Origin: Acidihalobacter prosperus
GTDB lineage: Bacteria > Pseudomonadota > Gammaproteobacteria > DSM-5130 > Acidihalobacteraceae
Length of the DNA stretch: 64,000 nt
Assembly: GCF_000754095.2 (NCBI RefSeq)
Contig: NZ_JQSG02000003.1
Location: 423,397-487,396, forward strand
Direction of reading: 5' to 3'
The position numbers were made by a program, and so were the translations under genes. Position 1 is the stretch's first letter; the number at the start of each line of letters is the position of its first letter. Of this stretch, positions 1 through 64,000 are shown piece after piece. Below the pieces are notes generated by a model that made no database searches, had not been told where the DNA came from, and saw nothing but the letters and a program-made list of their open reading frames with translations.

Positions 1-1755
1 CTGGATGCGATGCAACATGTGGTGGAGGCCCTGCACCAGCGCTTCGACGCACTGCCGCAGGCGCATGGCCTGCACCTGATACTCAGCGGCACGCCGGTCA
101 TCGCGGTGCACTCGCGCGATACCATCAAGGCGGATGCACAGCTGTTCAGCACCGCCGCCAGCGTGGCCCTCGCCCTGTTGCTGTTGCTGGCATACCGTTC
201 CGTGCGCCTGCTCCTGCTCGCCGCCCTGCCGCTGCTCAGCGCCGTCCTTGCCGGCGCGGTGGCCGTCAATCTCGGATTCGGCGAGATCCAGGGCATCACC
301 GTGGCCTTCGGCTCGACCCTGCTCGGCGTGGCCGTCGACTACCCGATGCACCTGTTCAGCCACCTGCAGCGCGAAATGACGGCACGACAGAGCCTGAGGC
401 ACATCTGGCCGACCCTGCGGCTGGGCGTGCTGACTACCGCTGCCGGCTACCTGGGTCTGCTCGGCACCCGTTTCAGCGGACTGATGCAACTCGGCGTGTT
501 CGCGATCGCCGGCCTGCTCGCCGCGGCTGCCGTCACGCGCTGGGTGCTGCCGCAGCTCATACCGGCCGGTTACGCACCGACGATGCGCCTGCGCACGCTG
601 ACGCACCTGTCGGAAACCGCCTGCCGCTGGCCGGCCCGGCACAAATGGGGCGTGGCCTGCTTGCTCGCGATCACCGCGCTCGGCGCCCTGTGGCTGCAGA
701 GAGGGCATCTGTGGGAAGACAATCTGGCCGCGCTCAGCCCGGTGAGTCCTGCCAGCCTCGCCACCGACCGGCGCCTTCGCACCGATCTCAATGCACCCGA
801 CGTCGGTCAACTCGTGGTGATTCAGGCGGCGGATGCCCAGACCGCGCTCAAGCGCAGTCTGGCGCTTGCCGAAGCGCTCAAGACCCCGCTCGCACGCGGC
901 TGGCTGCGCGGCGAGGAAATGGCCGCACGCTACCTGCCGCCCGCCGCGGTGCAGAAACAGCGTCAGGCGGCAATCCCCGCACCCGCCCAACTTGCCGAAC
1001 GGCTGCAAGAGGCGCTCGCCGGCCTGCCGTTCAAGCCCGGCGTGTTCGCCCCCTTCCTGCACGATGCGGCGGCGGCGCGGCACCTCTCCCCGGTGACTCC
1101 GGACGAAGTTCGCGGCACGCTGCTCGGTGCCCGCGTCGACAATCTGCTGTATGCGCAGGGCGGCCACTGGTACGCGCTGATCCCGCTCATCGGCGTCAGC
1201 GCGCCCCAGGCGCTGGCCGGCTGGTTCGCCGCCCACCCGATGCCGGGCGTCACCTATCTCGACACCCACACCGAATCGACGCACCTGATGCGCAGCTTCC
1301 GTGAACAAACCGTGGGTCAGCTCGGCCTGGTGGGCACCGCGATACTGCTGGTGCTGTTCGTGGGACTGCGCGACCCGCGCGAGGTCCTCCGCGTGCTGGC
1401 GCCGCTTGCGCTCGCGGAGCTGATCGACCTCGCCGTGCTGGTTTCGCTGGACGAGCGCCTGACCCTGTTCCATCTGATCGCCTTGCTGATGGTGGCCGGC
1501 ATCAGCATCGATTACGCGTTGTTCTTTGCTCGCCCCGACAGCGCACCGCAAGGTCGGCGACGCACGCTGCACGCCCTCACCCTGTGCGCGGCTTCCACGG
1601 TCGGCGTATTTGCTATCCTAGCCCTTTCGTCACTGCCCGTACTGCGCGCGCTCGGCCTGACCGCGGCGATCGGCGTCGGCGTCGCCTATCCGCTGGCGAT
1701 GCTGCTCGCCCAACGCCCGGGCACTCCCCCGGCAGCCGAACGGGCGCTGTCCTGA
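1..1755 (+). CDS. MMPL/RND-type predicted exporter, C-terminal part (5' end outside window)
   Basis: The frame is open from base 1, so this is the C-terminal part of a larger protein; the ATG at 10 is probably internal. Visible are a cluster of membrane segments in the first 190 residues, a large soluble loop, and a second membrane cluster in the last 150 residues. That is the MMPL/RND layout of two membrane blocks separated by a periplasmic domain. The ketosynthase, dehydratase and glycosyltransferase genes directly downstream in the same direction match aryl-polyene pigment clusters, where such an exporter is thought to move the polyene lipid to the outer membrane. The cluster role is inferred from context. 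The start cannot be judged. Confidence 0.8.
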   Translation: MDAMQHVVEALHQRFDALPQAHGLHLILSGTPVIAVHSRDTIKADAQLFSTAASVALALLLLLAYRSVRLLLLAALPLLSAVLAGAVAVNLGFGEIQGITVAFGSTLLGVAVDYPMHLFSHLQREMTARQSLRHIWPTLRLGVLTTAAGYLGLLGTRFSGLMQLGVFAIAGLLAAAAVTRWVLPQLIPAGYAPTMRLRTLTHLSETACRWPARHKWGVACLLAITALGALWLQRGHLWEDNLAALSPVSPASLATDRRLRTDLNAPDVGQLVVIQAADAQTALKRSLALAEALKTPLARGWLRGEEMAARYLPPAAVQKQRQAAIPAPAQLAERLQEALAGLPFKPGVFAPFLHDAAAARHLSPVTPDEVRGTLLGARVDNLLYAQGGHWYALIPLIGVSAPQALAGWFAAHPMPGVTYLDTHTESTHLMRSFREQTVGQLGLVGTAILLVLFVGLRDPREVLRVLAPLALAELIDLAVLVSLDERLTLFHLIALLMVAGISIDYALFFARPDSAPQGRRRTLHALTLCAASTVGVFAILALSSLPVLRALGLTAAIGVGVAYPLAMLLAQRPGTPPAAERALS

Positions 1756-1774
1756 CACGAATTTCCGGATTGGC

Positions 1775-2965
1775 ATGCGGGCACTCAAGATTGCTTCATA
1801 CACCCTGACCAACGCCCTTGGGCGAGGGCGCGACGCCACGCTGACGGCGCTGCGCGAACAGCGCGGCGGGCTGCGGCCGAACGATTTCGGCACGGACGGC
1901 CCGACAACCTGGATCGGGCGGGTCGACGGCATCGAGTCGCAGGCGCTGGACGGTCCGTTCTCCGTCTATGACTGCCGCAACAACCGCCTGGCCGCGCTGG
2001 CACTCGGCGCCGACGGCTTCGAGGCGGATTGCGCGGCATTGCGCGCGCGCGTCGGCGCCGACCGCATCGGCGTATTCGTCGGTACCAGCACCTCCGGCAT
2101 CGAGCAGACCGAACGCGCCTACCGGGCGCGTCCGGACTCGGATGCGCCATTGCCTGACTGGTACGATTATGCGCACACCCATGATATGTTCTCGCTCGCG
2201 GATTTCGTGCGCACACGCCTGGCGCTGCGCGGCCCGGCGATGACCGTCTCGACCGCCTGCTCGTCCAGCGCCAAGGTTTTCGCCACGGCCTGGCGTCATA
2301 TCGAAACCGGCCTGTGCGACGCCGCGGTGGTCGGAGGCGTCGACAGCCTCTGCCGCATGACGCTGCATGGCTTCGACGCACTGCAACTGGTTTCGTCCGC
2401 ACCCTGCCGCCCGGCCGACGTCGACCGCGACGGCATCAGCATTGGCGAGGCCGCCGCCTTCGCCCTGCTCGAGCCGGCAGGACGGGAGGACAACGGCACA
2501 CCCTGCATACTCGGTTATGGCGAAAGCAACGACGCCTACCATATGTCGTCGCCGGCACCCGACGGACGCGGTGCCGCCGAGGCCATGCGCGCAGCGCTGC
2601 GTCGCGCCGCCTTGCAGGCGGCGGACATCGATTTCGTCCACCTGCACGGTACCGCCACGCCCGCCAACGATGCCGCCGAAGACCGTGCCGTACATGCGAT
2701 CTTCGGCCCGCGCACGCCATGCGCGTCGACCAAGGGCTGGACCGGGCACACCCTGGGTGCGGCGGGCGCGAGCAATGCCCTGATCGCGGCGATGTGCGTC
2801 GAGCAGGGCCTCATGCCCGGCAGCCTCAACACCACATCGGTCGATCCGCAATTGGTCTGCCGCGTTCTGACCGAAGGCAAGGCAACCCCCGTCGCGCGCA
2901 TCATGAGCAACGCCTTCGGCTTCGGCGGCAGCAATGCCTGCCTGATCGTCGGGTACCCGACATGA
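1775..2965 (+). CDS. Beta-ketoacyl-ACP synthase (FabF/KAS II-like), aryl polyene type
   Basis: This 396-residue condensing enzyme would extend an ACP-bound acyl or polyene chain with malonyl-ACP. The Cys-His-His triad is visible: C162 in STACSSS, H291 in HLHGTATPAND and H325 in GWTGHTLGAAG, followed by the C-terminal NAFGFGGSN motif. Length fits a full KAS II-type enzyme. It lies 19 bp after the exporter, and its stop overlaps the next start in an ATGA arrangement, so the genes are probably co-translated. It sits beside a chain-length-factor-like ketosynthase and a hotdog dehydratase, so a role in aryl polyene rather than housekeeping fatty acid synthesis is more likely, though this is inferred from neighbours. 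Confidence 0.87.
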   Translation: MRALKIASYTLTNALGRGRDATLTALREQRGGLRPNDFGTDGPTTWIGRVDGIESQALDGPFSVYDCRNNRLAALALGADGFEADCAALRARVGADRIGVFVGTSTSGIEQTERAYRARPDSDAPLPDWYDYAHTHDMFSLADFVRTRLALRGPAMTVSTACSSSAKVFATAWRHIETGLCDAAVVGGVDSLCRMTLHGFDALQLVSSAPCRPADVDRDGISIGEAAAFALLEPAGREDNGTPCILGYGESNDAYHMSSPAPDGRGAAEAMRAALRRAALQAADIDFVHLHGTATPANDAAEDRAVHAIFGPRTPCASTKGWTGHTLGAAGASNALIAAMCVEQGLMPGSLNTTSVDPQLVCRVLTEGKATPVARIMSNAFGFGGSNACLIVGYPT

Positions 2966-3762
2966 TCGCCTGCCGCGTACTCGGCATCGGTATCGCCGCG
3001 CCCGGCCTGCCCGACTGGCGCACCGCGCAGCCCGTACTCGCGGGCAGGAAACCCTATGTCGCGGCGCAAATGCCACGCCCGAATCCGACCCGCCTGCCTG
3101 CAAACGAGCGCCGTCGTGCCAGCGCGGCCATCCGGCTGGCGCTGGACGTGGCCGACCAGGCCGCCCGGGACGCCGGGATCGAACCGGCCCGCACCGCTTC
3201 CGTTTTCACCTCGTCCAGTGGCGATAGCGACGTGATCCACGGCATCTGCCAGGCACTGTGTGCACCGGCACCCGCACTCTCGCCCACCGCCTTCCACAAC
3301 TCGGTCCACAACGCACCGGCCGGATACTGGTCCATCGCCACCCGCGCCGTGCCTCCCTATACCGCGCTGTCCGCACAGGACGGTAGTTTTGCCGCCGGCT
3401 TGATCGAAGCAGGCACCCAGCTGTCATGCGAGGGCGGGCCTATCCTGTTGGTTGCCTACGAGGTACCGATCCCTCATCCCCTGAACATGCAACGGCCCGC
3501 GCGCGAGCATTTCGCCTGCGCCCTGGTGCTTGACCGGGCCGACGACGGGGCGGCCCGACTCACGTTCGAATACGCCGCCCCGCGCACTGGCAAAGGCGGA
3601 CCCACCGCGCTCGGCGACCCCGGCCTGGAATCCCTGCGCCGCGACAACGCGGCGGCGCACGCGTTGCCGCTCCTCGCGCTGCTGGCCGCCGGGCGACCGG
3701 ACGAGGTCGTGCTGCCCTCGAACGCACACGGCGCGATGCGCGCGCGCTACACGCCGTGTTGA
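2962..3762 (+). CDS. Ketosynthase-like protein, possible chain-length factor
   Basis: A 266-residue protein resembling the shortened ketosynthase family found in aryl polyene clusters (Ketoacyl-synt_2 type). It keeps the FHNSVHNAPAGYWSIAT stretch around residues 111-127. No Cys is visible at the usual nucleophile position, where the sequence reads TALSAQDGSF. It is therefore probably not an independent condensing enzyme and may pair with the upstream ketosynthase. The ATG at 2962 overlaps the upstream stop by 4 bp, and the 3' end overlaps the next gene by 7 bp. The start is firm because of the ATGA overlap. The partner role is inferred. Confidence 0.75.
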   Translation: MIACRVLGIGIAAPGLPDWRTAQPVLAGRKPYVAAQMPRPNPTRLPANERRRASAAIRLALDVADQAARDAGIEPARTASVFTSSSGDSDVIHGICQALCAPAPALSPTAFHNSVHNAPAGYWSIATRAVPPYTALSAQDGSFAAGLIEAGTQLSCEGGPILLVAYEVPIPHPLNMQRPAREHFACALVLDRADDGAARLTFEYAAPRTGKGGPTALGDPGLESLRRDNAAAHALPLLALLAAGRPDEVVLPSNAHGAMRARYTPC

Positions 3763-4193
3763 TCGGGCGCGCCGCCATCGCCGCACTCATTCCTCATGCC
3801 GACGACATGTGTCTGCTCGAGTCCGTATCCGCTTGGGACGATTCCCGTATCGCCTGCCACAGCCGGACACACCTGAATCCCGCCAACCCCTTGCGCCGCG
3901 CAGGCAGACTGGGCTGCGTGCATGGCATCGAATACGCAGCCCAGGCAGCGGCGGTGCACGGCGCATTGCTGGCGCAACGCGCGGGACGCTCACTTGCCGC
4001 CGGGCGACTCGCGGCCGTGCGCGACATCGACTGGATGCCCGGCGGCCTGGACGACGGCAGGGCAAGCCTCGATATCGAGGCCGAGCGGCTGATCGCGACG
4101 GGCGGCAGCTTCATCTACGGCTTCAAGGTGAGCACCAACGGCCATACTCTGATTTGCGGACGACTCAGCGTCATTGCAGGCGCCATCGAATGA
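3756..4193 (+). CDS. Hotdog-fold 3-hydroxyacyl-ACP dehydratase-like protein
   Basis: This 145-residue protein fits the FabA/FabZ-like dehydratases of aryl polyene clusters, which remove water from the 3-hydroxyacyl-ACP intermediate to leave a double bond. A conserved-looking active-site region IPHADDMCLLE lies near residues 12-22, and GIEYAAQAAAVHGALL resembles the central hotdog helix. The annotated start is GTG at 3756, overlapping the previous gene by 7 bp; an in-frame TTG at 3759 is the alternative. The stop overlaps the following ATG. No ketoreductase is seen in this part of the cluster; it may lie upstream of the window or be supplied by FabG. Confidence 0.7.
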   Translation: MLIGRAAIAALIPHADDMCLLESVSAWDDSRIACHSRTHLNPANPLRRAGRLGCVHGIEYAAQAAAVHGALLAQRAGRSLAAGRLAAVRDIDWMPGGLDDGRASLDIEAERLIATGGSFIYGFKVSTNGHTLICGRLSVIAGAIE

Positions 4194-4960
4194 AGGTCTT
4201 CGCCGTTATCCCCGCCTACAACGAAGTCCGAACGTTATCCGAATTGGTGGCCGGGGCACGCGCGCACGTCGATCATGTCGTCGTGGTGGACGACGGCTCC
4301 TCCGACGGTACCGCGGAAAGCCTGCAACCGCTGCCGGATGGCGTCACGCTGCTGCGCAATGCCGGCAATCGCGGCAAGGCGGCCGCGCTCTGGCGTGGCT
4401 TCCGCCACGCGCTGGAGGCGGGCGCCACGCATGTCGTAACCCTGGATGCCGACGGCCAGCACCGCCCCGAGGACATACCCCGCCTGCTGGCGGCGCTGAA
4501 ACCGGACGACGACGCGCTGATCCTCGGCGAGCGGCGCGACAAGCGGGCCACCGCGCCGAGAATGCGGCGCTTCGCCAATGCCTTCGCCGATTTCTGGATA
4601 TCGCTCGCGGCCGGCCAGCGCCTGCGCGACAGTCAGTCGGGCTTTCGCGTCTACCCGGTCGGGCTGCTGTCGACCCTGCATTTCGTCGAGCGGCGCCGCA
4701 AGAGCTTCGTTTTCGAGACCGAACTGCTGGTGGCCGCCGTCTATGGCGGTTTTGCCATTCGCTATGTCGATATCGCCAGCCTGTACCTGCACGATGCCCG
4801 GGCAAGCCACTACCGCGCGGTCTACGACACCACTCAGATCGTCATCGTGGTCGCGGGCATGCTGCTCGATCCGCGTCTCGCGCTGCCGCGCTTGAGGCAC
4901 CTGATACGCGGCCTCGTCCGCGCGCGTCAGCGCGCATCCGCCGCGCCCACGCGCGAGTAG
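4190..4960 (+). CDS. Family 2 glycosyltransferase
   Basis: A 256-residue GT-A-fold transferase. The N-terminus IPAYNE, then VVVDDGSSDGT and LDADGQH (the DXD-type metal and nucleotide-sugar site), are the classic family 2 motifs, followed by an acceptor-side FRVYPVG segment. There is no clear multi-pass membrane domain. The ATG overlaps the upstream stop (ATGA), placing it in the aryl polyene operon. Such glycosyltransferases are common in these clusters and may modify the lipid head group. The sugar and acceptor cannot be told from sequence. It is the last gene of the operon; the next gene is convergent 8 bp away. Confidence 0.83.
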   Translation: MKVFAVIPAYNEVRTLSELVAGARAHVDHVVVVDDGSSDGTAESLQPLPDGVTLLRNAGNRGKAAALWRGFRHALEAGATHVVTLDADGQHRPEDIPRLLAALKPDDDALILGERRDKRATAPRMRRFANAFADFWISLAAGQRLRDSQSGFRVYPVGLLSTLHFVERRRKSFVFETELLVAAVYGGFAIRYVDIASLYLHDARASHYRAVYDTTQIVIVVAGMLLDPRLALPRLRHLIRGLVRARQRASAAPTRE

Positions 4961-4968
4961 GCACGCGT

Positions 4969-5415
4969 CTAGGGCCAGGCGATCACCCACCCCTCCGACT
5001 GTCGCCGCTGCAGCTCGACCACCGAATCGCCGACGATGCCGACACCCGCAGCCGCCCGCGCGACAGGGATGTGCGCGGCCGCGAGATTGCGCCGGCACAG
5101 CACGAACTGTACGCCGTACTGCGCGAGACTCTGGATATCCTGCGCATAAGGCGTTCCCTTGAGCAGCAGCTTCATCCCTGGACCGATGGCCATCAGTTCG
5201 AGTTCGGAATGGTCGATGCCCTGATAGCGGATGGTGTGGCGCAGGAGATTCATCGCCACCATCCAGTCCTCGGGCGAGGAGCGGTCGACCATCACCAGCA
5301 TGTGTACGGTGACGGGTTCGGTCTGCGTCGCGGCGGCCGCCACTGTCGCCGACACCGAACCGCCCACGACGAACAGCAGGAGCACGCCCTGCAACAATCG
5401 GATCGATGTCTTCAT
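4969..5415 (-). CDS. Periplasmic DsrE-family protein
   Basis: A 148-residue protein with a cleavable signal peptide (basic start MKTSIR, hydrophobic core, probable cleavage near residues 23-30). The mature part has the DsrE/DsrF-like alpha/beta pattern, starting VHMLVMVDRSSPEDW and including a single Cys in VQFVLCRRNL, where sulfur-carrier members carry a reactive Cys. DsrE-like proteins act in persulfide relay; exported members are less well characterised. It is convergent with the glycosyltransferase and divergent from the Cyc2-like gene, so it appears to be its own transcription unit. A sulfur-trafficking role is plausible but not shown. Confidence 0.72.
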   Translation of the reverse strand: MKTSIRLLQGVLLLFVVGGSVSATVAAAATQTEPVTVHMLVMVDRSSPEDWMVAMNLLRHTIRYQGIDHSELELMAIGPGMKLLLKGTPYAQDIQSLAQYGVQFVLCRRNLAAAHIPVARAAAGVGIVGDSVVELQRRQSEGWVIAWP

Positions 5416-5725
5416 GGCGCCCCCTGATGTCTGCGGATCACGGCACCATTATCCGCACCCCCCGCGGTCGGCGACTTGATCGGGATCACGCGAAACCGGC
5501 ACCGACGCACGCAACAACGTCCATTTGATGCAGGTCATGCGGACGGCTCGATGTGGTTTACGCGCCGCAACCATCAGCATATTGGTATATAGCGATGCAT
5601 CGGCCGGACAGCGACACGGATAGCGCCCTCCCGGCAATCGAATCTGGCGCCCGCCCGCGACGGCGGGCGGCGGAATTACGAGCCTTTCACAGGGGTCCAG
5701 GCATTCACGCTAGGGAGGTTTCACC
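5416..5725. other. Divergent intergenic region, 310 bp
   Basis: It separates the DsrE-like gene (minus strand) from the Cyc2-like gene (plus strand) and must hold both promoters. An AT-rich patch near 5570-5600 (CATATTGGTATATAG) is the most promoter-like stretch. A clear GGGAGG ribosome binding site at 5713-5718 precedes the ATG at 5726. No further gene or RNA is supported. Confidence 0.4.
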
Positions 5726-7036
5726 ATGTCCATATCGCCACATCGCTCGCTTCGGCTGTCGGCCGGGGCGCTTGGCCTGATGCTGCCGCTCGCGTCGGCC
5801 CACGCGGTACCTTCGTTCGCACGGCAGCTCGGCGTGTCCTGCGCCGCCTGCCATACTGCGTACCCGCAGCTCACGCCCTTCGGCCGCCAGTTCAAGCTGC
5901 TCGGCTATACCATGCAGAACGAGCCGAAGGTGGAAGCCGACAACGGCAAGCGTCTCGACATCGATCGCTGGGCACCGTTGTCGCTGATGGTGATGGTCAG
6001 CGACTCGCTGCCGCAGCACCCGGGATCCGGCGTGGATGCCAGCCAGGTCGAATTCCCCAACCAGCTGAGCCTGTTCTATGCCGGCGCCATCACCCAACAT
6101 GTCGGCACCTTCCTGCAATACACCGCGGGCGACGGCGGCGCCTTCAGCCTCGACAACACCGATGTGCGCTATGCCAATCAGACCAGTCTGGGCAACACCT
6201 CGGTGATCTACGGCATCGACCTCAACAACAATCCCACCGTGCAGGACGTGTGGAACAGCACGCCGGCGTGGCAGTTCCCGTATTTCACGCCGGGCGATAC
6301 GTTTACCACCGCCGGCGGCGCCTCCGTGCCGACCACCCTGATCGAAGGCGCGCTGGCTCAATCGGTCGCCGGGCTGACCGCCTACGGCTATTTCGACAAC
6401 GCCTACTACGCCGAAGCCGGCGTCTATCACGGCATGAACAATCCCTCGACCGCCAGTCCGGCCAACGGCGGTCAAGTCATCAAGGGGATGGCGCCCTACT
6501 GGCGGTTCGCGTACACCGGCCAGGCCGGCAACAACAACTGGGAAATCGGCACCCTGGGGCTGGTCGCGCAAGTACCGGTGAACGGACCCGGCGGCCCGAA
6601 CGACGACTTCACCGATATCGGTTTCGACGGGCAGTATCAGTGGCTCGCGGGCAAGAATACCGTGACCGTCCACGGCGCCTACTACCACGAAAGGCAGGAT
6701 CTCGGAGGCAGCAACGCGCTCGACGGCACCACCTACGGCAACCAGCACCTCGACACCTACAACGTCAGCGCCACCTATTACTACCGGCGCATGTACGGCG
6801 CCACGCTGGCCTATCTCGGCGCAGCCTCGTCGGCCGATGCGGTGGACCAGGGTGCGCTGGGCGGCTATGCGCCGGGCAGCAAGGGCGCGTCGGCCTATAT
6901 CGCCCAACTCGACTACGTGCCCTGGTACAACACGCAGCTCAGCCTGCAGTACATGGATTACGCCAAGGTCGGCGGCAGCACGCGGGACGCGTCCTACAAC
7001 AACTACCTCATGCTCGGCATGTGGTACGCCTACTGA
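5726..7036 (+). CDS. Cyc2-like fused monoheme cytochrome-outer membrane porin
   Basis: A 436-residue exported protein. A signal peptide runs to about residue 27 (ASAHA/VPS). A single heme c motif C39-A-A-C42-H43 follows at once, set in FARQLGVSC and then PQLTPFGRQFKLLGY. That N-terminal pattern is the hallmark of the Cyc2 family of fused cytochrome-porins known from iron-oxidising bacteria. The remaining roughly 370 residues are rich in Tyr, Asn and Gly with alternating aromatic strands and end MLGMWYAY, as in an outer membrane beta-barrel. Only one CxxCH is present. In characterised members the heme sits in the barrel and takes electrons from Fe(II). Whether this protein oxidises iron is inferred; distant family members are uncharacterised. 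Strong ribosome binding site, single-gene unit. Confidence 0.78.
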   Translation: MSISPHRSLRLSAGALGLMLPLASAHAVPSFARQLGVSCAACHTAYPQLTPFGRQFKLLGYTMQNEPKVEADNGKRLDIDRWAPLSLMVMVSDSLPQHPGSGVDASQVEFPNQLSLFYAGAITQHVGTFLQYTAGDGGAFSLDNTDVRYANQTSLGNTSVIYGIDLNNNPTVQDVWNSTPAWQFPYFTPGDTFTTAGGASVPTTLIEGALAQSVAGLTAYGYFDNAYYAEAGVYHGMNNPSTASPANGGQVIKGMAPYWRFAYTGQAGNNNWEIGTLGLVAQVPVNGPGGPNDDFTDIGFDGQYQWLAGKNTVTVHGAYYHERQDLGGSNALDGTTYGNQHLDTYNVSATYYYRRMYGATLAYLGAASSADAVDQGALGGYAPGSKGASAYIAQLDYVPWYNTQLSLQYMDYAKVGGSTRDASYNNYLMLGMWYAY

Positions 7037-7050
7037 GTCGGCAGTGACCA

Positions 7051-7066
7051 CCGGCCGCGCGGCCGG
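7051..7066. terminator. GC-rich perfect palindrome between convergent genes
   Basis: A perfect 16-bp palindrome, CCGGCCGCGCGGCCGG, lies between the ends of the Cyc2-like gene and the HD-GYP gene. It could end transcription from both sides, but no T-run follows on either strand, so intrinsic termination is uncertain. Confidence 0.3.
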
Positions 7067-7093
7067 CCCGCGCGGCCGCAGGGCTGAGCGGCA

Positions 7094-8389
7094 TCATGAC
7101 GACAGGGCCGAGGGGTCGAAATCCTCCGCCACCAGCGCCTTGACGTCGATACCGTGATCCGCGGGATCGAGTACCTGCGCGACACCCCAGCGCCGCCAGT
7201 TGGCCTCGGAATCGGCCAGGTCGGACAGATTCACCAGGCGCTGGCCCGGGTAGGGTTTGCCGTCGGCATCCCTGATCAGACGGATCAGCGGTTTGAGACG
7301 CCGCATCGGGTCCGCCGACAGCACCACGCCCAGATCGCCGGTGGTCAGCTTGACCAGGCTGCCGATCGGGTAGATGCCGATGCAACGGATGAACTCCTCC
7401 ACCAGTTCGCGCGGAAAATCCTTGGGCGCAATCTGATACAGCAGACGCAATCCTTTGTGCGCAGGCATGCCGGTATGGTAGCAGCGGTCGCTGGTCACCG
7501 CGTCGTACACGTCGACCAGCGAGGTGATCTGTACCGGCAGGGGAATCTGATCGCCCGACCAGCCGTCGGGGTAGCCGTTGCCGGCCAGGCGTTCGTGGTG
7601 ATGGCGGATGATCTGCAAAGCCATGGCCGGCAGACGGTCGTCGGAATTGCGGATGAGTTCGAAGCCTTCGACCGGATGGCGACGCATGATGTCGAACTCG
7701 GCCGGCGATAGCCGGCCCGGCTTGTTCAAGACCTCGGGCGGCGTCTTGATCTTGCCGATGTCATGCAGCAGCGCGCCGAGCCCCAGCACCTTGAGATCGT
7801 CCTCGCTCAGGCCCAGATGCCGCCCGAACGCGACCGCAAGAATGCACACGTTCATGCTGTGGATCGAGGTGTATTCGTCCTTGTACTTGAGGTTGGTCAG
7901 CCACAACGAGGCGTTGACGTTGACGGTGATGGACTCGATCAGGTCGCTGACCACCGCGCGCGCCTCGTCGGTATCCACGCTGGCGCCGAGACGCACGTCC
8001 TCGAAGGCCCGCTTGAGGCACTGGTGCGCGCGCGAACGCACGCGCGCGGCGCGCCCCAGTTCGCGGCGAAAGGCCTGTGGATCGGCCTGCCCCCTCAGAT
8101 CCGGTGGCGCTCCCCGGCGCACCTGCGCTTCATGCGCTTCGGTCGCGACCGCGGCGGGCGCGGGCTTCTCCTCCATCAACATCGGAACGGGTACGGTCGA
8201 GCGCGCAGGATCAACGAACACGTGCCCGCAGTATTCCCGAAGCTGGTCCAGCTCCTCGTCGCTCTCGATCAGGAAACCCTGCAATAGAAAGGGCGTGCCC
8301 CGCCATTCGCGGTCGAGATCGGCCACGAACATGCCGATTCGCAGCGATTCGACATCAACCTTCGCATGCAGCTCGTTGTTGAGATTCAT
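7094..8389 (-). CDS. HD-GYP domain cyclic-di-GMP phosphodiesterase (DUF3391 + HD-GYP)
   Basis: A 431-residue cytoplasmic protein. Residues 1-75 match the DUF3391 N-terminal domain. An HD-GYP domain occupies roughly residues 150-370: the HD pair is H209-D210 in ALLHDIGKIKTP, and the GYP signature is in HHHERLAGNGYPDG (263-276). Both metal-binding signatures are intact, so c-di-GMP hydrolysis is expected. The ATG at 8389 is preferred over an in-frame GTG at 8407 because homology begins there. It is a single-gene unit, convergent with the Cyc2-like gene. With the GGDEF (14090) and EAL (22882) proteins it gives this window three c-di-GMP enzymes. Confidence 0.88.
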   Translation of the reverse strand: MNLNNELHAKVDVESLRIGMFVADLDREWRGTPFLLQGFLIESDEELDQLREYCGHVFVDPARSTVPVPMLMEEKPAPAAVATEAHEAQVRRGAPPDLRGQADPQAFRRELGRAARVRSRAHQCLKRAFEDVRLGASVDTDEARAVVSDLIESITVNVNASLWLTNLKYKDEYTSIHSMNVCILAVAFGRHLGLSEDDLKVLGLGALLHDIGKIKTPPEVLNKPGRLSPAEFDIMRRHPVEGFELIRNSDDRLPAMALQIIRHHHERLAGNGYPDGWSGDQIPLPVQITSLVDVYDAVTSDRCYHTGMPAHKGLRLLYQIAPKDFPRELVEEFIRCIGIYPIGSLVKLTTGDLGVVLSADPMRRLKPLIRLIRDADGKPYPGQRLVNLSDLADSEANWRRWGVAQVLDPADHGIDVKALVAEDFDPSALSS

Positions 8390-8480
8390 GGATACCCCCG
8401 GCGCCACCGCCCCCCGACGGTGTGGCGCAAAACCCGGATTATACGCCCGGGACGATGCGCAGAGGCACGCGGATCGGACG

Positions 8481-9191
8481 CTAGACCGAGGCGCCGGCCA
8501 GCGCGCGCACGCGGTCCTTGTCCTCCAGCAGCTCCTGCGCCATGCCGTCGAAGACGATCTGACCGTTGTCGATCACGTAGGCGCGACTGGAGATTTCGAG
8601 CGCCATGAAGGCGTTCTGCTCGGCCAGCAGTACGGCTTGCCCGTCCTTGACCATCTCCTGGATCAGCGCATAGATCTCCTGCACGATCTTCGGCGCCAGC
8701 CCCTGCGAGGGTTCGTCCATGATGAACAGGTCCGGGTTGGTGATCAGCGCGCGGCCCACCGCCAGCATCTCCTGCTCGCCGCCGGACAGCATGCCGCCCG
8801 GATGCCGGCGGCGCTCGTGCAGGCGCGGGAAGAACTTGTAGATCTCGGCGAGATTCCAGCGCCCCGGCCGGTTCACCGGCACCGCCAGGTTTTCCTCGAC
8901 CGTGAGGTGGGGGAATATCTTGCGGCCCTCGGGCACATAACCCACGCCCAGCCGGGCGACGCCGTGCGGCGGCAGTCGCTCGGCGCGCTTGCCGGCGATG
9001 GTCACGGTGCCTTCGGCGCGCGCCGCGAGCCCCATGATGCCCTTGATGGTGGTGGTCTTGCCGGCGCCGTTGCGGCCCAGCAGGCAAACCACCTCGCCGC
9101 GCCTCACGTTCAGCGAAACGCCATGCAGGATGTGGCTCTTGCCGTAGTAGACATGCAGGTTCTCGGCCTGCAGCAGGCTCTGTTCGTTCAT
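8481..9191 (-). CDS. livF: Branched-chain amino acid-type ABC transporter ATPase LivF
   Basis: A 236-residue ATPase, last gene of a five-gene Liv-type import operon. Walker A GRNGAGKTT, signature LSGGEQEM and Walker B LFIMDEPSQGLAP are all present, and MLSGGEQEMLAVGRAL is the LivF-typical form. Its ATG overlaps the livG stop (ATGA). It pairs with LivG to drive the LivHM channel. The exact substrate (branched-chain amino acids, amides or other small solutes) cannot be told from the ATPase. Confidence 0.92.
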   Translation of the reverse strand: MNEQSLLQAENLHVYYGKSHILHGVSLNVRRGEVVCLLGRNGAGKTTTIKGIMGLAARAEGTVTIAGKRAERLPPHGVARLGVGYVPEGRKIFPHLTVEENLAVPVNRPGRWNLAEIYKFFPRLHERRRHPGGMLSGGEQEMLAVGRALITNPDLFIMDEPSQGLAPKIVQEIYALIQEMVKDGQAVLLAEQNAFMALEISSRAYVIDNGQIVFDGMAQELLEDKDRVRALAGASV

Positions 9192-9943
9192 ATCGTGCTG
9201 CTTCCCAGGTAGGCTTCCTGTACGCGTTCGTTGTCCGCGATCTCGCGCGGCGTGCCTTCGGCGAGCAAACGGCCGTTGTCGAGCACGGTGATGCGGTGCG
9301 CGAGATTGAACACCAGATGCATGTCATGCTCGACGAACAGCACGGTGAGATCGAAGGTCTGGTGCAGACGCTTGATCAGCTCGACCATGTGGTCGGTCTC
9401 GTGGTCACTCATGCCCGCGGTCGGCTCGTCCAGCAGCAGCAGGCGCGGGTCCATGGCCAGCGCCATGGCCACCTCGACCACGCGCTGATCGCCGTGCGCC
9501 AGCTCGCCCACCTCGCGGCCCGCCTTGCCGCCCAGCTGGGTGGCCTCGAGCAGCTCGTCGAGCCGGCGCTTGACGTCCTGGCGCTGCGCGCGCGAGATCC
9601 AGGGGCGCAGGCTCACGCCCATTTCCGCCTCCACCGCGATGCGCAGGTTCTCGTAGACGCTCAGCTCCTTGAACACCTCGGTGATCTGGAAGGTACGCAC
9701 GATGCCCGTGCGCACGCGCTGCTCGACGCTCTGGTGGCTGATCTCGACGTCGTTGAAGTGGATCGAGCCCTCGCTGGGCGTGAACATGCCGCTGATCAGG
9801 TTGAACAGCGTCGTCTTGCCGGCACCGTTGGGGCCGAGCAGGGCGCGTATCTCGCCCTTGTCCACCTTCAGGTTGATGCCGCCGAGCGCCTGCAGCTGGC
9901 CGAAGCGCTTGGAAACCTCGTGCACGTTGAGCAGTGTCGTCAT
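9188..9943 (-). CDS. livG: Branched-chain amino acid-type ABC transporter ATPase LivG
   Basis: A 251-residue ATPase with Walker A GPNGAGKTT, the LivG-style signature region GELAHGDQRVVEVAMAL, Walker B RLLLLDEPTAGM and an H-loop in LFVEHDMHLV. The ATG at 9943 overlaps the stop of livM by 4 bp; the frame continues upstream inside livM, but homology starts at this ATG (MTTLLNVHEVSKRFG). It is the second ATPase of the heterodimer with LivF. Confidence 0.92.
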   Translation of the reverse strand: MTTLLNVHEVSKRFGQLQALGGINLKVDKGEIRALLGPNGAGKTTLFNLISGMFTPSEGSIHFNDVEISHQSVEQRVRTGIVRTFQITEVFKELSVYENLRIAVEAEMGVSLRPWISRAQRQDVKRRLDELLEATQLGGKAGREVGELAHGDQRVVEVAMALAMDPRLLLLDEPTAGMSDHETDHMVELIKRLHQTFDLTVLFVEHDMHLVFNLAHRITVLDNGRLLAEGTPREIADNERVQEAYLGSSTI

Positions 9944-10944
9944 GATTTCACCCGCGCGCGCAGCATGCCGAGCAGCCCCTTGGGAAAGAACAGAACGATG
10001 AGGATGAACATCACGCCCAGTGCCGTCATCCAGTTGTTGGTGTACGAACTCAGGAAGTTCTCGGCGAGCACGTACACCGTGGCGCCGAGCAGCGGCCCCC
10101 AGAAGCTGCGCATGCCGCCGAGCACGCACATCATCACGAAGTCGCCCGAGAGGGTCCAGTGCAGCGCGGCGGGGGAAATGAAATTGTTGAGCAGCGCGTA
10201 CAGCGCCCCGGCCAGCCCGCCGATCATGCCGGACACGGTGAAGGCGATCCACAGCAGGTTGCGTGCGCCGACGCCGAGAAATTTCAGCCGCCGCTCGTTC
10301 TCGCGCACGGCGATGAAGGCATGCCCCAATGGCGAACGCAGCAGCAGTGCGATCAGCCCTGCGACCACGGCGAAGCACAGCAGCACCAGATAGTAGTACT
10401 GCACGCTGTCGAGCTTGAGCATGAAGTTGCCGAGGTCGATGGGTTGCCGGCTGAAACCAAGCAGACCGTCCTCGCCGCCGGTGAAGCTGTTCCAGTTGAC
10501 CACGATGAAATAGAAGGCCTGACCGAAGGCGATGGTGATCATCGAGAAATAGATGCCGCGCAGGCGCACCGCGATCGGTCCCAGCACCGCCGCGGCCAGA
10601 CCGCCGATCAGGATGCCCATCACGATAGCCAGCGGCGTGCTCGGCGCGAGATGCATCAGCGTCTCGCCCGCGGCATAGCCGCCGAGGCCGAAAAAGGCCG
10701 CCTGCCCGAAGGACAGGGCGCCGGAGGTGCCAAGCAGCAGGTTCAGCCCCATGGCCGCCAGCCCCAGCGTAAGCGCCCGGGTCGCCAGCAGGTTGTAGCC
10801 GCCCAGCCAGGGAAACCATATCGGCACGGTCAGCAGCAGCAGCCAGATGACGGCCGGCGCCAGCAGCCGGCGGGACGTTCCAGGCTGCCCGTCGACCACG
10901 CCGCCAGACCTGGCCGTTTGTTTCATGCCCTGTGTCGCGCTCAT
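9940..10944 (-). CDS. livM: Branched-chain amino acid-type ABC transporter permease LivM
   Basis: A 334-residue inner membrane permease with about eight to ten hydrophobic segments. It shows the LivM-type core (MGLNLLLGTSGALSFGQAAF; later GEDGLLGFSR) and the C-terminal ALGVMFILIVLFFPKGL region. The ATG at 10944 overlaps the livH stop. A start at the internal Met 7 is possible. It forms the membrane channel with LivH. Confidence 0.9.
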   Translation of the reverse strand: MSATQGMKQTARSGGVVDGQPGTSRRLLAPAVIWLLLLTVPIWFPWLGGYNLLATRALTLGLAAMGLNLLLGTSGALSFGQAAFFGLGGYAAGETLMHLAPSTPLAIVMGILIGGLAAAVLGPIAVRLRGIYFSMITIAFGQAFYFIVVNWNSFTGGEDGLLGFSRQPIDLGNFMLKLDSVQYYYLVLLCFAVVAGLIALLLRSPLGHAFIAVRENERRLKFLGVGARNLLWIAFTVSGMIGGLAGALYALLNNFISPAALHWTLSGDFVMMCVLGGMRSFWGPLLGATVYVLAENFLSSYTNNWMTALGVMFILIVLFFPKGLLGMLRARVKS

Positions 10945-11807
10945 CCGAAAATACTCTCTTTGCCCAGCAGGCCGCGCGGACGAATCGCGAGGACCAGGGC
11001 CATGATGATGTAGATGACCAGCTCGCTGGCCTGCGGATAGAAGGCCGAGGTGATGCCCGAGGCCAGCCCGATCAGCAGGCCACCGAGCAGGCTGCCGAGC
11101 AGGCTGCCGACGCCGCCGACGATAATGGCGACGAAGCTCGGCATGATCAGGCTGTCGCCCATCTGCGGACTGAGCCCCTGCCAGCCCGCGGCGAGCACGC
11201 CGGCGATCCCCGCGAGGAATATGCCCGCGGCGAAGCTCAGGGCGCGCAGCTGATAGATGCTCACGCCCAGCGCGGAGACCGTGTCGAGGTCAGAAGCGCC
11301 CGCCAGGATGCGCAGCCCGACGCGCGTATAGCGCAGGAACGCTAGCAGGCCGACCGCGAACGTCACCGCGATGACCAGGATCAGCACCCGATAGCCGGTG
11401 ATGAAGAAGTAGGTCTGGCTGAGCGCGCCCTGCAGAAACTGGGGGGTTTGCAGGGGCAGCCCCTGCGCTCCCCAGATGGTGCGGATCATGTCTTCCATGA
11501 TCAGCACCAGGCCGAAGGTGAGCAGCAGGCTGAACAGCGGGTCTCGGCCGTACAAGGGCCGGATCAGCAGGCGCTCGACCACCACGCCCAGCAACGCCGC
11601 GAGCAGCGGCGCCACGATGAGGGCGCCGGCGAAGCCGATATACGGTAGCAATGTGTAGGCCAGGTATCCGGCAAGCGCCAGGAAGCCGCCATGCGCGAAA
11701 TTGATCACCCGGTTAAGCCCGAGTATCAGTGACAGTCCCAGGGCCATGAGCGCGTAGAACACGCCCAGCAACAGGCCGTTGAGCACATCGAACAGTATCA
11801 GCTCCAC
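10941..11807 (-). CDS. livH: Branched-chain amino acid-type ABC transporter permease LivH
   Basis: A 288-residue inner membrane permease with about eight hydrophobic segments and the LivH family signature GLNRVINFAHGGFLALAGYL near residues 30-50. The start is GTG at 11807, supported by GAGGAG six bases upstream. It lies 10 bp after the binding protein gene and overlaps livM, so the operon order is binding protein, H, M, G, F. Confidence 0.9.
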   Translation of the reverse strand: MELILFDVLNGLLLGVFYALMALGLSLILGLNRVINFAHGGFLALAGYLAYTLLPYIGFAGALIVAPLLAALLGVVVERLLIRPLYGRDPLFSLLLTFGLVLIMEDMIRTIWGAQGLPLQTPQFLQGALSQTYFFITGYRVLILVIAVTFAVGLLAFLRYTRVGLRILAGASDLDTVSALGVSIYQLRALSFAAGIFLAGIAGVLAAGWQGLSPQMGDSLIMPSFVAIIVGGVGSLLGSLLGGLLIGLASGITSAFYPQASELVIYIIMALVLAIRPRGLLGKESIFG

Positions 11808-11817
11808 CGGCTTCTCC

Positions 11818-13107
11818 TCAGCTGGGGTAGGTCATATGGCAGCCCTTCTCGGCCGCGCTCTGGGTAATGCTGACGCCGGGCTCGTACTTGAGCACCTTGA
11901 ACAGGTCGGGGTAGTGCCCGCCGGACTTCACTTCGCCGGCAAAGATGCCCGCCATCAGCTGATGGTCGTCGGCGCGGAACTGCAGCTTGGCCGGCGACAG
12001 ACCGACGCTGGCTGGCAGGGTCATCCCCGCCATGGCCCGAGACACCTTCACCGAATCCAGCGACTTCGCCTCGTTGGCGGCCTGCGCGATCGCATGCGTG
12101 GCCACGTAGCCGAACCAGCTGCGCGCGGTCGGATATTTGCCGCCGTTGCGCTTGCGGTAATGTTCGACGAAGGGCTTGACCTCGGGGACGTGGGGCTGAT
12201 CCCACCACCACTCGAAGCTCCAGTCGCCGACGCGCGCGGCGGCGGGCAGGGCCTGCAGCACTTCGAGCTCCATCATGCCGCCGGCCACGCCGAACTTCTT
12301 CTGCAGGCCGAACTGGTTCACCTGGGTCAGCGCATGCACGAGATCGTCGCCGGCCTGCAGGATGATCAGGCAGTCGGGCTTGGCGGCCTGGGCCTGGATC
12401 AGGTAGGAGGAGAAGTCGGTGGTGCCGAGCGGCGCCAGCGCCGAACCCAGCACCGTGCCGCCGTGGGCCTTGAGGATGCGTTCGAAGGCCGCCTGCTCGG
12501 TCAGCCCGAAGGCGTAGTTCGGAGTCAGGAAGTACCAGCGCTTGCCGTACTTGTTCATCAGGGTCTCGGCAATGCCCGCGGCCAGCATGTAGGTCGTGGT
12601 GCACACGCGGAAGGTGCTCCAGGTGCATTGCTTGCCGGTGACCGGAGTGGCGTGACCGCCCGAATCGACGAACAACACGCCCATCTCGCGGCTGGCCTGC
12701 TCGATCGCCTCGGACACGGCCGATGACACGGTGCCTTGCAGGAAATGTACGCCGTGCTGCTTGACCAACTGGTGTGCCTTGGACACGGCAAGCCCGGTCT
12801 TGGAGGCGGTGTCGGTCACGATCAGCTCGAGCTTGCGCCCGAGCACGCCGCCGTTCGCGTTCACCTCGGCGGCCGCCATTTCGGCGCCGCGGGTCTGGTT
12901 GCGGCCCAGCTCGGCGTAGGTGCCCGTGGACGGATTGAGCACGCCGATGCGCACGACGTCACTGGCGGCATAGGCGTTGCGCGAACCCAGCGCCAGCGCC
13001 TGCGAAGCGGCCAGAACCGCACCGGCCTTCAGGAAATCGCGTCGCGAAAACGCGCCCTGCCCATCACTGCCTTCCCCGTTCATTGCGGGTGTTTTCTTCT
13101 CGGCCAT
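11818..13107 (-). CDS. Liv-type periplasmic substrate-binding protein, Tat signal
   Basis: A 429-residue type 1 periplasmic binding protein and first gene of the Liv operon. The N-terminus carries a twin-arginine signal (SRRDFLKAGAVLAAS, cleavage near residues 43-48) rather than the usual Sec signal. The mature part begins VVRIGVLNPSTGTYAELG, typical for LivJ/AmiC-like binding proteins. The ATG at 13107 is preferred because GAGGAGGAG lies five bases upstream; a GTG six bases earlier is the alternative. Tat export suggests folding in the cytoplasm. The ligand is unknown; members of this family bind branched-chain amino acids, amides, urea or aromatic acids. Confidence 0.87.
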   Translation of the reverse strand: MAEKKTPAMNGEGSDGQGAFSRRDFLKAGAVLAASQALALGSRNAYAASDVVRIGVLNPSTGTYAELGRNQTRGAEMAAAEVNANGGVLGRKLELIVTDTASKTGLAVSKAHQLVKQHGVHFLQGTVSSAVSEAIEQASREMGVLFVDSGGHATPVTGKQCTWSTFRVCTTTYMLAAGIAETLMNKYGKRWYFLTPNYAFGLTEQAAFERILKAHGGTVLGSALAPLGTTDFSSYLIQAQAAKPDCLIILQAGDDLVHALTQVNQFGLQKKFGVAGGMMELEVLQALPAAARVGDWSFEWWWDQPHVPEVKPFVEHYRKRNGGKYPTARSWFGYVATHAIAQAANEAKSLDSVKVSRAMAGMTLPASVGLSPAKLQFRADDHQLMAGIFAGEVKSGGHYPDLFKVLKYEPGVSITQSAAEKGCHMTYPS

Positions 13108-13397
13108 GACCACTCCTCCTCATGAATTTCGATAGTTTGACTGCTCAACTGTTGCGGTGGCACTCGGAGTATATAACCGCAACTAATTCACGAACAATCT
13201 GAGGTTATCGTCCCGTGATCGGGGGGATTTTCGACGCCCCGCCCGCGGAGGGCGCAGAGTATGCTCCTTCGACCCCGGACGGGCCAAGCCCCTGCGACCT
13301 TATGTCCACGAAGGGCTTGGGTTCCGCGCGATTTGGCGCGAAGATGTGGGGCCGTCGGCCGCGCGCCGCCACCTCCAACCCGAATCCGAAGGCACCC
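13108..13397. other. Intergenic region with GC-rich hairpin segment
   Basis: It lies between the divergent Liv operon and the amidotransferase. 13120-13215 is moderately AT-rich and probably holds the Liv promoter. 13215-13397 is open in several frames, but its translations look like low-complexity filler, and it contains an inverted repeat, CCAAGCCC (13283-13290) with GGGCTTGG further downstream. I read it as an untranslated or repeat-derived segment rather than an extension of the amidotransferase. Confidence 0.4.
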
Positions 13398-14165
13398 GTG
13401 AGTCCCCGCATTGGCATATCGACATTCGGCCCCATCCCGCGCGGACGCTACGAATGCCCGCAGGGCTATCCGACCGCCATCCATCGTGCCGGCGGTCTGC
13501 CGCTACCGGTACTGCCCCTGCCTTCGCGAATGCCGGAATACCTGGATCTGGTGGACGGGCTGATTCTGATCGGCGGCGAAGATATCGATCCCACGGCCTA
13601 CGGCAAGGCCCCGCGCACGCCGCTCTCGCGCCTCAATCCGCACCGTGATCGCGCCGAAATGGCGCTGGCCAAGGCCGCCGTCGAGCGCGAGATGCCGTTG
13701 CTGGCCATCTGCCGCGGCATGCAGGTGGTGAATGTCACCCTGGGCGGCGACATCCATGCCCATGTACCGGACATATTCGGCCAGGATGTCGCCCATGTCG
13801 GCGACGAGTGGGCCGTGCTGCCGCACGAAATCCACCTCGATCCGGCCAGCCGCCTGCACGGCTGGCTCGGCACGCAGCAGTTCTCGTCGCTGTCCGGACA
13901 CCACCAGGCGATCGCCACGCTGGGCCGGGGTCTGCGCGCCTGCGCCTGGGCGCCCGACGGCGTCATCGAGGCCTTCGAACACGAAACGCACCCCTTTCTG
14001 GTCGGCGTGCAGTGGCATCCCGAACTCAACGCAGACAAACACCCGGTGCAGCAGCGTCTGTTCGATTGTCTGGTCGCCGCCGCGCGATGCTACGTGCGCG
14101 GAGCCGCGGCACCCGAAAACTCGACGCCGCCACCGTCCTTGCCGGCCGGTTCCGCAAAGGCGTAG
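13398..14165 (+). CDS. Class I glutamine amidotransferase-like peptidase (PuuD-like gamma-glutamyl hydrolase)
   Basis: A protein of about 255 residues in the peptidase C26/PuuD-like family, which hydrolyses gamma-glutamyl bonds, for example on gamma-glutamyl-GABA. Visible are LILIGGEDIDPTAYG (51-69), the nucleophile elbow LLAICRGMQV with C105, and the catalytic His in GVQWHPEL. GTG at 13398 is chosen because similarity begins at PRIGIS; the frame is open further upstream but that part looks non-coding. The 3' end overlaps the convergent GGDEF gene by 76 bp. The substrate is not certain. Confidence 0.78.
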   Translation: MSPRIGISTFGPIPRGRYECPQGYPTAIHRAGGLPLPVLPLPSRMPEYLDLVDGLILIGGEDIDPTAYGKAPRTPLSRLNPHRDRAEMALAKAAVEREMPLLAICRGMQVVNVTLGGDIHAHVPDIFGQDVAHVGDEWAVLPHEIHLDPASRLHGWLGTQQFSSLSGHHQAIATLGRGLRACAWAPDGVIEAFEHETHPFLVGVQWHPELNADKHPVQQRLFDCLVAAARCYVRGAAAPENSTPPPSLPAGSAKA

Positions 14166-15949
14166 CCATTCTTGCCGGCGTGCTTGATCCGGTACATCGC
14201 GCGGTCGGCCAGATTGATCAGATGATCGACCGTGTGCCCGTCGCGCGGGTAAAGCGCGACCCCCAGGCTGCAACCGACGCGCACCTGGCCGCCCGCGCCC
14301 GTGTTCAGCGGCGGACTCAGCAGGTCGACCACCTTGCGCGCGATCAGCGCCGCATCCTCCCCGTCATCCAGCCCGCCCGCGATGATCAGGAATTCGTCGC
14401 CGCCGATACGCGCCACCGTATCCACCTCGCGCAAGCCCTCGGACAGGCGGCCGGCGACCTGACGCAGCACGTCGTCGCCGACGACATGTCCATAGGTGTC
14501 GTTGACCGGCTTGAAGCCGTCCAGGTCGAGAAACATCACCGCCGCCTGCCGGCCCGCGCGCCGCGCCTCGGCGATCGCCTGTTCCAGCCGGTCCCGCGCC
14601 AGTCGCGCCGTGGGCAGATCGGTCAGCGGATCGTGGGTCGCCATATGCCGGATTTCCTCTTCCGCAAGCCGGCGCGCCGTGATGTCGCGCATCACACCCA
14701 CGAAGCGGCGTTCGCCCGAGACCCGCATCTCCGAGATCGACAGCGCCAGCGGGAACCGCCTGCCGTCGCTGCGCTGACCCTCGACCTCGCGACCGATGCC
14801 GATGATGCGGCGCTCGCCGGTTTCGAGATAACGGCGGATGTAGATATCGTGTTCGTGCCCCACGGACGCCGGCATCAGCAAACTCACGTTGTGTCCGAGC
14901 AGCTCGCTCTGCGTGTAGCCGAACATGGACAATGCGGCCGGATTGGCCGACAGGATACGGCCATCGACATCGATGGTGACGATGCTGTCGAGCACCGCCT
15001 CAAAGACCGCGCGGCTCTGCGATTCGCTGTCGCGCAAGGCCGACTCCACCCGGTGACGCTCCGCGATCTCGTCCTTGAGCGAAGCGTTCATCACCTCGCC
15101 GCGTTGCAGGGCATAGGAGGCGCGCTGGTACAGAAAGACCATATAGATGGCCAGCAGCACCACGCCGATGCCGCCGATCAGGGCCATGTCGGCCTGATCG
15201 GAATGTGTACGCTCGAAGAAGCGGGTCGTGGGCCAGACGCTGATCAGCAGATGGCGGTTGAGCAGCCCGAGGCGGTCGCGCTGGCGCCACAGTGCCCGCT
15301 GCGCGACATCCATTGCCGGCCCGGTGGAAAACAGCTCGCTGCCGCCCAGCCGGATCGACAGCCCGTAGTCGCGATCGAGGTTGATCTCGTCGCTGTGCAT
15401 CAACACGTTGTCGAGCCACACGCCGGCCTGGATCACCGCCACGATGTAGCCGTCCGGACGGCCATGCGCGCGCAGCGGGAAATAGAGCGCAAAACCGCGC
15501 CCCCCGTCCGCCAGCTGCGTCACCGGCCCGACAAACGGCTCGCGCCGCCCATGCTGGGGTTTCACGTCCGCGAGCCTGGGCGTGCTTGCGTCGGCCGGCA
15601 CGCTCCAGCGCAGCTGCCCGTCCTCGCCGATCCAGGACATCGAACGGAAACCGGGCATGTCGGAAATGTAGCCGAGCGCGTCGGCCTGCCACGCGGTGCG
15701 CGTACTGCCACCCTCGGCATCCCAGCGCCGAGCCATGCGCAACAGAGCGGGTATGCGCATGCGCAGGTCGCCGTCGACGATGGCCGTGATGCGTTCGCTT
15801 TCGCCCTTGATCAGCAGCCGCAGACGCGCATGGTCGGCGGCGTGCAGCATGCTCCAGAGCAGAAACACCAGGATCGACAGTATCGCACCCACCAGCAGCG
15901 GCAATACCCAGGTATTGTCTCGGTACCACGCCCTCTCGTGCGTACTCAC
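14090..15949 (-). CDS. Membrane-bound PAS-GGDEF diguanylate cyclase
   Basis: A protein of about 619 residues. It has an N-terminal transmembrane helix (WVLPLLVGAILSILVFLLW), a periplasmic CHASE-like sensor region of roughly 240 residues, a second membrane helix (MALIGGIGVVLLAIYMVFLY), a PAS domain (around FEAVLDSIVTIDVDG) and a C-terminal GGDEF domain. The active-site motif is intact (RIGGDEFLII), and an RxxD inhibitory site (REVD) sits five residues before it. It should make c-di-GMP with product inhibition. GTG at 15949 is my preferred start; the frame is open to 16066 but the extra residues are uncharacteristic. The 3' end overlaps the amidotransferase gene tail-to-tail. Confidence 0.86.
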   Translation of the reverse strand: MSTHERAWYRDNTWVLPLLVGAILSILVFLLWSMLHAADHARLRLLIKGESERITAIVDGDLRMRIPALLRMARRWDAEGGSTRTAWQADALGYISDMPGFRSMSWIGEDGQLRWSVPADASTPRLADVKPQHGRREPFVGPVTQLADGGRGFALYFPLRAHGRPDGYIVAVIQAGVWLDNVLMHSDEINLDRDYGLSIRLGGSELFSTGPAMDVAQRALWRQRDRLGLLNRHLLISVWPTTRFFERTHSDQADMALIGGIGVVLLAIYMVFLYQRASYALQRGEVMNASLKDEIAERHRVESALRDSESQSRAVFEAVLDSIVTIDVDGRILSANPAALSMFGYTQSELLGHNVSLLMPASVGHEHDIYIRRYLETGERRIIGIGREVEGQRSDGRRFPLALSISEMRVSGERRFVGVMRDITARRLAEEEIRHMATHDPLTDLPTARLARDRLEQAIAEARRAGRQAAVMFLDLDGFKPVNDTYGHVVGDDVLRQVAGRLSEGLREVDTVARIGGDEFLIIAGGLDDGEDAALIARKVVDLLSPPLNTGAGGQVRVGCSLGVALYPRDGHTVDHLINLADRAMYRIKHAGKNGYAFAEPAGKDGGGVEFSGAAAPRT

Positions 15950-16138
15950 GGCCAGTGGCCTGCCCCCCCGGTTGCGGCGTCCGTTTGCACGGTCGTATTG
16001 AAGTGAGTGTAGACGAAGGGGCCCGGGCGGGCGGCTGAACCCTCGCAGCGACGGGCAGTCACACATCCATCGCTGACACGCGCGCGCGATTTGTCGATAA
16101 TGCCCGCCCCGTCACCGCCCGCCCATAGGAGGGATCCT

Positions 16139-16909
16139 TTGAACCGGACGCATGCCACGCGCGTCGCCCCCGCGGCCCTGGTGACCGGCGGCGCCCAAGG
16201 CATCGGCCTCGGCATCGCCCGCCGTCTGCGCGAAGACGGCTACCGGGTGCTGATCGCCGACATCGACGCCGAGGCCGGCGAAATCGCGGCCGCGCGCTGG
16301 GACCTGTGTTTCGAACATGCCGATGTCGCCGAAGAAGCGGACGTGCGCCGTTGCGTGGAGGTCGCCTGCGAACGCTTCGGGCGCCTCGACGCACTGATCA
16401 ACAATGCCGGCATCACCAGCCCCGAAAACGGCCCCGTGGAGTCGCTGGCGCTGGCCGACTGGAACCGCTGGATCGGGGTCAACCTCACCGGCTGCTTCCT
16501 CGCCGTCAAGCATGCCGTGCCGGTGTTGCGCGCCACCCGCGGCGCGATCGTCAACATCGCCTCGACCCGCGCGCTGCAGTCCGAGCCGCATACCGAGGCC
16601 TATGCCGCCGCCAAGGGCGGCCTGGTCGCGCTGACCCACGCACTCGCGGTCAGCCTCGGCCCCGAGATCCGCGTCAACTGCATCTCCCCGGGCTGGATCG
16701 AGGTGCGCGACTGGCGCAAGCCCACTCGCGCCGAGACCCCTGCGCTCAGCGCCGAGGATCATGCCCAGCACCCGGCAGGGCGCGTGGGCGTTCCCGGTGA
16801 CGTGGCCGCGCTCGCCGCCTTCCTGCTCTCGCCCGAGGCCGGCTTCATCACCGGTCAGAACCATGTCGTCGACGGTGGGATGACCCGTCGCATGATCTAC
16901 CTCGACTGA
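16139..16909 (+). CDS. Short-chain dehydrogenase/reductase (SDR family)
   Basis: A 256-residue classical SDR oxidoreductase. It has the cofactor motif TGGAQGIG (16-23), NNAG (88-91), catalytic S142 and the Y155-x3-K159 pair in EAYAAAKGG. The start is TTG at 16139, set by a strong AGGAGGG at 16127-16133; an upstream in-frame ATG at 16091 has no such site. It lies 36 bp before the EamA exporter in the same direction, so the two may be co-transcribed. The substrate cannot be predicted. Confidence 0.88.
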   Translation: MNRTHATRVAPAALVTGGAQGIGLGIARRLREDGYRVLIADIDAEAGEIAAARWDLCFEHADVAEEADVRRCVEVACERFGRLDALINNAGITSPENGPVESLALADWNRWIGVNLTGCFLAVKHAVPVLRATRGAIVNIASTRALQSEPHTEAYAAAKGGLVALTHALAVSLGPEIRVNCISPGWIEVRDWRKPTRAETPALSAEDHAQHPAGRVGVPGDVAALAAFLLSPEAGFITGQNHVVDGGMTRRMIYLD

Positions 16910-16945
16910 TCGGCCGCCGCCACACGAATCGGGAACCCGGAACGC

Positions 16946-17848
16946 ATGAATGCCAATCGCCTCGCCTATACGCTGCTCACGCTGACCGCCCTGTTCTGGG
17001 CCGGCAACTTCGTGCTCGCGCGCGCGGTGCACAGCAGCGTGCCGCCGGTAGGACTCGCCTTCTGGCGCTGGCTCGCCGTGGCCGTGTTCGTGGTCCCCTG
17101 GGGACTGCCGGAACTGCGTGCGCAATGGCCGCTGATGCGCACCCGCCCGCTGCTGATGCTGATCCTCGGCCTGCTCAGCGTGGGCGCCTTCAATACGCTG
17201 ATCTACGTCGGCGTGCAGACCACCACCGCGGTCAACGCGCTATTGCTGATTTCGGCCATCCCGGTGTTCATCCTGCTGCTCGCCCCGCCCTTGCTCGGCA
17301 ATCCGTTGCGGCCGCGCCAGACCCTCGGCGTGGCGATCTCCGCCGCCGGCGTGCTGCTGGTGCTCAGCCACGGCCATCTCGCCGCCTTCGGCAGCCTGAT
17401 CCATCATGCCGGCAGCCTCTGGGTGCTCGCCGGCGTGTTCAGCTGGGCGCTGTATTCGGTGCTGCTGCGCAGGCTGCCCAAGGGCATCGGCGGGCGCGGG
17501 CTGTTCGTCGCCACGGTCATCATCGGCCTGTGCGTGCTGCTGCCTTTCTATCTGTACGAAACCTTCGCCGAACACCGCCCGGTACATTTCAATGCCACGC
17601 TCGTCGTCAGCGTGGCCTATCTGGCCGTGTTCGCATCGATACTGGCCTATTTGTTCTGGAACAAGGCCGTGGGCATGATCGGCGCCGAGCGTGCCGGGGT
17701 GTTCATCCACCTGATGCCCGCCTTCGGCCTCATGCTTTCGGCGCTGCTACTGGGCGAACACGTCAGCCTCGCCGACCTGGGCGGTCTGGCGCTGATCCTG
17801 GCCGGCCTGTTCGTCGCCACCGGGCGCCTGCCGCGACGCAGCGCCTGA
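16946..17848 (+). CDS. EamA/DMT-family transporter
   Basis: A 300-residue inner membrane protein with about ten hydrophobic helices forming two EamA repeats; the second begins near SLWVLAGVFSWALYSVLLRR. The N-terminus LTALFWAGNFVLARAV is typical. Members export metabolites or amino acids by proton exchange, and this sequence does not reveal the substrate. It follows the SDR gene closely in the same direction. Confidence 0.88.
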   Translation: MNANRLAYTLLTLTALFWAGNFVLARAVHSSVPPVGLAFWRWLAVAVFVVPWGLPELRAQWPLMRTRPLLMLILGLLSVGAFNTLIYVGVQTTTAVNALLLISAIPVFILLLAPPLLGNPLRPRQTLGVAISAAGVLLVLSHGHLAAFGSLIHHAGSLWVLAGVFSWALYSVLLRRLPKGIGGRGLFVATVIIGLCVLLPFYLYETFAEHRPVHFNATLVVSVAYLAVFASILAYLFWNKAVGMIGAERAGVFIHLMPAFGLMLSALLLGEHVSLADLGGLALILAGLFVATGRLPRRSA

Positions 17849-17861
17849 ACGCCGCGCACGG

Positions 17862-17884
17862 GCGTGCCCTGGGGCAGGGCATGC
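17862..17884. terminator. Hairpin between convergent genes
   Basis: Nine base pairs can form between GCGTGCCCT (17862-17870) and AGGGCATGC (17876-17884), with one G-T pair and a five-base loop. The hairpin lies between the ends of the EamA gene and the sensor kinase. No T-run is present, so it may only be a processing or Rho-linked structure. Confidence 0.35.
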
Positions 17885-17897
17885 GAGACTGACCGAG

Positions 17898-19271
17898 TCA
17901 GGCCGATTTCGGCGCGGGCAGGGCGGGCACACCGGCCGGCAGACGCAGGGTGACGCACAAGCCGCCTTCGGCACGGTTCTCGGCCGCGATCGCACCCTTG
18001 TGGGTTTCCACCGCGTGCTTGGCGATGGCCAAACCCAGGCCGTAGCCGGCGCGCGCCCCGGTAGGCGACTGCGCGCCGCGCACGAAGGGCTCGAACACCG
18101 TCTCGATCAGCGCCTCGCTCATGCCCGGCCCGCGATCGCAGACCTGGATCACGATCTCACCACCGGTTTCGCCGGCCACCACCGACACCTCGCCTCCGGG
18201 CGGCGAGAACCGCAGGGCGTTGCGCACCACGTTTTCGAGCGCACGGCGCAGCAATTCCTCGCGCCCCATGAGATGCGGCGACCCGCGGCACTCCAGCGTC
18301 ACTGCGCGGCCTTCGGCCGCCTCGAAATTGGCGTCGGAGACCACTTCGCCGATCAAGGCGGCCAGATCGACCTCCGCTTCGGGCCCCATGTCCACGCCGG
18401 CATTCATGCGCGAAAGCGTCAGCAGTTCGCCCACCAGCTCATCCAGGCGCGCGCTCTCGCGCTCGATGCGGTTCAGCGCCGTTTCCAGTTTTTCCGGTTG
18501 CTGGCGCGCCAGCGCCACTGCCACTCCGAGGCGCGCCAGCGGCGAGCGCAGCTCGTGCGACACGTCGTGAAGCAGACGCTGCTGGGCGGTCACCAGCGCC
18601 TGCAGCCGCGTGGCCATATGGTCGAAATCGCGGCCGAGATCGGCGATCTCGTCGCGGCGCGTACCGATGCTCGGCTGCACACGGGTATCCAGCGACCCCG
18701 CCGCCAGCGCGCGGGTGGCGCGCTGCAGATGCCGCACCGGACGAGTCAGATACCAGGCAAGCCCGAGGCTGAACAGCAGGCTCGCGGCCACCGCCGCCGC
18801 CAGCCTGACGATCAGCTCGTCGCGCACCAGCGCCGCGCGCGCGGCGGCGCTCGGATGCACACGCAGCTCGATGGGAATGAACATCAGGTAGCGCTTGCCG
18901 TCGGGCGCGGCAACCAGCCGCAGCCCGGGGCCGGCGTCGCCGGCGGCCAGCGCCGCCTGCGCTTTGCTCAGCACATTCTGCGGCACCGGCCTGCCGAAGA
19001 TGTCGGCGCCCTTCTCGTTGACCACCAGCACCGGGAAGTGCTGCCAGAAGGTGGAACTGGTGAACAGCTCGCGCAGCGCGGACACGCCGCCGAGATGCAA
19101 CACCGTGGCCGCCGAGGTCACCGCGAAATCCACCTGCGGGCCGCCGGCCACGTCGGTGATCTCGCGCATGCGCGCCTGGTTGTGCAGATACACGGCGGCG
19201 CCGACCGCGGCGCCGATGGCGATCTGCACGATCCAGAAACCGAGGAATATCTTCCAGAACAACCGCCCCAC
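17898..19271 (-). CDS. CpxA-like membrane sensor histidine kinase
   Basis: A 457-residue kinase. A first membrane helix covers about residues 8-28, followed by a periplasmic loop of roughly 120 residues, a second helix at 155-175, a HAMP domain at 176-228, a HisKA domain with H239 in LLHDVSHELRSPLARL, and an HATPase domain with N-box NVVRNALRFSP and GPGMSE/GYGLGLAIAKH glycine boxes. The start is GTG at 19271, 3 bp after the regulator gene, so the pair is one operon. The kinase region is CpxA-like, and a CpxR-type box lies upstream of the operon, so envelope stress is a reasonable but unproven signal. Confidence 0.87.
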   Translation of the reverse strand: MGRLFWKIFLGFWIVQIAIGAAVGAAVYLHNQARMREITDVAGGPQVDFAVTSAATVLHLGGVSALRELFTSSTFWQHFPVLVVNEKGADIFGRPVPQNVLSKAQAALAAGDAGPGLRLVAAPDGKRYLMFIPIELRVHPSAAARAALVRDELIVRLAAAVAASLLFSLGLAWYLTRPVRHLQRATRALAAGSLDTRVQPSIGTRRDEIADLGRDFDHMATRLQALVTAQQRLLHDVSHELRSPLARLGVAVALARQQPEKLETALNRIERESARLDELVGELLTLSRMNAGVDMGPEAEVDLAALIGEVVSDANFEAAEGRAVTLECRGSPHLMGREELLRRALENVVRNALRFSPPGGEVSVVAGETGGEIVIQVCDRGPGMSEALIETVFEPFVRGAQSPTGARAGYGLGLAIAKHAVETHKGAIAAENRAEGGLCVTLRLPAGVPALPAPKSA

Positions 19272-19274
19272 GGA

Positions 19275-19952
19275 CTATACCGCCACGAGCTGGTAGCCGA
19301 TGCCGCGCACCGTCTGGATCGGCGAACGCCCGTCGGGCAGCTGCCCGAGCTTGCGCCTGAGATTGCTCACGTGCACGTCCACGCTGCGGTCGTAGCGCGA
19401 CAGCGGATGCCCCAGCACACGCTCGGACAATTCTTCCTTGCTGACCACCCGTCCGGCCTGTCGCGCGAGCGTCTCCAGCAGGTTGAATTCGGTGCTGGTC
19501 AGCGCCATGCGCTCGCCGGCCCATTCGGCGACGCGCTCGGCCGAGCGTATGGTGACATCGCCAACCTGCAGCATGTCGCGCGCCATGCCCGGCGTCGCAC
19601 GCCGCAGCACGGCACGCAGCCGCGCCACCAGCTCGCGCGGATTGCAGGGCTTGGGCAGATAATCGTCGGCACCGAGCTCCAGCCCGACGATGCGGTCGAC
19701 ATCGTCGCCCTTGGCGGTCAACATGATCACCGGCACCAGCGACTGCTGGCGGATCTGGCGCAGCGATTCCAGGCCGCTCTGCCCCGGCAGCATGATGTCC
19801 AGCACCACCGCATCGGCATCACCGGCAAGCGCCTGTTGCGCGCCCTCCTCGCCATTGTGCGCGGCCGCGACCTCGAAGCCCTCGGCCTCGAGGTATTCCG
19901 CGAGCATCTCGCACAGCTCCTCGTCGTCGTCGATCAGCAATACACGGTTCAT
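19275..19952 (-). CDS. CpxR-like OmpR-family response regulator
   Basis: A 225-residue regulator. The receiver domain (1-120) has acidic pocket residues in LLIDDDEE, phospho-acceptor D52 in VVLDIMLPG, the conserved Thr in IMLTAKG and Lys in YLPKPCNPREL. The C-terminal winged helix (about 130-225) contains LTSTEFNLLETLARQAG and RSVDVHVSNLRRKLG. The sequence pattern is closer to CpxR than to OmpR or PhoB. It is the first gene of the operon with the kinase. A perfect GTAAA-N5-GTAAA box lies 84 bp upstream, suggesting autoregulation. Confidence 0.88.
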   Translation of the reverse strand: MNRVLLIDDDEELCEMLAEYLEAEGFEVAAAHNGEEGAQQALAGDADAVVLDIMLPGQSGLESLRQIRQQSLVPVIMLTAKGDDVDRIVGLELGADDYLPKPCNPRELVARLRAVLRRATPGMARDMLQVGDVTIRSAERVAEWAGERMALTSTEFNLLETLARQAGRVVSKEELSERVLGHPLSRYDRSVDVHVSNLRRKLGQLPDGRSPIQTVRGIGYQLVAV

Positions 19953-20035
19953 CTTGATATCGGTCCGTCCGTTCCCTGTTGCCCGAAATCATGCTGCCAC
20001 ACCCAGCGCCGCACGGCAGCAGCGCACCGTTCCGA

Positions 20036-20050
20036 TTTACATAGCTTTAC
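20036..20050 (-). promoter_or_regulatory. CpxR-type box (GTAAA-N5-GTAAA)
   Basis: On the minus strand this reads GTAAAGCTATGTAAA, an exact match to the enterobacterial CpxR consensus GTAAA-N5-GTAAA. It lies 84 bp before the start of the CpxR-like gene and in the same orientation. Autoregulation of the operon is the simplest reading. It could also serve the plus-strand transcript ending at 20232. Confidence 0.65.
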
Positions 20051-20206
20051 CCATTCCACACCCACCTTTGCAGGGCGGGCGCGGATACTGCATCCATCGC
20101 AGGACGGCATGACCGGCAAGCATCAGGAAGCCCATCGCCGACATCCCGTCCCGGCGCCAGCTCACGCAATCACCTCAGGCGAGACCCCTAGCTCTCCTCC
20201 TGTTTC

Positions 20207-20232
20207 GGCCCCCTTAGCGGGGCCTTTTTTTT
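20207..20232 (+). terminator. Strong intrinsic terminator without an obvious upstream gene
   Basis: GGCCCC (20207-20212) pairs with GGGGCC (20219-20224) across a six-base loop and is followed by eight T. This is a textbook plus-strand intrinsic terminator. The nearest plus-strand gene upstream ends at 17848, and the minus-strand operon starts at 19952. It therefore either ends a small RNA from 19953-20206 or is a leader attenuator of the binding protein gene at 20379. Confidence 0.75.
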
Positions 20233-20378
20233 GCGGCGGGGAAAACCCGCCAACGACCGCGCATCTCGCCACTCCCCGACGCAAGCACGCGACATCCGTC
20301 TGAACCCGCCAAGTCCGACGTGGTCGATCATTTGTCTTTATGGCACAAAACCGTCACGCAAAAAGGGAGAAGCACGGG

Positions 20379-21653
20379 ATGAATCATCGCCTCAAAAGCA
20401 TCGCCGCACGAAGCCTGATCGCCTTTCCGCTCACTACCCTCATGGCGCATGCCGCCTGCACGATACCCATCGGCATCGTGCTGCCGACCTCCGGCGAACT
20501 GAGCGCGCAGGGGCAGGAAAACGTGCAGATGGCACAGCTCGCCATTCAACAGATAGACAAGGCCGGCGGGCCCGGCGCCTGCCGTCTCAAGGCCGTGATC
20601 AGCAACAGCCAGACCAAGCCGGCCATCGGCGTCGATGCCGCCAAGAAGCTGGTCGACCTCGATCATGTGCCGGCCATCGTCGGCGCCTCGTCCAGCGGCG
20701 TGTCGATGGCGATACTGACCTCGGTGACCGCGCCGGGCCATGTCGTGCAGATTTCGCCGTCCTCCACCTCGCCGGCGTTCACCACGCTCGCCCAGCAAGG
20801 CAAGACCGGCGGCTACTGGTTCCGCACCGCGCCGTCCGACGCCCTGCAGGGCGTGGCCATGGCGTATGTCGCCCATCAGCAGGCCAAGCTCAGGCGCGTC
20901 GCCGTGATGTATCTCAACAATCCTTACGGTAGCGGCCTGGCCGGTCGCTTCGAGCATGAATTCAAGGCCATGGGCGGCACGGTCACCGCCAGCGTCGCCT
21001 TCAATCCCCGCCAGCCCTCCTACCGCAGCGAGGTGCATCAAGCCATGCAGGGGCATCCCCAGGCGCTGTTCCTGGTCGGCTACCCGAACACCGGCGAGGT
21101 GATCGTGCGCGAATGGATCAGCGCCGGCGGCCCGCATACCTATCTGTTCCCGGACGCTCTGCACGCGCCGCAGTTCGTCGATGCCATCGGCGGCCGCTAT
21201 CTCGACGGACACACCTGGGGCACCGTGCCGGGCAACACCCGCACCCGTAGCCTCGGCTATGTCGCCAAGGCCTTCAAACGCGGCTACGGGCACGCCATGA
21301 GCGAGTCCTACGATGCCTCGACCTACGACGCGACCGCCATCGCAGCGCTCGCGGCCTATGCCGCCAAGGCGGACGGCGCGGTCACCGGCGCACGCGTGCG
21401 CGACATGATCCCGCGCGTCACCGACCCGAAAGGCACCGCGGTCTACGCCTCCGTGCGCGGTTTCCGCAAGGCCGAAAAACTGCTCGCGGCCGGCAAGCCG
21501 ATCCGCTACATCGGCGCCTCGGGCGCGCTGCACTTCGACACCACCGGCGACGTCAAGGGGCCGATGGTCGTCTGGCGCGTCAAGGACGGCAAGATCGTCC
21601 CGGTCGAAACCCTGAGCGCGAAACGGATCGCCGCCATCGGCGCACACGGCTGA
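20379..21653 (+). CDS. LivJ/AmiC-like periplasmic binding protein, orphan
   Basis: A 424-residue type 1 binding protein with a Sec signal peptide (cleavage near residues 24-25, LMAHA/ACT). The mature part starts IPIGIVLPTSGELSAQGQEN and continues GVDAAKKLVDLDHVPAIVGA, typical for Liv-type ABC binding proteins. The ATG at 20379 is chosen over one at 20340 because GGGAGA lies about eight bases upstream and the signal peptide begins here. No transporter genes flank it. It may deliver its ligand to the Liv system at 8481-13107 or act as a sensor component. Ligand unknown. Confidence 0.82.
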   Translation: MNHRLKSIAARSLIAFPLTTLMAHAACTIPIGIVLPTSGELSAQGQENVQMAQLAIQQIDKAGGPGACRLKAVISNSQTKPAIGVDAAKKLVDLDHVPAIVGASSSGVSMAILTSVTAPGHVVQISPSSTSPAFTTLAQQGKTGGYWFRTAPSDALQGVAMAYVAHQQAKLRRVAVMYLNNPYGSGLAGRFEHEFKAMGGTVTASVAFNPRQPSYRSEVHQAMQGHPQALFLVGYPNTGEVIVREWISAGGPHTYLFPDALHAPQFVDAIGGRYLDGHTWGTVPGNTRTRSLGYVAKAFKRGYGHAMSESYDASTYDATAIAALAAYAAKADGAVTGARVRDMIPRVTDPKGTAVYASVRGFRKAEKLLAAGKPIRYIGASGALHFDTTGDVKGPMVVWRVKDGKIVPVETLSAKRIAAIGAHG

Positions 21654-21836
21654 CCCGCTCCCCGGCACGGCTGCAGCCATGTCGGGAATCGCACAACATG
21701 CCCCCTCTTGGCGGCTTGACGACATGCCGGCGGCACGCGGAACCACCGTGTGCCGCCGCACTGCGGCTGGCCCGGATATTGCGACAGTTCTCCGCCCCTC
21801 ACGGGCATTGCGCAAATCACCGACACAGGAGCCGCC

Positions 21837-22010
21837 ATGAACGACGCATCCCTGCCCTGGGACGACGACGCCCGCCAGCGACTGGAAAAAATGCCTGCCT
21901 TCGTGCGCCCCATGGCCCAGGCGAAAATCGAGAAAGCCGCACGCGAAGCCGGCGAGAGCCGGGTCACCGCCGCCTTCATCGAAAGCCAGAAATCCCGCTT
22001 GATGGGCTAG
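21837..22010 (+). CDS. Small PCP_red-domain protein
   Basis: A 57-residue protein matching the short PCP_red domain, which forms the C-terminus of the light-independent protochlorophyllide reductase subunit BchB/ChlB. The pattern W-x3-A-x-x-R-L-x-x-(M/V)-P-x-F-V-R-x-M-A is visible in residues 7-32. The ATG at 21837 follows AGGAG at a normal distance. Stand-alone copies are known in non-phototrophic proteobacteria, with unknown function. No other bacteriochlorophyll gene is in the window. The gene is not obviously in an operon. Confidence 0.68.
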   Translation: MNDASLPWDDDARQRLEKMPAFVRPMAQAKIEKAAREAGESRVTAAFIESQKSRLMG

Positions 22011-22041
22011 GACCTGTTCACACGATGGCGGGACATACGGG

Positions 22042-22560
22042 TCATGCGTAGATCGCCAGTTCGCGCGCGCGCCGTGCGGCGTCCGCATCGGTACGCGCCG
22101 GAACCGCTTCGAGGCACGCCACGTACTCCTCGGGCAGTCCGTGCTCGCGCGCGCCGCGCACGACATGCGTCTTGTACCAGTCGTAAGGCAGGGAACCCGG
22201 CATCGCTGCCAAGGCGCGGTAAACATGCGCCTGCACCGGCTTGCCGCGTTCGGGCGATATCCCCAGCAATACGCGCTCGTAGGCGACGCCCAGACCCTCG
22301 AACCGATCCAGAATCGCCAGCTCGGACGCTGCCAGGGAAAACAGGACGCCATACACCTCATCGGCTTCGCGTCCGCTTGCGCAGGCATCGCATTTCGCCG
22401 AGCCGTCGTTGCCGCTGAGCAGATGAAAGGTCAGCCGGTGCCCCCGCAAGCGGCCGATGCCGCAGGCGCGCGCCGAGGGTACGCGCGCGCGCAGTCGCGC
22501 ACTCGCCATGTTCGAGCCGTAAGCGAAATAAAGCACCTGCTTCTCTGTCGTCAATTCCAT
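22042..22560 (-). CDS. Gamma-glutamylcyclotransferase-like protein
   Basis: A 172-residue GGCT/AIG2-like fold protein. It has the N-terminal substrate loop YFAYGSNM (11-18) and the presumed catalytic Glu E88 in LDRFEGLG, followed by YERV. Family enzymes release 5-oxoproline from gamma-glutamyl compounds. Together with the amidotransferase at 13398 it gives the window two possible gamma-glutamyl enzymes, although they are not linked. Single gene on the minus strand. Confidence 0.8.
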   Translation of the reverse strand: MELTTEKQVLYFAYGSNMASARLRARVPSARACGIGRLRGHRLTFHLLSGNDGSAKCDACASGREADEVYGVLFSLAASELAILDRFEGLGVAYERVLLGISPERGKPVQAHVYRALAAMPGSLPYDWYKTHVVRGAREHGLPEEYVACLEAVPARTDADAARRARELAIYA

Positions 22561-22881
22561 CGCCGCATCCCTGGGTGGGTTGGTTGCCGCACCGATATCA
22601 TGATTCGTTGATCAGCCACGAGAAACCAGTCCGTCGATCAGCGAGTCGCGGGCGGCCCGCCATCGAGCAGGTCCAAACCCCGACTGGAAATAAGATATTC
22701 TTATGAATTATCCTAGCGACGGTAGCGAGCGACCATGACGCAGCGGAGCCTGCGCATCCTTGAAACGACCATACCGGTCAAAGAGAAAAACGCGCATGAA
22801 ATCAGCACTCCCGCCACGGCATCGCCGCGAACCCGCTGCGACCGGCCGCAGCGAACACTAAGATAGCAGGCTGCCAGCCAG
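22561..22881. other. Divergent intergenic region, 321 bp
   Basis: No convincing gene. An AT-rich stretch around 22688-22712 contains the inverted repeat ATAAGA-TAT-TCTTAT (22690-22704), which could be an operator for the EAL-protein gene at 22882 or part of a promoter. Confidence 0.35.
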
Positions 22882-25827
22882 ATGAGCCTACGCGGCCGGC
22901 TGCTGCTCCTGATCGGACTCACGCTGCTGCCCGCATTCGGTCTGATGCTGATCGTCGGCCGCATCCAGCACGACGCCATTCGCAACGAAGCCGAGCGCTA
23001 CGCGCTGACCCTGATCCAGGCGCAGGCCGCCAACCAGATCGAAATGCTCAACGAGGCGCATGTCACGCTCGACCTGCTGGCCAGAATTCCGCAAATGGTG
23101 CAATCAGGCGCCACATGTCGCAACCTCCTGCCGCAATACGCGGATCGCGTACTGGCGCGCTTCAATGAAATCGGCATTGCGCGTGCGGACGGCAAGATTC
23201 TGTGCAGCATGCACAAGCCGGGTAGCCGCACGATCGATCACCCGATCATCACCGACGCGGACGATCCATCCGATATGGGCTTCCGGCTCAGCAATCAGGG
23301 CGTATCCGCGCAAGGCGGACCGCGCGTACTCACGGCCCTTTATCCGCTCGCAAATTCGCAGGGGCGCCTGCACCATATCCTGTTTGCCACGCTGCCCCAG
23401 CACTGGTTCACCAACAGCGTGTCGCAAACACCCCTGCCACCGGGCGCCTTCTTCACGTTGCTCGGCCATGACCGCCATGTGCTCGCGCGCTACCCGGATT
23501 CTGCGCAAAGCCGCAGCGATGCCCGTGCGTTGCTGGAGCGCATACAGCCACACCTCGGACAGGCGACGTCCTGGACCGGCCGCACGCGGCTCGACGGCCA
23601 CGAATGGGCGGTCACCTCGACTGCCCTGGACGCAAAGGCGATGCCGGACGGGCCGCAAATCATCGTCGCCATCCCACTGGCTACGGCGATGCGGGATGCC
23701 GCCCATGCGTTCTATTGGAACCTCGGCGTACTTGCCGTCTTCGCGCTGGCCGCGCTTGCATTCGCCTGGTACAGCGGCGGTATGCTGATACTGCGTCCGG
23801 TAAGACGCCTTATGGGTGCGGCCGACATGATCGCCACCGGACGATATGCCGTGCGTACCGGCATACGTACGGGTCCCAGCGAAATCATCGCCCTGGGCCG
23901 CGCCTTCGACGATATGGCCGGCGCGCTGGAGGCCCGTATTCGCGAGGACGAAATCCATCGCGTACGCATCGCACGCCTCAATCGTATCTATCGCATGCTC
24001 AGCGCCATCAATGGCGCCATCATCCGCATTCGCGACCGCGACCAGTTACTGCAGGAGACCTGCCGCATCGTGGTCGAGCAAGGGCACTTCGGCTTCGCCT
24101 GGGCCGGACTTATCGAACAGGGCAGCGACATCCTCGGCCTCAAGGCGCACGCTGGCGATGCGGGCGAATTCCTCGATGCGATCCGAGTCTCGCTCGACCC
24201 AGAACACCCGGAAGGGCGCGGCCTGGCCGGCAATGCCATCCGCAGCGGCGAACCGCAGATCGCCAACCATGTCGAGGACGATCCGCGCCTGACGCCCTGG
24301 CGCCGAGAGCTGAACGCCGTCGGCATCCGCTCGGCGGCCGCCTTTCCGTTGCGCGTTCACGGCATGACCGTGGGTGTGCTGGTGCTCTATGCACGCGAAC
24401 ACGACTATTTCGACGAACAGGAAATCACCCTGCTCGATGAACTGGCAGCGGACAGTTCGCTGGGGCTGGAACATATTGCCAAGGACCAACAGATCAGTTT
24501 CCTGGCGAACTGGGACACCCTCACCCAGCTGCCCAACCGCGACCTGTTCGAGGATCGTCTGCGGCAGGCTCTGCACCGCGCGCAAAGACATCGTCGGCAT
24601 ACCGCCGTACTGGGTATCAGCGTGGTGAATCAGCCCGCCATCAGCGACCGTATGGGCCGCGCGGTCGGCGACCGGCTGATGCTCGAAACCGCTTCGCGAC
24701 TGGGCGCTCTCGCGCTCGAACGCGTTCCGGGCGTGGCGCTGACCGACCACATTGCGAGACTCGGCAATCACGATTTCGGCCTGGTCATTAGCGATCTCGA
24801 AGGCACCGGCGATCTGGTGACCGCGTTGCGCATGATCCACACCGCACTTGCCGGGTCGATCGTCATCGGGCGCGAGGCGGTCGATCCGGATGTACGCATC
24901 GGCGTAGCGGTCTATCCGCGCGATGCCGAAGACGCCGACACCCTTGTACACCACGCGCTGTTCGCCGCCCATGTGCAGACCAGCAGTGAGCAGCACCGCC
25001 ATACGGCCTTCTATTCCGCAGGCGAGGATACCGCCGCGCAGGCACGCTACGCGTTGGAAGCCGCCCTGAGAACGGCCATCGAACTACAGCAGTTCGATCT
25101 CGAGTACCAACCGCGCATCGATGCCCGCACCGGCAGGATTGCGAGTGCGGAAGCACTGATCCGATGGCAAAGGCCCGGGCATGGACGCGTGCCGCCCAAT
25201 GCATTCATTTCCGTGCTGGAGCAAACGGGCCTGATCGTGAAGGTCGGCGAGTGGGCCATGCAGCGCGCGCTCGAACAGCGCCTGCGCATGCGCGACAGAC
25301 TGCCCGACGACTTTGTCATTTCGGTCAACGCCTCCAGCCAGGAATTGCAGGCAACCGACTACGTTGCGCGCACGCGCCGCTTGCTTCGATTCACTGGCGC
25401 CCGGCCCGAGTGGCTGGAAATCGAGATCACCGAATCCGGACTGGTCGACAGCGGCGGCTCGACACTGGAGCAGCTCACCGGGCTGAAAAATCTTGGCGTG
25501 CGACTGTCGATCGACGATTTCGGCACCGGCTATTCGTCGCTCAGCTACCTGCGCCAGTTCCCGGTCGACGCACTCAAGATCGATCAGGCCTTCGTGCGCG
25601 AAATCGGCCGTGCCGAAGACGCACTACTCATCGTGAAATCCATCATCGGCTTGGCCAAGGCGCTGAATCTGTCCGTCATCGCTGAAGGTGTCGAGACGGC
25701 GGCACAGGCACAGACGCTGAAACAGGAAGGTTGCGACGAGTTGCAGGGCTTCCACTTCGGCCGCCCCTTGCGCGCGGAGGCCTTCGAGGCCTTGTTCGGA
25801 CCTCCGCCGCCCCCCGCATGCGCCTGA
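22882..25827 (+). CDS. Membrane GAF-GGDEF(degenerate)-EAL cyclic-di-GMP phosphodiesterase
   Basis: A 981-residue signalling protein. Membrane helix at about 7-26, periplasmic sensor region to about 270, second helix (LGVLAVFALAALAFAWYSGG), HAMP, GAF at about 375-535, GGDEF at about 540-690 and EAL at about 715-965. The GGDEF signature is replaced by GNHDF (628-632), so cyclase activity is unlikely. The EAL domain keeps E757-A-L in ASAEALIRW, EIEITESG and DDFGTGYSSLSYLRQFPVDALKID, so it should hydrolyse c-di-GMP to pGpG. The dead GGDEF may act as a GTP sensor, as in other composite proteins. Confidence 0.87.
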   Translation: MSLRGRLLLLIGLTLLPAFGLMLIVGRIQHDAIRNEAERYALTLIQAQAANQIEMLNEAHVTLDLLARIPQMVQSGATCRNLLPQYADRVLARFNEIGIARADGKILCSMHKPGSRTIDHPIITDADDPSDMGFRLSNQGVSAQGGPRVLTALYPLANSQGRLHHILFATLPQHWFTNSVSQTPLPPGAFFTLLGHDRHVLARYPDSAQSRSDARALLERIQPHLGQATSWTGRTRLDGHEWAVTSTALDAKAMPDGPQIIVAIPLATAMRDAAHAFYWNLGVLAVFALAALAFAWYSGGMLILRPVRRLMGAADMIATGRYAVRTGIRTGPSEIIALGRAFDDMAGALEARIREDEIHRVRIARLNRIYRMLSAINGAIIRIRDRDQLLQETCRIVVEQGHFGFAWAGLIEQGSDILGLKAHAGDAGEFLDAIRVSLDPEHPEGRGLAGNAIRSGEPQIANHVEDDPRLTPWRRELNAVGIRSAAAFPLRVHGMTVGVLVLYAREHDYFDEQEITLLDELAADSSLGLEHIAKDQQISFLANWDTLTQLPNRDLFEDRLRQALHRAQRHRRHTAVLGISVVNQPAISDRMGRAVGDRLMLETASRLGALALERVPGVALTDHIARLGNHDFGLVISDLEGTGDLVTALRMIHTALAGSIVIGREAVDPDVRIGVAVYPRDAEDADTLVHHALFAAHVQTSSEQHRHTAFYSAGEDTAAQARYALEAALRTAIELQQFDLEYQPRIDARTGRIASAEALIRWQRPGHGRVPPNAFISVLEQTGLIVKVGEWAMQRALEQRLRMRDRLPDDFVISVNASSQELQATDYVARTRRLLRFTGARPEWLEIEITESGLVDSGGSTLEQLTGLKNLGVRLSIDDFGTGYSSLSYLRQFPVDALKIDQAFVREIGRAEDALLIVKSIIGLAKALNLSVIAEGVETAAQAQTLKQEGCDELQGFHFGRPLRAEAFEALFGPPPPPACA

Positions 25828-26015
25828 CACGGCTGGCATCCGCCCGCTGTGGGCGGATGCGTATTCCGGCCTTGTCGATCACAGAATTCCGCGTGCGTTA
25901 TGAGTTGTCGGGACGATGGTCGGCCAATACGGAATCCGCAAGCTAACACTTGACACCGATCCGCACGATGTCGTGCACACACGGTGATGGTCTCGCGCAC
26001 ATGGCGGTCAGGACT

Positions 26016-26930
26016 TCAATGCCGCCCTCCGGCCATGAACCGATTGGTGACATGCCCCGCCAGAGCATCGCAGGCCGGCCCGCAAGCGGCGCGACGGATC
26101 AGCCGCACCTGATAGTCCCCCAGCGGCGGCAGGCCAATCTCCATCCCCACACGCCGCAACGGGGGACGCACGAGGCTGGCGGGGAAGGGCGCCACGGCGA
26201 GATCCGCCAGCATGGCCGCCTCCTGGCCCGCGCAGTGCTCGCTGGTATAGGCGATACGGTAAGGCAGTCCCGCCCGGTCCAGCGCGGACAAAGCCGTCTT
26301 GCGCCAGACGCAGCCATGGTTGGCGAGCGCAAGAGGGATCGGTGTCCGCTGCGACGCGGCCCCCCCCTCACGACAGGTCCAGACCAGAGGCTCGCTGTGC
26401 ACCGCCTCTCCCCGACCCGCCAGCTCTCCGTCGCCATCGGCAGTCACCAGAATCAGGTCGAGTTCGCCCTCATCCAGCCGGGACAGCAGTACCAGGCTGG
26501 CGCCCATGGTCACGTCGACCTCCACGGCCGGGTGGCTGCGCGCAAACTGCGCCAGCACATCCGGCAGGATTCGCGTGCCGACATCGTCGGGGGTGCCGAA
26601 ACGCACGCGGCCCTCGAGCGCAGGGGCGAGAAACTGCGCGACCGTCTCCTCGTTGAGCCGCAACAGGCGACGGCCGTACCCCAGCAGCAGTTCGCCCTCG
26701 GGCGTCAGGGCCACCCGGCGGGCACCGCGAACGAACAGCGATTTCCCGAGCATTTCCTCCAGGCGCTTGATCTGCATGCTCAAGGCCGAGGGCGTGCGAA
26801 ATACCTGCTGCGCCGCTCGCGTGAAGCTACCGGTTTCGGCGATCGCCACGAAGGATTGCAGCACATCGGTATCGAGCAGCGGCAAGGCGCTGCGTGCTTG
26901 CGTCCCGCCGGGTTTGATAGGTGACGCCAT
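26016..26930 (-). CDS. LysR-family regulator, LrhA/HexA-like
   Basis: A 304-residue regulator. The winged HTH lies at about residues 18-78 (FVAIAETGSFTRAAQQVFRTPSALSMQIKRLE), followed by a substrate-binding domain. The pattern LLDTDVLQSFVAIAETGSFTRAA and PLLALANHGCVWR-like residues resemble the LrhA/PecT/HexA subgroup, which often controls motility and virulence. The ATG at 26930 is preferred to an upstream TTG at 26945. It is divergent from a DUF1127 gene at 27094, a common pairing. Confidence 0.85.
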   Translation of the reverse strand: MASPIKPGGTQARSALPLLDTDVLQSFVAIAETGSFTRAAQQVFRTPSALSMQIKRLEEMLGKSLFVRGARRVALTPEGELLLGYGRRLLRLNEETVAQFLAPALEGRVRFGTPDDVGTRILPDVLAQFARSHPAVEVDVTMGASLVLLSRLDEGELDLILVTADGDGELAGRGEAVHSEPLVWTCREGGAASQRTPIPLALANHGCVWRKTALSALDRAGLPYRIAYTSEHCAGQEAAMLADLAVAPFPASLVRPPLRRVGMEIGLPPLGDYQVRLIRRAACGPACDALAGHVTNRFMAGGRH

Positions 26931-26940
26931 CGCGCAAACC

Positions 26941-26955
26941 TTCAATTAATCTGAA
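26941..26955. promoter_or_regulatory. Possible LysR operator
   Basis: TTCAATTAATCTGAA contains the interrupted dyad TTCA-N7-TGAA and a T-N11-A core, in the AT-rich gap between the LysR gene and the divergent DUF1127 gene. Position and symmetry suit a LysR-type operator. The match is short, so the call is tentative. Confidence 0.3.
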
Positions 26956-27093
26956 CCTTGAATATATATCTTTTCGTTTGAATTAACACTCCTGCCAGCC
27001 CATCCTGCATCTCGAGACTCGCAACCTTAGCCACGACACAACCACGCGCAGGCCCCGCCCCCCGGATCGGGCGGGGCCGAAGGGAGTATTGCC

Positions 27094-27342
27094 ATGAAGC
27101 AACGCGACCACAGACGGCACCATCCATGGCGCATGGCACTGCACCGCCGGATAGCGCTCTGGCTGGATATCCGGCGACAGCGCCGGATGCTGGAGCAGCT
27201 GCTGACCTACGACGACCACCTATTGGACGACCTGGGTTACCACCGCCAGGACCTGTTGGATGCCCTTGCGTTGCCCTGGCATGCGGACGCCCTCGCACGC
27301 CTCGCGCATTGGCGAGAAGCGCGGCGTAGCGGTCGGCGCTAG
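27094..27342 (+). CDS. DUF1127 (YjiS-like) small basic protein
   Basis: An 82-residue, Arg/His-rich protein. The DUF1127 core reads RQRRMLEQLLTYDDHLLDDLG, with the typical D-x2-LxDLGYHR segment. A GGGAG ribosome binding site lies at 27081-27085. DUF1127 proteins are small regulators, some linked to RNA or phosphate and carbon metabolism; the function here is unknown. It is divergent from the LrhA-like regulator, which may control it. Confidence 0.82.
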   Translation: MKQRDHRRHHPWRMALHRRIALWLDIRRQRRMLEQLLTYDDHLLDDLGYHRQDLLDALALPWHADALARLAHWREARRSGRR

Positions 27343-27349
27343 GGCCGGC

Positions 27350-28861
27350 TCAGCCGCCGCCCAGCGGGTGCCCGTTGAGCGTCAGGCTGCCGTTGCGATA
27401 GCCGAGATCGAGGGTGTAGGCGCCATCGTGCATGCCCAGCATGCCGTGCGCGCTGAGACTGTCCAGATATTGTTGGGAGGCCTGCGCCAGCTGGTAGGGC
27501 GGCACGCCCTGCCGGGCGAGGATCGATGCCGCGACATGGCGCGCCAGCACCGGCGGCGTGCTGAGCTTGAATTCGGCCACCAGATCCTGCGACAGGGTGG
27601 CGATCGAAGGCGTCAAGCCGCCTACAGGCTCAAGACTCGCACGACCGCTTGCGGTCACCCGGCCCTGCGGCGTGCCGACGTTCAGCTCGTCGAGCCGCAG
27701 CACCGGATGGTGAGCCAACAGCGCCTGTGCGGGCGGCATCATGACGAGCAGCAGGCGCTGCATCGCCTGCCGCGAGGCCGCCGTATCCTGTGGCCCCAGC
27801 CTCTGCTCGCTTTCGCGCAGGCGCTGCATCAGATCGACCAGGGCGGGAACATAGAGGTGATCCAGCGCGAGCGACATGCGCGCCGGCGTGTAGGACTGCC
27901 CGCCCACGTCCACCTTGTCGAGCTTCCACGACACCTGGGAATCGGTGTAGCCGCCCTTGGGGTCCGTGGACGAGGTGCTGATCTCGAAGCCCTGTACCGC
28001 CAGCCGCGGCGAAGTACCATCGCCATGACGGTTCAGCTTCATCGAGGCCAGGGACACGACCGCATCGCCCGCCGCGATGCCGCCGGCGAGATGGGTGTCC
28101 AACGCCATCTTCAGGCCGTTCATCTGCAAGTCCTGCGGTACGCGATTGCCATTGGGCATGTTGCTGGCCGATAACCCGCCCCACGACAAGGCCAGCTTGC
28201 CGATGGCCTGGCCGTCGACCATGCGCAGGTGATCGACGACCAGCATGACCGGATCGACGTGTAGCGCCGCATCCTGCGAGCCGCCTGAGATCGTCAGCTC
28301 GCCCGAGCGCCCAGCCCCGTGCAGCACCCCGTCGCGCTGGTGCAGCACGAGTTCGGAGGCGGACCAATGCAGCAGCGCGCCCTGACCGTCCTGCATGTTG
28401 CCGGCCGCCACGTGCAGGGTGAAATCGTTCCCGCCGGTCAGCGTGATCACGTCGCGCAGGCGATACTGACTGCCGGCCTTGCGCATCAGCCGCTCCAAGC
28501 CGTCGACGCGCGCGTCGACCACCGCGCCGACCGGCGTCAGACTCACGCCGTCGCGCCGCCAGGCGGCAAAGGGGAAGGGGCCGTAGGCGATATGCAGATG
28601 CAGGACGATCGGCCGCACCTCGCCCTGGCGCAGAGCCTTGAACGGGCGGTCGACCGGCTGCAGGGTAAGCGTGTCCGTCTGCGAAAACCATCGATGCGTG
28701 CCCGGCGCATAGCGAGCCTCGAACACGCCCTGCCCATTGATGCCGGCGACCACGGATGCGATCTGGCGGTCGACGATACGGTTGGTGTATAGCGGCCCGA
28801 AGGCGGCCGCGGCGACGAGCAGCGCGGCCAGCACGCCGAGCGATACGATGGCCTTCTTCAT
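27350..28861 (-). CDS. DUF945 (YdgA-like) family protein
   Basis: A 503-residue protein with an N-terminal signal anchor (MKKAIVSLGVLAALLVAAAAF) followed by a long beta-rich periplasmic region. It has the DUF945 opening YTNRIVDRQIASVVAGIN. AAGGAG six bases before the ATG supports the start. Family function is unknown; YdgA has been linked to the cell envelope. It is convergent with the DUF1127 gene 7 bp away. Confidence 0.8.
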   Translation of the reverse strand: MKKAIVSLGVLAALLVAAAAFGPLYTNRIVDRQIASVVAGINGQGVFEARYAPGTHRWFSQTDTLTLQPVDRPFKALRQGEVRPIVLHLHIAYGPFPFAAWRRDGVSLTPVGAVVDARVDGLERLMRKAGSQYRLRDVITLTGGNDFTLHVAAGNMQDGQGALLHWSASELVLHQRDGVLHGAGRSGELTISGGSQDAALHVDPVMLVVDHLRMVDGQAIGKLALSWGGLSASNMPNGNRVPQDLQMNGLKMALDTHLAGGIAAGDAVVSLASMKLNRHGDGTSPRLAVQGFEISTSSTDPKGGYTDSQVSWKLDKVDVGGQSYTPARMSLALDHLYVPALVDLMQRLRESEQRLGPQDTAASRQAMQRLLLVMMPPAQALLAHHPVLRLDELNVGTPQGRVTASGRASLEPVGGLTPSIATLSQDLVAEFKLSTPPVLARHVAASILARQGVPPYQLAQASQQYLDSLSAHGMLGMHDGAYTLDLGYRNGSLTLNGHPLGGG

Positions 28862-29042
28862 GGAAAGCTCCTTTGCGGATTTATTGTTCTAAGCGCATGC
28901 GGCCATCGGCCGCCCGTCATGATCACAGGTATTGTGTGGGCATGCGGCGGAGATGTGAACCCCCTCGGATAACCGGCAGGACGGGCGGGCCCCGGCACCG
29001 CCCCCCGCGGCACGCCTCGCGCCCAACCGACTGCGGGTGGGT

Positions 29043-29915
29043 TCATTTCAGCGGCAGGTACACGTCGGTGACCAGCTCGTGCTCCGGCGTTTCCGGCAAC
29101 AGGTTGAGGTAATGGAAAAACAGCGGGAAATCGCGCAGCTCCTCCCCGCTGGCCGGCAGCCAGTCGCGATAAAGATAATAGGCTGCCTCGCCCAGTCGCT
29201 GATGCGCACCGAGATGTCGGACCACGGCGCAGCGTCCGCCAGGTATCGTCTTGTTCACCACGCCCTGCGGATTATCCTCGGGAATCGCCTCGTCCACCGC
29301 GCCGCAGATATCGAACCGAAAGGCCTCCGGCGGCGTTGACGCGGGGTCGTCGTAGGCAATGCCGTAGGTGTTGCTGCTCGCAACCGGCGCAAGACCACTG
29401 GCCTTGCGCCAGGCGATGAATTGCAGGGCGGTTTCGTTCACGCCATCGGGCGCGCCGCGATGCGCTAGGGCCGCGACCGACGTATTCGGGAAATCCACGA
29501 TTTTCACTTGCATCATCCGAGTCCTCTCTCTCTTAGGAAATCGATAGCGTTGATGCCACGGCCGCCAGGCCGGACATTTCCGGAACTGAGAAGGCGTTTG
29601 GCCAAAGGCCTGCTTGAACGCCCGGGAGAACGACTCGGGATTTTCGAACCCGGCCTCAAGCGCGATATCGATGACCCGCGAACGATCATCGAACGCGAGC
29701 CGGTACGAGGCGCGCCTGAGCCGCATCAGCTGGATGTAACGTGTCACGCTGATGCCGGCATACTGCGAAAACTGCCGGTGGAAATGGAACTTCGAAAAAT
29801 TCGCCACCTGGCTCAGGCAATCGACGGACAACGCGTCCGACAGATGCCGGTCGATGTAGGCGAACACCCTTTCGAAGCGTTGCGCGTATGCGGCCGTCCG
29901 AGCGTCTTTCACCAT
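29043..29915 (-). CDS. AraC-family regulator with GyrI-like effector domain
   Basis: A 290-residue protein of the Rob/SoxS-like group. The N-terminal AraC DNA-binding domain (about 1-110) contains two HTH units (VDCLSQVANFSKFHFHRQF and VIDIALEAGFENPESFSRAFK). The C-terminal half (130-290) is a GyrI-like small-molecule-binding domain starting VKIVDFPNTSVAAL. The ATG at 29915 is preferred because GAGGAGGAGG precedes it; the longer frame to 30248 lacks such support. Such regulators often sense drugs or amphipathic compounds. No target gene is evident next to it. Confidence 0.85.
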   Translation of the reverse strand: MVKDARTAAYAQRFERVFAYIDRHLSDALSVDCLSQVANFSKFHFHRQFSQYAGISVTRYIQLMRLRRASYRLAFDDRSRVIDIALEAGFENPESFSRAFKQAFGQTPSQFRKCPAWRPWHQRYRFPKRERTRMMQVKIVDFPNTSVAALAHRGAPDGVNETALQFIAWRKASGLAPVASSNTYGIAYDDPASTPPEAFRFDICGAVDEAIPEDNPQGVVNKTIPGGRCAVVRHLGAHQRLGEAAYYLYRDWLPASGEELRDFPLFFHYLNLLPETPEHELVTDVYLPLK

Positions 29916-30187
29916 CCTCCTCCTCGATCCGGCCTTCACTATGCCCGTCGGAGGCCGCCGCATCCTGACCGATCTTGCTGGATTGCCGCCGGCGTTGCTC
30001 CAGCCCTGGCACGCGGCGGAATGCCCCGAATACTCAGCCGACACGCAAGCGCGTGGCAAGCGGTTCAAGTCGTCGATCGCGGAGGAGAAGGCGTCTTGTC
30101 GACGCCGTGTGGTTGCATGATGATCCATCCGATCTCCCGCCGACGGACGGCGGCGGGAGATCGGGCGGCCGTGGTGGCCGCCCTCGC

Positions 30188-30418
30188 CTACATCAGGCCC
30201 AACAACGCGCCCAACGGAGGCAGATAGGCGCCCATCGCCCGCAGCCACATCGGCATGTGCGTGTGCGCGCCCATTTCGATGATATTCGACAGATAACCGA
30301 TCGCGCCTACGGTCAGCGCCATGATCATGATCGTCCGGCCTGCCCCGGCATCCACTGCGCCCAGATCGATAACCCCGGCGTCGGAGGTCTGATTGAAATC
30401 GGCGGTTTTAGCATCCAT
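30188..30418 (-). CDS. Small hypothetical membrane protein
   Basis: A 76-residue protein with one clear hydrophobic helix (TIMIMALTVGAIGYLSNIIEM) and a second weaker one at the C-terminus (AMGAYLPPLGALLGLM). The ATG at 30418 is preferred because GGAG is six bases upstream; an ATG at 30424 is possible. I do not recognise the family. It lies among other small membrane proteins on the same strand. Confidence 0.5.
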   Translation of the reverse strand: MDAKTADFNQTSDAGVIDLGAVDAGAGRTIMIMALTVGAIGYLSNIIEMGAHTHMPMWLRAMGAYLPPLGALLGLM

Positions 30419-30664
30419 GGCCATCTCCAGATGGTGAGCCCGGCCCTGGCGCGGCGGCGTGACCACCTGTCGCTCGCCAGAACCTTGTTATTCAGGATGC
30501 CGCCCCGCGCAACACGGGCCACCATCCTGCCCCTTGTCGAGCACCAGCCAGTTGTCGTAATCGGTATTTGGTTGGTCTGACCCTCGATCGCGAGCAATCT
30601 ACCATATGCCGCGTGGAAAGCGATAATTTTTATCGATACCCATACGCATCCGATCCTCCCCTCC
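30419..30664. other. Gene-free stretch
   Basis: Between two small minus-strand genes, about 250 bp. 30590-30640 is moderately AT-rich and may hold a promoter for 30188-30418. No gene or RNA is supported here. Confidence 0.35.
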
Positions 30665-30700
30665 AAGAAAACAGGCCCGGCATCGTGCCGGGCCTGCTTG
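30665..30700 (-). terminator. Intrinsic terminator after the small membrane gene
   Basis: CAGGCCCGGCA (30672-30682) and TGCCGGGCCTG (30686-30696) form a perfect 11-bp stem with a three-base loop. Read on the minus strand it is followed by TTTTCTT. It lies about 40 bp after the stop of the small membrane protein gene ending at 30734. Confidence 0.75.
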
Positions 30701-30733
30701 CGGAACGAACCGCCGGTCCTGTTCCCGCGTCCC

Positions 30734-30910
30734 TCACTCAGGTCCGCTACGCACCCCCACAAAGGCCGCCCAGGTGAAAAACACCACCACGACCGCCAGC
30801 GTGCCCGTGCCGAGTGCGCCGGTCGTCAAGCCGGTCGAGGCCAGCACGCCGGTCGCGATGGCGAGGCCGATGATGGTCAGAATCACGATTACCGTACTTA
30901 CGAGTGGCAT
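30734..30910 (-). CDS. Small two-helix membrane protein
   Basis: A 58-residue protein consisting of two hydrophobic segments (VSTVIVILTIIGLAIATGVLA and GTLAVVVVFFTWAAFVGV) with a Gly/Thr turn. The ATG at 30910 has GGAGGG about nine bases upstream; the ATG at 30925 would overlap that site. An intrinsic terminator follows. The family is not recognised. Confidence 0.5.
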   Translation of the reverse strand: MPLVSTVIVILTIIGLAIATGVLASTGLTTGALGTGTLAVVVVFFTWAAFVGVRSGPE

Positions 30911-31109
30911 CGCAGTACCCTCCATGCAGGTAGATGACGAACCCGCGCCGATGGGTCGACATCGCTCACCGTAGGGTTCGGCCGTCCCGGCGGCCTCGTA
31001 ACGTGCAACTAGAGGCCGCAGGACTGCATGGAGTATAGACAGCGCCAGTCACATCGGCCGGCCGCCCCCCCGGCGGCGGGCCTTGCCTCGAACCGACCAG
31101 GCGCCAAGG

Positions 31110-31730
31110 TCACGGCATGCAGGCAAAGAAATCCCGCAGGACACCCCAGGTCAACGCCAGTGCCACGAACAGATAGGCAACCACCGGTAGCCAGAACAGC
31201 AGCCGGGTGAACACGTTTCGCCCATCCTCCGCCTCGAATGTGGCGGGAAACGGGCCGTTCAATACATGGTGATGCACCGCCTGGACGACCAGCACCCACA
31301 TGAAGGCCGCCACCGGCGCCATCAACACACTGTCTGGCAGGTGCAGCGCAAACACCTGATTCGAGATATTGAGGAAAAACACGATGACCAGGAGGAACGC
31401 CGCGGTCTTAAGATAACCCAGAGGCCTTTTGAGAACATGCGTGACCTCGCCCTTGCGCAGCTTGAAGATGCATCCGCAGCGGGTGCAACTCACCTCCCCG
31501 GAACGCCGTGCGGTCGGCAGACCGCAATGTGGGCACCGGCTCGTCGGTTCCGAAAATCGGGCAGTGTCCAGTTTTTTGCGCACTTTTGTTTGGGCGGTGC
31601 TCAGGCGGTGGTCGATTCCGGCTCGGTTTCGAACAGCGCTGCATGTTCCAAGTAGCGCCGTGTTCCCCATTTCGCGCCTGCCATGTGTCGCATACGATAC
31701 GTCATCACGTTCCGGTTGCGTCAACGGCAT
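31110..31730 (-). CDS. Zinc-ribbon membrane protein, hypothetical
   Basis: A protein of about 206 residues. A central zinc ribbon has the form CPHCG-x12-CTRCGC (two CxxC pairs), followed by three to four hydrophobic helices (for example LKTAAFLLVIVFFLN and LLFWLPVVAYLFVALAL). The ATG at 31730 overlaps the DUF4197 stop (TGATG), so translation is probably coupled. The first 60 residues look poorly conserved and the true start may be further in, for example the Met at 31670. Function unknown. Confidence 0.55.
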   Translation of the reverse strand: MPLTQPERDDVSYATHGRREMGNTALLGTCSAVRNRAGIDHRLSTAQTKVRKKLDTARFSEPTSRCPHCGLPTARRSGEVSCTRCGCIFKLRKGEVTHVLKRPLGYLKTAAFLLVIVFFLNISNQVFALHLPDSVLMAPVAAFMWVLVVQAVHHHVLNGPFPATFEAEDGRNVFTRLLFWLPVVAYLFVALALTWGVLRDFFACMP

Positions 31731-32512
31731 CAACGCACGGTGGCGAAGACCTTTCGCAGCAGTGCGCTCGTCCGCGCCACGGGTTGCGTACGAATCGCCT
31801 TCTCTTCCGACGCGATTTTCAGGAACAGGCCATCCAGCGCCTTTTGCGTGATGTAGTCGTCCAGGTTGGTATTGCCCACGAACATCTGCGCCATTGGCCC
31901 CGCTCGGGCCATCATGTCTTTGTACGCCAGTGTCACGCCCACCTTGTTCGTGGCCCGCGCGATGATCGGCCGCAGACGCGCAAACAGCTCGGCGCCCGAG
32001 GTACGCCGAAAATACTCGGTGGCCGCATCGTCAGGCCCCTGCAGAATCTGCTGCGCGTCCCGCAGGGTCATCTGCCTGATCGCCCCGGCAAACACTTCCG
32101 CCGCCTGCGGCACGGCCTGTTCCGCCGCATGATTCATGGTCGCCACGAATTCGTCCGCCAAGGCCTGCTGGTGGAATTGGCGCAACAGATTCGCGACCTG
32201 CTCCAGGCTGGGAGGCAAAGGAATTCTCACCGCCGCATCGTCGAGAAACCCATTCCGCTGTCCAAGCCGATCGATCGCCACGTTGACGCCCTTGGACAAG
32301 GCCTCCTTGATGCCGCGGGACATTTCGCTGTGCGTCAGAGCCGTAACCGGCGGATTGCTCAGGGTACCGGATGAGGTCGCATCAGAGCCATTCAGAAAAC
32401 TCCCGAGCGAGTTCAGCAGGTCATTCTGCATGCTAGCTCGTGCTAGCGAAATAGGCGCAAGCACTGCGATTATCGAACTTAGAATTATTGCGGAATTTTT
32501 TCGCGAGCCCAT
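31730..32512 (-). CDS. DUF4197 family exported protein
   Basis: A 260-residue protein with a signal peptide (ILSSIIAVLAPISLARA) and a DUF4197 domain. The family pattern is visible in EMSRGIKEALSKGVNVAIDRLG, LPPSLEQVANLLRQF and the C-terminal LDDYITQKALDGLF. Members are periplasmic or lipid-anchored with unknown function. It is coupled to the zinc-ribbon gene downstream. Confidence 0.8.
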   Translation of the reverse strand: MGSRKNSAIILSSIIAVLAPISLARASMQNDLLNSLGSFLNGSDATSSGTLSNPPVTALTHSEMSRGIKEALSKGVNVAIDRLGQRNGFLDDAAVRIPLPPSLEQVANLLRQFHQQALADEFVATMNHAAEQAVPQAAEVFAGAIRQMTLRDAQQILQGPDDAATEYFRRTSGAELFARLRPIIARATNKVGVTLAYKDMMARAGPMAQMFVGNTNLDDYITQKALDGLFLKIASEEKAIRTQPVARTSALLRKVFATVR

Positions 32513-32661
32513 AAATACCTGCTATCAGATTAATTTCGGGTCATGCCGAGCATTCAATCACCCGCGTCATACTATTCAGTACTTGCGCATCAACTTCCGA
32601 GTAATACACTTCTAATCTACAGTTTATGTGTGGCAAATGGATATGACGAGGTTAATATTAT

Positions 32662-33507
32662 TCAATCCAAACTCACTTCGCAGGTCCAAACAAGCTGATT
32701 TATGTTAGTTTCGATTACCGCCAACCATAGCGTACCACCGCGCCTGGTAATACTCATAGTAAAGCTAGGATTGCTCCGTATCGTCTTACCTTTTTCCCGT
32801 TCAACCCATTTATCAAACTCTTCAAATTGAATCAAAATGTAGTCGTGTATCTTCCATGTTCTGCTGCTATCTCCCGAGCAAAACAATCCACCACCCGGCC
32901 CCATATACACCGCACCATCATCAAGGTAGATAAAAGCATTAGCATTGTGTTTGCGTATAAAGGCATGCTGTGCGTCAGCATGCCCTAAGCCATCCGAAGC
33001 AACACCTTCTATCCTGTATCGTTGTATTGTGGATGGCCAATTATTGTGCAGAATCTGAATTGTATCTTTATCGACCCAAAGGCGATGCCGAGGCACTATT
33101 TTAATAAAATAAGCGTTCGATTCATCGAAGCGCGCATACAATAATGATTTTCCATGTTTATTTTCCCCGAAACCCAGATGCAAGTGATAAATCCCCCAAT
33201 CATTTAGCAATTTATCATTAAAGCTTGCTTTATTTAAAAATTTACTCATATGCGGCTGCAATGCATCCCCCGAAATAATTATTCGCTCAATCTCAGCTAA
33301 TCCAGATACCAGCTCATTAGGACACTCAAACTCCATGCTCTTTAGAATTCGCCTTGGCTTTGGCGATACGGATCGCCTCAACCAATTGAGATAAGCAAAG
33401 GGTATTTTTTCATAAGGCACATCAGCATATTTAACGCCATTACGCTCAAACTCTGAGCGTATGAGCGCAATAAAATTATCCCAAAGATCTGGAAACTTAT
33501 TATCCAT
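32662..33507 (-). CDS. Unknown protein in AT-rich insert
   Basis: A 281-residue soluble protein without signal peptide or membrane helix. Codon use is strikingly AT-rich compared with all neighbours, which indicates recent transfer. A His-rich motif DWGIYHLHLG sits near the middle, followed by LYARFDESNAYFIKIVPRHRLW and a NWP motif; these look like conserved elements of an uncharacterised family. The ATG at 33507 and GTG at 33510 are both possible. I cannot name its function; a defence- or toxin-type role is conceivable for such isolated islands but is not shown. Confidence 0.6.
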   Translation of the reverse strand: MDNKFPDLWDNFIALIRSEFERNGVKYADVPYEKIPFAYLNWLRRSVSPKPRRILKSMEFECPNELVSGLAEIERIIISGDALQPHMSKFLNKASFNDKLLNDWGIYHLHLGFGENKHGKSLLYARFDESNAYFIKIVPRHRLWVDKDTIQILHNNWPSTIQRYRIEGVASDGLGHADAQHAFIRKHNANAFIYLDDGAVYMGPGGGLFCSGDSSRTWKIHDYILIQFEEFDKWVEREKGKTIRSNPSFTMSITRRGGTLWLAVIETNINQLVWTCEVSLD

Positions 33508-33678
33508 CACAAGAAATGATTGGCTTGGCTAGATCAGAATAACGCCCACATGGTATTCGGCGTGATTTCTTATGGCTAGTTCATCAGAATTGGGACCGCT
33601 TAACTTATCCCGTTCTAAATTTTTGCCATTAAATACTCCCTCATATAGAACACCTACGCGACATGATCGCTAGCAAGT
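33508..33678. other. AT-rich gap before hrpA end
   Basis: AT-rich sequence continuing from the transferred gene. No gene, repeat or terminator could be supported. The composition change at about 33660, where the hrpA coding region begins, probably marks the island edge. Confidence 0.35.
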
Positions 33679-36600
33679 TCATCTGGAGATATTTTCCATC
33701 TCCTTCCACCGCTTCTCCAACCTCGCCACCGATACCGGCCGCGGCGTGCCCAGTTCCTGCGCAAACAGCGATACGCGCAGTTCCTCGATCTGCCAGCGGA
33801 AATCGCGCAGGGCTTCGCTGACGTTTTTGCCGTCGCCCCAGCGCTGCTTGCAGCGCGCCCAGAGGGGTTCGATTTCCACGCGCAGGCGGCGGTCCTTGTC
33901 GGGCTGCTGCTTCAGGCGTTCCAGGCGGCGCTCGACGGCCTTGAGGTAGCGCGGGAGGTGTGGGCGGTATTCGACCGGCGTGTCGCGGATGAAACCGGGG
34001 TGGATGAGGTGGCCGAGCTGGTCGCTGATGTCGGCGGCGGCCTCGATCCAGCTCAGCGGGACGTTGCCCTTGAGGCTCTGACGGATGCGATGAAAGGCGG
34101 CGAGCGCATCGCTCATGCGCTCGGCGAGCTGGGTGGCAGCGGTGACGATCTCGCTGCGCCCCGCCTCGACGCGCGCGGTGAACTCGGCCTCGCTGCGCGG
34201 CAGCGGCTCGGCGAGGAACAGATCTTCGAGCACGGCGTCGATGAGGTCGTCCTTGAGCGCGTCGCAGCGGCCGACGGCGGCGAAGTGCAGACACATCGTC
34301 TGCGCGTGCGGGAGCTGCTTGTGCAGGTATTTGACCGGCTCGCGCAACACGAGCCGCAGCAGGCCGAGCAGGCCCTCGCGATGCGCGCGCTCGGCGCTCG
34401 CCGCGCTGTCCAGTATGCGTAGCGCGACCCGGTCGCCCTCGCGCACCAGCGCCGGGTAGCCCTTGAGCGCGAGGCCGTGCTGCTCGATGTCGACGCTCTC
34501 GGGCAGGTCGCCGAAATCCCAGGCGGTAATCTCGTCGCGCTCCAGCGTCTGCGTCGGCAGGGCCTCGAAGGTCTGCTGCACGCGCCCCTCCAGCGTATCG
34601 GCCAACGCGCCGAGATCGCGCCCGGCTGCGAGCGTCTTGCCCTTGCCGTCGATCACCTCGAAGCGCATGCGCAGGTGGTCCGGCAGCGCGGCCGTATCCC
34701 AGGCCTCCGGCGGCACCTCGACGCCGGTCATGCGCTGGAGCTGGTGCGCCAACGCGCCGGTCAGCCCGCCCTCGCCGAACGCGAGCGATTGCGCGCAGGC
34801 GCGGGCGAAGTCCGGCGCGGGCACGAAGTGCTTGCGCAGCGCCTTGGGCAGGCCGCGGATCAGTGCCGCGAGCTTGTCCTCCAGCAGGCCGGGCACCAGC
34901 CATTCGCAGCGTGCCGCGTCGATCTGGCGCAGCGCGGCGAGCGGCACGGTGAGGGTCACGCCGTCGTCCTCGCCGCCCGGTTCCAGGCGATAGCGCAGCG
35001 GCAGCGCGAGGCCGGGCCCGGCGGCGAGGCGATCCGGGAAGCGCTCGGCCGTAATGTCGTCGGCGCCGTGCTGCATCAGCGCCTCGCGCGTGAGGTACAG
35101 CAGCCTGGGGTTGCCGCGCTCGGCCTGCTCGCGCCAGCGCTCGAAGGCCTTGCCGTTGTTGATCTCGGCCGGCACGCGGCGATCGTAGAACTCGAACAGC
35201 ACATGTTCGTCGACCAGGATGTCCGGCCGGCGGGCCTTGGCCTCCAGTTCCTCGACCTCCTCGATCAGCGCGCGGTTGTGCGCGAGAAAGCCGCCGCGGC
35301 TGCGGAATTCGCCGTAGACCAGGGCATGGCGGATGAACAGCTCGCGCGCCTCGGCGGGATGGGTGCGCGCATAGTCCACGCGCTTGCGCGGCTGGACGAC
35401 GAGGCCGTAGAGCGTGAGCCGGTCGAAGGCGCCGACGCGCGCCGGGCGCTGCTCCCAGTGCGGCTCGAAGATGTGGTGCTTGATGAGATGCGCGCCGAGC
35501 TGCTCGATCCACTCCGGCTTGATGCTGGCGACGGTGCGCGCGTAGGTGCGCGCGGTCTCCGCGATCTCCGCGGCCATCAGCCACTTGGGCCCGCGCTTGT
35601 GCAGCCCGGAGCCGGGGAAGATGTGGAACCTGCGGTTGCGCGTGCCGAGATAGGCGTGCTTGTCGCGGTCGTCCTCGGACTTGAAGCCGACGTGCGCGAG
35701 CAGGCCGGCGAGCAGGGCGCGGTGGATGGCGTCGTACTCGGCCGGCTGCTGGTTCTCGCGAAAGCCCATCTCGCTGAGCTGGCCATGCAGTTGGCGCCAG
35801 GTCTCGATCCATTCGCGCAGGCGCATCCACGACAGGAACTCGCGCTGGCAGAGCTTGCGCAGCTGCGACTTCGAGTGATGGCGGGCCTGCTCGTGGTAGT
35901 GCTCCCAGAGCCTGAGGTAGGCAAGGAAGTCGGAACGTTCGTCGCGGAAGCGCTTGTGCGCCTCGTCGGCGGCCTGCTGGCGGTCAGCCGGGCGTTCACG
36001 CGGGTCCTGCACGGCGAGCGCGGCGACGATCACCAGCACCTCGCGCAGCGCGCCCTCGCGCTCGGCGGCGAGCAGCATGCGGCCGAGGCGCGGGTCCACC
36101 GGCAGCCGCGCGAGACGCCGACCGACGTCGGTGAGGCGCTGCTGGGCGTCCACCGCGTGCAGCTCCTCGAGCAGCAGGTAGCCGTCCCTGACCAAGCGCG
36201 GGTCGGGCGGGTCGATGAACGGGAAGTCGGCGACCTCGCCGAGGCCGAGCGCGGCCATCTGCAGTACCACGGCGGCGAGGTTGGTACGCTGGATCTCGGG
36301 GTCGGTGAACGCCGGACGGGAGGCGAAATCCTCCTCGCTGTAGAGGCGGATGCACACGCCCGGCCCGACGCGCCCGCAGCGGCCCTTGCGCTGGTCGGCC
36401 GAGGCCTGCGAAACGGGCTCGATGGGCAGGCGCTGCAGCTTGGCGCGCCAGGAATAGCGCGAGATGCGCGCGGTGCCGGCGTCGACCACGTAGCGGATGC
36501 CGGGCACGGTGAGCGAGGTCTCGGCGACGTTGGTGGCGAGCACGATGCGCCGCCCGCCGTGCGCCTCGAACACGCGATGCTGTTCGGCGGCGGATAGCCG

Positions 36601-37575
36601 CGCGTACAGCGGCAGGATCTCGGTGTGCGGCGGATGGTGCTTGCGCAGCGCCTCGGCGGCCTCGCGGATCTCGCGCTCGCCGGGCAGGAACACCAGCACG
36701 TCGCCCGGCCCCTCGCGCGCCAGCTCGGCGCAGGCCTCGACGATGCCCTGCGTCGGGTCGCGATCCTCCTCGTCGTCCTCCAGGGTCACCAGCGGCCGGT
36801 AGCGCACCTCAACGGGATAGGTGCGGCCCTCGACCATGATGATCGGCGCCTCATTGAAGTGGCGCGAGAAGCGCTCGGGATCGATGGTGGCCGAGGTGAC
36901 GATCAGCTTGAGGTCGGGACGCTGCGGCAGCACGCGCTTGAGGTAGCCGAGCAGGAAGTCGATATTGAGGCTGCGCTCGTGGGCCTCGTCGATGATCAGC
37001 GTGTCGTACTGGGTGAGCAGGCGGTCCTGCTGCATCTCGGCGAGCAGGATGCCGTCGGTCATCAGCTTGAGATAGGTCTCGGGGCCGATGTGATCCGAGA
37101 AGCGCACCTTGAAGCCGACGCCGCGCCCGACCTCGGTCCTGAGTTCCTCCGCGATGCGCCCGGCCACGCTGCGCGCGGCGATGCGCCGCGGCTGGGTGTG
37201 GCCGATCAGGCCGGCGGCGCCGCGCCCCAGCTCCAGGCAGATCTTCGGCAGCTGAGTGGTCTTGCCCGAGCCGGTGTCGCCGCACACGATGACCACCTGA
37301 TGCTCGGCGATGGCGCGGGCGATGTCCTCGCGCCGCGCGACCACCGGCAACTCGTCGGGATAGGTCGGCGCCGGTAGTGCGGCCCGCCGCGCCGCGAGCC
37401 GTTCGCGCGCCGCCTCGATCTCGGGTTCGAGCTTCGCCAGCCCGCGGTCGACCGGCTGGCCGCCGCGCGCGCGGCGCGCCAGGCCCGCCAGGCGCCTGGC
37501 GAACTCGGCGCGCTCGCGCGCGGCCACCTCGTCGAGGCGAGCCTCAAGCTGTCGAAGACGTTCGGAATCCTGCAC
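33679..37575 (-). CDS. hrpA: ATP-dependent RNA helicase HrpA
   Basis: A 1298-residue DEAH-box helicase, the usual HrpA length. Walker A GDTGSGKTTQ at about 99-108, the DEAH motif in IIDEAHERSLNIDF, the SAT motif in VTSATID and motif VI QRKGRCGRVGPG are all present. The last 600 residues carry the OB and DUF3418 regions. It is thought to remodel mRNA and ribosome complexes. GTG at 37575 is the annotated start, with no strong ribosome binding site, so translation may begin slightly downstream. Confidence 0.93.
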   Translation of the reverse strand: MQDSERLRQLEARLDEVAARERAEFARRLAGLARRARGGQPVDRGLAKLEPEIEAARERLAARRAALPAPTYPDELPVVARREDIARAIAEHQVVIVCGDTGSGKTTQLPKICLELGRGAAGLIGHTQPRRIAARSVAGRIAEELRTEVGRGVGFKVRFSDHIGPETYLKLMTDGILLAEMQQDRLLTQYDTLIIDEAHERSLNIDFLLGYLKRVLPQRPDLKLIVTSATIDPERFSRHFNEAPIIMVEGRTYPVEVRYRPLVTLEDDEEDRDPTQGIVEACAELAREGPGDVLVFLPGEREIREAAEALRKHHPPHTEILPLYARLSAAEQHRVFEAHGGRRIVLATNVAETSLTVPGIRYVVDAGTARISRYSWRAKLQRLPIEPVSQASADQRKGRCGRVGPGVCIRLYSEEDFASRPAFTDPEIQRTNLAAVVLQMAALGLGEVADFPFIDPPDPRLVRDGYLLLEELHAVDAQQRLTDVGRRLARLPVDPRLGRMLLAAEREGALREVLVIVAALAVQDPRERPADRQQAADEAHKRFRDERSDFLAYLRLWEHYHEQARHHSKSQLRKLCQREFLSWMRLREWIETWRQLHGQLSEMGFRENQQPAEYDAIHRALLAGLLAHVGFKSEDDRDKHAYLGTRNRRFHIFPGSGLHKRGPKWLMAAEIAETARTYARTVASIKPEWIEQLGAHLIKHHIFEPHWEQRPARVGAFDRLTLYGLVVQPRKRVDYARTHPAEARELFIRHALVYGEFRSRGGFLAHNRALIEEVEELEAKARRPDILVDEHVLFEFYDRRVPAEINNGKAFERWREQAERGNPRLLYLTREALMQHGADDITAERFPDRLAAGPGLALPLRYRLEPGGEDDGVTLTVPLAALRQIDAARCEWLVPGLLEDKLAALIRGLPKALRKHFVPAPDFARACAQSLAFGEGGLTGALAHQLQRMTGVEVPPEAWDTAALPDHLRMRFEVIDGKGKTLAAGRDLGALADTLEGRVQQTFEALPTQTLERDEITAWDFGDLPESVDIEQHGLALKGYPALVREGDRVALRILDSAASAERAHREGLLGLLRLVLREPVKYLHKQLPHAQTMCLHFAAVGRCDALKDDLIDAVLEDLFLAEPLPRSEAEFTARVEAGRSEIVTAATQLAERMSDALAAFHRIRQSLKGNVPLSWIEAAADISDQLGHLIHPGFIRDTPVEYRPHLPRYLKAVERRLERLKQQPDKDRRLRVEIEPLWARCKQRWGDGKNVSEALRDFRWQIEELRVSLFAQELGTPRPVSVARLEKRWKEMENISR

Positions 37576-37664
37576 TCGGAGCGATCTGACCTGACGAAAC
37601 GGCCAAGCCTACCCCGCGGAGGGGCGGCTGGCCAGCCGCCCCTCACGGAATCGAACAACGCCCG

Positions 37665-38270
37665 CTAGGGTCGTGCAAAGCCGGCCCGTGCGCGCTCGGC
37701 CTCTTCGCGGATCGCGCAGCCGCGCGCGTGGTCGTTGAGCAGGCCCATGGCCTGCATGAAGGCGAACATCGTGGTCGGGCCGACGAACTTCCAGCCGAGC
37801 TTTTTCAGCGCCTTGGACAGCGCCACGGATTCCGGCGAGGTAGTCACCGACTGCGGCTCCGGCAGGCTCGCCGGGTCGGGTTCGTAGCGCCAGAAGAAGG
37901 CGGCCAGCGACCCCTCGCGTTCGACCATCTCGCAGGCACGCCGGGCGTTGTTGATCGTCGCCTCGATCTTGCCGCGGTGGCGGATGATGCCGGCGTCCCC
38001 GAGCAGGCGCTCGACATCGCGCGTGGTGAAACGCGCGACCCGCTCGAAGTCGAAGCCGTGGAAGGCGGCGCGGAAATTCTCGCGCTTGGCGAGGATGGTC
38101 CGCCAGCTCAGGCCCGACTGAAAGCCCTCGAGGCATATCTTCTCGAACAGGCGGCGGTCGTCGCCGACCGGGAAGCCCCATTCGCGGTCGTGGTAGTCGA
38201 AGAACTCGGGCGCCGCCTCGCACCAGCGACAGCGCGGGCGGCCGTCCGGGCCCGGGATCGTCTCGCTCAT
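37665..38270 (-). CDS. tag: DNA-3-methyladenine glycosylase I
   Basis: A 201-residue base-excision repair enzyme that removes 3-methyladenine. It has the Tag family N-terminus RCRWC (C14) and YHDREWGFPV, the core FEKICLEGFQSGLSW and the C-terminal NDHARGC, which together supply the zinc-snap Cys and His residues. Full length. It lies 90 bp upstream of hrpA on the same strand and after the cupin gene. Confidence 0.92.
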   Translation of the reverse strand: MSETIPGPDGRPRCRWCEAAPEFFDYHDREWGFPVGDDRRLFEKICLEGFQSGLSWRTILAKRENFRAAFHGFDFERVARFTTRDVERLLGDAGIIRHRGKIEATINNARRACEMVEREGSLAAFFWRYEPDPASLPEPQSVTTSPESVALSKALKKLGWKFVGPTTMFAFMQAMGLLNDHARGCAIREEAERARAGFARP

Positions 38271-38298
38271 GGCGCTGCCTCCTGGTGGCTGGCGGGCA

Positions 38299-38664
38299 TC
38301 AGATGGGGGCCGGCGCGTCGACGGTATGCGCGCTGCGCACGTTGCCGGTATTGAGCGTGCCGGCCGGCTCGAACAGCAGCACCTCGACCTCCTCGGCGGC
38401 GTACGGCTGGTGCTCCACGCCGCGCGGTACGACCACGAACTCGCCCTCGTTCACCTCGATCTCGCGGTCGCGCAGGCGCATGACGAGCCGGCCGCGAACG
38501 ACCAGGAACAGTTCGTCCTCGTCGTCGTGGTGGTGCCACACGAACTCGCCCAGCAGCTTGACCAGCTTGACGTGCTGGCCGTTGAGCGTGGCCGCGATGC
38601 GCGGGCTCCAGTGTTCCGTGATGCGTCCCAGCTTTTCGGACAGATTGACCTTTTCCACCGCCAT
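38299..38664 (-). CDS. Single-domain cupin protein
   Basis: A 121-residue small beta-barrel protein. The metal-binding motif 1 is in WHHHDDEDELFLVVRG and motif 2 in PRGVEHQPYA. GGGAGG five bases upstream supports the start. It lies 28 bp from tag and 28 bp from the GNAT gene, so tag, cupin, GNAT and ltaE may be one transcript. Single-domain cupins include isomerases and dioxygenases; the substrate is unknown. Confidence 0.82.
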   Translation of the reverse strand: MAVEKVNLSEKLGRITEHWSPRIAATLNGQHVKLVKLLGEFVWHHHDDEDELFLVVRGRLVMRLRDREIEVNEGEFVVVPRGVEHQPYAAEEVEVLLFEPAGTLNTGNVRSAHTVDAPAPI

Positions 38665-38692
38665 GCTCGCCTCCCGGGCCGTTAGCGGCCGA

Positions 38693-39168
38693 TCACAATG
38701 CCGTCTTGAGCTTGCGCCCGCCGGTGACGGCGAAACCCTCGCGTTCGTAGAAGGCCAGCGTCGCCGCGAACTCGGGCAGCGGCGGCGTGGTCACCTCCAG
38801 GCGGGTCCAGCCGCGCGCCGCGCCGAGCGTGCGGGCCTCGGCCAGCAGGCGGCGGCCCAGGCCGCGGCTGCGGCACTCGGGTCTGACGTACAGCTCGGCC
38901 AGGGTGCCGAAAACGCCGCCGGCATAAAGCGCGCAGCCCTCATAGAGCGCGACGAAGCCCGCCAGAGCGCCGGTCTCGTCGCGCGCCGCGAACGCGAAGT
39001 AGCGGCCACTGGCCAGAAAATCGGCGAGGCGCGCCCGCGTCGCGGCGAGATCGAAGTCGAACGCCGCCGTGCCGGTCGCGCGCATGATTTCGTCCAGCAG
39101 CTCGCCGACGAGCGCCGCGATCCCGGCCACGTCGGCCGGCCTTGCGGGCGCGACGGCGAAGGCGGGGC

Positions 39169-39172
<4 letters not shown>
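38693..39172 (-). CDS. GNAT-family N-acetyltransferase
   Basis: A 159-residue acetyl-CoA-dependent transferase. The acetyl-CoA site reads LYVRPECRSRGLGRRLL, followed by the beta-5 region LEVTTPPLPEFAATLAFYEREGF. It starts at GTG 39172 and overlaps the stop of ltaE by 4 bp, so translation is coupled. The substrate is not predictable. Confidence 0.85.
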
Positions 39173-40239
<1,067 letters not shown>

Positions 40240-40307
40240 GTAACGTCCACTCCCGGCACTTGAACAGGATGGCTAAGGTAGCAGCTCCGCGGACGGACGC
40301 ATACCGT

Positions 40308-41054
40308 CTACCCGACATGGCCGGTGCGCGCCGGGTTTCCGCCTTCGCGCCAGCGCGGCGGCGGCGTTTGCTCCCCGGTCGAAAGGCGGTAGAACACCGC
40401 CAGATGCAGGGCCGCCAGTAGCGGCACCAGAAAGGCGGGCACCAGCAGCCAAGGCAGGCCCGTCATGAGACTCGTACCCGGCGCCGCGTCGATCAGCTGC
40501 AGCGGCCCCGGTGCCGAAACCGCGCCCAATGCGACCGCCAGCACCAGATCCAGCATCCCGAAGCCGTTCCAGCACCAGACCAGAGGGCGCGCCGCCCGCT
40601 CGCTGCGGCGGACAAGCCACGCAAGCGGTACCGCCGCGGCGCCGGCCAGCACATCCCCCCATCCCGCCAGCGGCGCGAATGGCGCGGGCAATCGCCCGGC
40701 CGCATGCAAAATCAGGAAAAACACACCCAACACGCGCACGCCATGCAGCGCGACGAGCAACGACAACGGCACGTGGCGCAGCGCGCGACGCAGAGAGGGC
40801 ATGCCATAGACCATACCCGCCATCACGATCACCGGCAGGCATACGGCGACTCCGAGGCCGGGCGTGCCAAGACCGTGCGGGTAAGTCAGCCAGCCGCCGG
40901 CGGCCATGGCGGCGACCAGGACGAACCAGAGACCCAGCCAGCCGGCGATGCGCACGCGCGACCGGGTGTCCTCGCCGAAACCGACCGCCATACCCGACAA
41001 CACGATGGCCGCACCCGCGGTCAGCACGATTGAAGCCAGCACGTCGATGGACAT
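40308..41054 (-). CDS. Hypothetical multi-pass membrane protein
   Basis: A 248-residue protein with about seven hydrophobic helices, including VLASIVLTAGAAIVLSGMAVG and TGLPWLLVPAFLVPLLAALHLAVFY. The ATG at 41054 is preferred over a GTG at 41063 because GGAG sits eight bases upstream. I do not recognise a named family. It lies downstream of the isoprenylcysteine-type methyltransferase gene on the same strand and may be co-transcribed. Confidence 0.6.
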   Translation of the reverse strand: MSIDVLASIVLTAGAAIVLSGMAVGFGEDTRSRVRIAGWLGLWFVLVAAMAAGGWLTYPHGLGTPGLGVAVCLPVIVMAGMVYGMPSLRRALRHVPLSLLVALHGVRVLGVFFLILHAAGRLPAPFAPLAGWGDVLAGAAAVPLAWLVRRSERAARPLVWCWNGFGMLDLVLAVALGAVSAPGPLQLIDAAPGTSLMTGLPWLLVPAFLVPLLAALHLAVFYRLSTGEQTPPPRWREGGNPARTGHVG

Positions 41055-41115
41055 CGTAAGCACTCCTTCGCCGCCTGTGCGGCAGTGACATGGAATAACG
41101 AAATGGCCTCGTGGA

Positions 41116-41577
41116 TCAGCCGCCCAGCCAGCGATTCACCTGCTGCCTGTAACGCACATAGGGCTCGCCGAACAGTGACGTCAGCGCACGCTCCTCCGGC
41201 ACGATCTGGCGCAGGGTGATGAACAGCGCAAACAAAGGAGGGACGGCGAACACCGCGAGCCGATCCAGCCAGACGGCCCAGCCGAGCAGCATCGTCAGGT
41301 AGCCCAGGTACATGGGGTTGCGCGAAAACCGGAAGGGACCGTGGGTGACAAACCGGCTCGCCTTCGACGGCTCGTAGGGATTCAGGGTGGTATGCACGCC
41401 GGCGAAGATGGCCAGCGCCCACAGGGTCAACAGCCCGCCACCCGCCACGCCGGCCCAGCCCCATGCGGCCAGCGGCTCGGGGAATACGACAGGACCCGGC
41501 AGGTAGTGCCGCAGGCCGAGCATGACCAGACCGGCGGCGAACGCGTAAACCGGGGGCGGGAAACGCAGCTTGAGCAT
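41116..41577 (-). CDS. ICMT/PEMT-type membrane methyltransferase
   Basis: A 153-residue membrane protein. It has the family core GPFRFSRNPMYLGYLTMLLGW followed by EERALTSLFGEPYVRYRQQV, the S-adenosylmethionine-binding and C-terminal motifs of bacterial isoprenylcysteine carboxyl methyltransferase-like proteins. GGAGG seven bases upstream supports the ATG at 41577. The physiological substrate, possibly a lipid, is unknown. It is divergent from the TetR gene, which may control it. Confidence 0.8.
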   Translation of the reverse strand: MLKLRFPPPVYAFAAGLVMLGLRHYLPGPVVFPEPLAAWGWAGVAGGGLLTLWALAIFAGVHTTLNPYEPSKASRFVTHGPFRFSRNPMYLGYLTMLLGWAVWLDRLAVFAVPPLFALFITLRQIVPEERALTSLFGEPYVRYRQQVNRWLGG

Positions 41578-41683
41578 GACGGCACCTCCTGCAGGTCGCA
41601 CCGTTGGCGGGATCGGGAACCCTGTCCGTTTTGAGGACGGCTTGCCCGGACCCGCTCCAAATAACTACACTGGCCTGTATCGT

Positions 41684-41693
41684 AATTCGAATT
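41684..41693. promoter_or_regulatory. Palindrome, possible TetR operator
   Basis: AATTCGAATT is a perfect 10-bp palindrome in the 144-bp gap between the divergent methyltransferase and TetR genes, 29 bp before the TetR start. The position suits a shared operator. The core is short, so the call is tentative. Confidence 0.35.
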
Positions 41694-41721
41694 CTATTCA
41701 TATTTACTGAACAGTCAAGTA

Positions 41722-42366
41722 ATGAATAAAAAAGCACCCGGTAGACGCGGGCGCCCGCGCGATCCGAAGCGGATCGACAAGGTGTTGCAGGCGGCCGCCG
41801 ACCTCTTCCTGACCCATGGTTTCGAGCGCGCCGGCATGGATGCCATCGCCCAGGCCTCCGGCGTCTCGAAGGTCACGATCTATCGATACTTCCCGACCAA
41901 GGAGGCGCTGTTCGAGGCCGTCGTCGCCCAGCGCACCGATCAGGTCTTCGATGCGCTTTCGACCGGCCCGCTCGACCCCGCCGACCCGAAGGCCGCGCTG
42001 ACCGTGATCGGCAGCCGTTTTCTGGCGCTCAAGCGTTCGGAGCCGGTGCTCGGCACCTTCAGGGCGATGTATGCCGAGGCCGGCAGGCAGGCGGACGCCT
42101 GCCGTGCCTTCTACCGGCAGGGCCCGGAAAAGCTGGTGCGTCAGGTGGCCGAATACCTGCAAGCCGCGCAGGCCGCGGGCAGCCTGGTCGTGGCCGACCC
42201 GGCAAGGGCGGCGGACCAGTTCCTGTCCCTGTTTCTGGGCGCGGATCACATCAAGGCGATGCTGGGGCTGGGCGTACCCGGCGCGGCGCACGACCGCCGA
42301 CTGGTCGAAGACAACGTACGGCTGTTTCTCGCCGCCTGCCGGGCAAAGGTCATGCCGGATGATTGA
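41722..42366 (+). CDS. TetR-family transcriptional regulator
   Basis: A 214-residue regulator. The N-terminal HTH (about 15-60) includes VLQAAADLFLTHGFERAGMDAIAQASGVSKVTIYRYF, and the C-terminal ligand domain is AefR-like. It is divergent from the ICMT-like and membrane protein genes at 40308-41577, the most likely targets. Its 3' end faces the SPOR gene 28 bp away. Confidence 0.87.
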   Translation: MNKKAPGRRGRPRDPKRIDKVLQAAADLFLTHGFERAGMDAIAQASGVSKVTIYRYFPTKEALFEAVVAQRTDQVFDALSTGPLDPADPKAALTVIGSRFLALKRSEPVLGTFRAMYAEAGRQADACRAFYRQGPEKLVRQVAEYLQAAQAAGSLVVADPARAADQFLSLFLGADHIKAMLGLGVPGAAHDRRLVEDNVRLFLAACRAKVMPDD

Positions 42367-42394
42367 GGTCCGTCGGGCCTCGCGGCGGTGACGC

Positions 42395-43033
42395 TCAGCC
42401 GCCCATCTTCACGACGAGCGGCTTGAGATGCTGTTTTTCGAGCTTGGCGATCATCGCGTTGAGTTCGGCAAGATTGCTGTACGGGCCGACCTGGACGCGA
42501 TACCAGGTGTAATCCTTGACCTTGGCCGGCGAGACTGCGGCGACGATGCCCTGGAAGGCGAGCTTGGCCTTGAGCACGTTGGCCTGCCCCTCGGTGCCGA
42601 AGGATGCGACCTGCAGCAGGTAGCGTCCGGGCGCGCTGACCTTTTCCGGCGGCGCAGCAGGCGACGTCTCGGGCTTGGCGGCGCGGTCCCTGCCCAGCGA
42701 GGGCGGCGGCTTGGGCACGTCGACCTGCAGCTTGGGCAGCAAGGTGTAGAAATCGAACTTCGGCTTGGCCGGTGCCGGCGCGGAGGTGGTCGAGGCGCCC
42801 GGCTGATCCTTCGGCTTGGCGACCGGCCTGTCCGCATGCTTCGCCGGTGCCGGTGGCAGCGCGAATACGGACTGATGCGGCGGTGCCGGGCGCTTGCTGA
42901 GATAGAACAGGAAGCCGGCGAACAGGCCGATGGCCAGCCCCACTGCCAGCCAGGCCCAGCCCGGCGTACCCGACTTGCCGGCCTTGCGGCCGCCCGATGA
43001 GCGTTTCTTGGGTTTGTAATCGTGTTGCGCCAT
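42395..43033 (-). CDS. SPOR-domain membrane protein (FtsN-like)
   Basis: A 212-residue protein. A short basic cytoplasmic start (DYKPKKRSSGGRKAGK) is followed by one membrane helix (WAWLAVGLAIGLFAGFLFYL), a Pro/Ala/Lys-rich periplasmic linker (about 50-135) and a C-terminal SPOR domain (about 137-212, YLLQVASFGTEGQANVLKAKL). SPOR domains bind denuded septal peptidoglycan. It lies 6 bp after argS, the conserved priA-argS-SPOR arrangement of gammaproteobacteria. hslVU, which often follows, is absent here and a TetR gene is found instead. Confidence 0.85.
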   Translation of the reverse strand: MAQHDYKPKKRSSGGRKAGKSGTPGWAWLAVGLAIGLFAGFLFYLSKRPAPPHQSVFALPPAPAKHADRPVAKPKDQPGASTTSAPAPAKPKFDFYTLLPKLQVDVPKPPPSLGRDRAAKPETSPAAPPEKVSAPGRYLLQVASFGTEGQANVLKAKLAFQGIVAAVSPAKVKDYTWYRVQVGPYSNLAELNAMIAKLEKQHLKPLVVKMGG

Positions 43034-43039
43034 GCCGGG

Positions 43040-44800
43040 CTACATTGTCTCCGGTGCCGTGACCCCGAGCAATTCAAGGCCATTGCGGATCACCTGGCGA
43101 ACCGCCAGACAGAGATTGAGCCGGGCATCGCGCAGGGCGGCGTCCTCCACCAGGAACTGCTCGGCGTTGTACCACGCGTGGAAGCCCTGGGCCAGATCGC
43201 GCAGGAACTGGGCGATCTGGTGCGGCTCGGCAGCGAGCGCGGCATCCTCGATCAGTTCAGGGTAGCGCGCCAGCAAGCCGATCAGCGCGATTTCCTGCGC
43301 GGTTTCCAGCCGATGCGCCTGCGCGGCGCCGTGGGCCGGGTCGTGCGCGAAGCCCTTTTCAGCAAGCTGGCGCATCACGCTGCAGACCCGCGCATGGGCG
43401 TACTGGATGTAGTACACCGGATTGTCGGAAGACTGGGATTTGGCGAGATCCAGGTCGAAATCCAAATGCTGCGAGGCGGCGCGCATGACGTAGAAGAAGC
43501 GCGCCGCGTCGCGGCCCACCTCGTCGCGCAGCTCGCGCAGGGTGACGAACGAGCCCGAGCGGGTGGACATCTGCACCCGCTCGCCGCCGCGGTAGAGGAT
43601 GGCGAACTGCACAAGCAGCACGTCGAGGCGCGCGGGATCCTCGCCCATCGCCTGCAGCGCGGCCTTCACCCGCGGCACATAGCCATGGTGGTCGGCGCCC
43701 CAAACATTGATCACGCGGTCGAAACCGCGTTCCAGCTTGTCCATGTGGTAGGCGATGTCGGAGGCGAAGTAGGTGGTCTGGCCGTTGTCGCGCTGCACCA
43801 CGCGATCCTTCTCGTCGCCGAACTCGGTGGAGCGGAACCACAGCGCGCCATCCTGTTCGTAGACGCGACCCGCCTCGCGCAAACGCTCGACGGCCTTGTT
43901 GACCAGACCGCGGTCGGCCAGCGTGCGTTCGGAATACCAGACGTCGTACTCGACGCCGAACTCGCGCAGGTCGTCGCGGATGTCGTCGAGAATGCGGTTG
44001 AGGCCCAGTTCGAACACGTAGCGGTAGCGGTTGTCCCCGAGCAGCGCGCGCGCGCGTTCGATCAGCGCGTCGATATGCGCTTCCTTGTCGCCGCCGGCCG
44101 GCTCGTCCGGCGGTACGTCCTCGAACACGGTCTGCGCATCAGCGGCCCAGGCGTCGCCCTCCTCGGCGTAGAGCACCTCGGCGATCTCGCGCACGTATTC
44201 GCCCTTGTAGCCGTTGACCGGGAAGGCGAGGCGCGCGCCGCAGCGCTCCAGGTAGCGCAGCCATACGCTGGCGGCGAGGATGCTCATCTGCCGCCCGGCG
44301 TCGTTGACGTAATACTCGCGCTGTACCGCAAATCCGGCGGCGGCCAGCAGATTGGACACGGCATCGCCGTAGGCCGCGCCGCGGCCGTGGCCCACGTGCA
44401 GCGGCCCGGTCGGGTTGGCGGACACGAATTCGACCTGCACGCGGCGCCCGGCGCCCAGCGCGCCGCGCCCGTAGTCCGGCCCCTGCTCCAGTACGGTCTC
44501 GATCACGCCCAGGCGCGCGGCGCGGCTCAGGCGCACGTTGACGAAACCGGGCCCCGCGATCTCCACCGACGCCACGCGCGGATCCTGCGGCAGGCGCGCC
44601 ACCAGCGCCTCGGCGATCTCGCGCGGCTTGCGTCGCGCCGGCTTGGCGAGCTGCAGGGCCACGGAGGTGGCGAAGTCGCCGTGCGACTCGTCGCGCGTAC
44701 GCGTGACGGGCACCGCGACGGCGGCGTCGGCGGGCAGCTCGCCGGCAGCCACCAGGGCATCGAGGGCGGATTGCAGCAGGGCTTGAATTTCGGCTTTCAC
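43040..44800 (-). CDS. argS: Arginyl-tRNA synthetase
   Basis: A 586-residue class I synthetase. The HIGH-type motif is in [19 protein letters not shown] at about residues 130-150, the KMSKS-like loop in [13 protein letters not shown], and the C-terminal anticodon-binding region is DALR-type. Length is normal. The start is GTG at 44800 with a weak ribosome binding site. It sits between priA and the SPOR gene. Confidence 0.95.
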
Positions 44801-44890
44801 GAAGAGACGTCCGGAGGGCGGTTAAAGGCGGTCATTCTACGTAATTCGCCACGACGCGAGAAGAAAACCCGAGCAGCGGCCGATGAGTGC

Positions 44891-47110
44891 TCAATACAGA
44901 TCCACCGGGTCGACATCCAGCGACCAGCGCACCCGGCGGGCCTCGGGCAGCGCGTCGAGCTGTGACAGGCCAGTCTGCAGCAGTCGGTGCAAGGGCGCGC
45001 GCGTGCCGGCGCGCAGCAACAGCTGGGCGCGATAGCGTCCTGCGCGGCGCGGCATCGGCGCCGGTACCGGCCCGAGCAGATCAACCGTGCGGGCCGCCAA
45101 CGGACGCAGCGCCATGGCGGCGGCGGCAAGAAACGCCACCGGCGCGGCCTCGCCCGGCGCCTCCGCGCGCAACAACGCAAGGTGGCTGTACGGCGGCATG
45201 CCGGTTGCCCGGCGCTCGCCGAGAATCAGCTCGGCCGCGGCGGGATAGCCGTCGCGCAACAGCGTGATCAGCAGCGGGTGTTCGGGCTGGCCGGTCTGGA
45301 TCATCACCTCGCCGGGCTGCTGTTCGCGTCCGGCGCGGCCGGCCACCTGCACCAGCAGCTGCGCCAGCCGCTCGTGGGCACGGTAGTCGACGCTGTAGAG
45401 GCCCTGGTCCGCGTCGATCACGCCGACCAGGGTGACGCTGGGGAAGTGGTGTCCCTTGGTCAGCATCTGGGTGCCGACGAGCAGCGGGTACTCGCCGCTG
45501 TGCACCGCCTCCAGCCGCTCGGCCAGCGCACCGCGGCGGCGGGTGGTGTCGCGGTCGATGCGCAGCACGCCGGCGTCCGGGAAACGGGCGGCCAGCACCG
45601 TTTCCAGACGTTCGGTGCCCTGCCCCAGCGGCATCGGATCGACCTGGCCGCACTCGGGACAGGCCTCGGGCAGCCGGGTCTCGCGGTCGCAATGATGGCA
45701 GCGCAGGCTTCGCGCCTGCGCGTGGTAGGTCATCGGTGTGTCGCAGCGCGGGCAGCGCGCGACCCAGCCGCAGCCCTGGCAGATGAGCACCGGCGCGAAG
45801 CCGCGCCGATTGAGGAACAGCAGCACCTGCTCGCCGGCCGCGAGCCGTTCGCCGACCGCCGCCAGCAACTGCGCGGACAGCCCGGCATCGAGACGCTTGT
45901 GACGGATGTCAAGCAAGCGCAGGCGCGGCGGCTTCGCGGCACCCGCGCGCGTCAACAGGCGCTGATGCCCGTAGCGCCCCGCGCGCGCATGATGCAGCGT
46001 CTCCAGCGACGGCGTGGCGCTGCCGAGTACCACCCGCGCGCCCTGCGCACGGCCGCGCCAGATGGCGAGGTCCCGCGCGTGGTAGCGCAGATTCTCCTGT
46101 TGCTTGAACGAGGCATCATGCTCCTCGTCGACCACGATGAGACCGAGGCCCGGCATGGGTGTGAACACCGCAGAGCGTGTGCCGATCACGATCGGCGCCT
46201 CGCCGCGCGCGGCCGTCAGCCAGGCGCAGCGGCGCTCGCCGTCGCCCAAACCCGAATGCAGTGCGGCGATCGGTACCGCAAAGCGTTCGCGAAACCGCAC
46301 GAGCAGCTGCGGCGTCAGGCCGATCTCCGGCACCAGCACCAAGGCCTGCCGGCCCGCGGCCAACGCACGTTCGATCAGCCGCAGATAGACCTCCGTCTTG
46401 CCGCTGCCGGTCACGCCTTCCAGCAGATGGGCCGCAAACGACATCTCCCCCGAAGCCGGCCAGATGGCCTCCACCGCCTCGGCCTGCGCGGCGTGGGGCG
46501 TCGGCCAGACGCCGCCCCCGCGCGCGGGGGCCAGACAGGAGCGCCGTTCGGCCAGCACCAGCCCCTTGCCCAGCAATTGCCGCAGCGTGGCCCGCCAGCC
46601 GTCGCCGAAGCCGGCCAGGGCATCGGCGCCGTGCGCCTGCCCGCCGCCGAGCGCCTCGAAATGGGCCAGCAGGGCGCGCTGTCGCGGCGCCCGGGCTACG
46701 GCCGGATGCGCCGTGCCCGCACCGGACGCCAGTCGCCAGACCGCGATCTCGCCCGCCGCGAGATCCGCATCCTCGCGCAGCAGGCCGGGCAGGGCGTTCA
46801 TCGCCACTTCGCCGATCGGGTGATGGTAGTAATCCGCCGCAAAACGGATGAGCGCGAGCGTCTGCGCGTCGATCAACGGCACACTGTCGAGGCAGGCCAG
46901 TGCCGGGCGCAGACGGGCCGGTTCGATGCACGCATCCACGCCCGCCTCGCACACCAGTCCGACCAGGCGTCGGCGACCGACGCGCACGACCACGCGCGCG
47001 CCGACCGGAATCTCCGTCGCCGCCAGGCCGGGAGGCGGCAGATAGTCGAAGACGGCGCGCAAGGGAAGCGGCACGGCGACACGGATGACCGACGGACGGG
47101 GTGTTTTCAC
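44891..47110 (-). CDS. priA: Primosomal protein N' (PriA helicase)
   Basis: A 739-residue replication restart helicase. It has an N-terminal 3'-DNA-binding domain, Walker A GVTGSGKTEVYL, DEEH box VVDEEHDASFK and the zinc-binding region with eight Cys in four CxxC pairs (starting CQGCGWVARCPRCD). The start is GTG at 47110. DnaA-box-like sequences lie about 80 bp upstream. Confidence 0.95.
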   Translation of the reverse strand: MKTPRPSVIRVAVPLPLRAVFDYLPPPGLAATEIPVGARVVVRVGRRRLVGLVCEAGVDACIEPARLRPALACLDSVPLIDAQTLALIRFAADYYHHPIGEVAMNALPGLLREDADLAAGEIAVWRLASGAGTAHPAVARAPRQRALLAHFEALGGGQAHGADALAGFGDGWRATLRQLLGKGLVLAERRSCLAPARGGGVWPTPHAAQAEAVEAIWPASGEMSFAAHLLEGVTGSGKTEVYLRLIERALAAGRQALVLVPEIGLTPQLLVRFRERFAVPIAALHSGLGDGERRCAWLTAARGEAPIVIGTRSAVFTPMPGLGLIVVDEEHDASFKQQENLRYHARDLAIWRGRAQGARVVLGSATPSLETLHHARAGRYGHQRLLTRAGAAKPPRLRLLDIRHKRLDAGLSAQLLAAVGERLAAGEQVLLFLNRRGFAPVLICQGCGWVARCPRCDTPMTYHAQARSLRCHHCDRETRLPEACPECGQVDPMPLGQGTERLETVLAARFPDAGVLRIDRDTTRRRGALAERLEAVHSGEYPLLVGTQMLTKGHHFPSVTLVGVIDADQGLYSVDYRAHERLAQLLVQVAGRAGREQQPGEVMIQTGQPEHPLLITLLRDGYPAAAELILGERRATGMPPYSHLALLRAEAPGEAAPVAFLAAAAMALRPLAARTVDLLGPVPAPMPRRAGRYRAQLLLRAGTRAPLHRLLQTGLSQLDALPEARRVRWSLDVDPVDLY

Positions 47111-47179
47111 TTACGCCACCAACTTAATGTGCTTTGTCACACATGCAGCTAAACCATAGTCCCCACGACACATTTGCCG

Positions 47180-47213
47180 ATATCCACAATTCCTGTGGAT
47201 AACTTTGTGGACA
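47180..47213. promoter_or_regulatory. Cluster of DnaA-box-like sites upstream of priA
   Basis: TGTGGATAA at 47194-47202 is a perfect DnaA box (TTATCCACA on the minus strand). ATATCCACA at 47180-47188 has one mismatch and opposes it, so TATCCACA and TGTGGATA form an inverted repeat with a five-base spacer. A third, weaker site is TGTGGACAG near 47205-47213. This suggests DnaA binding near the priA promoter. Confidence 0.5.
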
Positions 47214-47310
47214 GCTTGATGAAATCAGCCCCCATCCCGCGCCATTGCTACACTTCTGTTAATCTGAGCAATTCTTGAACAGGCTTTTATCCTGTTAAAA
47301 AACAAATACT

Positions 47311-47338
47311 TAAAAATATGCCGCCGGATATGGCGGCA
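47311..47338 (-). terminator. Intrinsic terminator on the minus strand
   Basis: TGCCGCC (47319-47325) pairs with GGCGGCA (47332-47338) over a six-base loop. Read on the minus strand it is followed by TATTTTTAAG. It is placed to stop read-through from the pnt operon before priA, although it lies 230 bp after pntB. Confidence 0.65.
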
Positions 47339-47568
47339 ATGCTTGACATATTCACAAGCACTCGGATTCCGTCATTGGGATGTGTGTATAAGATCGTATC
47401 GATATTTACGATCCTGGCCATGAGCGCCCTCACGCACCTCTTTGATCGAATTGACGAATCGGCCAGCCGCCCAGGTACGGAGGAAGAATTATCGCCGCGC
47501 GTCCAGCGCCGATCGGCTGGACGCGCCCGCCCTGTCGCGGGCGGGACGCAAGGCGCGTCGACCGGTCG
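47339..47568. other. Gap between pntB and its terminator, with hairpins
   Basis: GCGTCCAGC (47499-47507) can pair with GCTGGACGC (47516-47524), and a second GC-rich hairpin covers about 47527-47545. These adjacent hairpins just after pntB may stop or protect the pnt transcript. TTGACA at 47343 is promoter-like on the plus strand but has no good -10. A plus-strand ORF of up to 84 codons here shows no convincing coding signal. Confidence 0.4.
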
Positions 47569-48954
47569 CTAGAGCGTCTTGACCGCCTGGATCAACTCGC
47601 CGATCGCCTTCTGTCCGTCGCCGTATAGCATGCGCGTATTGTCGGCATAGAACAGGGCGTTCTCCACTCCCGAAAACCCCGTGCCCTGACCCCGCTTGAT
47701 CACCACGACGTGCTTCGCCTTGTCCGCGTTGAGAATGGGCATGCCGTAGATCGGGCTGTCGGGGTTGCTGCGCGCCACGGGGTTGACCACGTCGTTGGCG
47801 CCGATCACCAGCGCGACGTCGGCATTGGCGAACTCGTTGTTGATCTCGTCGAGGTCGTAGATCAGGTCGTAGGGCACGCCGGCCTCGGCCAGCAGCACGT
47901 TCATGTGCCCCGGCATGCGCCCGGCCACTGGATGAATGGCGAACTTGACCGCCACGCCGCGCTCCATCAGCAGCTCGCACAGCTCCCACAGCTTGTGCTG
48001 CGCCTGCGCCACGGCCATGCCGTAGCCGGGCACCACGATCAGCTTGTCGGCATAGGCCATCATGATGCCGGCATCGCTGCCCTCGATCGGCTTGAGGCTG
48101 CCGTCGACGCTTTCCTCCGCCATGCCGGTGCCGGCGGCGCCGAAGTTGCTGAACAGCACATTGCGGATCGAGCGATTCATCGCCTTGGCCATGAGCTGGG
48201 TCAGCAGCGAACCTGCCGCACCGACCACGATGCCGGCGATCATCATCGCGGGATTGCCGAGCACGAAGCCCTCGAAACCCACGGCCAGCCCGGTGAGGGC
48301 GTTGTAGAGCGAAATCACCACCGGCATGTCTGCGCCGCCGATGGGCAGGGTAGTGAGCACGCCGAAGGCCAGCGCCAGCACAAAGAACAGGAACAGCAGC
48401 ACGCCGGCGTAATCGTTGCCCGAAAGCGCGACGATGGCGCCGAACAGCAAGGTGGCGCCGAACACGGCGAGATTCACCATCTGCTGCTGCGGATAGCGGA
48501 TCGCGCCCTTGAGCAGGCCCTGCAGCTTGGCGAAGGCCACCAGCGAGCCGGAAAAGGCCATGGTGCCGATCAGCGCGCCGATCACGGCGATGATCTGGAC
48601 CGGCAGCGTCATCGGCTCGTAGCGGATCAGCTCGACCGCCGCAATCGCGGCCGCGGCGCCGCCACCCATGCCGTTGTAGAGCGCGATCATCTGCGGCATG
48701 TCGGTCATCGCCACACGCTTGCCCCACCACCAAGCCAGCCCGCCGCCGAGACCGATGGCGAGGAACATCAGCAGGTAGTTGGCGACGCCATGCAGGTCCG
48801 GCGCGAAGAAGGTGACCACCACCGCCGCCAGCATGCCGACGCCGGCCCACAGGATGCCGCGCCGCGCCGTGACCGGCGAGCTCATCTGCTTGAGGCCGAC
48901 GATGAACAGGATCGCGGCGACGAAATAGGCGGCCTGAATGACGAAGTCCATCAT
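47569..48954 (-). CDS. pntB: NAD(P) transhydrogenase subunit beta
   Basis: A 461-residue protein. An N-terminal membrane domain of about nine helices is followed by the NADP(H)-binding domain III with the motif VPGYGMAVAQAQHKLWEL and VVNPVARSNPDSPIYGMPIL. It couples proton entry to NADPH formation with the two alpha subunits. The start MMDF at 48954 (or 48951) overlaps the stop of the preceding gene. Confidence 0.95.
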   Translation of the reverse strand: MMDFVIQAAYFVAAILFIVGLKQMSSPVTARRGILWAGVGMLAAVVVTFFAPDLHGVANYLLMFLAIGLGGGLAWWWGKRVAMTDMPQMIALYNGMGGGAAAAIAAVELIRYEPMTLPVQIIAVIGALIGTMAFSGSLVAFAKLQGLLKGAIRYPQQQMVNLAVFGATLLFGAIVALSGNDYAGVLLFLFFVLALAFGVLTTLPIGGADMPVVISLYNALTGLAVGFEGFVLGNPAMMIAGIVVGAAGSLLTQLMAKAMNRSIRNVLFSNFGAAGTGMAEESVDGSLKPIEGSDAGIMMAYADKLIVVPGYGMAVAQAQHKLWELCELLMERGVAVKFAIHPVAGRMPGHMNVLLAEAGVPYDLIYDLDEINNEFANADVALVIGANDVVNPVARSNPDSPIYGMPILNADKAKHVVVIKRGQGTGFSGVENALFYADNTRMLYGDGQKAIGELIQAVKTL

Positions 48955-49244
48955 TTGCCTCCCTTGCCGCTGGCCTTGAACATGTCGAGCATGCGCTCGG
49001 TCACGACGAAGCCGCCGACCACGTTGCCGGCGGCCAGCAGCACGCCGACGAAGCCGACGAACTGCTCCAGCCCGGTCTGCGCGTGGCCGAGCGCCACCAT
49101 GGCGCCGACCAGGACGATGCCGTGAATGAAATTGGAGCCCGACATCAGCGGCGTATGCAGAATCACCGGCACCTTGGAGATCACCTCGTAGCCGGTGAAG
49201 GCGGCGAGCATGAAGATGTACAGCGCGACGAATCCCTCGATCAT
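48951..49244 (-). CDS. pntAB: NAD(P) transhydrogenase subunit alpha, membrane part (alpha-2)
   Basis: A 97-residue membrane subunit with three helices (for example VALYIFMLAAFTGYEVISKVP). In this three-gene form of transhydrogenase the alpha subunit is split into a soluble part and this membrane part. It overlaps its neighbours on both sides by 4 bp, which supports one coupled operon. Confidence 0.93.
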   Translation of the reverse strand: MIEGFVALYIFMLAAFTGYEVISKVPVILHTPLMSGSNFIHGIVLVGAMVALGHAQTGLEQFVGFVGVLLAAGNVVGGFVVTERMLDMFKASGKGGK

Positions 49245-50380
49245 GGCTTGGCTCCCTCCACCAGCTCACGGGTGGGCTCGTGGGCGATCGCGCCGTCCCG
49301 CGTGAGCAGGCTCCTGGCGATCACCTCGTCCTCGAAATCCGGCTTGAGTTCGCCCTCCGCCAGCATCGGCTGCAGGAAGTTGAACAGGTTCTTGGCGTAC
49401 ATCTCGCTGGCGTGCAGCGGCACCTGGCTGGGAACGTTGAGCGGACCGTGCACGATCACCGCGCCGTGCCGGACCGTCTTGCCGGGCTGGGTCAGCGCGC
49501 AGTTGCCGCCGCCCTCGGCAGCCAGGTCGACGATCACCGCGCCGGGCTTCATGCCCTCGACCATCGCCTGCGAGATGATTTCCGGCGAAGGCCGGCCGGG
49601 AATCGCGGCGGTGCTGATGAGCACGTCGACCTTGGCGATGTGCGCGGCCAGCGCCTCCGCCTGCTGCGCCCTCTCCTCGTCGGTCAGTTCGCGCGCGTAG
49701 CCCCCCTCGCCCTCGGCCTTGATCGGCAGCTCGATGAACTTGGCACCCAGCGATTCGACCTGCTCACGCGCGGCGGCGCGCACGTCGTAACCCTGCACGA
49801 TGGCGCCCAGACGACGCGCGGTGGCGATGGCCTGCAGACCGGCCACGCCGGCACCGATCACCAGCACCGTGGCCGGGCGGATGGTGCCCGCGGCGGTGGT
49901 CAGCATCGGGAAGAAGCGGCAGGACAGGTCCGCGCCCATGATCGCGGCCTTGTAGCCGGCGACCGCCGCCTGCGAGGACAGCACGTCCATCGACTGCGCG
50001 CGCGAGATGCGCGGCACCTGCTCCATCGCGAAGCAGGTCAGCCGGCGGTCGCGCATCAGCGCGATCACCTCCGGATGGCGGTAGGCCATGACCGTGGCGA
50101 TCACTGTCGCGCCCTCGCGCAGCGCCTTGGCCTCCTTTTCGCTCGGGGCCTGCACCTTGAGCAGCAGGTCGGCCTCCTTGAGCAGGCCGGCCGCGGTGCC
50201 GACGATGCGCGCGCCGACCTCCTCGTAGGCCGCGTCGGGAAAGTGGGCATGCCCGCCGGCGCCTTTTTGCACCAGCACTTCGACGCCGAGGCCGCACAGG
50301 CGCCCGGCCGTGGCCGGATCCAGCGCCACCCGACGCTCGCCGGTTGCGGATTCCTTCGGTACGCCCAGCTTGATCGGCAT
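49241..50380 (-). CDS. pntA: NAD(P) transhydrogenase subunit alpha, NAD-binding part (alpha-1)
   Basis: A 379-residue soluble NAD(H)-binding subunit similar to alanine dehydrogenase. It has the N-terminal GVPKESATGERRVALDP, the Rossmann motif VLVIGAGVAGLQAIATARRLGA, and RPSPEIIS near the end. The ATG at 50380 has GGAGGTGA five bases upstream, a near-perfect ribosome binding site; the frame is open further upstream but that part is not used. Confidence 0.95.
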   Translation of the reverse strand: MPIKLGVPKESATGERRVALDPATAGRLCGLGVEVLVQKGAGGHAHFPDAAYEEVGARIVGTAAGLLKEADLLLKVQAPSEKEAKALREGATVIATVMAYRHPEVIALMRDRRLTCFAMEQVPRISRAQSMDVLSSQAAVAGYKAAIMGADLSCRFFPMLTTAAGTIRPATVLVIGAGVAGLQAIATARRLGAIVQGYDVRAAAREQVESLGAKFIELPIKAEGEGGYARELTDEERAQQAEALAAHIAKVDVLISTAAIPGRPSPEIISQAMVEGMKPGAVIVDLAAEGGGNCALTQPGKTVRHGAVIVHGPLNVPSQVPLHASEMYAKNLFNFLQPMLAEGELKPDFEDEVIARSLLTRDGAIAHEPTRELVEGAKP

Positions 50381-50517
50381 CGCGGTCACCTCCGTGCGGA
50401 TGAGGCTAGCGCCCCGTGGAATGGATTTCATGGTAGCCGATAACCCCAGGCGATAGAAACGCCGGCTCCGCGTTTGCAAGTCGCGCGCCGCCGTGTCTTA
50501 ATGCGCCCAGCGCCTGC

Positions 50518-51123
50518 ATGGATTTCAAGGAGACCGTGGTGGGCATGGATCTCGACCAGAGGGTTCTTCGCACCGATGCGGCGGGCATGCCGCTCGAGTG
50601 GATCGGCTATCAGGACGCCGTGCGCCTGTACCACGCCGGCCAGGTCGCCTACAGCTGCGGCAGCCTGCTCTACACCCTGCACGGCGGCGTCAACAGCCGT
50701 ACCGGCCGCCGCAGCCAGGTAGCGGTCCACGCCATCGTCGCCACCGTCGGCGCACGCCGCCGCGCGGCCATGCATTACACCCCCCCGCTCAACAACAACG
50801 CCCTGTTCCGCCGCGACGGCTATCTCTGCCTCTATTGCGGCACGCGCTTCTCCGCACGCGACCTCTCCCGCGACCACGTGCGCCCGCTCAGCCAGGGCGG
50901 ACAGGACCACTGGAACAACGTTGTCGCCGCCTGCAAGCGCTGCAACCACCACAAGGCCGCGCGCACGCCGGAGGAAGCCGGCATGCAGCTCCTGGCCGTA
51001 CCCTTCACGCCGACCCACGTCGAATACGTCTACCTGCAGGGCAAGCGCGTGCTCGCCGACCAGATGGCCTTCCTGCGCGCGCACTTCCCGCGCAGCAGCC
51101 CGCTGCACCAGCGCATGAGCTGA
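50518..51123 (+). CDS. HNH endonuclease-family protein
   Basis: A protein of about 201 residues. The C-terminal half holds a zinc-linked HNH domain: CLYCG, the HNH-core LSRDHVRPLSQGGQDHWNNVV, and CKRCNHHK. The N-terminal region matches the conserved part of bacterial stand-alone HNH proteins (DAVRLYHAGQVAYSCG). Starts at 50518 (ATG), 50539 (GTG, after AAGGAG) or 50545 are all possible. Function could be DNA repair or restriction; there is no methylase or helicase beside it. Confidence 0.8.
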   Translation: MDFKETVVGMDLDQRVLRTDAAGMPLEWIGYQDAVRLYHAGQVAYSCGSLLYTLHGGVNSRTGRRSQVAVHAIVATVGARRRAAMHYTPPLNNNALFRRDGYLCLYCGTRFSARDLSRDHVRPLSQGGQDHWNNVVAACKRCNHHKAARTPEEAGMQLLAVPFTPTHVEYVYLQGKRVLADQMAFLRAHFPRSSPLHQRMS

Positions 51124-51205
51124 TTCGCCGCCCGGCGCGGCGACGGGCTTGGGAAACCGCGCGCGATCCACCACAATGCGGCGATCGCCCCAGCGGAACC
51201 GCGTC

Positions 51206-52315
51206 ATGCATTACCAAAGCGAAAGCCACTACGCACACGGCCGCCCCGCCCGGCTCGGCGTGCTGCTCACCAACCTCGGCACGCCGGACGCGCCCACGCC
51301 GGCGGCCCTGCGCCGCTACCTGCGCGAATTCCTGTGGGACCCGCGCGTGGTCGAATTCCCGCGCCTGCCCTGGTGGCTGATCCTCAACGGGGTGATCCTC
51401 AACATCCGCCCCAAGCGCTCGGCGCACGCCTACGCCAAGGTGTGGACCGCCGAGGGCTCGCCCCTGCTGGTGCACAGCCGCGCCCAGGCCGCCGGCTTGC
51501 AACAGCGGCTCGCGGCCGCCTGCACGGGACCGGTGTCGATCGCCCTGGCGATGCGCTACGGCACGCCGTCGATCGAGGCCGGGCTGCGCGAGCTGCGCGA
51601 GGCCGGCGCCGAGCGCCTACTGGTGCTGCCGCTCTACCCGCAATACTCGGGCTCGACCACCGGCTCGACCTTCGACGCCGTCGCCGAGGTACTGCGCCGC
51701 TGGCGCTGGGTGCCGGAACTGCGCTTCGTCAATCACTACCACGACGAGCCCGCCTACATCGCCGCCATGGCCGCGCGCATCCGCGCGCACTGGGCCGAGC
51801 ATGGGCGCGGCGAACACCTGCTGTTCTCCTTTCACGGCGTGCCCAGACGCTACCTGCTCGCCGGCGACCCCTACCACTGTCATTGCCAGAAGACCGCACG
51901 CCTGCTCGCCGAGGCGCTGGAACTCGACGACGACGGCTGGACGATTGGATTCCAGTCGCGCTTCGGCCGCGAGGAATGGCTCAAACCCTATGTCGACGGA
52001 CTGCTCAAGGGCTGGCCGGGCGAGGGGCGGCGCAGCGTGGACGTGTTCTGCCCCGGTTTCGCCGCGGACTGCCTGGAGACGCTGGAGGAGATCGCGATGC
52101 AGAACCGCGAGCTGTTCGTCGCCGCGGGCGGGCAGCACTACGCCTACATTCCCGCGCTCAACGACCAGCTCGAACACCTCGACGCACTGGCCGCGCTTGC
52201 GCTGCGCCACGCCGCCGGCTGGCCGGAAACCAACCCGGATTGGGACGGCCGGCAGGTTTCGGCGGCCGAGGAAGCCGCGCGCCAGCGCGCGTTGGCGCTG
52301 GGCGCGCAGGCCTGA
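51206..52315 (+). CDS. hemH: Ferrochelatase
   Basis: A 369-residue enzyme that inserts Fe(II) into protoporphyrin IX to make protoheme, at the membrane surface. It has the family start GVLLTNLGTPDAPTP, catalytic His in LLFSFHGVPRRYLLAGDPYHCHC, and GFQSRFGREEWLKPY. The ATG at 51206 starts at the homologous region; the longer frame from 51149 adds an unconserved extension. A monoheme cytochrome is also encoded in the window (5726-7036). Confidence 0.93.
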   Translation: MHYQSESHYAHGRPARLGVLLTNLGTPDAPTPAALRRYLREFLWDPRVVEFPRLPWWLILNGVILNIRPKRSAHAYAKVWTAEGSPLLVHSRAQAAGLQQRLAAACTGPVSIALAMRYGTPSIEAGLRELREAGAERLLVLPLYPQYSGSTTGSTFDAVAEVLRRWRWVPELRFVNHYHDEPAYIAAMAARIRAHWAEHGRGEHLLFSFHGVPRRYLLAGDPYHCHCQKTARLLAEALELDDDGWTIGFQSRFGREEWLKPYVDGLLKGWPGEGRRSVDVFCPGFAADCLETLEEIAMQNRELFVAAGGQHYAYIPALNDQLEHLDALAALALRHAAGWPETNPDWDGRQVSAAEEAARQRALALGAQA

Positions 52316-52378
52316 GTCCGGCGCGCATCCCCCCAACGGCAAGGCGCACCCCCACCACCGGCCCCGCATGGAGTCAGC

Positions 52379-52843
52379 ATGACACGGCAACCCGTCCACA
52401 CCCGGCAGGCCACCCTCGCAGACCTCGACGCCCTCGCTCCGCTGTTCGACGCCTACCGGCAGTTCTACGGCCGCCCGGGCGACCTCGAAGCGGCGCGCGC
52501 CTTTCTGCTGGCGCGCTTCGAGCATGGCGAATCGACCGTCTTCCTGGCCGAGGTCGACGGCGAGCCGGCGGGCTTCGCCCAGCTCTATCCGGGGTTTTCA
52601 TCCGTCGGGCTGGCGCGCACCTTCCTGCTCAACGACCTCTTCGTCGCACCGGATCGCCGTCGACGCGGCGTGGCCTCCGGTCTGCTCAGAGCCGCCGAGG
52701 CCTATGCGCGCAGGCTGAGCGCCGCGCGCCTGACCCTTTCGACGGCGCTGGACAACACGGCGGCGCAGACGCTTTACGCGGCCCTCGGCTGGCAGCGCGA
52801 CGCGCACTTCCAGGTCTACCACCTCGCTCTGGCGGGCGCCTAG
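52379..52843 (+). CDS. GNAT-family N-acetyltransferase
   Basis: A 154-residue GNAT protein. The acetyl-CoA site reads LFVAPDRRRRGVASGLL, with C-terminal LYAALGWQRDAHFQVYHL. The start is ATG at 52379 with weak ribosome binding signals. It may be co-transcribed with hemH, 63 bp upstream. Substrate unknown. Its stop overlaps the convergent dehydrogenase gene by 4 bp. Confidence 0.85.
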   Translation: MTRQPVHTRQATLADLDALAPLFDAYRQFYGRPGDLEAARAFLLARFEHGESTVFLAEVDGEPAGFAQLYPGFSSVGLARTFLLNDLFVAPDRRRRGVASGLLRAAEAYARRLSAARLTLSTALDNTAAQTLYAALGWQRDAHFQVYHLALAGA

Positions 52844-53712
52844 GCGCGGCCCGCAGGCGGGTCCATCGTCGCCGCCAGCGCCGAATAGTCGGCCTCGGCG
52901 AGGCCCTGCGCGACGCCGGCCTCGAGCAGCCGGGCGATGGCCGCCAGCACGCCGGTATCCAGGCCGTCGGCCTCGGCCGCCTCGCGGCACAGGCGCACGT
53001 CCTTGAGCAGGTGCTTGAGCGGAAAGTTCGGCCCGGCGTAGTCGCCGGACAGCATGCGGTCGAGCTTCTTGTCGAAGGTCGGCGCATACAGCGCGCTGTC
53101 GCGCAGGATGCCCATGAAGGTCTCCACCGGCACGCCCTCGCGGCGCACCAGCCCGAGGCTCAGCGCGAAGCCGCTGGTCAGCGCGGCGATGAGCTGGTTC
53201 AGCGCCAGCTTGAGCGCCGCCGCCTGGCCCACCGGGCCGACCAGCACCGGCTCGGGACCGCAGTCGCGCAGCCAGGGCAGGCAGCGCGCGAAGCTCGCCT
53301 CGTCGCCGCCCGCCATCACCAGCAGCGTGCCCTTGGCCGCCTCGGGGCGGCTGCCGAGCACCGGCGCCTCCAGATAGCCGACGCCGGCGTCCGCCAGCCG
53401 CGCCGCGAGCGCGCGGCTTTCCTGCGGCGCGATGGTGCCCATCTGCACCAACACCTTGCCGGCGAGCGCGGGCAGCACGCTGGGAACGGCGAGCACCGCG
53501 TCGATCGCGCCGGCGTCGCTCAGCGTCGTCAGCGCCGCCTCCGCCCCGGCGAGCGCCTCGGGCAGTGCCGCGCAGGCCTCCACTCCGTCGCCGGCGATCT
53601 CCGCGGCGCGCGCGTGCGTACGGTTCCACACGCGCACACTGTGGCCGCATTGTGCGAGCCGGCGTGCCAGCGGCGCGCCCATCAGTCCGGTGCCGAGCAG
53701 GGCGAGCTGCAT
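52840..53712 (-). CDS. Beta-hydroxyacid dehydrogenase (HIBADH/GLYR family)
   Basis: A 290-residue NAD(P)-dependent enzyme. It has the Rossmann start LALLGTGLMGAPLARRLAQ, the substrate motif EAPVLGSRPEAAKGTLLVMAGG, and the catalytic Lys region VGQAAALKLALNQLIAALT. The pattern with LGSRPEAAKG resembles glyoxylate/succinic semialdehyde reductases. It is 18 bp from the phosphofructokinase gene on the same strand. Confidence 0.85.
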   Translation of the reverse strand: MQLALLGTGLMGAPLARRLAQCGHSVRVWNRTHARAAEIAGDGVEACAALPEALAGAEAALTTLSDAGAIDAVLAVPSVLPALAGKVLVQMGTIAPQESRALAARLADAGVGYLEAPVLGSRPEAAKGTLLVMAGGDEASFARCLPWLRDCGPEPVLVGPVGQAAALKLALNQLIAALTSGFALSLGLVRREGVPVETFMGILRDSALYAPTFDKKLDRMLSGDYAGPNFPLKHLLKDVRLCREAAEADGLDTGVLAAIARLLEAGVAQGLAEADYSALAATMDPPAGRA

Positions 53713-53730
53713 GTCGTGTTCCTTGGGCGT

Positions 53731-54990
53731 TCAGTCCAGCGTGAAGTCCGGCAGGCGTCGCGGCGCGAGTTCGAGGCGCAACGCGGGATAGTCGGGGATG
53801 CCGTCGCGAAACGGCGGGTAGTCCTCGCCCTCGATCAGCGGGCGCAGGTGGCGGCGGGCGGCCTCGGTGATACCGAAGCCTTCCGCATCGATGAAGGCGG
53901 CGGGGACCGTGCATTCGACGTCCGCGACCGTGGCCAGCGGCACCGAATCGGTCTCCCAGCGATAGGGCGCGTCGCTCAGGCGGCGCAGCGTGATCATGCG
54001 TCCGTGCTCCCCGGCGGCGAGCAGCTCCACGGCCGCGCGGCCGCAGGCATAGGCCTGTTCCAGGTCGGTGCGCGAGGCGATGTGCCGCGCCGAGCGCTGC
54101 AGGTAGTCGGCCACCGCCCAGTGCGTGCGGTAGCCAAGCTGCTGCTTGATGCGCCCCGCGAGCCCGGCCGCCACGCCGCCGAGCTGTATCCAGGCGTACA
54201 CCGGGCTGTCCGCGCTGATCGACAGGAACTGCCCCTCGGCGTCCTTGAGGCCCTCGCTGGCGACGATCACACAGTAGCCATGCGATGTCACTCGGGCGCG
54301 CACCGCGGCCAGGAAGGTCGCCTCGTCGAAGGCGCGTTCGGCGAACAGCAGCAGCAGCGGCAGCTCGCCCGGCGCGCGCTCGGCCAGGCCGCCGGCGGCC
54401 GCCAGCCAGCCGGCATGCCGCCCCATCACCTCCAAGATGAAGACCTTGGTCGAGCTGCCGGCCATCGAGGCCACGTCGTGCGCCGCCTCGCGCGCCGACA
54501 CCGCCACGTACTTCGCCGCCGAACCGAACCCGGGGCTGGTGTCCGTATCGGCCAGGTCGTTGTCGATGGTCTTGGGCACGCCCATGACCTTGAGCGGATA
54601 GCCCAGCGACTCGCCCACGCGCAGCAGGCGCTCGGCCGTGAGCATCGAACCGCCGCCGCCGTTGTAGAGGAAGTAGCCGATATCGTGCGCCGCGAAGACC
54701 TCGATCAGGCGCTCGTACTGATGCCGATGGGTGGCGATGTCCTGCAGATCGTAGCGGCACGAACCGAAGGCGCCGCCGGGCAGGTGGCGCAGCGCGGCGA
54801 TGGCCGCATCGCTCTGCGCGTCCAGATCGTAGAGCTGCTCGGTCAGCGCGCCGACGATGCCGTCGCGGGCCGCGAACACCTTGCCGAAGCGTTCGGGCCG
54901 CGCCCGCGCCGCCTCGATCACGCCGCAAGCGGACGCATTGATCACCGCGGTCATGCCACCCGATTGCGCATACAACAGATTCGCGGTCAT
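53731..54990 (-). CDS. PPi-type 6-phosphofructokinase homologue with altered glycine-rich motif
   Basis: A 419-residue member of the PfkA-type fold. [18 protein letters not shown] at about residues 140-160 carries the Lys that marks PPi-dependent enzymes (ATP forms have PGTIDND). The usual phosphate motif, GGDGS, GGDDS or GGNDS, is replaced by [10 protein letters not shown], losing the acidic Mg-binding or specificity residue(s). It may therefore have changed catalysis or another substrate. It is divergent from class I fructose-1,6-bisphosphatase, 164 bp away, a pairing that fits reversible sugar phosphate exchange in autotrophs. Confidence 0.82.
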
Positions 54991-55154
54991 CGGCCTTCCC
55001 TGTGTCGCTCGTCCGGTTGCAAACCGGGCGCATTAAACGCCGTGCGGCGGCCCGCGTCCACCCGGCGGAGGGGGTAGGCCGGCTTTTCTGTTATCATCCG
55101 GCCGTTTGCCCCACCGGCCGTGGGGCCAGATTTCCATCCGACGGGGCAACCTTC

Positions 55155-56171
55155 ATGTTACAGAACCTCACCACCATCACCCAGTTCATCATCGAGGAGC
55201 AGCGCAAGTCGCATGCCGCCACCGGCGACTTCACCGGACTGCTCAACGATATCGTGACCGCCTGCAAGGTCATCTCCAACGGCGTCGACAAGGGCGAGCT
55301 GATCGGCGTGCTCGGCAGCGCCGAGTCGGAGAACGTGCAGGGCGAAACGCAGAAGAAGATGGACATCATCTCCAACGACGTGATGCTCAAGTCCAACGAG
55401 TGGGCCGGCCACCTCGCCGCCATGGGCTCCGAGGAGATGGACGACATCTACCCGATCCCGGAAGGCTACCCGCGCGGCAAGTACCTGCTGGTGTTCGACC
55501 CGCTGGACGGCTCCTCCAACATGGACGTGAACGTCTCCGTCGGCACCATCTTTTCGATCCTGCGCGCGCCCGAGGGCGTGGACAAGCCCACCGCCGCCGA
55601 CTTCCTGCAGCCGGGCACCACCCAGGTCTGCGCCGGCTACGCGCTCTACGGGCCGTCCACCATGATGGTGCTGACCACCGGCCAGGGCGTGAACGGCTTC
55701 ACCCTGGACAAGGACATCGGCGAGTTCATCCTCACCCACCGCAACATGACCATCCCGGCCGACACCGGCGAGTTCGCCATCAACATGTCGAACTACCGCC
55801 ACTGGGAGCCGCCGGTCCGCCGCTACATCGACGAATGCGTGCAGGGCAAGACCGGCCCCCGCGGCCGCGACTTCAACATGCGCTGGGTCGCCTCCATGGT
55901 CGCCGAAGTGCACCGCATCCTCACCCGCGGCGGCATCTTCATGTACCCCATCGACGAAAAGCTCAAGTCCAAGGGCCAGGGCGGCAAGCTGCGCCTGATG
56001 TACGAAGCCAACCCGATGAGCTTCATCGTCGAGCAGGCCGGCGGCATGAGCTCCACCGGCCGCGAGCGCATCCTCGACCTCCAGCCCAACGACCTGCACC
56101 AGCGCGTGCCGGTCATCCTCGGCTCCAAAAACGAGGTCGAGCGCGTGGTCGGATATCACAGCGAAGGCTGA
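55155..56171 (+). CDS. fbp: Class I fructose-1,6-bisphosphatase
   Basis: A 338-residue enzyme that hydrolyses fructose-1,6-bisphosphate to fructose-6-phosphate, for gluconeogenesis or the Calvin cycle. It has the metal-binding motif [22 protein letters not shown] and [15 protein letters not shown]. Length is normal. The ATG at 55155 is chosen since similarity starts there; the ribosome binding site is weak. A 7-bp hairpin lies in the leader (55108-55126). An intrinsic terminator follows at 56211-56240. Confidence 0.95.
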
Positions 56172-56210
56172 GCCTTCGCCTGCCGGCGACTGCCGGCAAC
56201 GCAACATCGA

Positions 56211-56240
56211 ACGCCGGGCCTCGCGCCCGGCGTTTTTGTT
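56211..56240 (+). terminator. Intrinsic terminator of fbp
   Basis: ACGCCGGGC (56211-56219) and GCCCGGCGT (56225-56233) form a 9-bp stem with a five-base loop, followed by TTTTGTTT. It lies 40 bp after the fbp stop on the plus strand. Confidence 0.85.
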
Positions 56241-56323
56241 TGCGGTGTGAAAATTGGGCCGACATATCTCGACATGCACGATCGTTTGTGGTTTGCAGAG
56301 CCGTTAGTCGGAACGGCGGGATG

Positions 56324-56368
56324 GTTTCACACGCCTTGAGCGCTTCCCGCGCAGTTAGTGGGAAGCGG
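56324..56368 (+). repeat. 45-nt direct repeat, copy A
   Basis: It starts GTTTCACACGCCTTGAGC and contains the hairpin CGCTTCCC-N11-GGGAAGCG. Copy B at 58716-58760 has the same sequence with two mismatches in the same orientation. A partial unit, GTTAGTCGGAACGGCGG, lies about 51 bp before the matching part, so copies may once have been tandem with a period near 52 bp. The TolC-like fragment ends inside this repeat. Confidence 0.85.
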
Positions 56369-56666
56369 CGGCGCGCAGCGATGCCCAGGCCGCGGCCGTC
56401 TGTGGGTTGTGCTGCAATGCCCAGGCTGTTAAGGCCGGCAACGAGCGCAGCCGGGCGATCATTCCAGGAATGGGGGGAGTAGCTGACGGCGCTACTGGTA
56501 GGTTCGCACGGTTGGCGTTGTAATGACCTTGCTCGGGTTCCAGAGCCTGCGTATCCCAGGGATCAGCACTATAGCCGTAGGCAGAAACTCCCCCTGAATC
56601 TGCCTGAGCGATGCTGATACCACTCAAGATAAGTGCCAGGAATACGAATGATGGAAAAGTGCGCAT
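56355..56666 (-). pseudogene. N-terminal fragment of TolC-like outer membrane efflux protein
   Basis: The minus-strand ORF begins with a signal peptide (FPSFVFLALILSGISIAQA) and, after a variable region, reads LTAWALQHNPQTAAAWASLRAAA. That is the first helix pattern of outer membrane efflux proteins (L-x-x-A-L-x-x-N-P-x-x-x-A). It then stops within direct repeat A, after about 100 residues where the family has 400 or more. An in-frame start at 56690 is also possible. I read it as the truncated remnant of the outer membrane component of a type I exporter, cut off at the repeat. Confidence 0.62.
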
Positions 56667-56690
56667 CTTACCGAATATCGTTGGGCGCAT

Positions 56691-57084
56691 TATTCAAGAC
56701 AACCCCTTTCCCGGGCATTGGTCATTGCCACATGGGTACGGCAAAACACCAGACATTACCGCGCGCCGGCTAGCGGCGGTTGTCTTGGGCGCAGCGGGGA
56801 GATAGCATGCAAACAATAAACAGCGGAGAAATAAATTAAATCAAAACCAAAAATATTTAAAAATCTTCCAAGCCACGCTTGAATTCCGGTTACTATAATC
56901 TCGAAATATAAAACGCGACCAACAAAATCACACCCTTATATATCATGCAAAAAATAGAAAAAAACAGGAGACGCAAACATAGTCAGCGCTCTTATCTTTA
57001 TGAACTCGATCCTTAAATCAACCCCATGGGGCCTATTTTTTATCTCTAATATCAATAAAAATAGCTATACCCAAATATCACAAT
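56691..57084. other. AT-rich gap, no gene seen
   Basis: 56810-57084 is very AT-rich. CCCCATGGGG followed by CCTATTTTTT near 57023-57040 is a weak terminator-like sequence, with a loop too small to be convincing. No gene or GG-leader peptide could be found. Confidence 0.4.
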
Positions 57085-57498
57085 TCAAGACATTTTTATA
57101 ATTAAATTTTTTAACCACCAGTACACATAATTCAATGATGCTGCCAATTCATCCCATTTTCTTTTAAAGAACTTATAAAATACAAATACTATAAAACCAT
57201 AGAACGGGGGCACCACCGCCAAATTCCATATCCCTATATTGACGCCAAAGGCCGGCCATATATAAATATATAAATTAAATACCGACAAACCATAAATGAG
57301 ATACACAAAACCTCTTTTCTCTTCGCTATTGTATCTAACACCGAATAAGTTAACGATAGTCCACAGATAGAAAAATACAGCAGCTAACCACGCGGTTTTT
57401 CCTGGCCCATCTCCCTGAAAAAATGTCACATAGCCAGAAAACAATAGTGTTATAAACACGACCAATATCAGGCAAAAAAACTGAACGCCCTTTTCCAA
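57085..57498 (-). CDS. Small membrane protein, candidate bacteriocin immunity protein
   Basis: A 137-residue protein with about four hydrophobic helices (including FFCLILVVFITLLFSGYVTFF and WNLAVVPPFYGFIVFVFYKFF) and a basic C-terminus. AT-rich codon use. The start is TTG at 57498 with GAGGTG at a suitable distance. It is the next minus-strand gene after the double-glycine peptide at 57735-57959, as expected for an immunity protein, but the 236-bp gap and a hairpin lie between. Immunity is inferred from size, topology and position; the family is not recognised. Confidence 0.55.
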   Translation of the reverse strand: MEKGVQFFCLILVVFITLLFSGYVTFFQGDGPGKTAWLAAVFFYLWTIVNLFGVRYNSEEKRGFVYLIYGLSVFNLYIYIWPAFGVNIGIWNLAVVPPFYGFIVFVFYKFFKRKWDELAASLNYVYWWLKNLIIKMS

Positions 57499-57700
57499 GA
57501 ATCACCTCATAAATAAGTTTGTTATAGTCATATAATTAAAAAATTCCAATAGAATTACCTTGAAAAACGTGACTAACATAGACCCTCAGTCATGAAGACT
57601 AAAATAGACAATTGAATCGCTGATCAAATCTGGAAACTACGTTCCAATAATGCAGCATGATGGTTATCATTGGGACGCATTTAGCTGAATCGAATAAATC

Positions 57701-57736
57701 AGCCCCCCCCAGCTTTAGGCTGGGGGGGGGGCTTTT
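57701..57736. terminator. Hairpin with long C and G runs after the bacteriocin gene
   Basis: AGCCCCCCCCAGC pairs with GCTGGGGGGGGGGCT across TTTAG: runs of 8 C and 10 G. On the plus strand TTTT follows. On the minus strand it comes directly after the peptide gene stop and is followed by GATTTATT, so it may act in both directions. The homopolymer runs are prone to slippage. Confidence 0.55.
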
Positions 57737-57959
57737 AAAGATCAGCGGCTTGGAATGCCGCATAGCTGTGGGCGAAAGCTGCGCCCGCACCAGGTAGTGT
57801 CAAACCGAAGGTATCCACGGCCATATAGGACTCGACTGCACCAAGGGCGAAATATCCCGCGCCTAAAGCTACGTCACCCAAGTTAACACCGTTCTGATTT
57901 CTTGTATTGCTGCTCCCACCGCTTACGAACTGCATTTCGCCCAAAGTCAACTCACGCAT
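57735..57959 (-). CDS. Double-glycine-leader peptide, candidate class II bacteriocin 1
   Basis: A 74-residue peptide. The leader MRELTLGEMQFVSGG ends with the Gly-Gly cut by C39-peptidase ABC exporters. The mature part (59 residues) is rich in Gly and Ala with small-residue spacing (ALGAGYFALGAVES), as in helical class IIb bacteriocins. The second peptide at 62793 has a closely similar leader. A candidate immunity protein follows downstream. AT-rich surroundings and the absence of an intact exporter suggest transfer or decay. Antibacterial activity is inferred. Confidence 0.7.
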   Translation of the reverse strand: MRELTLGEMQFVSGGSSNTRNQNGVNLGDVALGAGYFALGAVESYMAVDTFGLTLPGAGAAFAHSYAAFQAADL

Positions 57960-57986
57960 GATTCCATGCCCTCGTTGGTCTCATAT

Positions 57987-58048
57987 TCGCGGGAGCGCCT
58001 CCCGCAGGATTCTCCTAGTGCAAGAATTTTAAATACCGAAAGTTGTGG
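57987..58048 (-). promoter_or_regulatory. Upstream element shared with bacteriocin 2
   Basis: This region, 28-89 bp before the bacteriocin 1 start, aligns with 62991-63056 before bacteriocin 2. Shared blocks are CGGGA and CGCCTCC, a GCAAGAA block and CCGAAA on the plus strand. Copy 1 contains the perfect inverted repeat CGGGAG-CGC-CTCCCG. It may hold a common promoter or operator. Confidence 0.5.
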
Positions 58049-58237
58049 CTTCATCGATTGAAGAACCAAGCACTAGTACTAATTTAGTGCAAGTGCTTAA
58101 TGTTTAGTTCCATGGTAAAAAATTCATATCGAATATGAATATTTATTATATTTATCTTTCTTGGGGGAGTGTAATAGCATGAGATTGCTGATTGGGTTTG
58201 TGTATACAGCTAGTTTGGCCAAACTTCTAAACCATCT
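58049..58237. other. AT-rich gap, no gene seen
   Basis: AT-rich sequence between the bacteriocin 1 upstream element and the ABC exporter remnant. CACTAGTACTAATTTAGTGC-like short repeats near 58070-58090 could be an operator. No gene is supported. Confidence 0.3.
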
Positions 58238-58712
58238 TCACACAATCTCTGCACCAGGCTGGCGCAGGAGGCTCCGCTTGAGCACTTGGCGCGATACTTC
58301 TTCCAAACGCCCGTCACTCAGACACATGAGTGCGGTCGCACTGCACAATACTTTCCCAGCGATGTGCAATCACCACGTGGGTTATACGTTCACTTGGCGC
58401 TCGCGCAGGCTGTCGAGACGACTGGTCGCCTCGTCGAGCACCAATACGCGGGGCTTTGCCAGGAGCGCGCGAGCCAACAGTACGCGCTGCTGCTGGCCGC
58501 CGGAGAGCGCCGAGCCCATGTCGCCGACCAAGCTCTGATAGCCCATGGGCAGCGCGGCGATCTCGTCGTGCACGGCGGCCGCACGACTGGCGGCAACGAT
58601 GTCATCGAGACTCGCCTCTGGATTGGCCAAAGCGATGTTGTCGGCAAGCGTGCCTGCAAACAGTGCATCGACCTGCATGACGGAGCCGACCAGGGGGAGC
58701 GGTAATAGCTCG
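58238..58712 (-). pseudogene. Frameshifted C-terminal fragment of C39-type ABC exporter ATPase domain
   Basis: The longest intact part (58382-58712) reads [18 protein letters not shown] (Q-loop), [15 protein letters not shown] (signature) and [13 protein letters not shown] (Walker B), typical for bacteriocin/peptide ABC exporters. After RERQVN the frame shifts: THVVIAHR (H-loop) follows in another frame, and then CLSDGRLEEVSRQVLKRS in a third, ending at TGA 58238. Walker A, the membrane domain and any C39 peptidase are absent; the 5' end abuts repeat B at 58716. This is the remnant of the exporter that probably processed the GG peptides. Confidence 0.7.
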
Positions 58713-58715
58713 ATA

Positions 58716-58760
58716 GTTTCACACGCCTTAAGCGCTTCCCGCGCAGTTAGTAGGAAGCGG
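58716..58760 (+). repeat. 45-nt direct repeat, copy B
   Basis: Matches 56324-56368 with two mismatches in the same orientation. It abuts the broken end of the ABC exporter fragment. With copy A it brackets a 2.35-kb AT-rich segment holding bacteriocin 1 and both exporter remnants. Confidence 0.85.
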
Positions 58761-58768
58761 TGGGTCTA

Positions 58769-58785
58769 TTTCACACGCCTTGAGC
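58769..58785 (+). repeat. Partial third copy of the direct repeat
   Basis: TTTCACACGCCTTGAGC is identical to the first part of copy A and lies 52 bp after the same point in copy B. This supports a former tandem array with a period of about 52 bp. Confidence 0.7.
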
Positions 58786-58826
58786 AATGGCGTTCTTGAC
58801 TAGTTTCGGTGTGGCGTGCGAGTGAC

Positions 58827-59151
58827 TTTGTACTGCGCATCCCTGCGCCTTACCCCTACGGGGCTGACGCGAACGGCTACGCCTATGCTTTTTATTTCCC
58901 GTTACGCCTTGCCACGTCCGTGCGCGCCGACGTGGGGTCGGGCGGCAGGACGCCGCCCGAGCAGCTTCGCCCGGACGGCTAATGCCTGCTGTGCCCCTCG
59001 GCGACGCGTGCGGGCGAGGTCTGCCCGAAGGGACAAGACGTTTCGGGCGCGTTTCTTTCGTCCATTTCTTTACGCGAATAAAGAAAAAATCGTCGGGAAC
59101 GACAATCGCGTAAGCCCCGGAGGGGTGAGGCGCAGGGATGCGTCGAACAAA
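58827..59151. repeat. Element of about 325 bp with 45-nt imperfect terminal inverted repeats
   Basis: 58827-58871 and the reverse complement of 59107-59151 match at 39 of 45 positions (TTTGT, then CGCATCCCTGCGCC and CGGGGC). The centre (58872-59106) has no ORF I would trust, although several frames stay open because of GC content. The size, inverted ends and lack of a transposase resemble a MITE or a large stem-loop intergenic repeat. Confidence 0.6.
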
Positions 59152-59507
59152 TCGGATCGGGCACGTCGCTATGCCAATCGAAAAGCAGAAAAACTGATTC
59201 GCGCCCGAAATCAGGACCAGAGCCATCAGGAATGAATATACGAGAACTACGAATCACATCAACGGCACGAATTAATCAACTACTGGCATATGTAATAAGA
59301 TTAAGGCTGATTTCGGCCACTAGCGGGCAGCCTTGCTTCTACAACAGACCTATTTGAAGTTCTGTTTCTTGGCCATAACCGGCCACTCAATGCCCGAAAA
59401 TAGAACCAGCAATATATCGAGCAATGCCACATCGATAATGCAAAACGACGCCCCCCAGTGCTCGATAGCGATGAAAGCTATGCGAGGTGGATACACGTGG
59501 CCACTGC
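59152..59507. other. Gene-free gap before the MFS gene
   Basis: 356 bp of mixed composition. AAGGCTG near 59304 and CAGCCTT near 59328 could form a short stem after the MFS gene (minus strand). Nothing else is supported. Confidence 0.35.
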
Positions 59508-60926
59508 TCATGAATCGTCTTCGAGCATCGAAGCTCGATCAGATGAAACACAGACACTGACCGCAAGTCCCGCAGCAATCGTCAGCAGTATCGCCGCCAC
59601 CCCGAACGTGGTCTGCATGCCGGACGCAACCGCATCGTGAGCAGCTTCGGCAACGTTGCTCGCGCCCGATGCGGACGCAAATACCGCCCCCATGGCCGAA
59701 GCGCCGGTGATGAGCCCGAGGTTGCGTGACAGGTTGAGCACACCTGAAATTGCTCCCTTGTGACCCGTATCCACGTCCTGCATCACGGCCGTATTGTTGG
59801 CCGCTTGGAACAATTGGTAGCCTGGCGTAAGCATGAAGATCGCGCCGACGTAGCCGATGACTCCGAATGCCTCCGGCAGCACAGCCAGACAGATCGCACC
59901 GACAGCCATCACGACCAACCCTACAACAACCATGAGCGGAGCGCCGAAGCGGTCCACGATGTGGCCGGCCGGCACGCCGCTCAGCGTGGAGATCGCCGGG
60001 CCGATTGCCATGACGAGTCCGACCAGCACCGCGTCGAGCCTAAGTCCGATCGACAGATAGAAGGGGCCGATCAGCAGCGTCGCCATCATCACCGTCGCGA
60101 CGATCGCTGTCATGACCAATCGAGGGCGCAACCCAGACTTGCGCAGGGTCGCCAGGCGGACCAAGGGCGTGGACACTTTCGTTTCGACAAATGCGAAAAG
60201 CGCGAGGCCGATGCCGGCGGCCACGAGTAGCGCCACGTTGTTTACGCCAAAGCGGCCGTGACCGAGTGTCATCGACAGCGTGTAGGCTGCTAGCGTCAGT
60301 CCGAGCAGCAGCGCACCCAGGCTATCGAAACCGCCCCGCGCGCTGCCGAATGTTGGGTCGTCCTGCCGCACATGGCGCTGGGCGAGCAAAAGATTGATGA
60401 GGCCCAGCGGGACCATGACAAGAAAGATCGAGCGCCAACCGGGGCCAGCGATCAGCAACCCGCCGAGCGAAGGCCCGAGCGCGGTGCCAATCGCCGACAT
60501 CGTGCCAAGCAATCCCATCACAGTACCTGTTCGCGACTTGGGCACCGTCTCGCCGACCTGGGCGATCGTGAGCGCCATCAGAATGGCCGCGGCTAGACCC
60601 TGCACCGCACGGGCGGCGACCAACGTCCACAAGGTAGGCGCGATGCCACACAGTATCGAGGCGATGGTGAATAATGCGATGCCGGTCAGAAGTACGCGGC
60701 GGCGGCCGACCAGATCGCCCAATCGGCCGACGCTGACGCTCATGATCGTAATGGTCAACAGATACGCCAGGACAACCCATTGCACCTCCTGGAAGGAAAC
60801 GCCGAACGCGTGGGTCAAGGTCGGGAGGGCAATGTTTGCGATGCTGGTTCCCAACGAGGCCAGCAGCATCGACAGCGCAAGACTGCCGAGCGCCCATCGA
60901 TTCACGCTGCCTTTCATATCAGCCAT
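59508..60926 (-). CDS. MFS drug exporter, DHA2 (14-helix) type
   Basis: A 472-residue inner membrane exporter with about 14 hydrophobic helices. It shows the DHA2 family start GSLALSMLLASLGTSIANIALPTL, motif A GRLGDLVGRRRVLLTG, and motif C near GTALGPSLGGLLI. The ATG at 60926 has GAGGGG seven bases upstream. It is divergent from a LysR regulator at 61244, which probably controls it. Drug or metabolite export is likely; the substrate is unknown. It lies between the two bacteriocin loci, but no direct link is shown. Confidence 0.87.
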   Translation of the reverse strand: MADMKGSVNRWALGSLALSMLLASLGTSIANIALPTLTHAFGVSFQEVQWVVLAYLLTITIMSVSVGRLGDLVGRRRVLLTGIALFTIASILCGIAPTLWTLVAARAVQGLAAAILMALTIAQVGETVPKSRTGTVMGLLGTMSAIGTALGPSLGGLLIAGPGWRSIFLVMVPLGLINLLLAQRHVRQDDPTFGSARGGFDSLGALLLGLTLAAYTLSMTLGHGRFGVNNVALLVAAGIGLALFAFVETKVSTPLVRLATLRKSGLRPRLVMTAIVATVMMATLLIGPFYLSIGLRLDAVLVGLVMAIGPAISTLSGVPAGHIVDRFGAPLMVVVGLVVMAVGAICLAVLPEAFGVIGYVGAIFMLTPGYQLFQAANNTAVMQDVDTGHKGAISGVLNLSRNLGLITGASAMGAVFASASGASNVAEAAHDAVASGMQTTFGVAAILLTIAAGLAVSVCVSSDRASMLEDDS

Positions 60927-61101
60927 GATGGTCCCCTCTAACGACGAGCCGAAAACTGTCAGCCAACGCTACGGCTTTGTCGACGAAGCGATTCGACTTG
61001 GCCGTCCAGATGAGCTCGCTGGTCGCGTAGTACGAGTCCCAGTAATCGCACTCCACGTTCACATCAAATCGACTTGTCATCATTGTTGTTCCCCACGTCA
61101 T
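60919..61101 (-). CDS. Possible small ORF upstream of the MFS gene
   Basis: A 53-60 codon ORF (alternative starts at 61101, 61083 and 61080) whose stop overlaps the MFS start by 8 bp. The peptide SRFDVNVECDYWDSYYATSE is acidic and aromatic-rich and not recognised. It could be a leader peptide coupled to the MFS gene or chance. Low confidence. Confidence 0.25.
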   Translation of the reverse strand: MTWGTTMMTSRFDVNVECDYWDSYYATSELIWTAKSNRFVDKAVALADSFRLVVRGDHHG

Positions 61102-61243
61102 TTACATTAGGCCGGACCCCGAAACTCAAGGTCTAAACTTCACGCGATCACGATAATCTCGGACACAAAGTGGCGGAAGACGCATCAACTGCATTACATG
61201 CGTGCGTTTGACGCCATGACTGAGGAGGGCTTATGGTCGTTGC

Positions 61244-62146
61244 ATGCCTAGGCCGGACCTAAATCTGCTCATAACCCTCAATGCACTGCTTTCTGAAGGC
61301 AGCATCGTGGGCGCCGCGAAAAGGCTGAAGCTCAGTCCATCCGCAATGAGTCGGGCCGTTGCCCGCCTGCGCAAAACGACAGGCGATCCGCTCATGGTGC
61401 GTATTGGGCGCGAGCTGGTACCCACGCCCAGAGCGCTGGAACTGCGTGAACGCGCGGCGCAGTTGGTGCGGGATGCCGAGATGCTGCTTGGTCCGGCCGA
61501 GGCGCTCGATCTTGCGTCGTTGGCGCGAACATTTACCCTGCGCACGGGCGACGGCTTCGTAGAGAACTTCGGGCACCGGCTGATCGAGGCCATTCACCGC
61601 GAAGCGCCTGGCGTACGCTTACGCTTTATGCAAAAGACCGGCGAGGACAACGAAGCGCTTCTCACGGGCGCCGTCGATTTGGAAACCGGTGTCGTGAGGC
61701 AGAAAGCTCACCCTGAACTGCGCACGCAGGCGTTGTTTGTCGACCGCTTCATCGGCGTGGTGCGCAAGGGACATCCCTTGAGCCAGCGTGAGATCACTCC
61801 GTCAAGCTACGCGGCAGGACTGCACGTCGACGTGTTACGTCATGTGCCATTACCTGAAGCCGATGCGGGGCCGATAGATAGTGCGCTGACCACGGCGGGT
61901 TTCGAACGCAAGGTTTCGGTCGCCGTAGGAGGATTTTCGAGCGCACTCGCGCTGGCACGTGCTTCCGATCTGATCGCCACCGTGCCGCGACGGCATACGG
62001 AAACCTTGCGTGAGGATATGTTCTGCTTCGAGCTGCCGTTTCTGTTACCGAAAATTAGTGTCTCGATGCTATGGCATCCTCGACTGCACGAGGATCAGGC
62101 ACACCGTTGGCTGCGCGGACAGATACGTAACGCATGTGCCGAATAG
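61244..62146 (+). CDS. LysR-family transcriptional regulator
   Basis: A 300-residue regulator. The N-terminal HTH reads LITLNALLSEGSIVGAAKRLKLSPSAMSRAVARLR, followed by a NodD/PcpR-like substrate domain. The ATG at 61244 is preferred; GGAGGG at 61223-61228 is rather far upstream. It is divergent from the MFS exporter over a 317-bp gap, the usual arrangement for a LysR regulator and its target. Confidence 0.88.
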   Translation: MPRPDLNLLITLNALLSEGSIVGAAKRLKLSPSAMSRAVARLRKTTGDPLMVRIGRELVPTPRALELRERAAQLVRDAEMLLGPAEALDLASLARTFTLRTGDGFVENFGHRLIEAIHREAPGVRLRFMQKTGEDNEALLTGAVDLETGVVRQKAHPELRTQALFVDRFIGVVRKGHPLSQREITPSSYAAGLHVDVLRHVPLPEADAGPIDSALTTAGFERKVSVAVGGFSSALALARASDLIATVPRRHTETLREDMFCFELPFLLPKISVSMLWHPRLHEDQAHRWLRGQIRNACAE

Positions 62147-62408
62147 ATCGAACGGGCACTCACTTTTACCCAAAATCGTCATACCCCCCCGCCGAACAGG
62201 GTGAGTGCTAGGCAGGCCGAACCAAAAAACTGAAGCATGTCACGTGCATTGGTTATTACTGCAGGTGTCGCAACGAGAAATCTGGGAGGCATTTTCTGGG
62301 ACCGGACTACAAAACATAATGATGCGTATTTCAAACGCATCGTGCACGGGGAGCAACGAGCAAGGACCACGTGCATATTTACTAAATGAATGAGAGCTTG
62401 TTCGTACT
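62147..62408. other. Gap between LysR and the immunity-like gene
   Basis: 262 bp, AT-richer than the LysR gene. Short ORFs on both strands have no ribosome binding site or recognisable product. No terminator is clear. Confidence 0.35.
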
Positions 62409-62783
62409 CTACCTGTTGCGTTCGTTAAACCCTAGGATACCGGTCTTCCAAAGAGGAGCTATAGCGACCAAGAAAATTACGAGACTTATTGCTTGTAGCC
62501 ACAATGGGATTTCTTTGAACGCCGATAAGCACATGACTAAATTGTAGAGCGTGATTGCGACACCGAGTCTTACGGCTCCCGTTCTACGCCCCCTAAAGTA
62601 GCCAAAAAAAGCGGAAACATAGCAAAAGAGGAATGCCAGTGCAACGACAATACTGACCGTATGATCTGAATCTTCTGAGACGTCTATAACGCTGCGATAT
62701 GCGAAAAGGGCGAGCGCGACAATACCCACACTCAACAAAGTTGAGAACAGAAGGAAACCGAGCCCACCCTTTGTAGACTTCAT
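62409..62783 (-). CDS. Small membrane protein, candidate bacteriocin immunity protein 2
   Basis: A 124-residue protein with four hydrophobic helices (including FLLFSTLLSVGIVALALFAY and IVVALAFLFCYVSAFFGYF) and charged ends. It starts 9 bp after the stop of the double-glycine peptide at 62793-62963, so it is almost certainly co-translated with it. The peptide-plus-membrane-protein pair is the usual bacteriocin/immunity layout. No named family is recognised. Confidence 0.62.
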   Translation of the reverse strand: MKSTKGGLGFLLFSTLLSVGIVALALFAYRSVIDVSEDSDHTVSIVVALAFLFCYVSAFFGYFRGRRTGAVRLGVAITLYNLVMCLSAFKEIPLWLQAISLVIFLVAIAPLWKTGILGFNERNR

Positions 62784-62792
62784 GGCCTATTA

Positions 62793-62963
62793 CTAGGCTT
62801 CAACAATGGCGTATGCGAGAAGGACCCCGGCAGCAAATGCTGCTCCCGCAGGAGCACCAATTACCCCAGCGACTGTGCCGATCGCACCAATGACTTGCAT
62901 GCCGCTTGACAAAGACATTCCACCAGACATTTTTTCGATTTCATCCAAGGGCAATTCACGCAT
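62793..62963 (-). CDS. Double-glycine-leader peptide, candidate class II bacteriocin 2
   Basis: A 56-residue peptide. The leader MRELPLDEIEKMSGG ends with Gly-Gly. The 41-residue mature part is almost entirely Gly, Ala, Val and Ile with repeated GxxxG spacing (GAIGTVAGVIGAPAG), expected of a membrane-inserting class IIb bacteriocin. The ATG at 62963 follows GGGAG by about seven bases; the longer frame to 63170 is not needed. The leader shares MREL-x-L-x-E and SGG with peptide 1. The immunity candidate follows 9 bp downstream. Confidence 0.72.
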   Translation of the reverse strand: MRELPLDEIEKMSGGMSLSSGMQVIGAIGTVAGVIGAPAGAAFAAGVLLAYAIVEA

Positions 62964-62990
62964 GATGTGCTCCCTAATGATGCTTTGATG

Positions 62991-63056
62991 TTTTCGGGAT
63001 ACGCCTCCTGCATGCCTCTTGCTGGCGCAAGAACTTACAATGCCGAAAATCGTTGC
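62991..63056 (-). promoter_or_regulatory. Upstream element shared with bacteriocin 1
   Basis: Aligns with 57987-58048. Shared plus-strand blocks are CGGGA, CGCCTCC, GCAAGAA and CCGAAA in the same order and near-equal spacing. It lies 28-93 bp before the bacteriocin 2 start. Probably a common promoter or regulatory region, or a remnant of a duplicated gene unit. Confidence 0.5.
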
Positions 63057-63182
63057 CGACCGAACGGAGACGGACGAAGCAGAAATTTGGGTTTGCACAT
63101 CTAATCCGTCTTGGTAGTCCACGATGTGTCGCGACGACTCTAACATAAAGCAGATCAATCCCCCTGCCACGCTCCCCTCACA

Positions 63183-63659
63183 TCACTCCCCCTTCTTCCT
63201 CCGCATCATCAACAACGCCCCCATGTCCTCACTAAACCCCCACCGGCGATAAAACGGGATCATCTCGGGCCGGCAGAACAGGTCGATGTAATCCACCTCG
63301 CGCAGGCGAGGGTGGTTGACCACGCGATCCAGCAGCTCGGCGCCGAGACCGCTGCCGCGCCGGTCGGCTCGGACGATGACGTCGTAGAGCGTGGCGCGGT
63401 AGACGAAATCGGTGAGCACGCGGGCGAAGCCGACGAGGGCGTCGTCCGGGCCTTCGACGAGGGCAACGATCACGTCGGTGTGCGCGAGCATGCGTTCGAC
63501 ATCCTCGAGTCGGCGGTTTGCACACCAGGATTCGCCCCGGTAGAGGTCCACCAGTTGGTCGATCTGCGCGTCATTGAGCCGCTCGACCGTGCGCCACGCC
63601 GTTGCGCTGTCCGCAGCCGTCAGATCGTCTCCCGTCACCACACCGCCTTCCGTCGACAC
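63183..63659 (-). CDS. GNAT-family N-acetyltransferase
   Basis: A 158-residue GNAT protein. The acetyl-CoA site reads VIVRADRRGSGLGAELLDRV, with C-terminal MIPFYRRWGFSEDMG. The start is GTG at 63659 with AAGGAG seven bases upstream. It begins 4 bp after the PaiB-like gene on the same strand, so the two are probably one operon; paiA (also GNAT) and paiB are paired in Bacillus. Confidence 0.87.
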   Translation of the reverse strand: MSTEGGVVTGDDLTAADSATAWRTVERLNDAQIDQLVDLYRGESWCANRRLEDVERMLAHTDVIVALVEGPDDALVGFARVLTDFVYRATLYDVIVRADRRGSGLGAELLDRVVNHPRLREVDYIDLFCRPEMIPFYRRWGFSEDMGALLMMRRKKGE

Positions 63660-63663
63660 CGCT

Positions 63664-64000
63664 TCACTCCTTTTGCGTTTGCGTCCGTTCGTTTTCCGTC
63701 ATCATCGCCGCCACAGTCCGGTCCGCCTCGCGCGGGGAGGCCGCCAGCCGTTCGGCGAGCTTATGTCGGTCCTCTATGGACCGGTTCTGGCTCAGCTTGA
63801 ACTGGGCCTCGATACGCTCGATGGCGATTTCGAAGCCGACGATGTAGTCGAGCTTTCCGGCCTGTGGATCGCCGCTGCCACCCCAGCGCCAGTCTTCGCC
63901 GACATCCGCCTCGAAGGCCGCTGCCAGGCGGCCGATCAGCGCGCTCAGCGCCTCGCGGTCGGTGACCCGGCGGATGCGGCCGTGCACGTGCACCGCCGCG
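63664..64000 (-). CDS. PaiB-like FMN-binding protein, C-terminal part (5' end outside window)
   Basis: The frame is open to the window end, so only the C-terminal 112 residues or so are seen. The segment DYIVGFEIAIERIEAQFKLSQNRS is the conserved end of PaiB-type FMN-binding regulators, and HVHGRIRRV matches the preceding beta strand. It is followed at 63659 by a GNAT gene, resembling a paiAB pair. Confidence 0.78.
   Translation of the reverse strand, partial: AAVHVHGRIRRVTDREALSALIGRLAAAFEADVGEDWRWGGSGDPQAGKLDYIVGFEIAIERIEAQFKLSQNRSIEDRHKLAERLAASPREADRTVAAMMTENERTQTQKE

Follow-up and report, generated by a model that had tools for sequence, protein, structure and literature searches.

Copy A, the cyc2-like gene at positions 5726-7036 (+) of the window (the whole 64,000-nucleotide stretch of Acidihalobacter prosperus DNA analysed here), is a second, stand-alone cyc2 gene, and its promoter region carries FNR/ANR-type palindromes at positions conserved in three species, a feature reported here for the first time. 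We favour a reading in which copy A is under low-oxygen, FNR/ANR-type control and most likely serves as a ferric-iron reductase, the role that has been proposed for Cyc2B of A. ferrooxidans; as a whole, we consider this reading about evenly balanced between right and wrong.

The open reading frame runs from ATG to TGA, encodes a fused monoheme cytochrome c-porin of 436 aa, as judged by homology, motif and model, and is preceded by a ribosome-binding site, AGGGAGG (5712-5718, +). By inspection, a signal peptide occupies residues 1-27 and ends in A-H-A (...SAHA; 5726-5806, +). The predicted cytochrome plug follows (residues 28-84; 5807-5977, +), containing the only CxxCH of the protein, CAACH at residues 39-43 (5840-5854, +), with PQL at residues 47-49. 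The motif, at which a heme would be attached, lies in the context FARQLGVSCAACH and PQLTPFGRQFKLLGY, reading FARQLGVSC...PQLTPFGRQFKLLGY. There are two Cys in the whole protein and the C-terminal residue is Tyr. All of this agrees with the preliminary description, which had reported a single CxxCH after a signal peptide, the FARQLGVSC context and the terminal Tyr. A long opposite-strand reading frame (5705-7051) was taken for a frame shadow, given that the homologues found correspond to the plus-strand product. Scans of the window with Rfam and for tRNA genes found none, and the one terminator-like site, at chance level, lies inside the copy A frame.

No Pfam or NCBIfam model covers the protein, a result in line with the poor conservation of the Cyc2 barrel (PMC8406198, in part), and phmmer found no match among PDB sequences. 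The published signs of Cyc2 are a single CXXCH, the motif AXPXFAR[Q/K][T/Y], PXL, a minimum length of 365 residues and a porin of 16 strands (PMC8406198, in part). Copy A has the single CXXCH behind its signal peptide, PXL four residues past it (CAACHTAYPQL) and a sufficient length. Its AVPSFARQL fits the longer motif, a published consensus and no absolute rule, except at the final position, where Leu replaces T/Y. That position is T in 78 of 80 homologues and Leu only in the two Acidihalobacter copies. Residues invariant in the surrounding family are all kept, including the acids D143, D146, D174, D297 and D301. Full-length homologues at 33-45% identity occur in many bacteria (proteobacteria, Acidobacteriota and others); together with sister-species orthologues showing dN/dS near 0.1, they indicate that the reading frame is not a chance one.

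Modelling supports the barrel-like region proposed earlier and, together with motif and homology, the Cyc2 architecture. An AlphaFold2 model (mb531c603decd, 65 sequences; mean pLDDT 79, pTM 0.82) has exactly 16 strands within residues 85-435 (5978-7033, +), while the plug, residues 31-84, was modelled with mixed confidence. VIA-align matched the model to the two templates named for Cyc2PV-1 (PMC8406198, in part), with Z 22.1 for OprO and 21.9 for OprP (rmsd 3.5 over 305 and 3.4 over 295, respectively). Foldseek TM-scores normalised by the model were moderate (0.47-0.49 for OprP/OprO). Since numerous other porins score just as high, the match identifies a porin fold, not a function. The characterised proteins, A. 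ferrooxidans Cyc2, Mariprofundus Cyc2PV-1 and Leptospirillum Cyt572, share with copy A the signal peptide, single CxxCH, PXL and a 16-strand, OprP/OprO-like barrel, and differ in having T/Y where copy A has Leu after FAR[Q/K] (PMC8406198, in part). On homology, motif and predicted fold we assign copy A to the Cyc2 cytochrome-porin family, with this one motif deviation.

The window genome (G000, 3,359,675 bp) encodes another Cyc2, copy B (G000:C3:243462-244847), 42% identical to copy A over 403 residues. Copy B heads a rusticyanin operon, cyc2-cup-coxBACD-ctaAB-rus, on the same contig about 185 kb from copy A, which lies outside it. Copy A, then, is a stand-alone paralogue, and its lineage was already known for iron oxidation. 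The suggestion that copy A would be the key clue to the lifestyle of the organism is not supported, since elsewhere the genome has a full rusticyanin operon that includes a Cyc2. The two proteins share the conserved residues and the cytochrome motif, down to FARQL, which was seen in no other homologue; copy B differs in lying inside an operon, lacking an FNR-type box and evolving faster. In all three genomes of the genus (L097, L100, L101) cup directly follows cyc2 in this operon, leaving no room for cyc1, whereas one paper lists cyc1 after cyc2 for Acidihalobacter. A singleton second rusticyanin gene lies at C1:738631 of the window genome, in keeping with the Form I and Form II rusticyanins described for A. 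prosperus (PMC5216662, in part). In one sister species the Form II singleton is split (7120-7386 and 9826-10299 of L163, G002:C1:1963000-1982900) by an insertion with IS-type genes; this genome keeps cyc2 copy A intact.

Both cyc2 copies are kept in three of three genomes of the genus (G000 and the sister species G001 and G002), and neither was found in two genomes of the sister genus. The neighbourhood of copy A is the same in the three species: glycosyltransferase and ketosynthase-type genes, dsrE (-), cyc2 (+), HD-GYP (-) and liv-type ABC genes. The MMPL-type exporter, ketosynthase, dehydratase-like and glycosyltransferase genes clustered at 10-4960 of the window resemble by eye those of aryl polyene synthesis. 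Between species copy A is 84-88% identical with a dN/dS of 0.08-0.11, and is therefore under strong purifying selection, stronger in all three species than that on the rus-operon copy (71-80% identical, dN/dS 0.12-0.18). The existence of two copies and the isolated position of this one might point to a duplicate that is redundant or in decay and has no role of its own. This is very improbable: the gene is intact and syntenic in three species, and with a dN/dS of about 0.1 it is more conserved than its rus-operon counterpart. In a tree of the homologues found here, neither a single clade of copies A and B (AU p 0.62) nor a grouping of copy A with Acidiferrobacteraceae-like copies (AU p 0.53) was rejected; FARQL, common to copies A and B alone, favours duplication within the lineage.

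When the region between dsrE and cyc2 was aligned across the three species, it revealed two FNR/ANR-type boxes, defined by the palindrome TTGAY-N4-RTCAA. Box 1, TTGATCGGGATCAC (5476-5489, +), has one mismatch and is conserved in both sister species. Box 2, TTGATGCAGGTCAT (5525-5538, +), also has one mismatch and is exact at the same place in the sister species (TTGACGCAGATCAA and TTGACGCAGGTCAA). The boxes are spaced 49-50 bp apart in each species. Downstream, a conserved T/A-rich patch contains a possible -10 element, TATATA (5586-5591, +), suggested by the alignment; a sigma-70 consensus scan found no site. The number of FNR-type sites within the window alone is not unusual, so the weight falls on position, conservation and a family-wide test. 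Exact boxes are rare in the three genus genomes (16, 25 and 18, vs 2-4 for the reversed pattern).

Copy A thus has upstream a TTGAY-N4-RTCAA-type site conserved between species, as is characteristic of an FNR/ANR regulon, and the window genome encodes a candidate FNR with the cluster motif CxxC-x5-C, which may bind there. Counting against this, neither box is exact in the window genome, exact matches being confined to the sister species. Several CRP-family proteins are encoded in the same genome, and DNR or others of this family could bind the same boxes. The boxes may also serve the divergent dsrE-like gene (4969-5415, -), which shares the intergenic region; its product has a signal peptide and matches Pfam DsrE with an E-value of 1.7e-4, just below the cut-off.

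Across the family, the 300 bp upstream of cyc2-like genes were examined in 56 non-redundant regions, a set thinned, though not completely corrected, for relatedness. An exact box occurred in 10 of the 56; dinucleotide shuffles averaged 0.03, and the reversed pattern occurred in none. With one mismatch allowed, the figures were 18 regions vs 1.6 shuffled and 2 reversed. For comparison, 10 of 888 further genes from these loci carried such an exact site (1.1%; Fisher p 3e-8); several of these ten share the cyc2 intergenic region. The boxes also separate two classes of cyc2. In Acidihalobacter and the G370/G382 family, a box lay within 600 bp of 11 of 12 stand-alone copies and of no rus-operon copy (0 of 7); this contrast (Fisher p 1.6e-4) is uncorrected for relatedness and draws on two families and few independent events. 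The G370/G382 family is probably Acidiferrobacter-like, to judge from its rus operon with cyc1. In two loci of these Acidiferrobacter-like genomes (L153, L156), the second cyc2 has an FNR-type box, is followed by a diheme cyc1 copy and lies beside a hydrogenase-4-like cluster. In G382 this cyc1 copy is 100% identical to the rus-operon cyc1.

In several lineages elsewhere in the family, hemN and fnr recur among the neighbours of cyc2. The hemN gene, for oxygen-independent heme synthesis, is a classical FNR/ANR target. Seven loci have it less than 1 kb from cyc2 (L105 of G044, L018, L019, L025, L026, L028 and L050), and FNR-type regulators with CxxC-x5-C are encoded near cyc2 in L105, L018, L019, L025, L050, L150 and L151. 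A search of titles, abstracts and term counts in the openly licensed literature found no report linking cyc2 with FNR or hemN in this way.

A possible electron donor is indicated by an exact box that precedes petA-cycA-petB-petC by 257 bp in the window genome and is conserved in both sister species. This operon encodes a Rieske protein, a diheme cytochrome c, cytochrome b and cytochrome c1. In neither of the two genomes checked did the second petABC operon, which lacks cycA, have a box. No box was found upstream of the cbb3 oxidase operon either. In A. ferrooxidans, Cyc2B/Cyc1B and petII are raised during anaerobic Fe(III) reduction (PMC7735108 and PMC8790237, both in part). Compared by description, Cyc2B resembles copy A in being a second Cyc2 outside the rus operon, with a link to low oxygen and to a pet operon that encodes a diheme cytochrome; it differs in its pairing with Cyc1B, there being no cyc1 beside copy A (PMC7735108, in part). 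On the favoured reading, copy A would form an outer-membrane porin of 16 strands, and its N-terminal plug, a monoheme c-type cytochrome, would move electrons between periplasm and extracellular iron. Unlike the rus-operon Cyc2, it would be controlled by an oxygen-responsive FNR/ANR-type regulator and so be used at low oxygen. By analogy with A. ferrooxidans, electrons may then pass from quinol through the bc1 complex and the diheme CycA of the boxed operon to copy A and on to extracellular Fe(III), a route that would make copy A most likely a ferric-iron reductase. Such reduction may take place in addition to, or in place of, the uptake of electrons from Fe(II). We found no mention of anaerobic growth of Acidihalobacter on Fe(III) in titles and abstracts of the openly licensed literature.

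The main rival is Fe(II) oxidation under micro-oxic conditions, which would fit the same regulation. Copy A would then be an ordinary Fe(II) oxidase isoform feeding the rus chain at low oxygen or at another level of Fe(II), pH or chloride. Fe(II) oxidation is the function established for the three characterised Cyc2 proteins (PMC8406198, in part), the organism has the whole rus pathway, and Sideroxydans has multiple cyc2 copies that differ in expression (PMC12442390, in part). Two observations weigh against this isoform and render it rather unlikely, if a serious contender: copy A lies outside the rus operon with no adjoining cytochrome or oxidase gene, and the box marks a bc1 operon, not the cbb3 or rus oxidase operons. 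The earlier proposal of iron as substrate remains plausible. As to direction, the regulatory evidence suggests use at low oxygen, which puts Fe(III) reduction on at least an equal footing with Fe(II) oxidation.

It is improbable that the partner is something other than iron, such as a sulfur species, another metal or a mineral. The DsrE-like periplasmic protein encoded divergently, and conserved in three species, might hint at sulfur, and numerous Cyc2 homologues come from organisms with no known iron oxidation (PMC8406198, in part). Against this, the family-invariant residues, the five acids among them, are all kept in copy A, and dsrE was found near cyc2 in this genus only, for which reason a general dsrE-cyc2 link was rejected.

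To return to ferric-iron reduction, a broader form of the proposal, which we put forward tentatively as somewhat short of an even prospect, is that a large, widespread non-rus part of the Cyc2 family falls under the FNR/ANR regulon of low oxygen and acts chiefly in anaerobic ferric-iron reduction, with copy A as its Acidihalobacter representative. At present cyc2 serves as a genomic marker of iron oxidation. If non-rus Cyc2 proteins are chiefly ferric reductases, the presence of cyc2 in a genome would not by itself mark an iron oxidiser, and if stand-alone copies under an oxygen sensor have a low-oxygen role, many 'iron oxidiser' predictions based on cyc2 would need rethinking. The roles of multiple cyc2 copies could then be tested with one simple criterion, a rus operon lacking a box vs a stand-alone gene that has one. 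Low-oxygen or Fe(III)-respiring capacity would also be predicted for Acidihalobacter, which is used in saline biomining.

Exact boxes were also observed elsewhere in the window genome. In L202 (G000:C6:1026000-1041000) a CRP/FNR-family regulator gene (4454-5311) lies between two exact boxes, and a similar pair stands beside a related gene in G001, suggesting autoregulation. In L204 (G000:C6:214000-219500) an exact box, TTGACCCGCGTCAA (2733-2746), lies between a LysR-type regulator gene and the gene for the RuBisCO large subunit.

Follow-up and report, generated by a model that had tools for sequence, protein, structure and literature searches.

The peptide gene at the centre of this locus lies on the reverse strand at 57735–57959 of the window, by which we mean the whole 64,000-nucleotide stretch of DNA analyzed. 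It encodes a precursor of 74 amino acids (74 codons), P1, that reads MRELTLGEMQFVSGG (the 15-residue leader) followed by SSNTRNQNGVNLGDVALGAGYFALGAVESYMAVDTFGLTLPGAGAAFAHSYAAFQAADL (the mature part of 59 aa), and was recognized from the open reading frame (ORF), the leader score and the identity of the protein in a sister species. Below, the window genome is called G000, the sister species G001 and a third species of the genus G002. Leaders were scored with a matrix of 15 positions, built from 41 leaders chosen by the GG-leader pattern among peptides adjoining 80 exporters, which are relatives of the G001 exporter in genera other than that of the window. Across 609 ORFs of the window, P1 ranked first with 39.1 bits, followed by the ORF at 62793–62963 (reverse strand) with 27.5 bits and a third one with 10.4 bits; the maxima for first-order Markov sequences were 15.3 bits in 40 copies of the window and 19.5 bits in 150 copies of the insert. 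The double-glycine leader named in a preliminary description, made from the letters only, is thus genuine. Genome-wide, the MREL...GG pattern matched seven times, and translations read by eye showed a GG leader only in P1 and the second-ranked ORF. Two other features given in that description were recovered as well: the mature part is rich in Gly and Ala (36% together), and the gene sits in an AT-rich insert, with 41% GC at 57001–58000 and 65% in the whole window. Mature P1 contains no Cys, has a charge of about −3 and is only mildly hydrophobic.

Downstream on the same strand, a membrane protein of 137 aa, imm1, is encoded at 57085–57498, with three to four hydrophobic helices according to its hydropathy and a TTG start codon preceded by the Shine–Dalgarno sequence AGGTGA. 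This is the hydrophobic neighbor that had been proposed as an immunity partner, and we retain it as a candidate for that role. Its AlphaFold model has four to five helices and is of low confidence (pLDDT 64). The two genes are 236 nt apart, and a terminator-like hairpin of 11 pairs (57703–57729, reverse strand), the arm length of which is altered relative to G001 by homopolymer indels, lies inside the gap; because of this distance and the hairpin, the pairing of P1 and imm1 rests on adjacency and co-inheritance.

A second pair, not picked up earlier, was found 5 kb from P1. The second-ranked ORF (62793–62963, reverse strand) encodes P2, a GG-leader precursor of 56 aa with a glycine-zipper-like hydrophobic mature part and a homologue beside the G001 exporter, and 9 nt past it begins imm2 (62409–62783, reverse strand; 124 aa), a candidate immunity protein for P2. 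The latter shares 64% identity with its positional counterpart in G001 and was modeled by AlphaFold as four helices, with low confidence (pLDDT 64). Both imm1 and imm2 have three hydrophobic segments above the threshold, and with 137 and 124 aa they fall within the size range of 51–216 aa applied to immunity proteins of class II microcin systems (PMC9746304). Homology between the two was looked for and is undetectable. Between the P1 cassette and the second pair lie a gene for an MFS transporter (59508–60926, reverse strand; Pfam MFS_1, 3e-53), without a nucleotide match in the G001 region and absent from the G001 locus, and, adjoining it, one for a LysR-type regulator (61244–62146, forward strand; Pfam HTH_1 and LysR_substrate).

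The P1–imm1 pair is flanked by remnants of export genes. On one side, a frameshifted 3′ remnant of a C39-ABC exporter gene (58241–58693, reverse strand) covers residues 565–721 and is broken by a gap of 19 nt and one inserted nucleotide; it matches the G001 exporter at 74% (tblastn) and contains one internal TGA and one internal TAA. On the other, a 5′ remnant of a gene for a TolC-like outer-membrane protein (56397–56681, reverse strand) covers residues 8–102 of 487 and matches the G001 TolC at 82% (tblastn). The ends of this cassette are marked by two copies of a 52-nt direct repeat (56320–56371 and, at 92%, 58712–58763, both forward strand). That these are copies of a general dispersed repeat was rejected, since two copies each were found in the window genome and G001 and none in G002–G004.

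The equivalent locus of G001 (L016; the coordinates that follow refer to it) holds a complete secretion operon, consisting of an intact HlyD-type adaptor (3342–4676; Pfam HlyD_3, 3e-16), a C39-peptidase ABC exporter of 721 aa (4673–6838; Peptidase_C39 2e-35, ABC_membrane 7e-36, ABC_tran 7e-29), P2 (7132–7308), membrane protein 2 (7319–7690) and an intact TolC-type protein (8059–9522; OEP 1e-50). A regulator gene accompanying the operon was not found. In the exporter, the triad Cys30/His103/Asp119 is intact and Walker A, LSGGQ and Walker B are present; the triad matches, with equal spacing, the CvaB residues Cys32/His105/Asp121 used in the cinful pipeline (PMC9746304). In other proteobacteria, exporters related to it adjoin peptides with the same MREL...EI..VSGG leader. 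At five of the exporter loci (L044, L046, L054, L093 and L105, from, e.g., Andreprevotia, Dyella tabacisoli, Intestinirhabdus, Thalassotalea and Shewanella), at least two adjacent GG peptides were seen. G001 also carries the second unit, with an exporter 3′ fragment (10398–10871), P1 (11165–11389), membrane protein 1 (11631–12044) and a TolC 5′ fragment (12443–12763). Together with the sequence that separates it from the P1 leader, the exporter fragment is 95.6% identical to the matching part of the operon. Compared with the window genome, the P1 protein is 100% identical and imm1 99% identical, with 1 nt different in 414.

In the window genome, P2–imm2 directly adjoins the GNAT gene; in G001, this place is taken by the genes for HlyD and the exporter. 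The TolC copy of the locus, intact in G001, is a stub in the window genome. A genome-wide search gave no intact C39-ABC exporter: the best ABC match is the broken stub at 58241–58693, and all others begin past the C39 domain. The best match to an HlyD/CvaA-like adaptor anywhere in the genome is a marginal one (E = 6e-4 across 84 residues). A missed exporter copy is unlikely because the assembly, which consists of eight contigs, has a rated completeness of 100%. The C39 domain was matched four times, in each case by a stand-alone ORF of 132–252 aa. P1 could conceivably still be exported and processed by another transporter with the help of such a stand-alone C39 peptidase, and in pneumococcus a second exporter partly substitutes for a lost one (PMC4739721); however, the stand-alone proteins have no fused ABC domains and are distant from the locus, and no CvaA-like adaptor was found genome-wide, and we regard this explanation as highly improbable. 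As the C39-ABC exporter and the HlyD adaptor are missing, we file the pairs of the window genome as an apparent export-orphaned remnant of a class II microcin system and not as a working system.

A class II microcin system is described as having five components, with a precursor leader ending in GG or GA (PMC9746304). Here, the leaders of P1 and P2 and the adjacent small membrane proteins are in place, the C39-ABC exporter with its triad is found in G001 only, and the window genome lacks both this exporter and the HlyD/CvaA membrane fusion protein; as far as the components can be read from sequence, the G001 locus has all of them. When the ORFs of both loci, in the window and in G001, were inspected, no modification gene of the class IIb (siderophore) type was seen near the precursor. 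Among the closest known systems are the class II (IIa) microcins of Enterobacterales, such as microcin V (CvaA/CvaB/TolC, Cvi), which share the short precursor with an MREL...EI..VSGG-type leader, the C39-ABC exporter and its Cys/His/Asp triad, the HlyD adaptor, TolC and the adjacent small membrane protein, an operon that is complete in G001. The differences are that neither mature P1 nor either of the membrane proteins significantly resembles a known microcin or immunity protein, that the TolC gene sits within the G001 operon, and that the window genome is without the adaptor, the exporter and the full TolC of the locus. Of the class II bacteriocin precursor suggested at first, the GG peptide with a membrane-protein partner stood, and the G001 locus links the two to export by a C39-ABC/HlyD/TolC system; the design is that of the Gram-negative counterpart, the class II microcin, and not that of a Gram-positive class II bacteriocin.

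Family models gave nothing above cut-off for P1, its best score being against MccV (E = 0.15, 13 bits against 27), and the Bacteriocin_IIc and cerein-type models were unmatched. P2 came closer to MccV (E = 0.013, and E = 0.005 for G001 P2), with both scores under the 27-bit cut-off, and G001 P2 matched PF10439 and TIGR03949 at sub-threshold level only. In these searches, similarity of P1 to any verified microcin was undetectable. Relatives of P1 were confined to the genus in a search of 369 class-level genomes and absent among the genome contigs searched. The searches for imm1 in 398 phylum-level genomes and for imm2 in the 369 class-level genomes returned marginal matches only (E 0.001–0.01), several of them within larger unrelated frames, and neither P1 nor imm1 had a match in plasmids. 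The type of system is already known; for P1, imm1 and imm2, our searches brought up no convincing relatives beyond the genus. Microcin cores are described as highly variable, and a lack of relatives is usual for them and for immunity proteins (PMC9746304).

The broken exporter and TolC stubs, and a genome that retains no exporter, are what one would expect if the P1 cassette were dead DNA, left over from a second microcin operon that has decayed, and neither expressed nor selected at present. We find this rather doubtful. Two species carry P1 and imm1 intact, and the 895-nt block at 57085–57979 differs between G000 and G001 by 2–3 substitutions, where 41 would be expected at the divergence of the flanks (Poisson P of two or fewer, about 1e-15), which points to selection on the block or its recent exchange. 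The 236-nt gap between the genes has no substitutions at all, making recent exchange likelier than protein-level selection alone. Upstream of P1, the stretch at 57980–58350 is a mosaic with about 50–80% identity to G001, with both of its sides at about 91–100%, suggesting that promoter regions were exchanged as well. Decay also sits poorly with the dN/dS of imm2, which is below 1 (about 0.27 by NG86 and 0.45 by YN00).

The second pair shows a different pattern. Between G000 and G001, dS is 0.69 for P2 and 0.85 for imm2, compared with 0.05 for fbp, and dN/dS of P2 and imm2 is about 0.3 by NG86 and 0.45–0.63 by YN00; we read the two as replaced alleles that appear to have remained constrained. 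Their joint divergence between the species is the pattern expected of toxin–immunity pairs. This bears on a reading in which P1 and P2 are GG peptides with a non-killing role, in signaling or in self-lysis of the kind ascribed to the gonococcal Nap peptides, and the membrane proteins are receptors or regulators of activity. A leader and an exporter imply export only, P1 has no detectable similarity to a verified microcin, and the Naps are bacteriocin-like, promote autolysis and showed no antimicrobial activity (PMC11798529). Nevertheless, each peptide has its own distinct membrane protein, imm1 and imm2 not being detectably related, the P2–imm2 pair diverges together and the G001 operon has no regulator gene; we hold a non-killing role to be improbable.

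We consider it likely that P1 is the precursor of a small secreted peptide with antibacterial action, of class II microcin design, and imm1 its inner-membrane immunity protein, with export orphaned in the window genome. The reading builds on the leader, the neighboring genes, the operon of the sister genome, the loss of the exporter and the pseudogene stubs. In the ancestor and in G001, the C39 domain of the CvaB-like ABC exporter would recognize the leader and cut after Gly–Gly, and the mature peptide would exit via the HlyD adaptor and TolC and act on the membrane of close relatives without the immunity protein; from the features named we infer the antibacterial action, the membrane target, the immunity function and any present-day benefit. 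The window genome has lost the genes for HlyD and the exporter by deletion, and its TolC gene and spare exporter fragment are stubs, so that P1 and P2 would no longer be processed via the CvaB-like route. The pair there is probably a leftover, providing at most immunity against producing relatives. Against the microcin reading, P1 exceeds no family cut-off, its pairing with imm1 is by adjacency and co-inheritance, its mature part is only mildly hydrophobic and known GG peptides can be non-killing.

Loci orphaned in a similar manner have been described. Escherichia coli 536 and related strains retain the precursor and immunity genes of MccM in the MccM/MccH47 island with truncated export genes (PMC7472721), although the peptides are unrelated and, in our case, the adaptor and exporter genes are deleted and a second cassette has partial exporter and TolC arms. 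At the blp locus, pneumococci whose exporter is defective still carry the GG bacteriocin and immunity genes and retain immunity as "cheaters" (PMC4739721); that locus differs in being Gram-positive, pheromone-regulated and a larger gene array, whereas no peptide-specific regulator was seen here. The gonococcal Naps (PMC11798529) are likewise small bacteriocin-like peptides at a variable locus on a horizontally acquired island but are cationic and promote autolysis, whereas P1 is anionic and has a candidate immunity gene. Of 1,562 Serratia marcescens assemblies that harbor a putative microcin, only 5 are without the exporter (PMC13101503), suggesting that exporter-less microcin loci are uncommon, at least in that species.

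The unusual part of the locus is a peptide–immunity cassette with exporter-gene arms, a layout found at none of the 80 other exporter loci, L057 having only a 45-nt match. The arm-flanked second cassette could be what is left of a second operon after decay; that it serves as a swap cassette is less likely. In the latter case, the P1–imm1 pair would be stored as a spare warhead between the exporter 3′ and TolC 5′ arms, bounded by 52-nt direct repeats with no further copy in the genome, and homologous recombination via the arms would bring it into the active exporter operon to replace the resident pair; we give this a slim chance. If true, this would point to a way in which microcin loci of Gram-negative bacteria change their specificity. 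To our knowledge, nearly all verified microcins come from enteric bacteria, and the locus adds two microcin-type peptides that are unlike known sequences and from a lineage outside that group. With a producer and a non-producer among sister species, protection by an orphan immunity protein against the peptide of a neighbor becomes directly testable.

Within the genus, the interval between fbp and the GNAT gene (window 56172–63182; L016; L140:4382–8480) is a hot spot for insertions. Its cargo varies by species and comprises the microcin system, the MFS and LysR genes, ECF-sigma-like genes, or a hydrolase with a PIN-domain pair. In G002, the site holds a hydrolase gene and a gene pair made up of a PIN-domain protein and its DNA-binding partner (names from translations read by eye), and the microcin genes are absent. 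A tRNA or tmRNA integration site was searched for in the window and the sister loci, and none was found. Within the otherwise fully variable site, a stretch of about 314 nt without an evident gene (window 58896–59209; L016:9881–10194; L140:6783–7101) is kept in three species at 97% and 85% identity, unmatched in Rfam. Just downstream of fbp, at 56171–56238 on the forward strand, we observed a weak SorX-like sRNA match (30.3 bits, E = 0.00035; gathering score 46.6).
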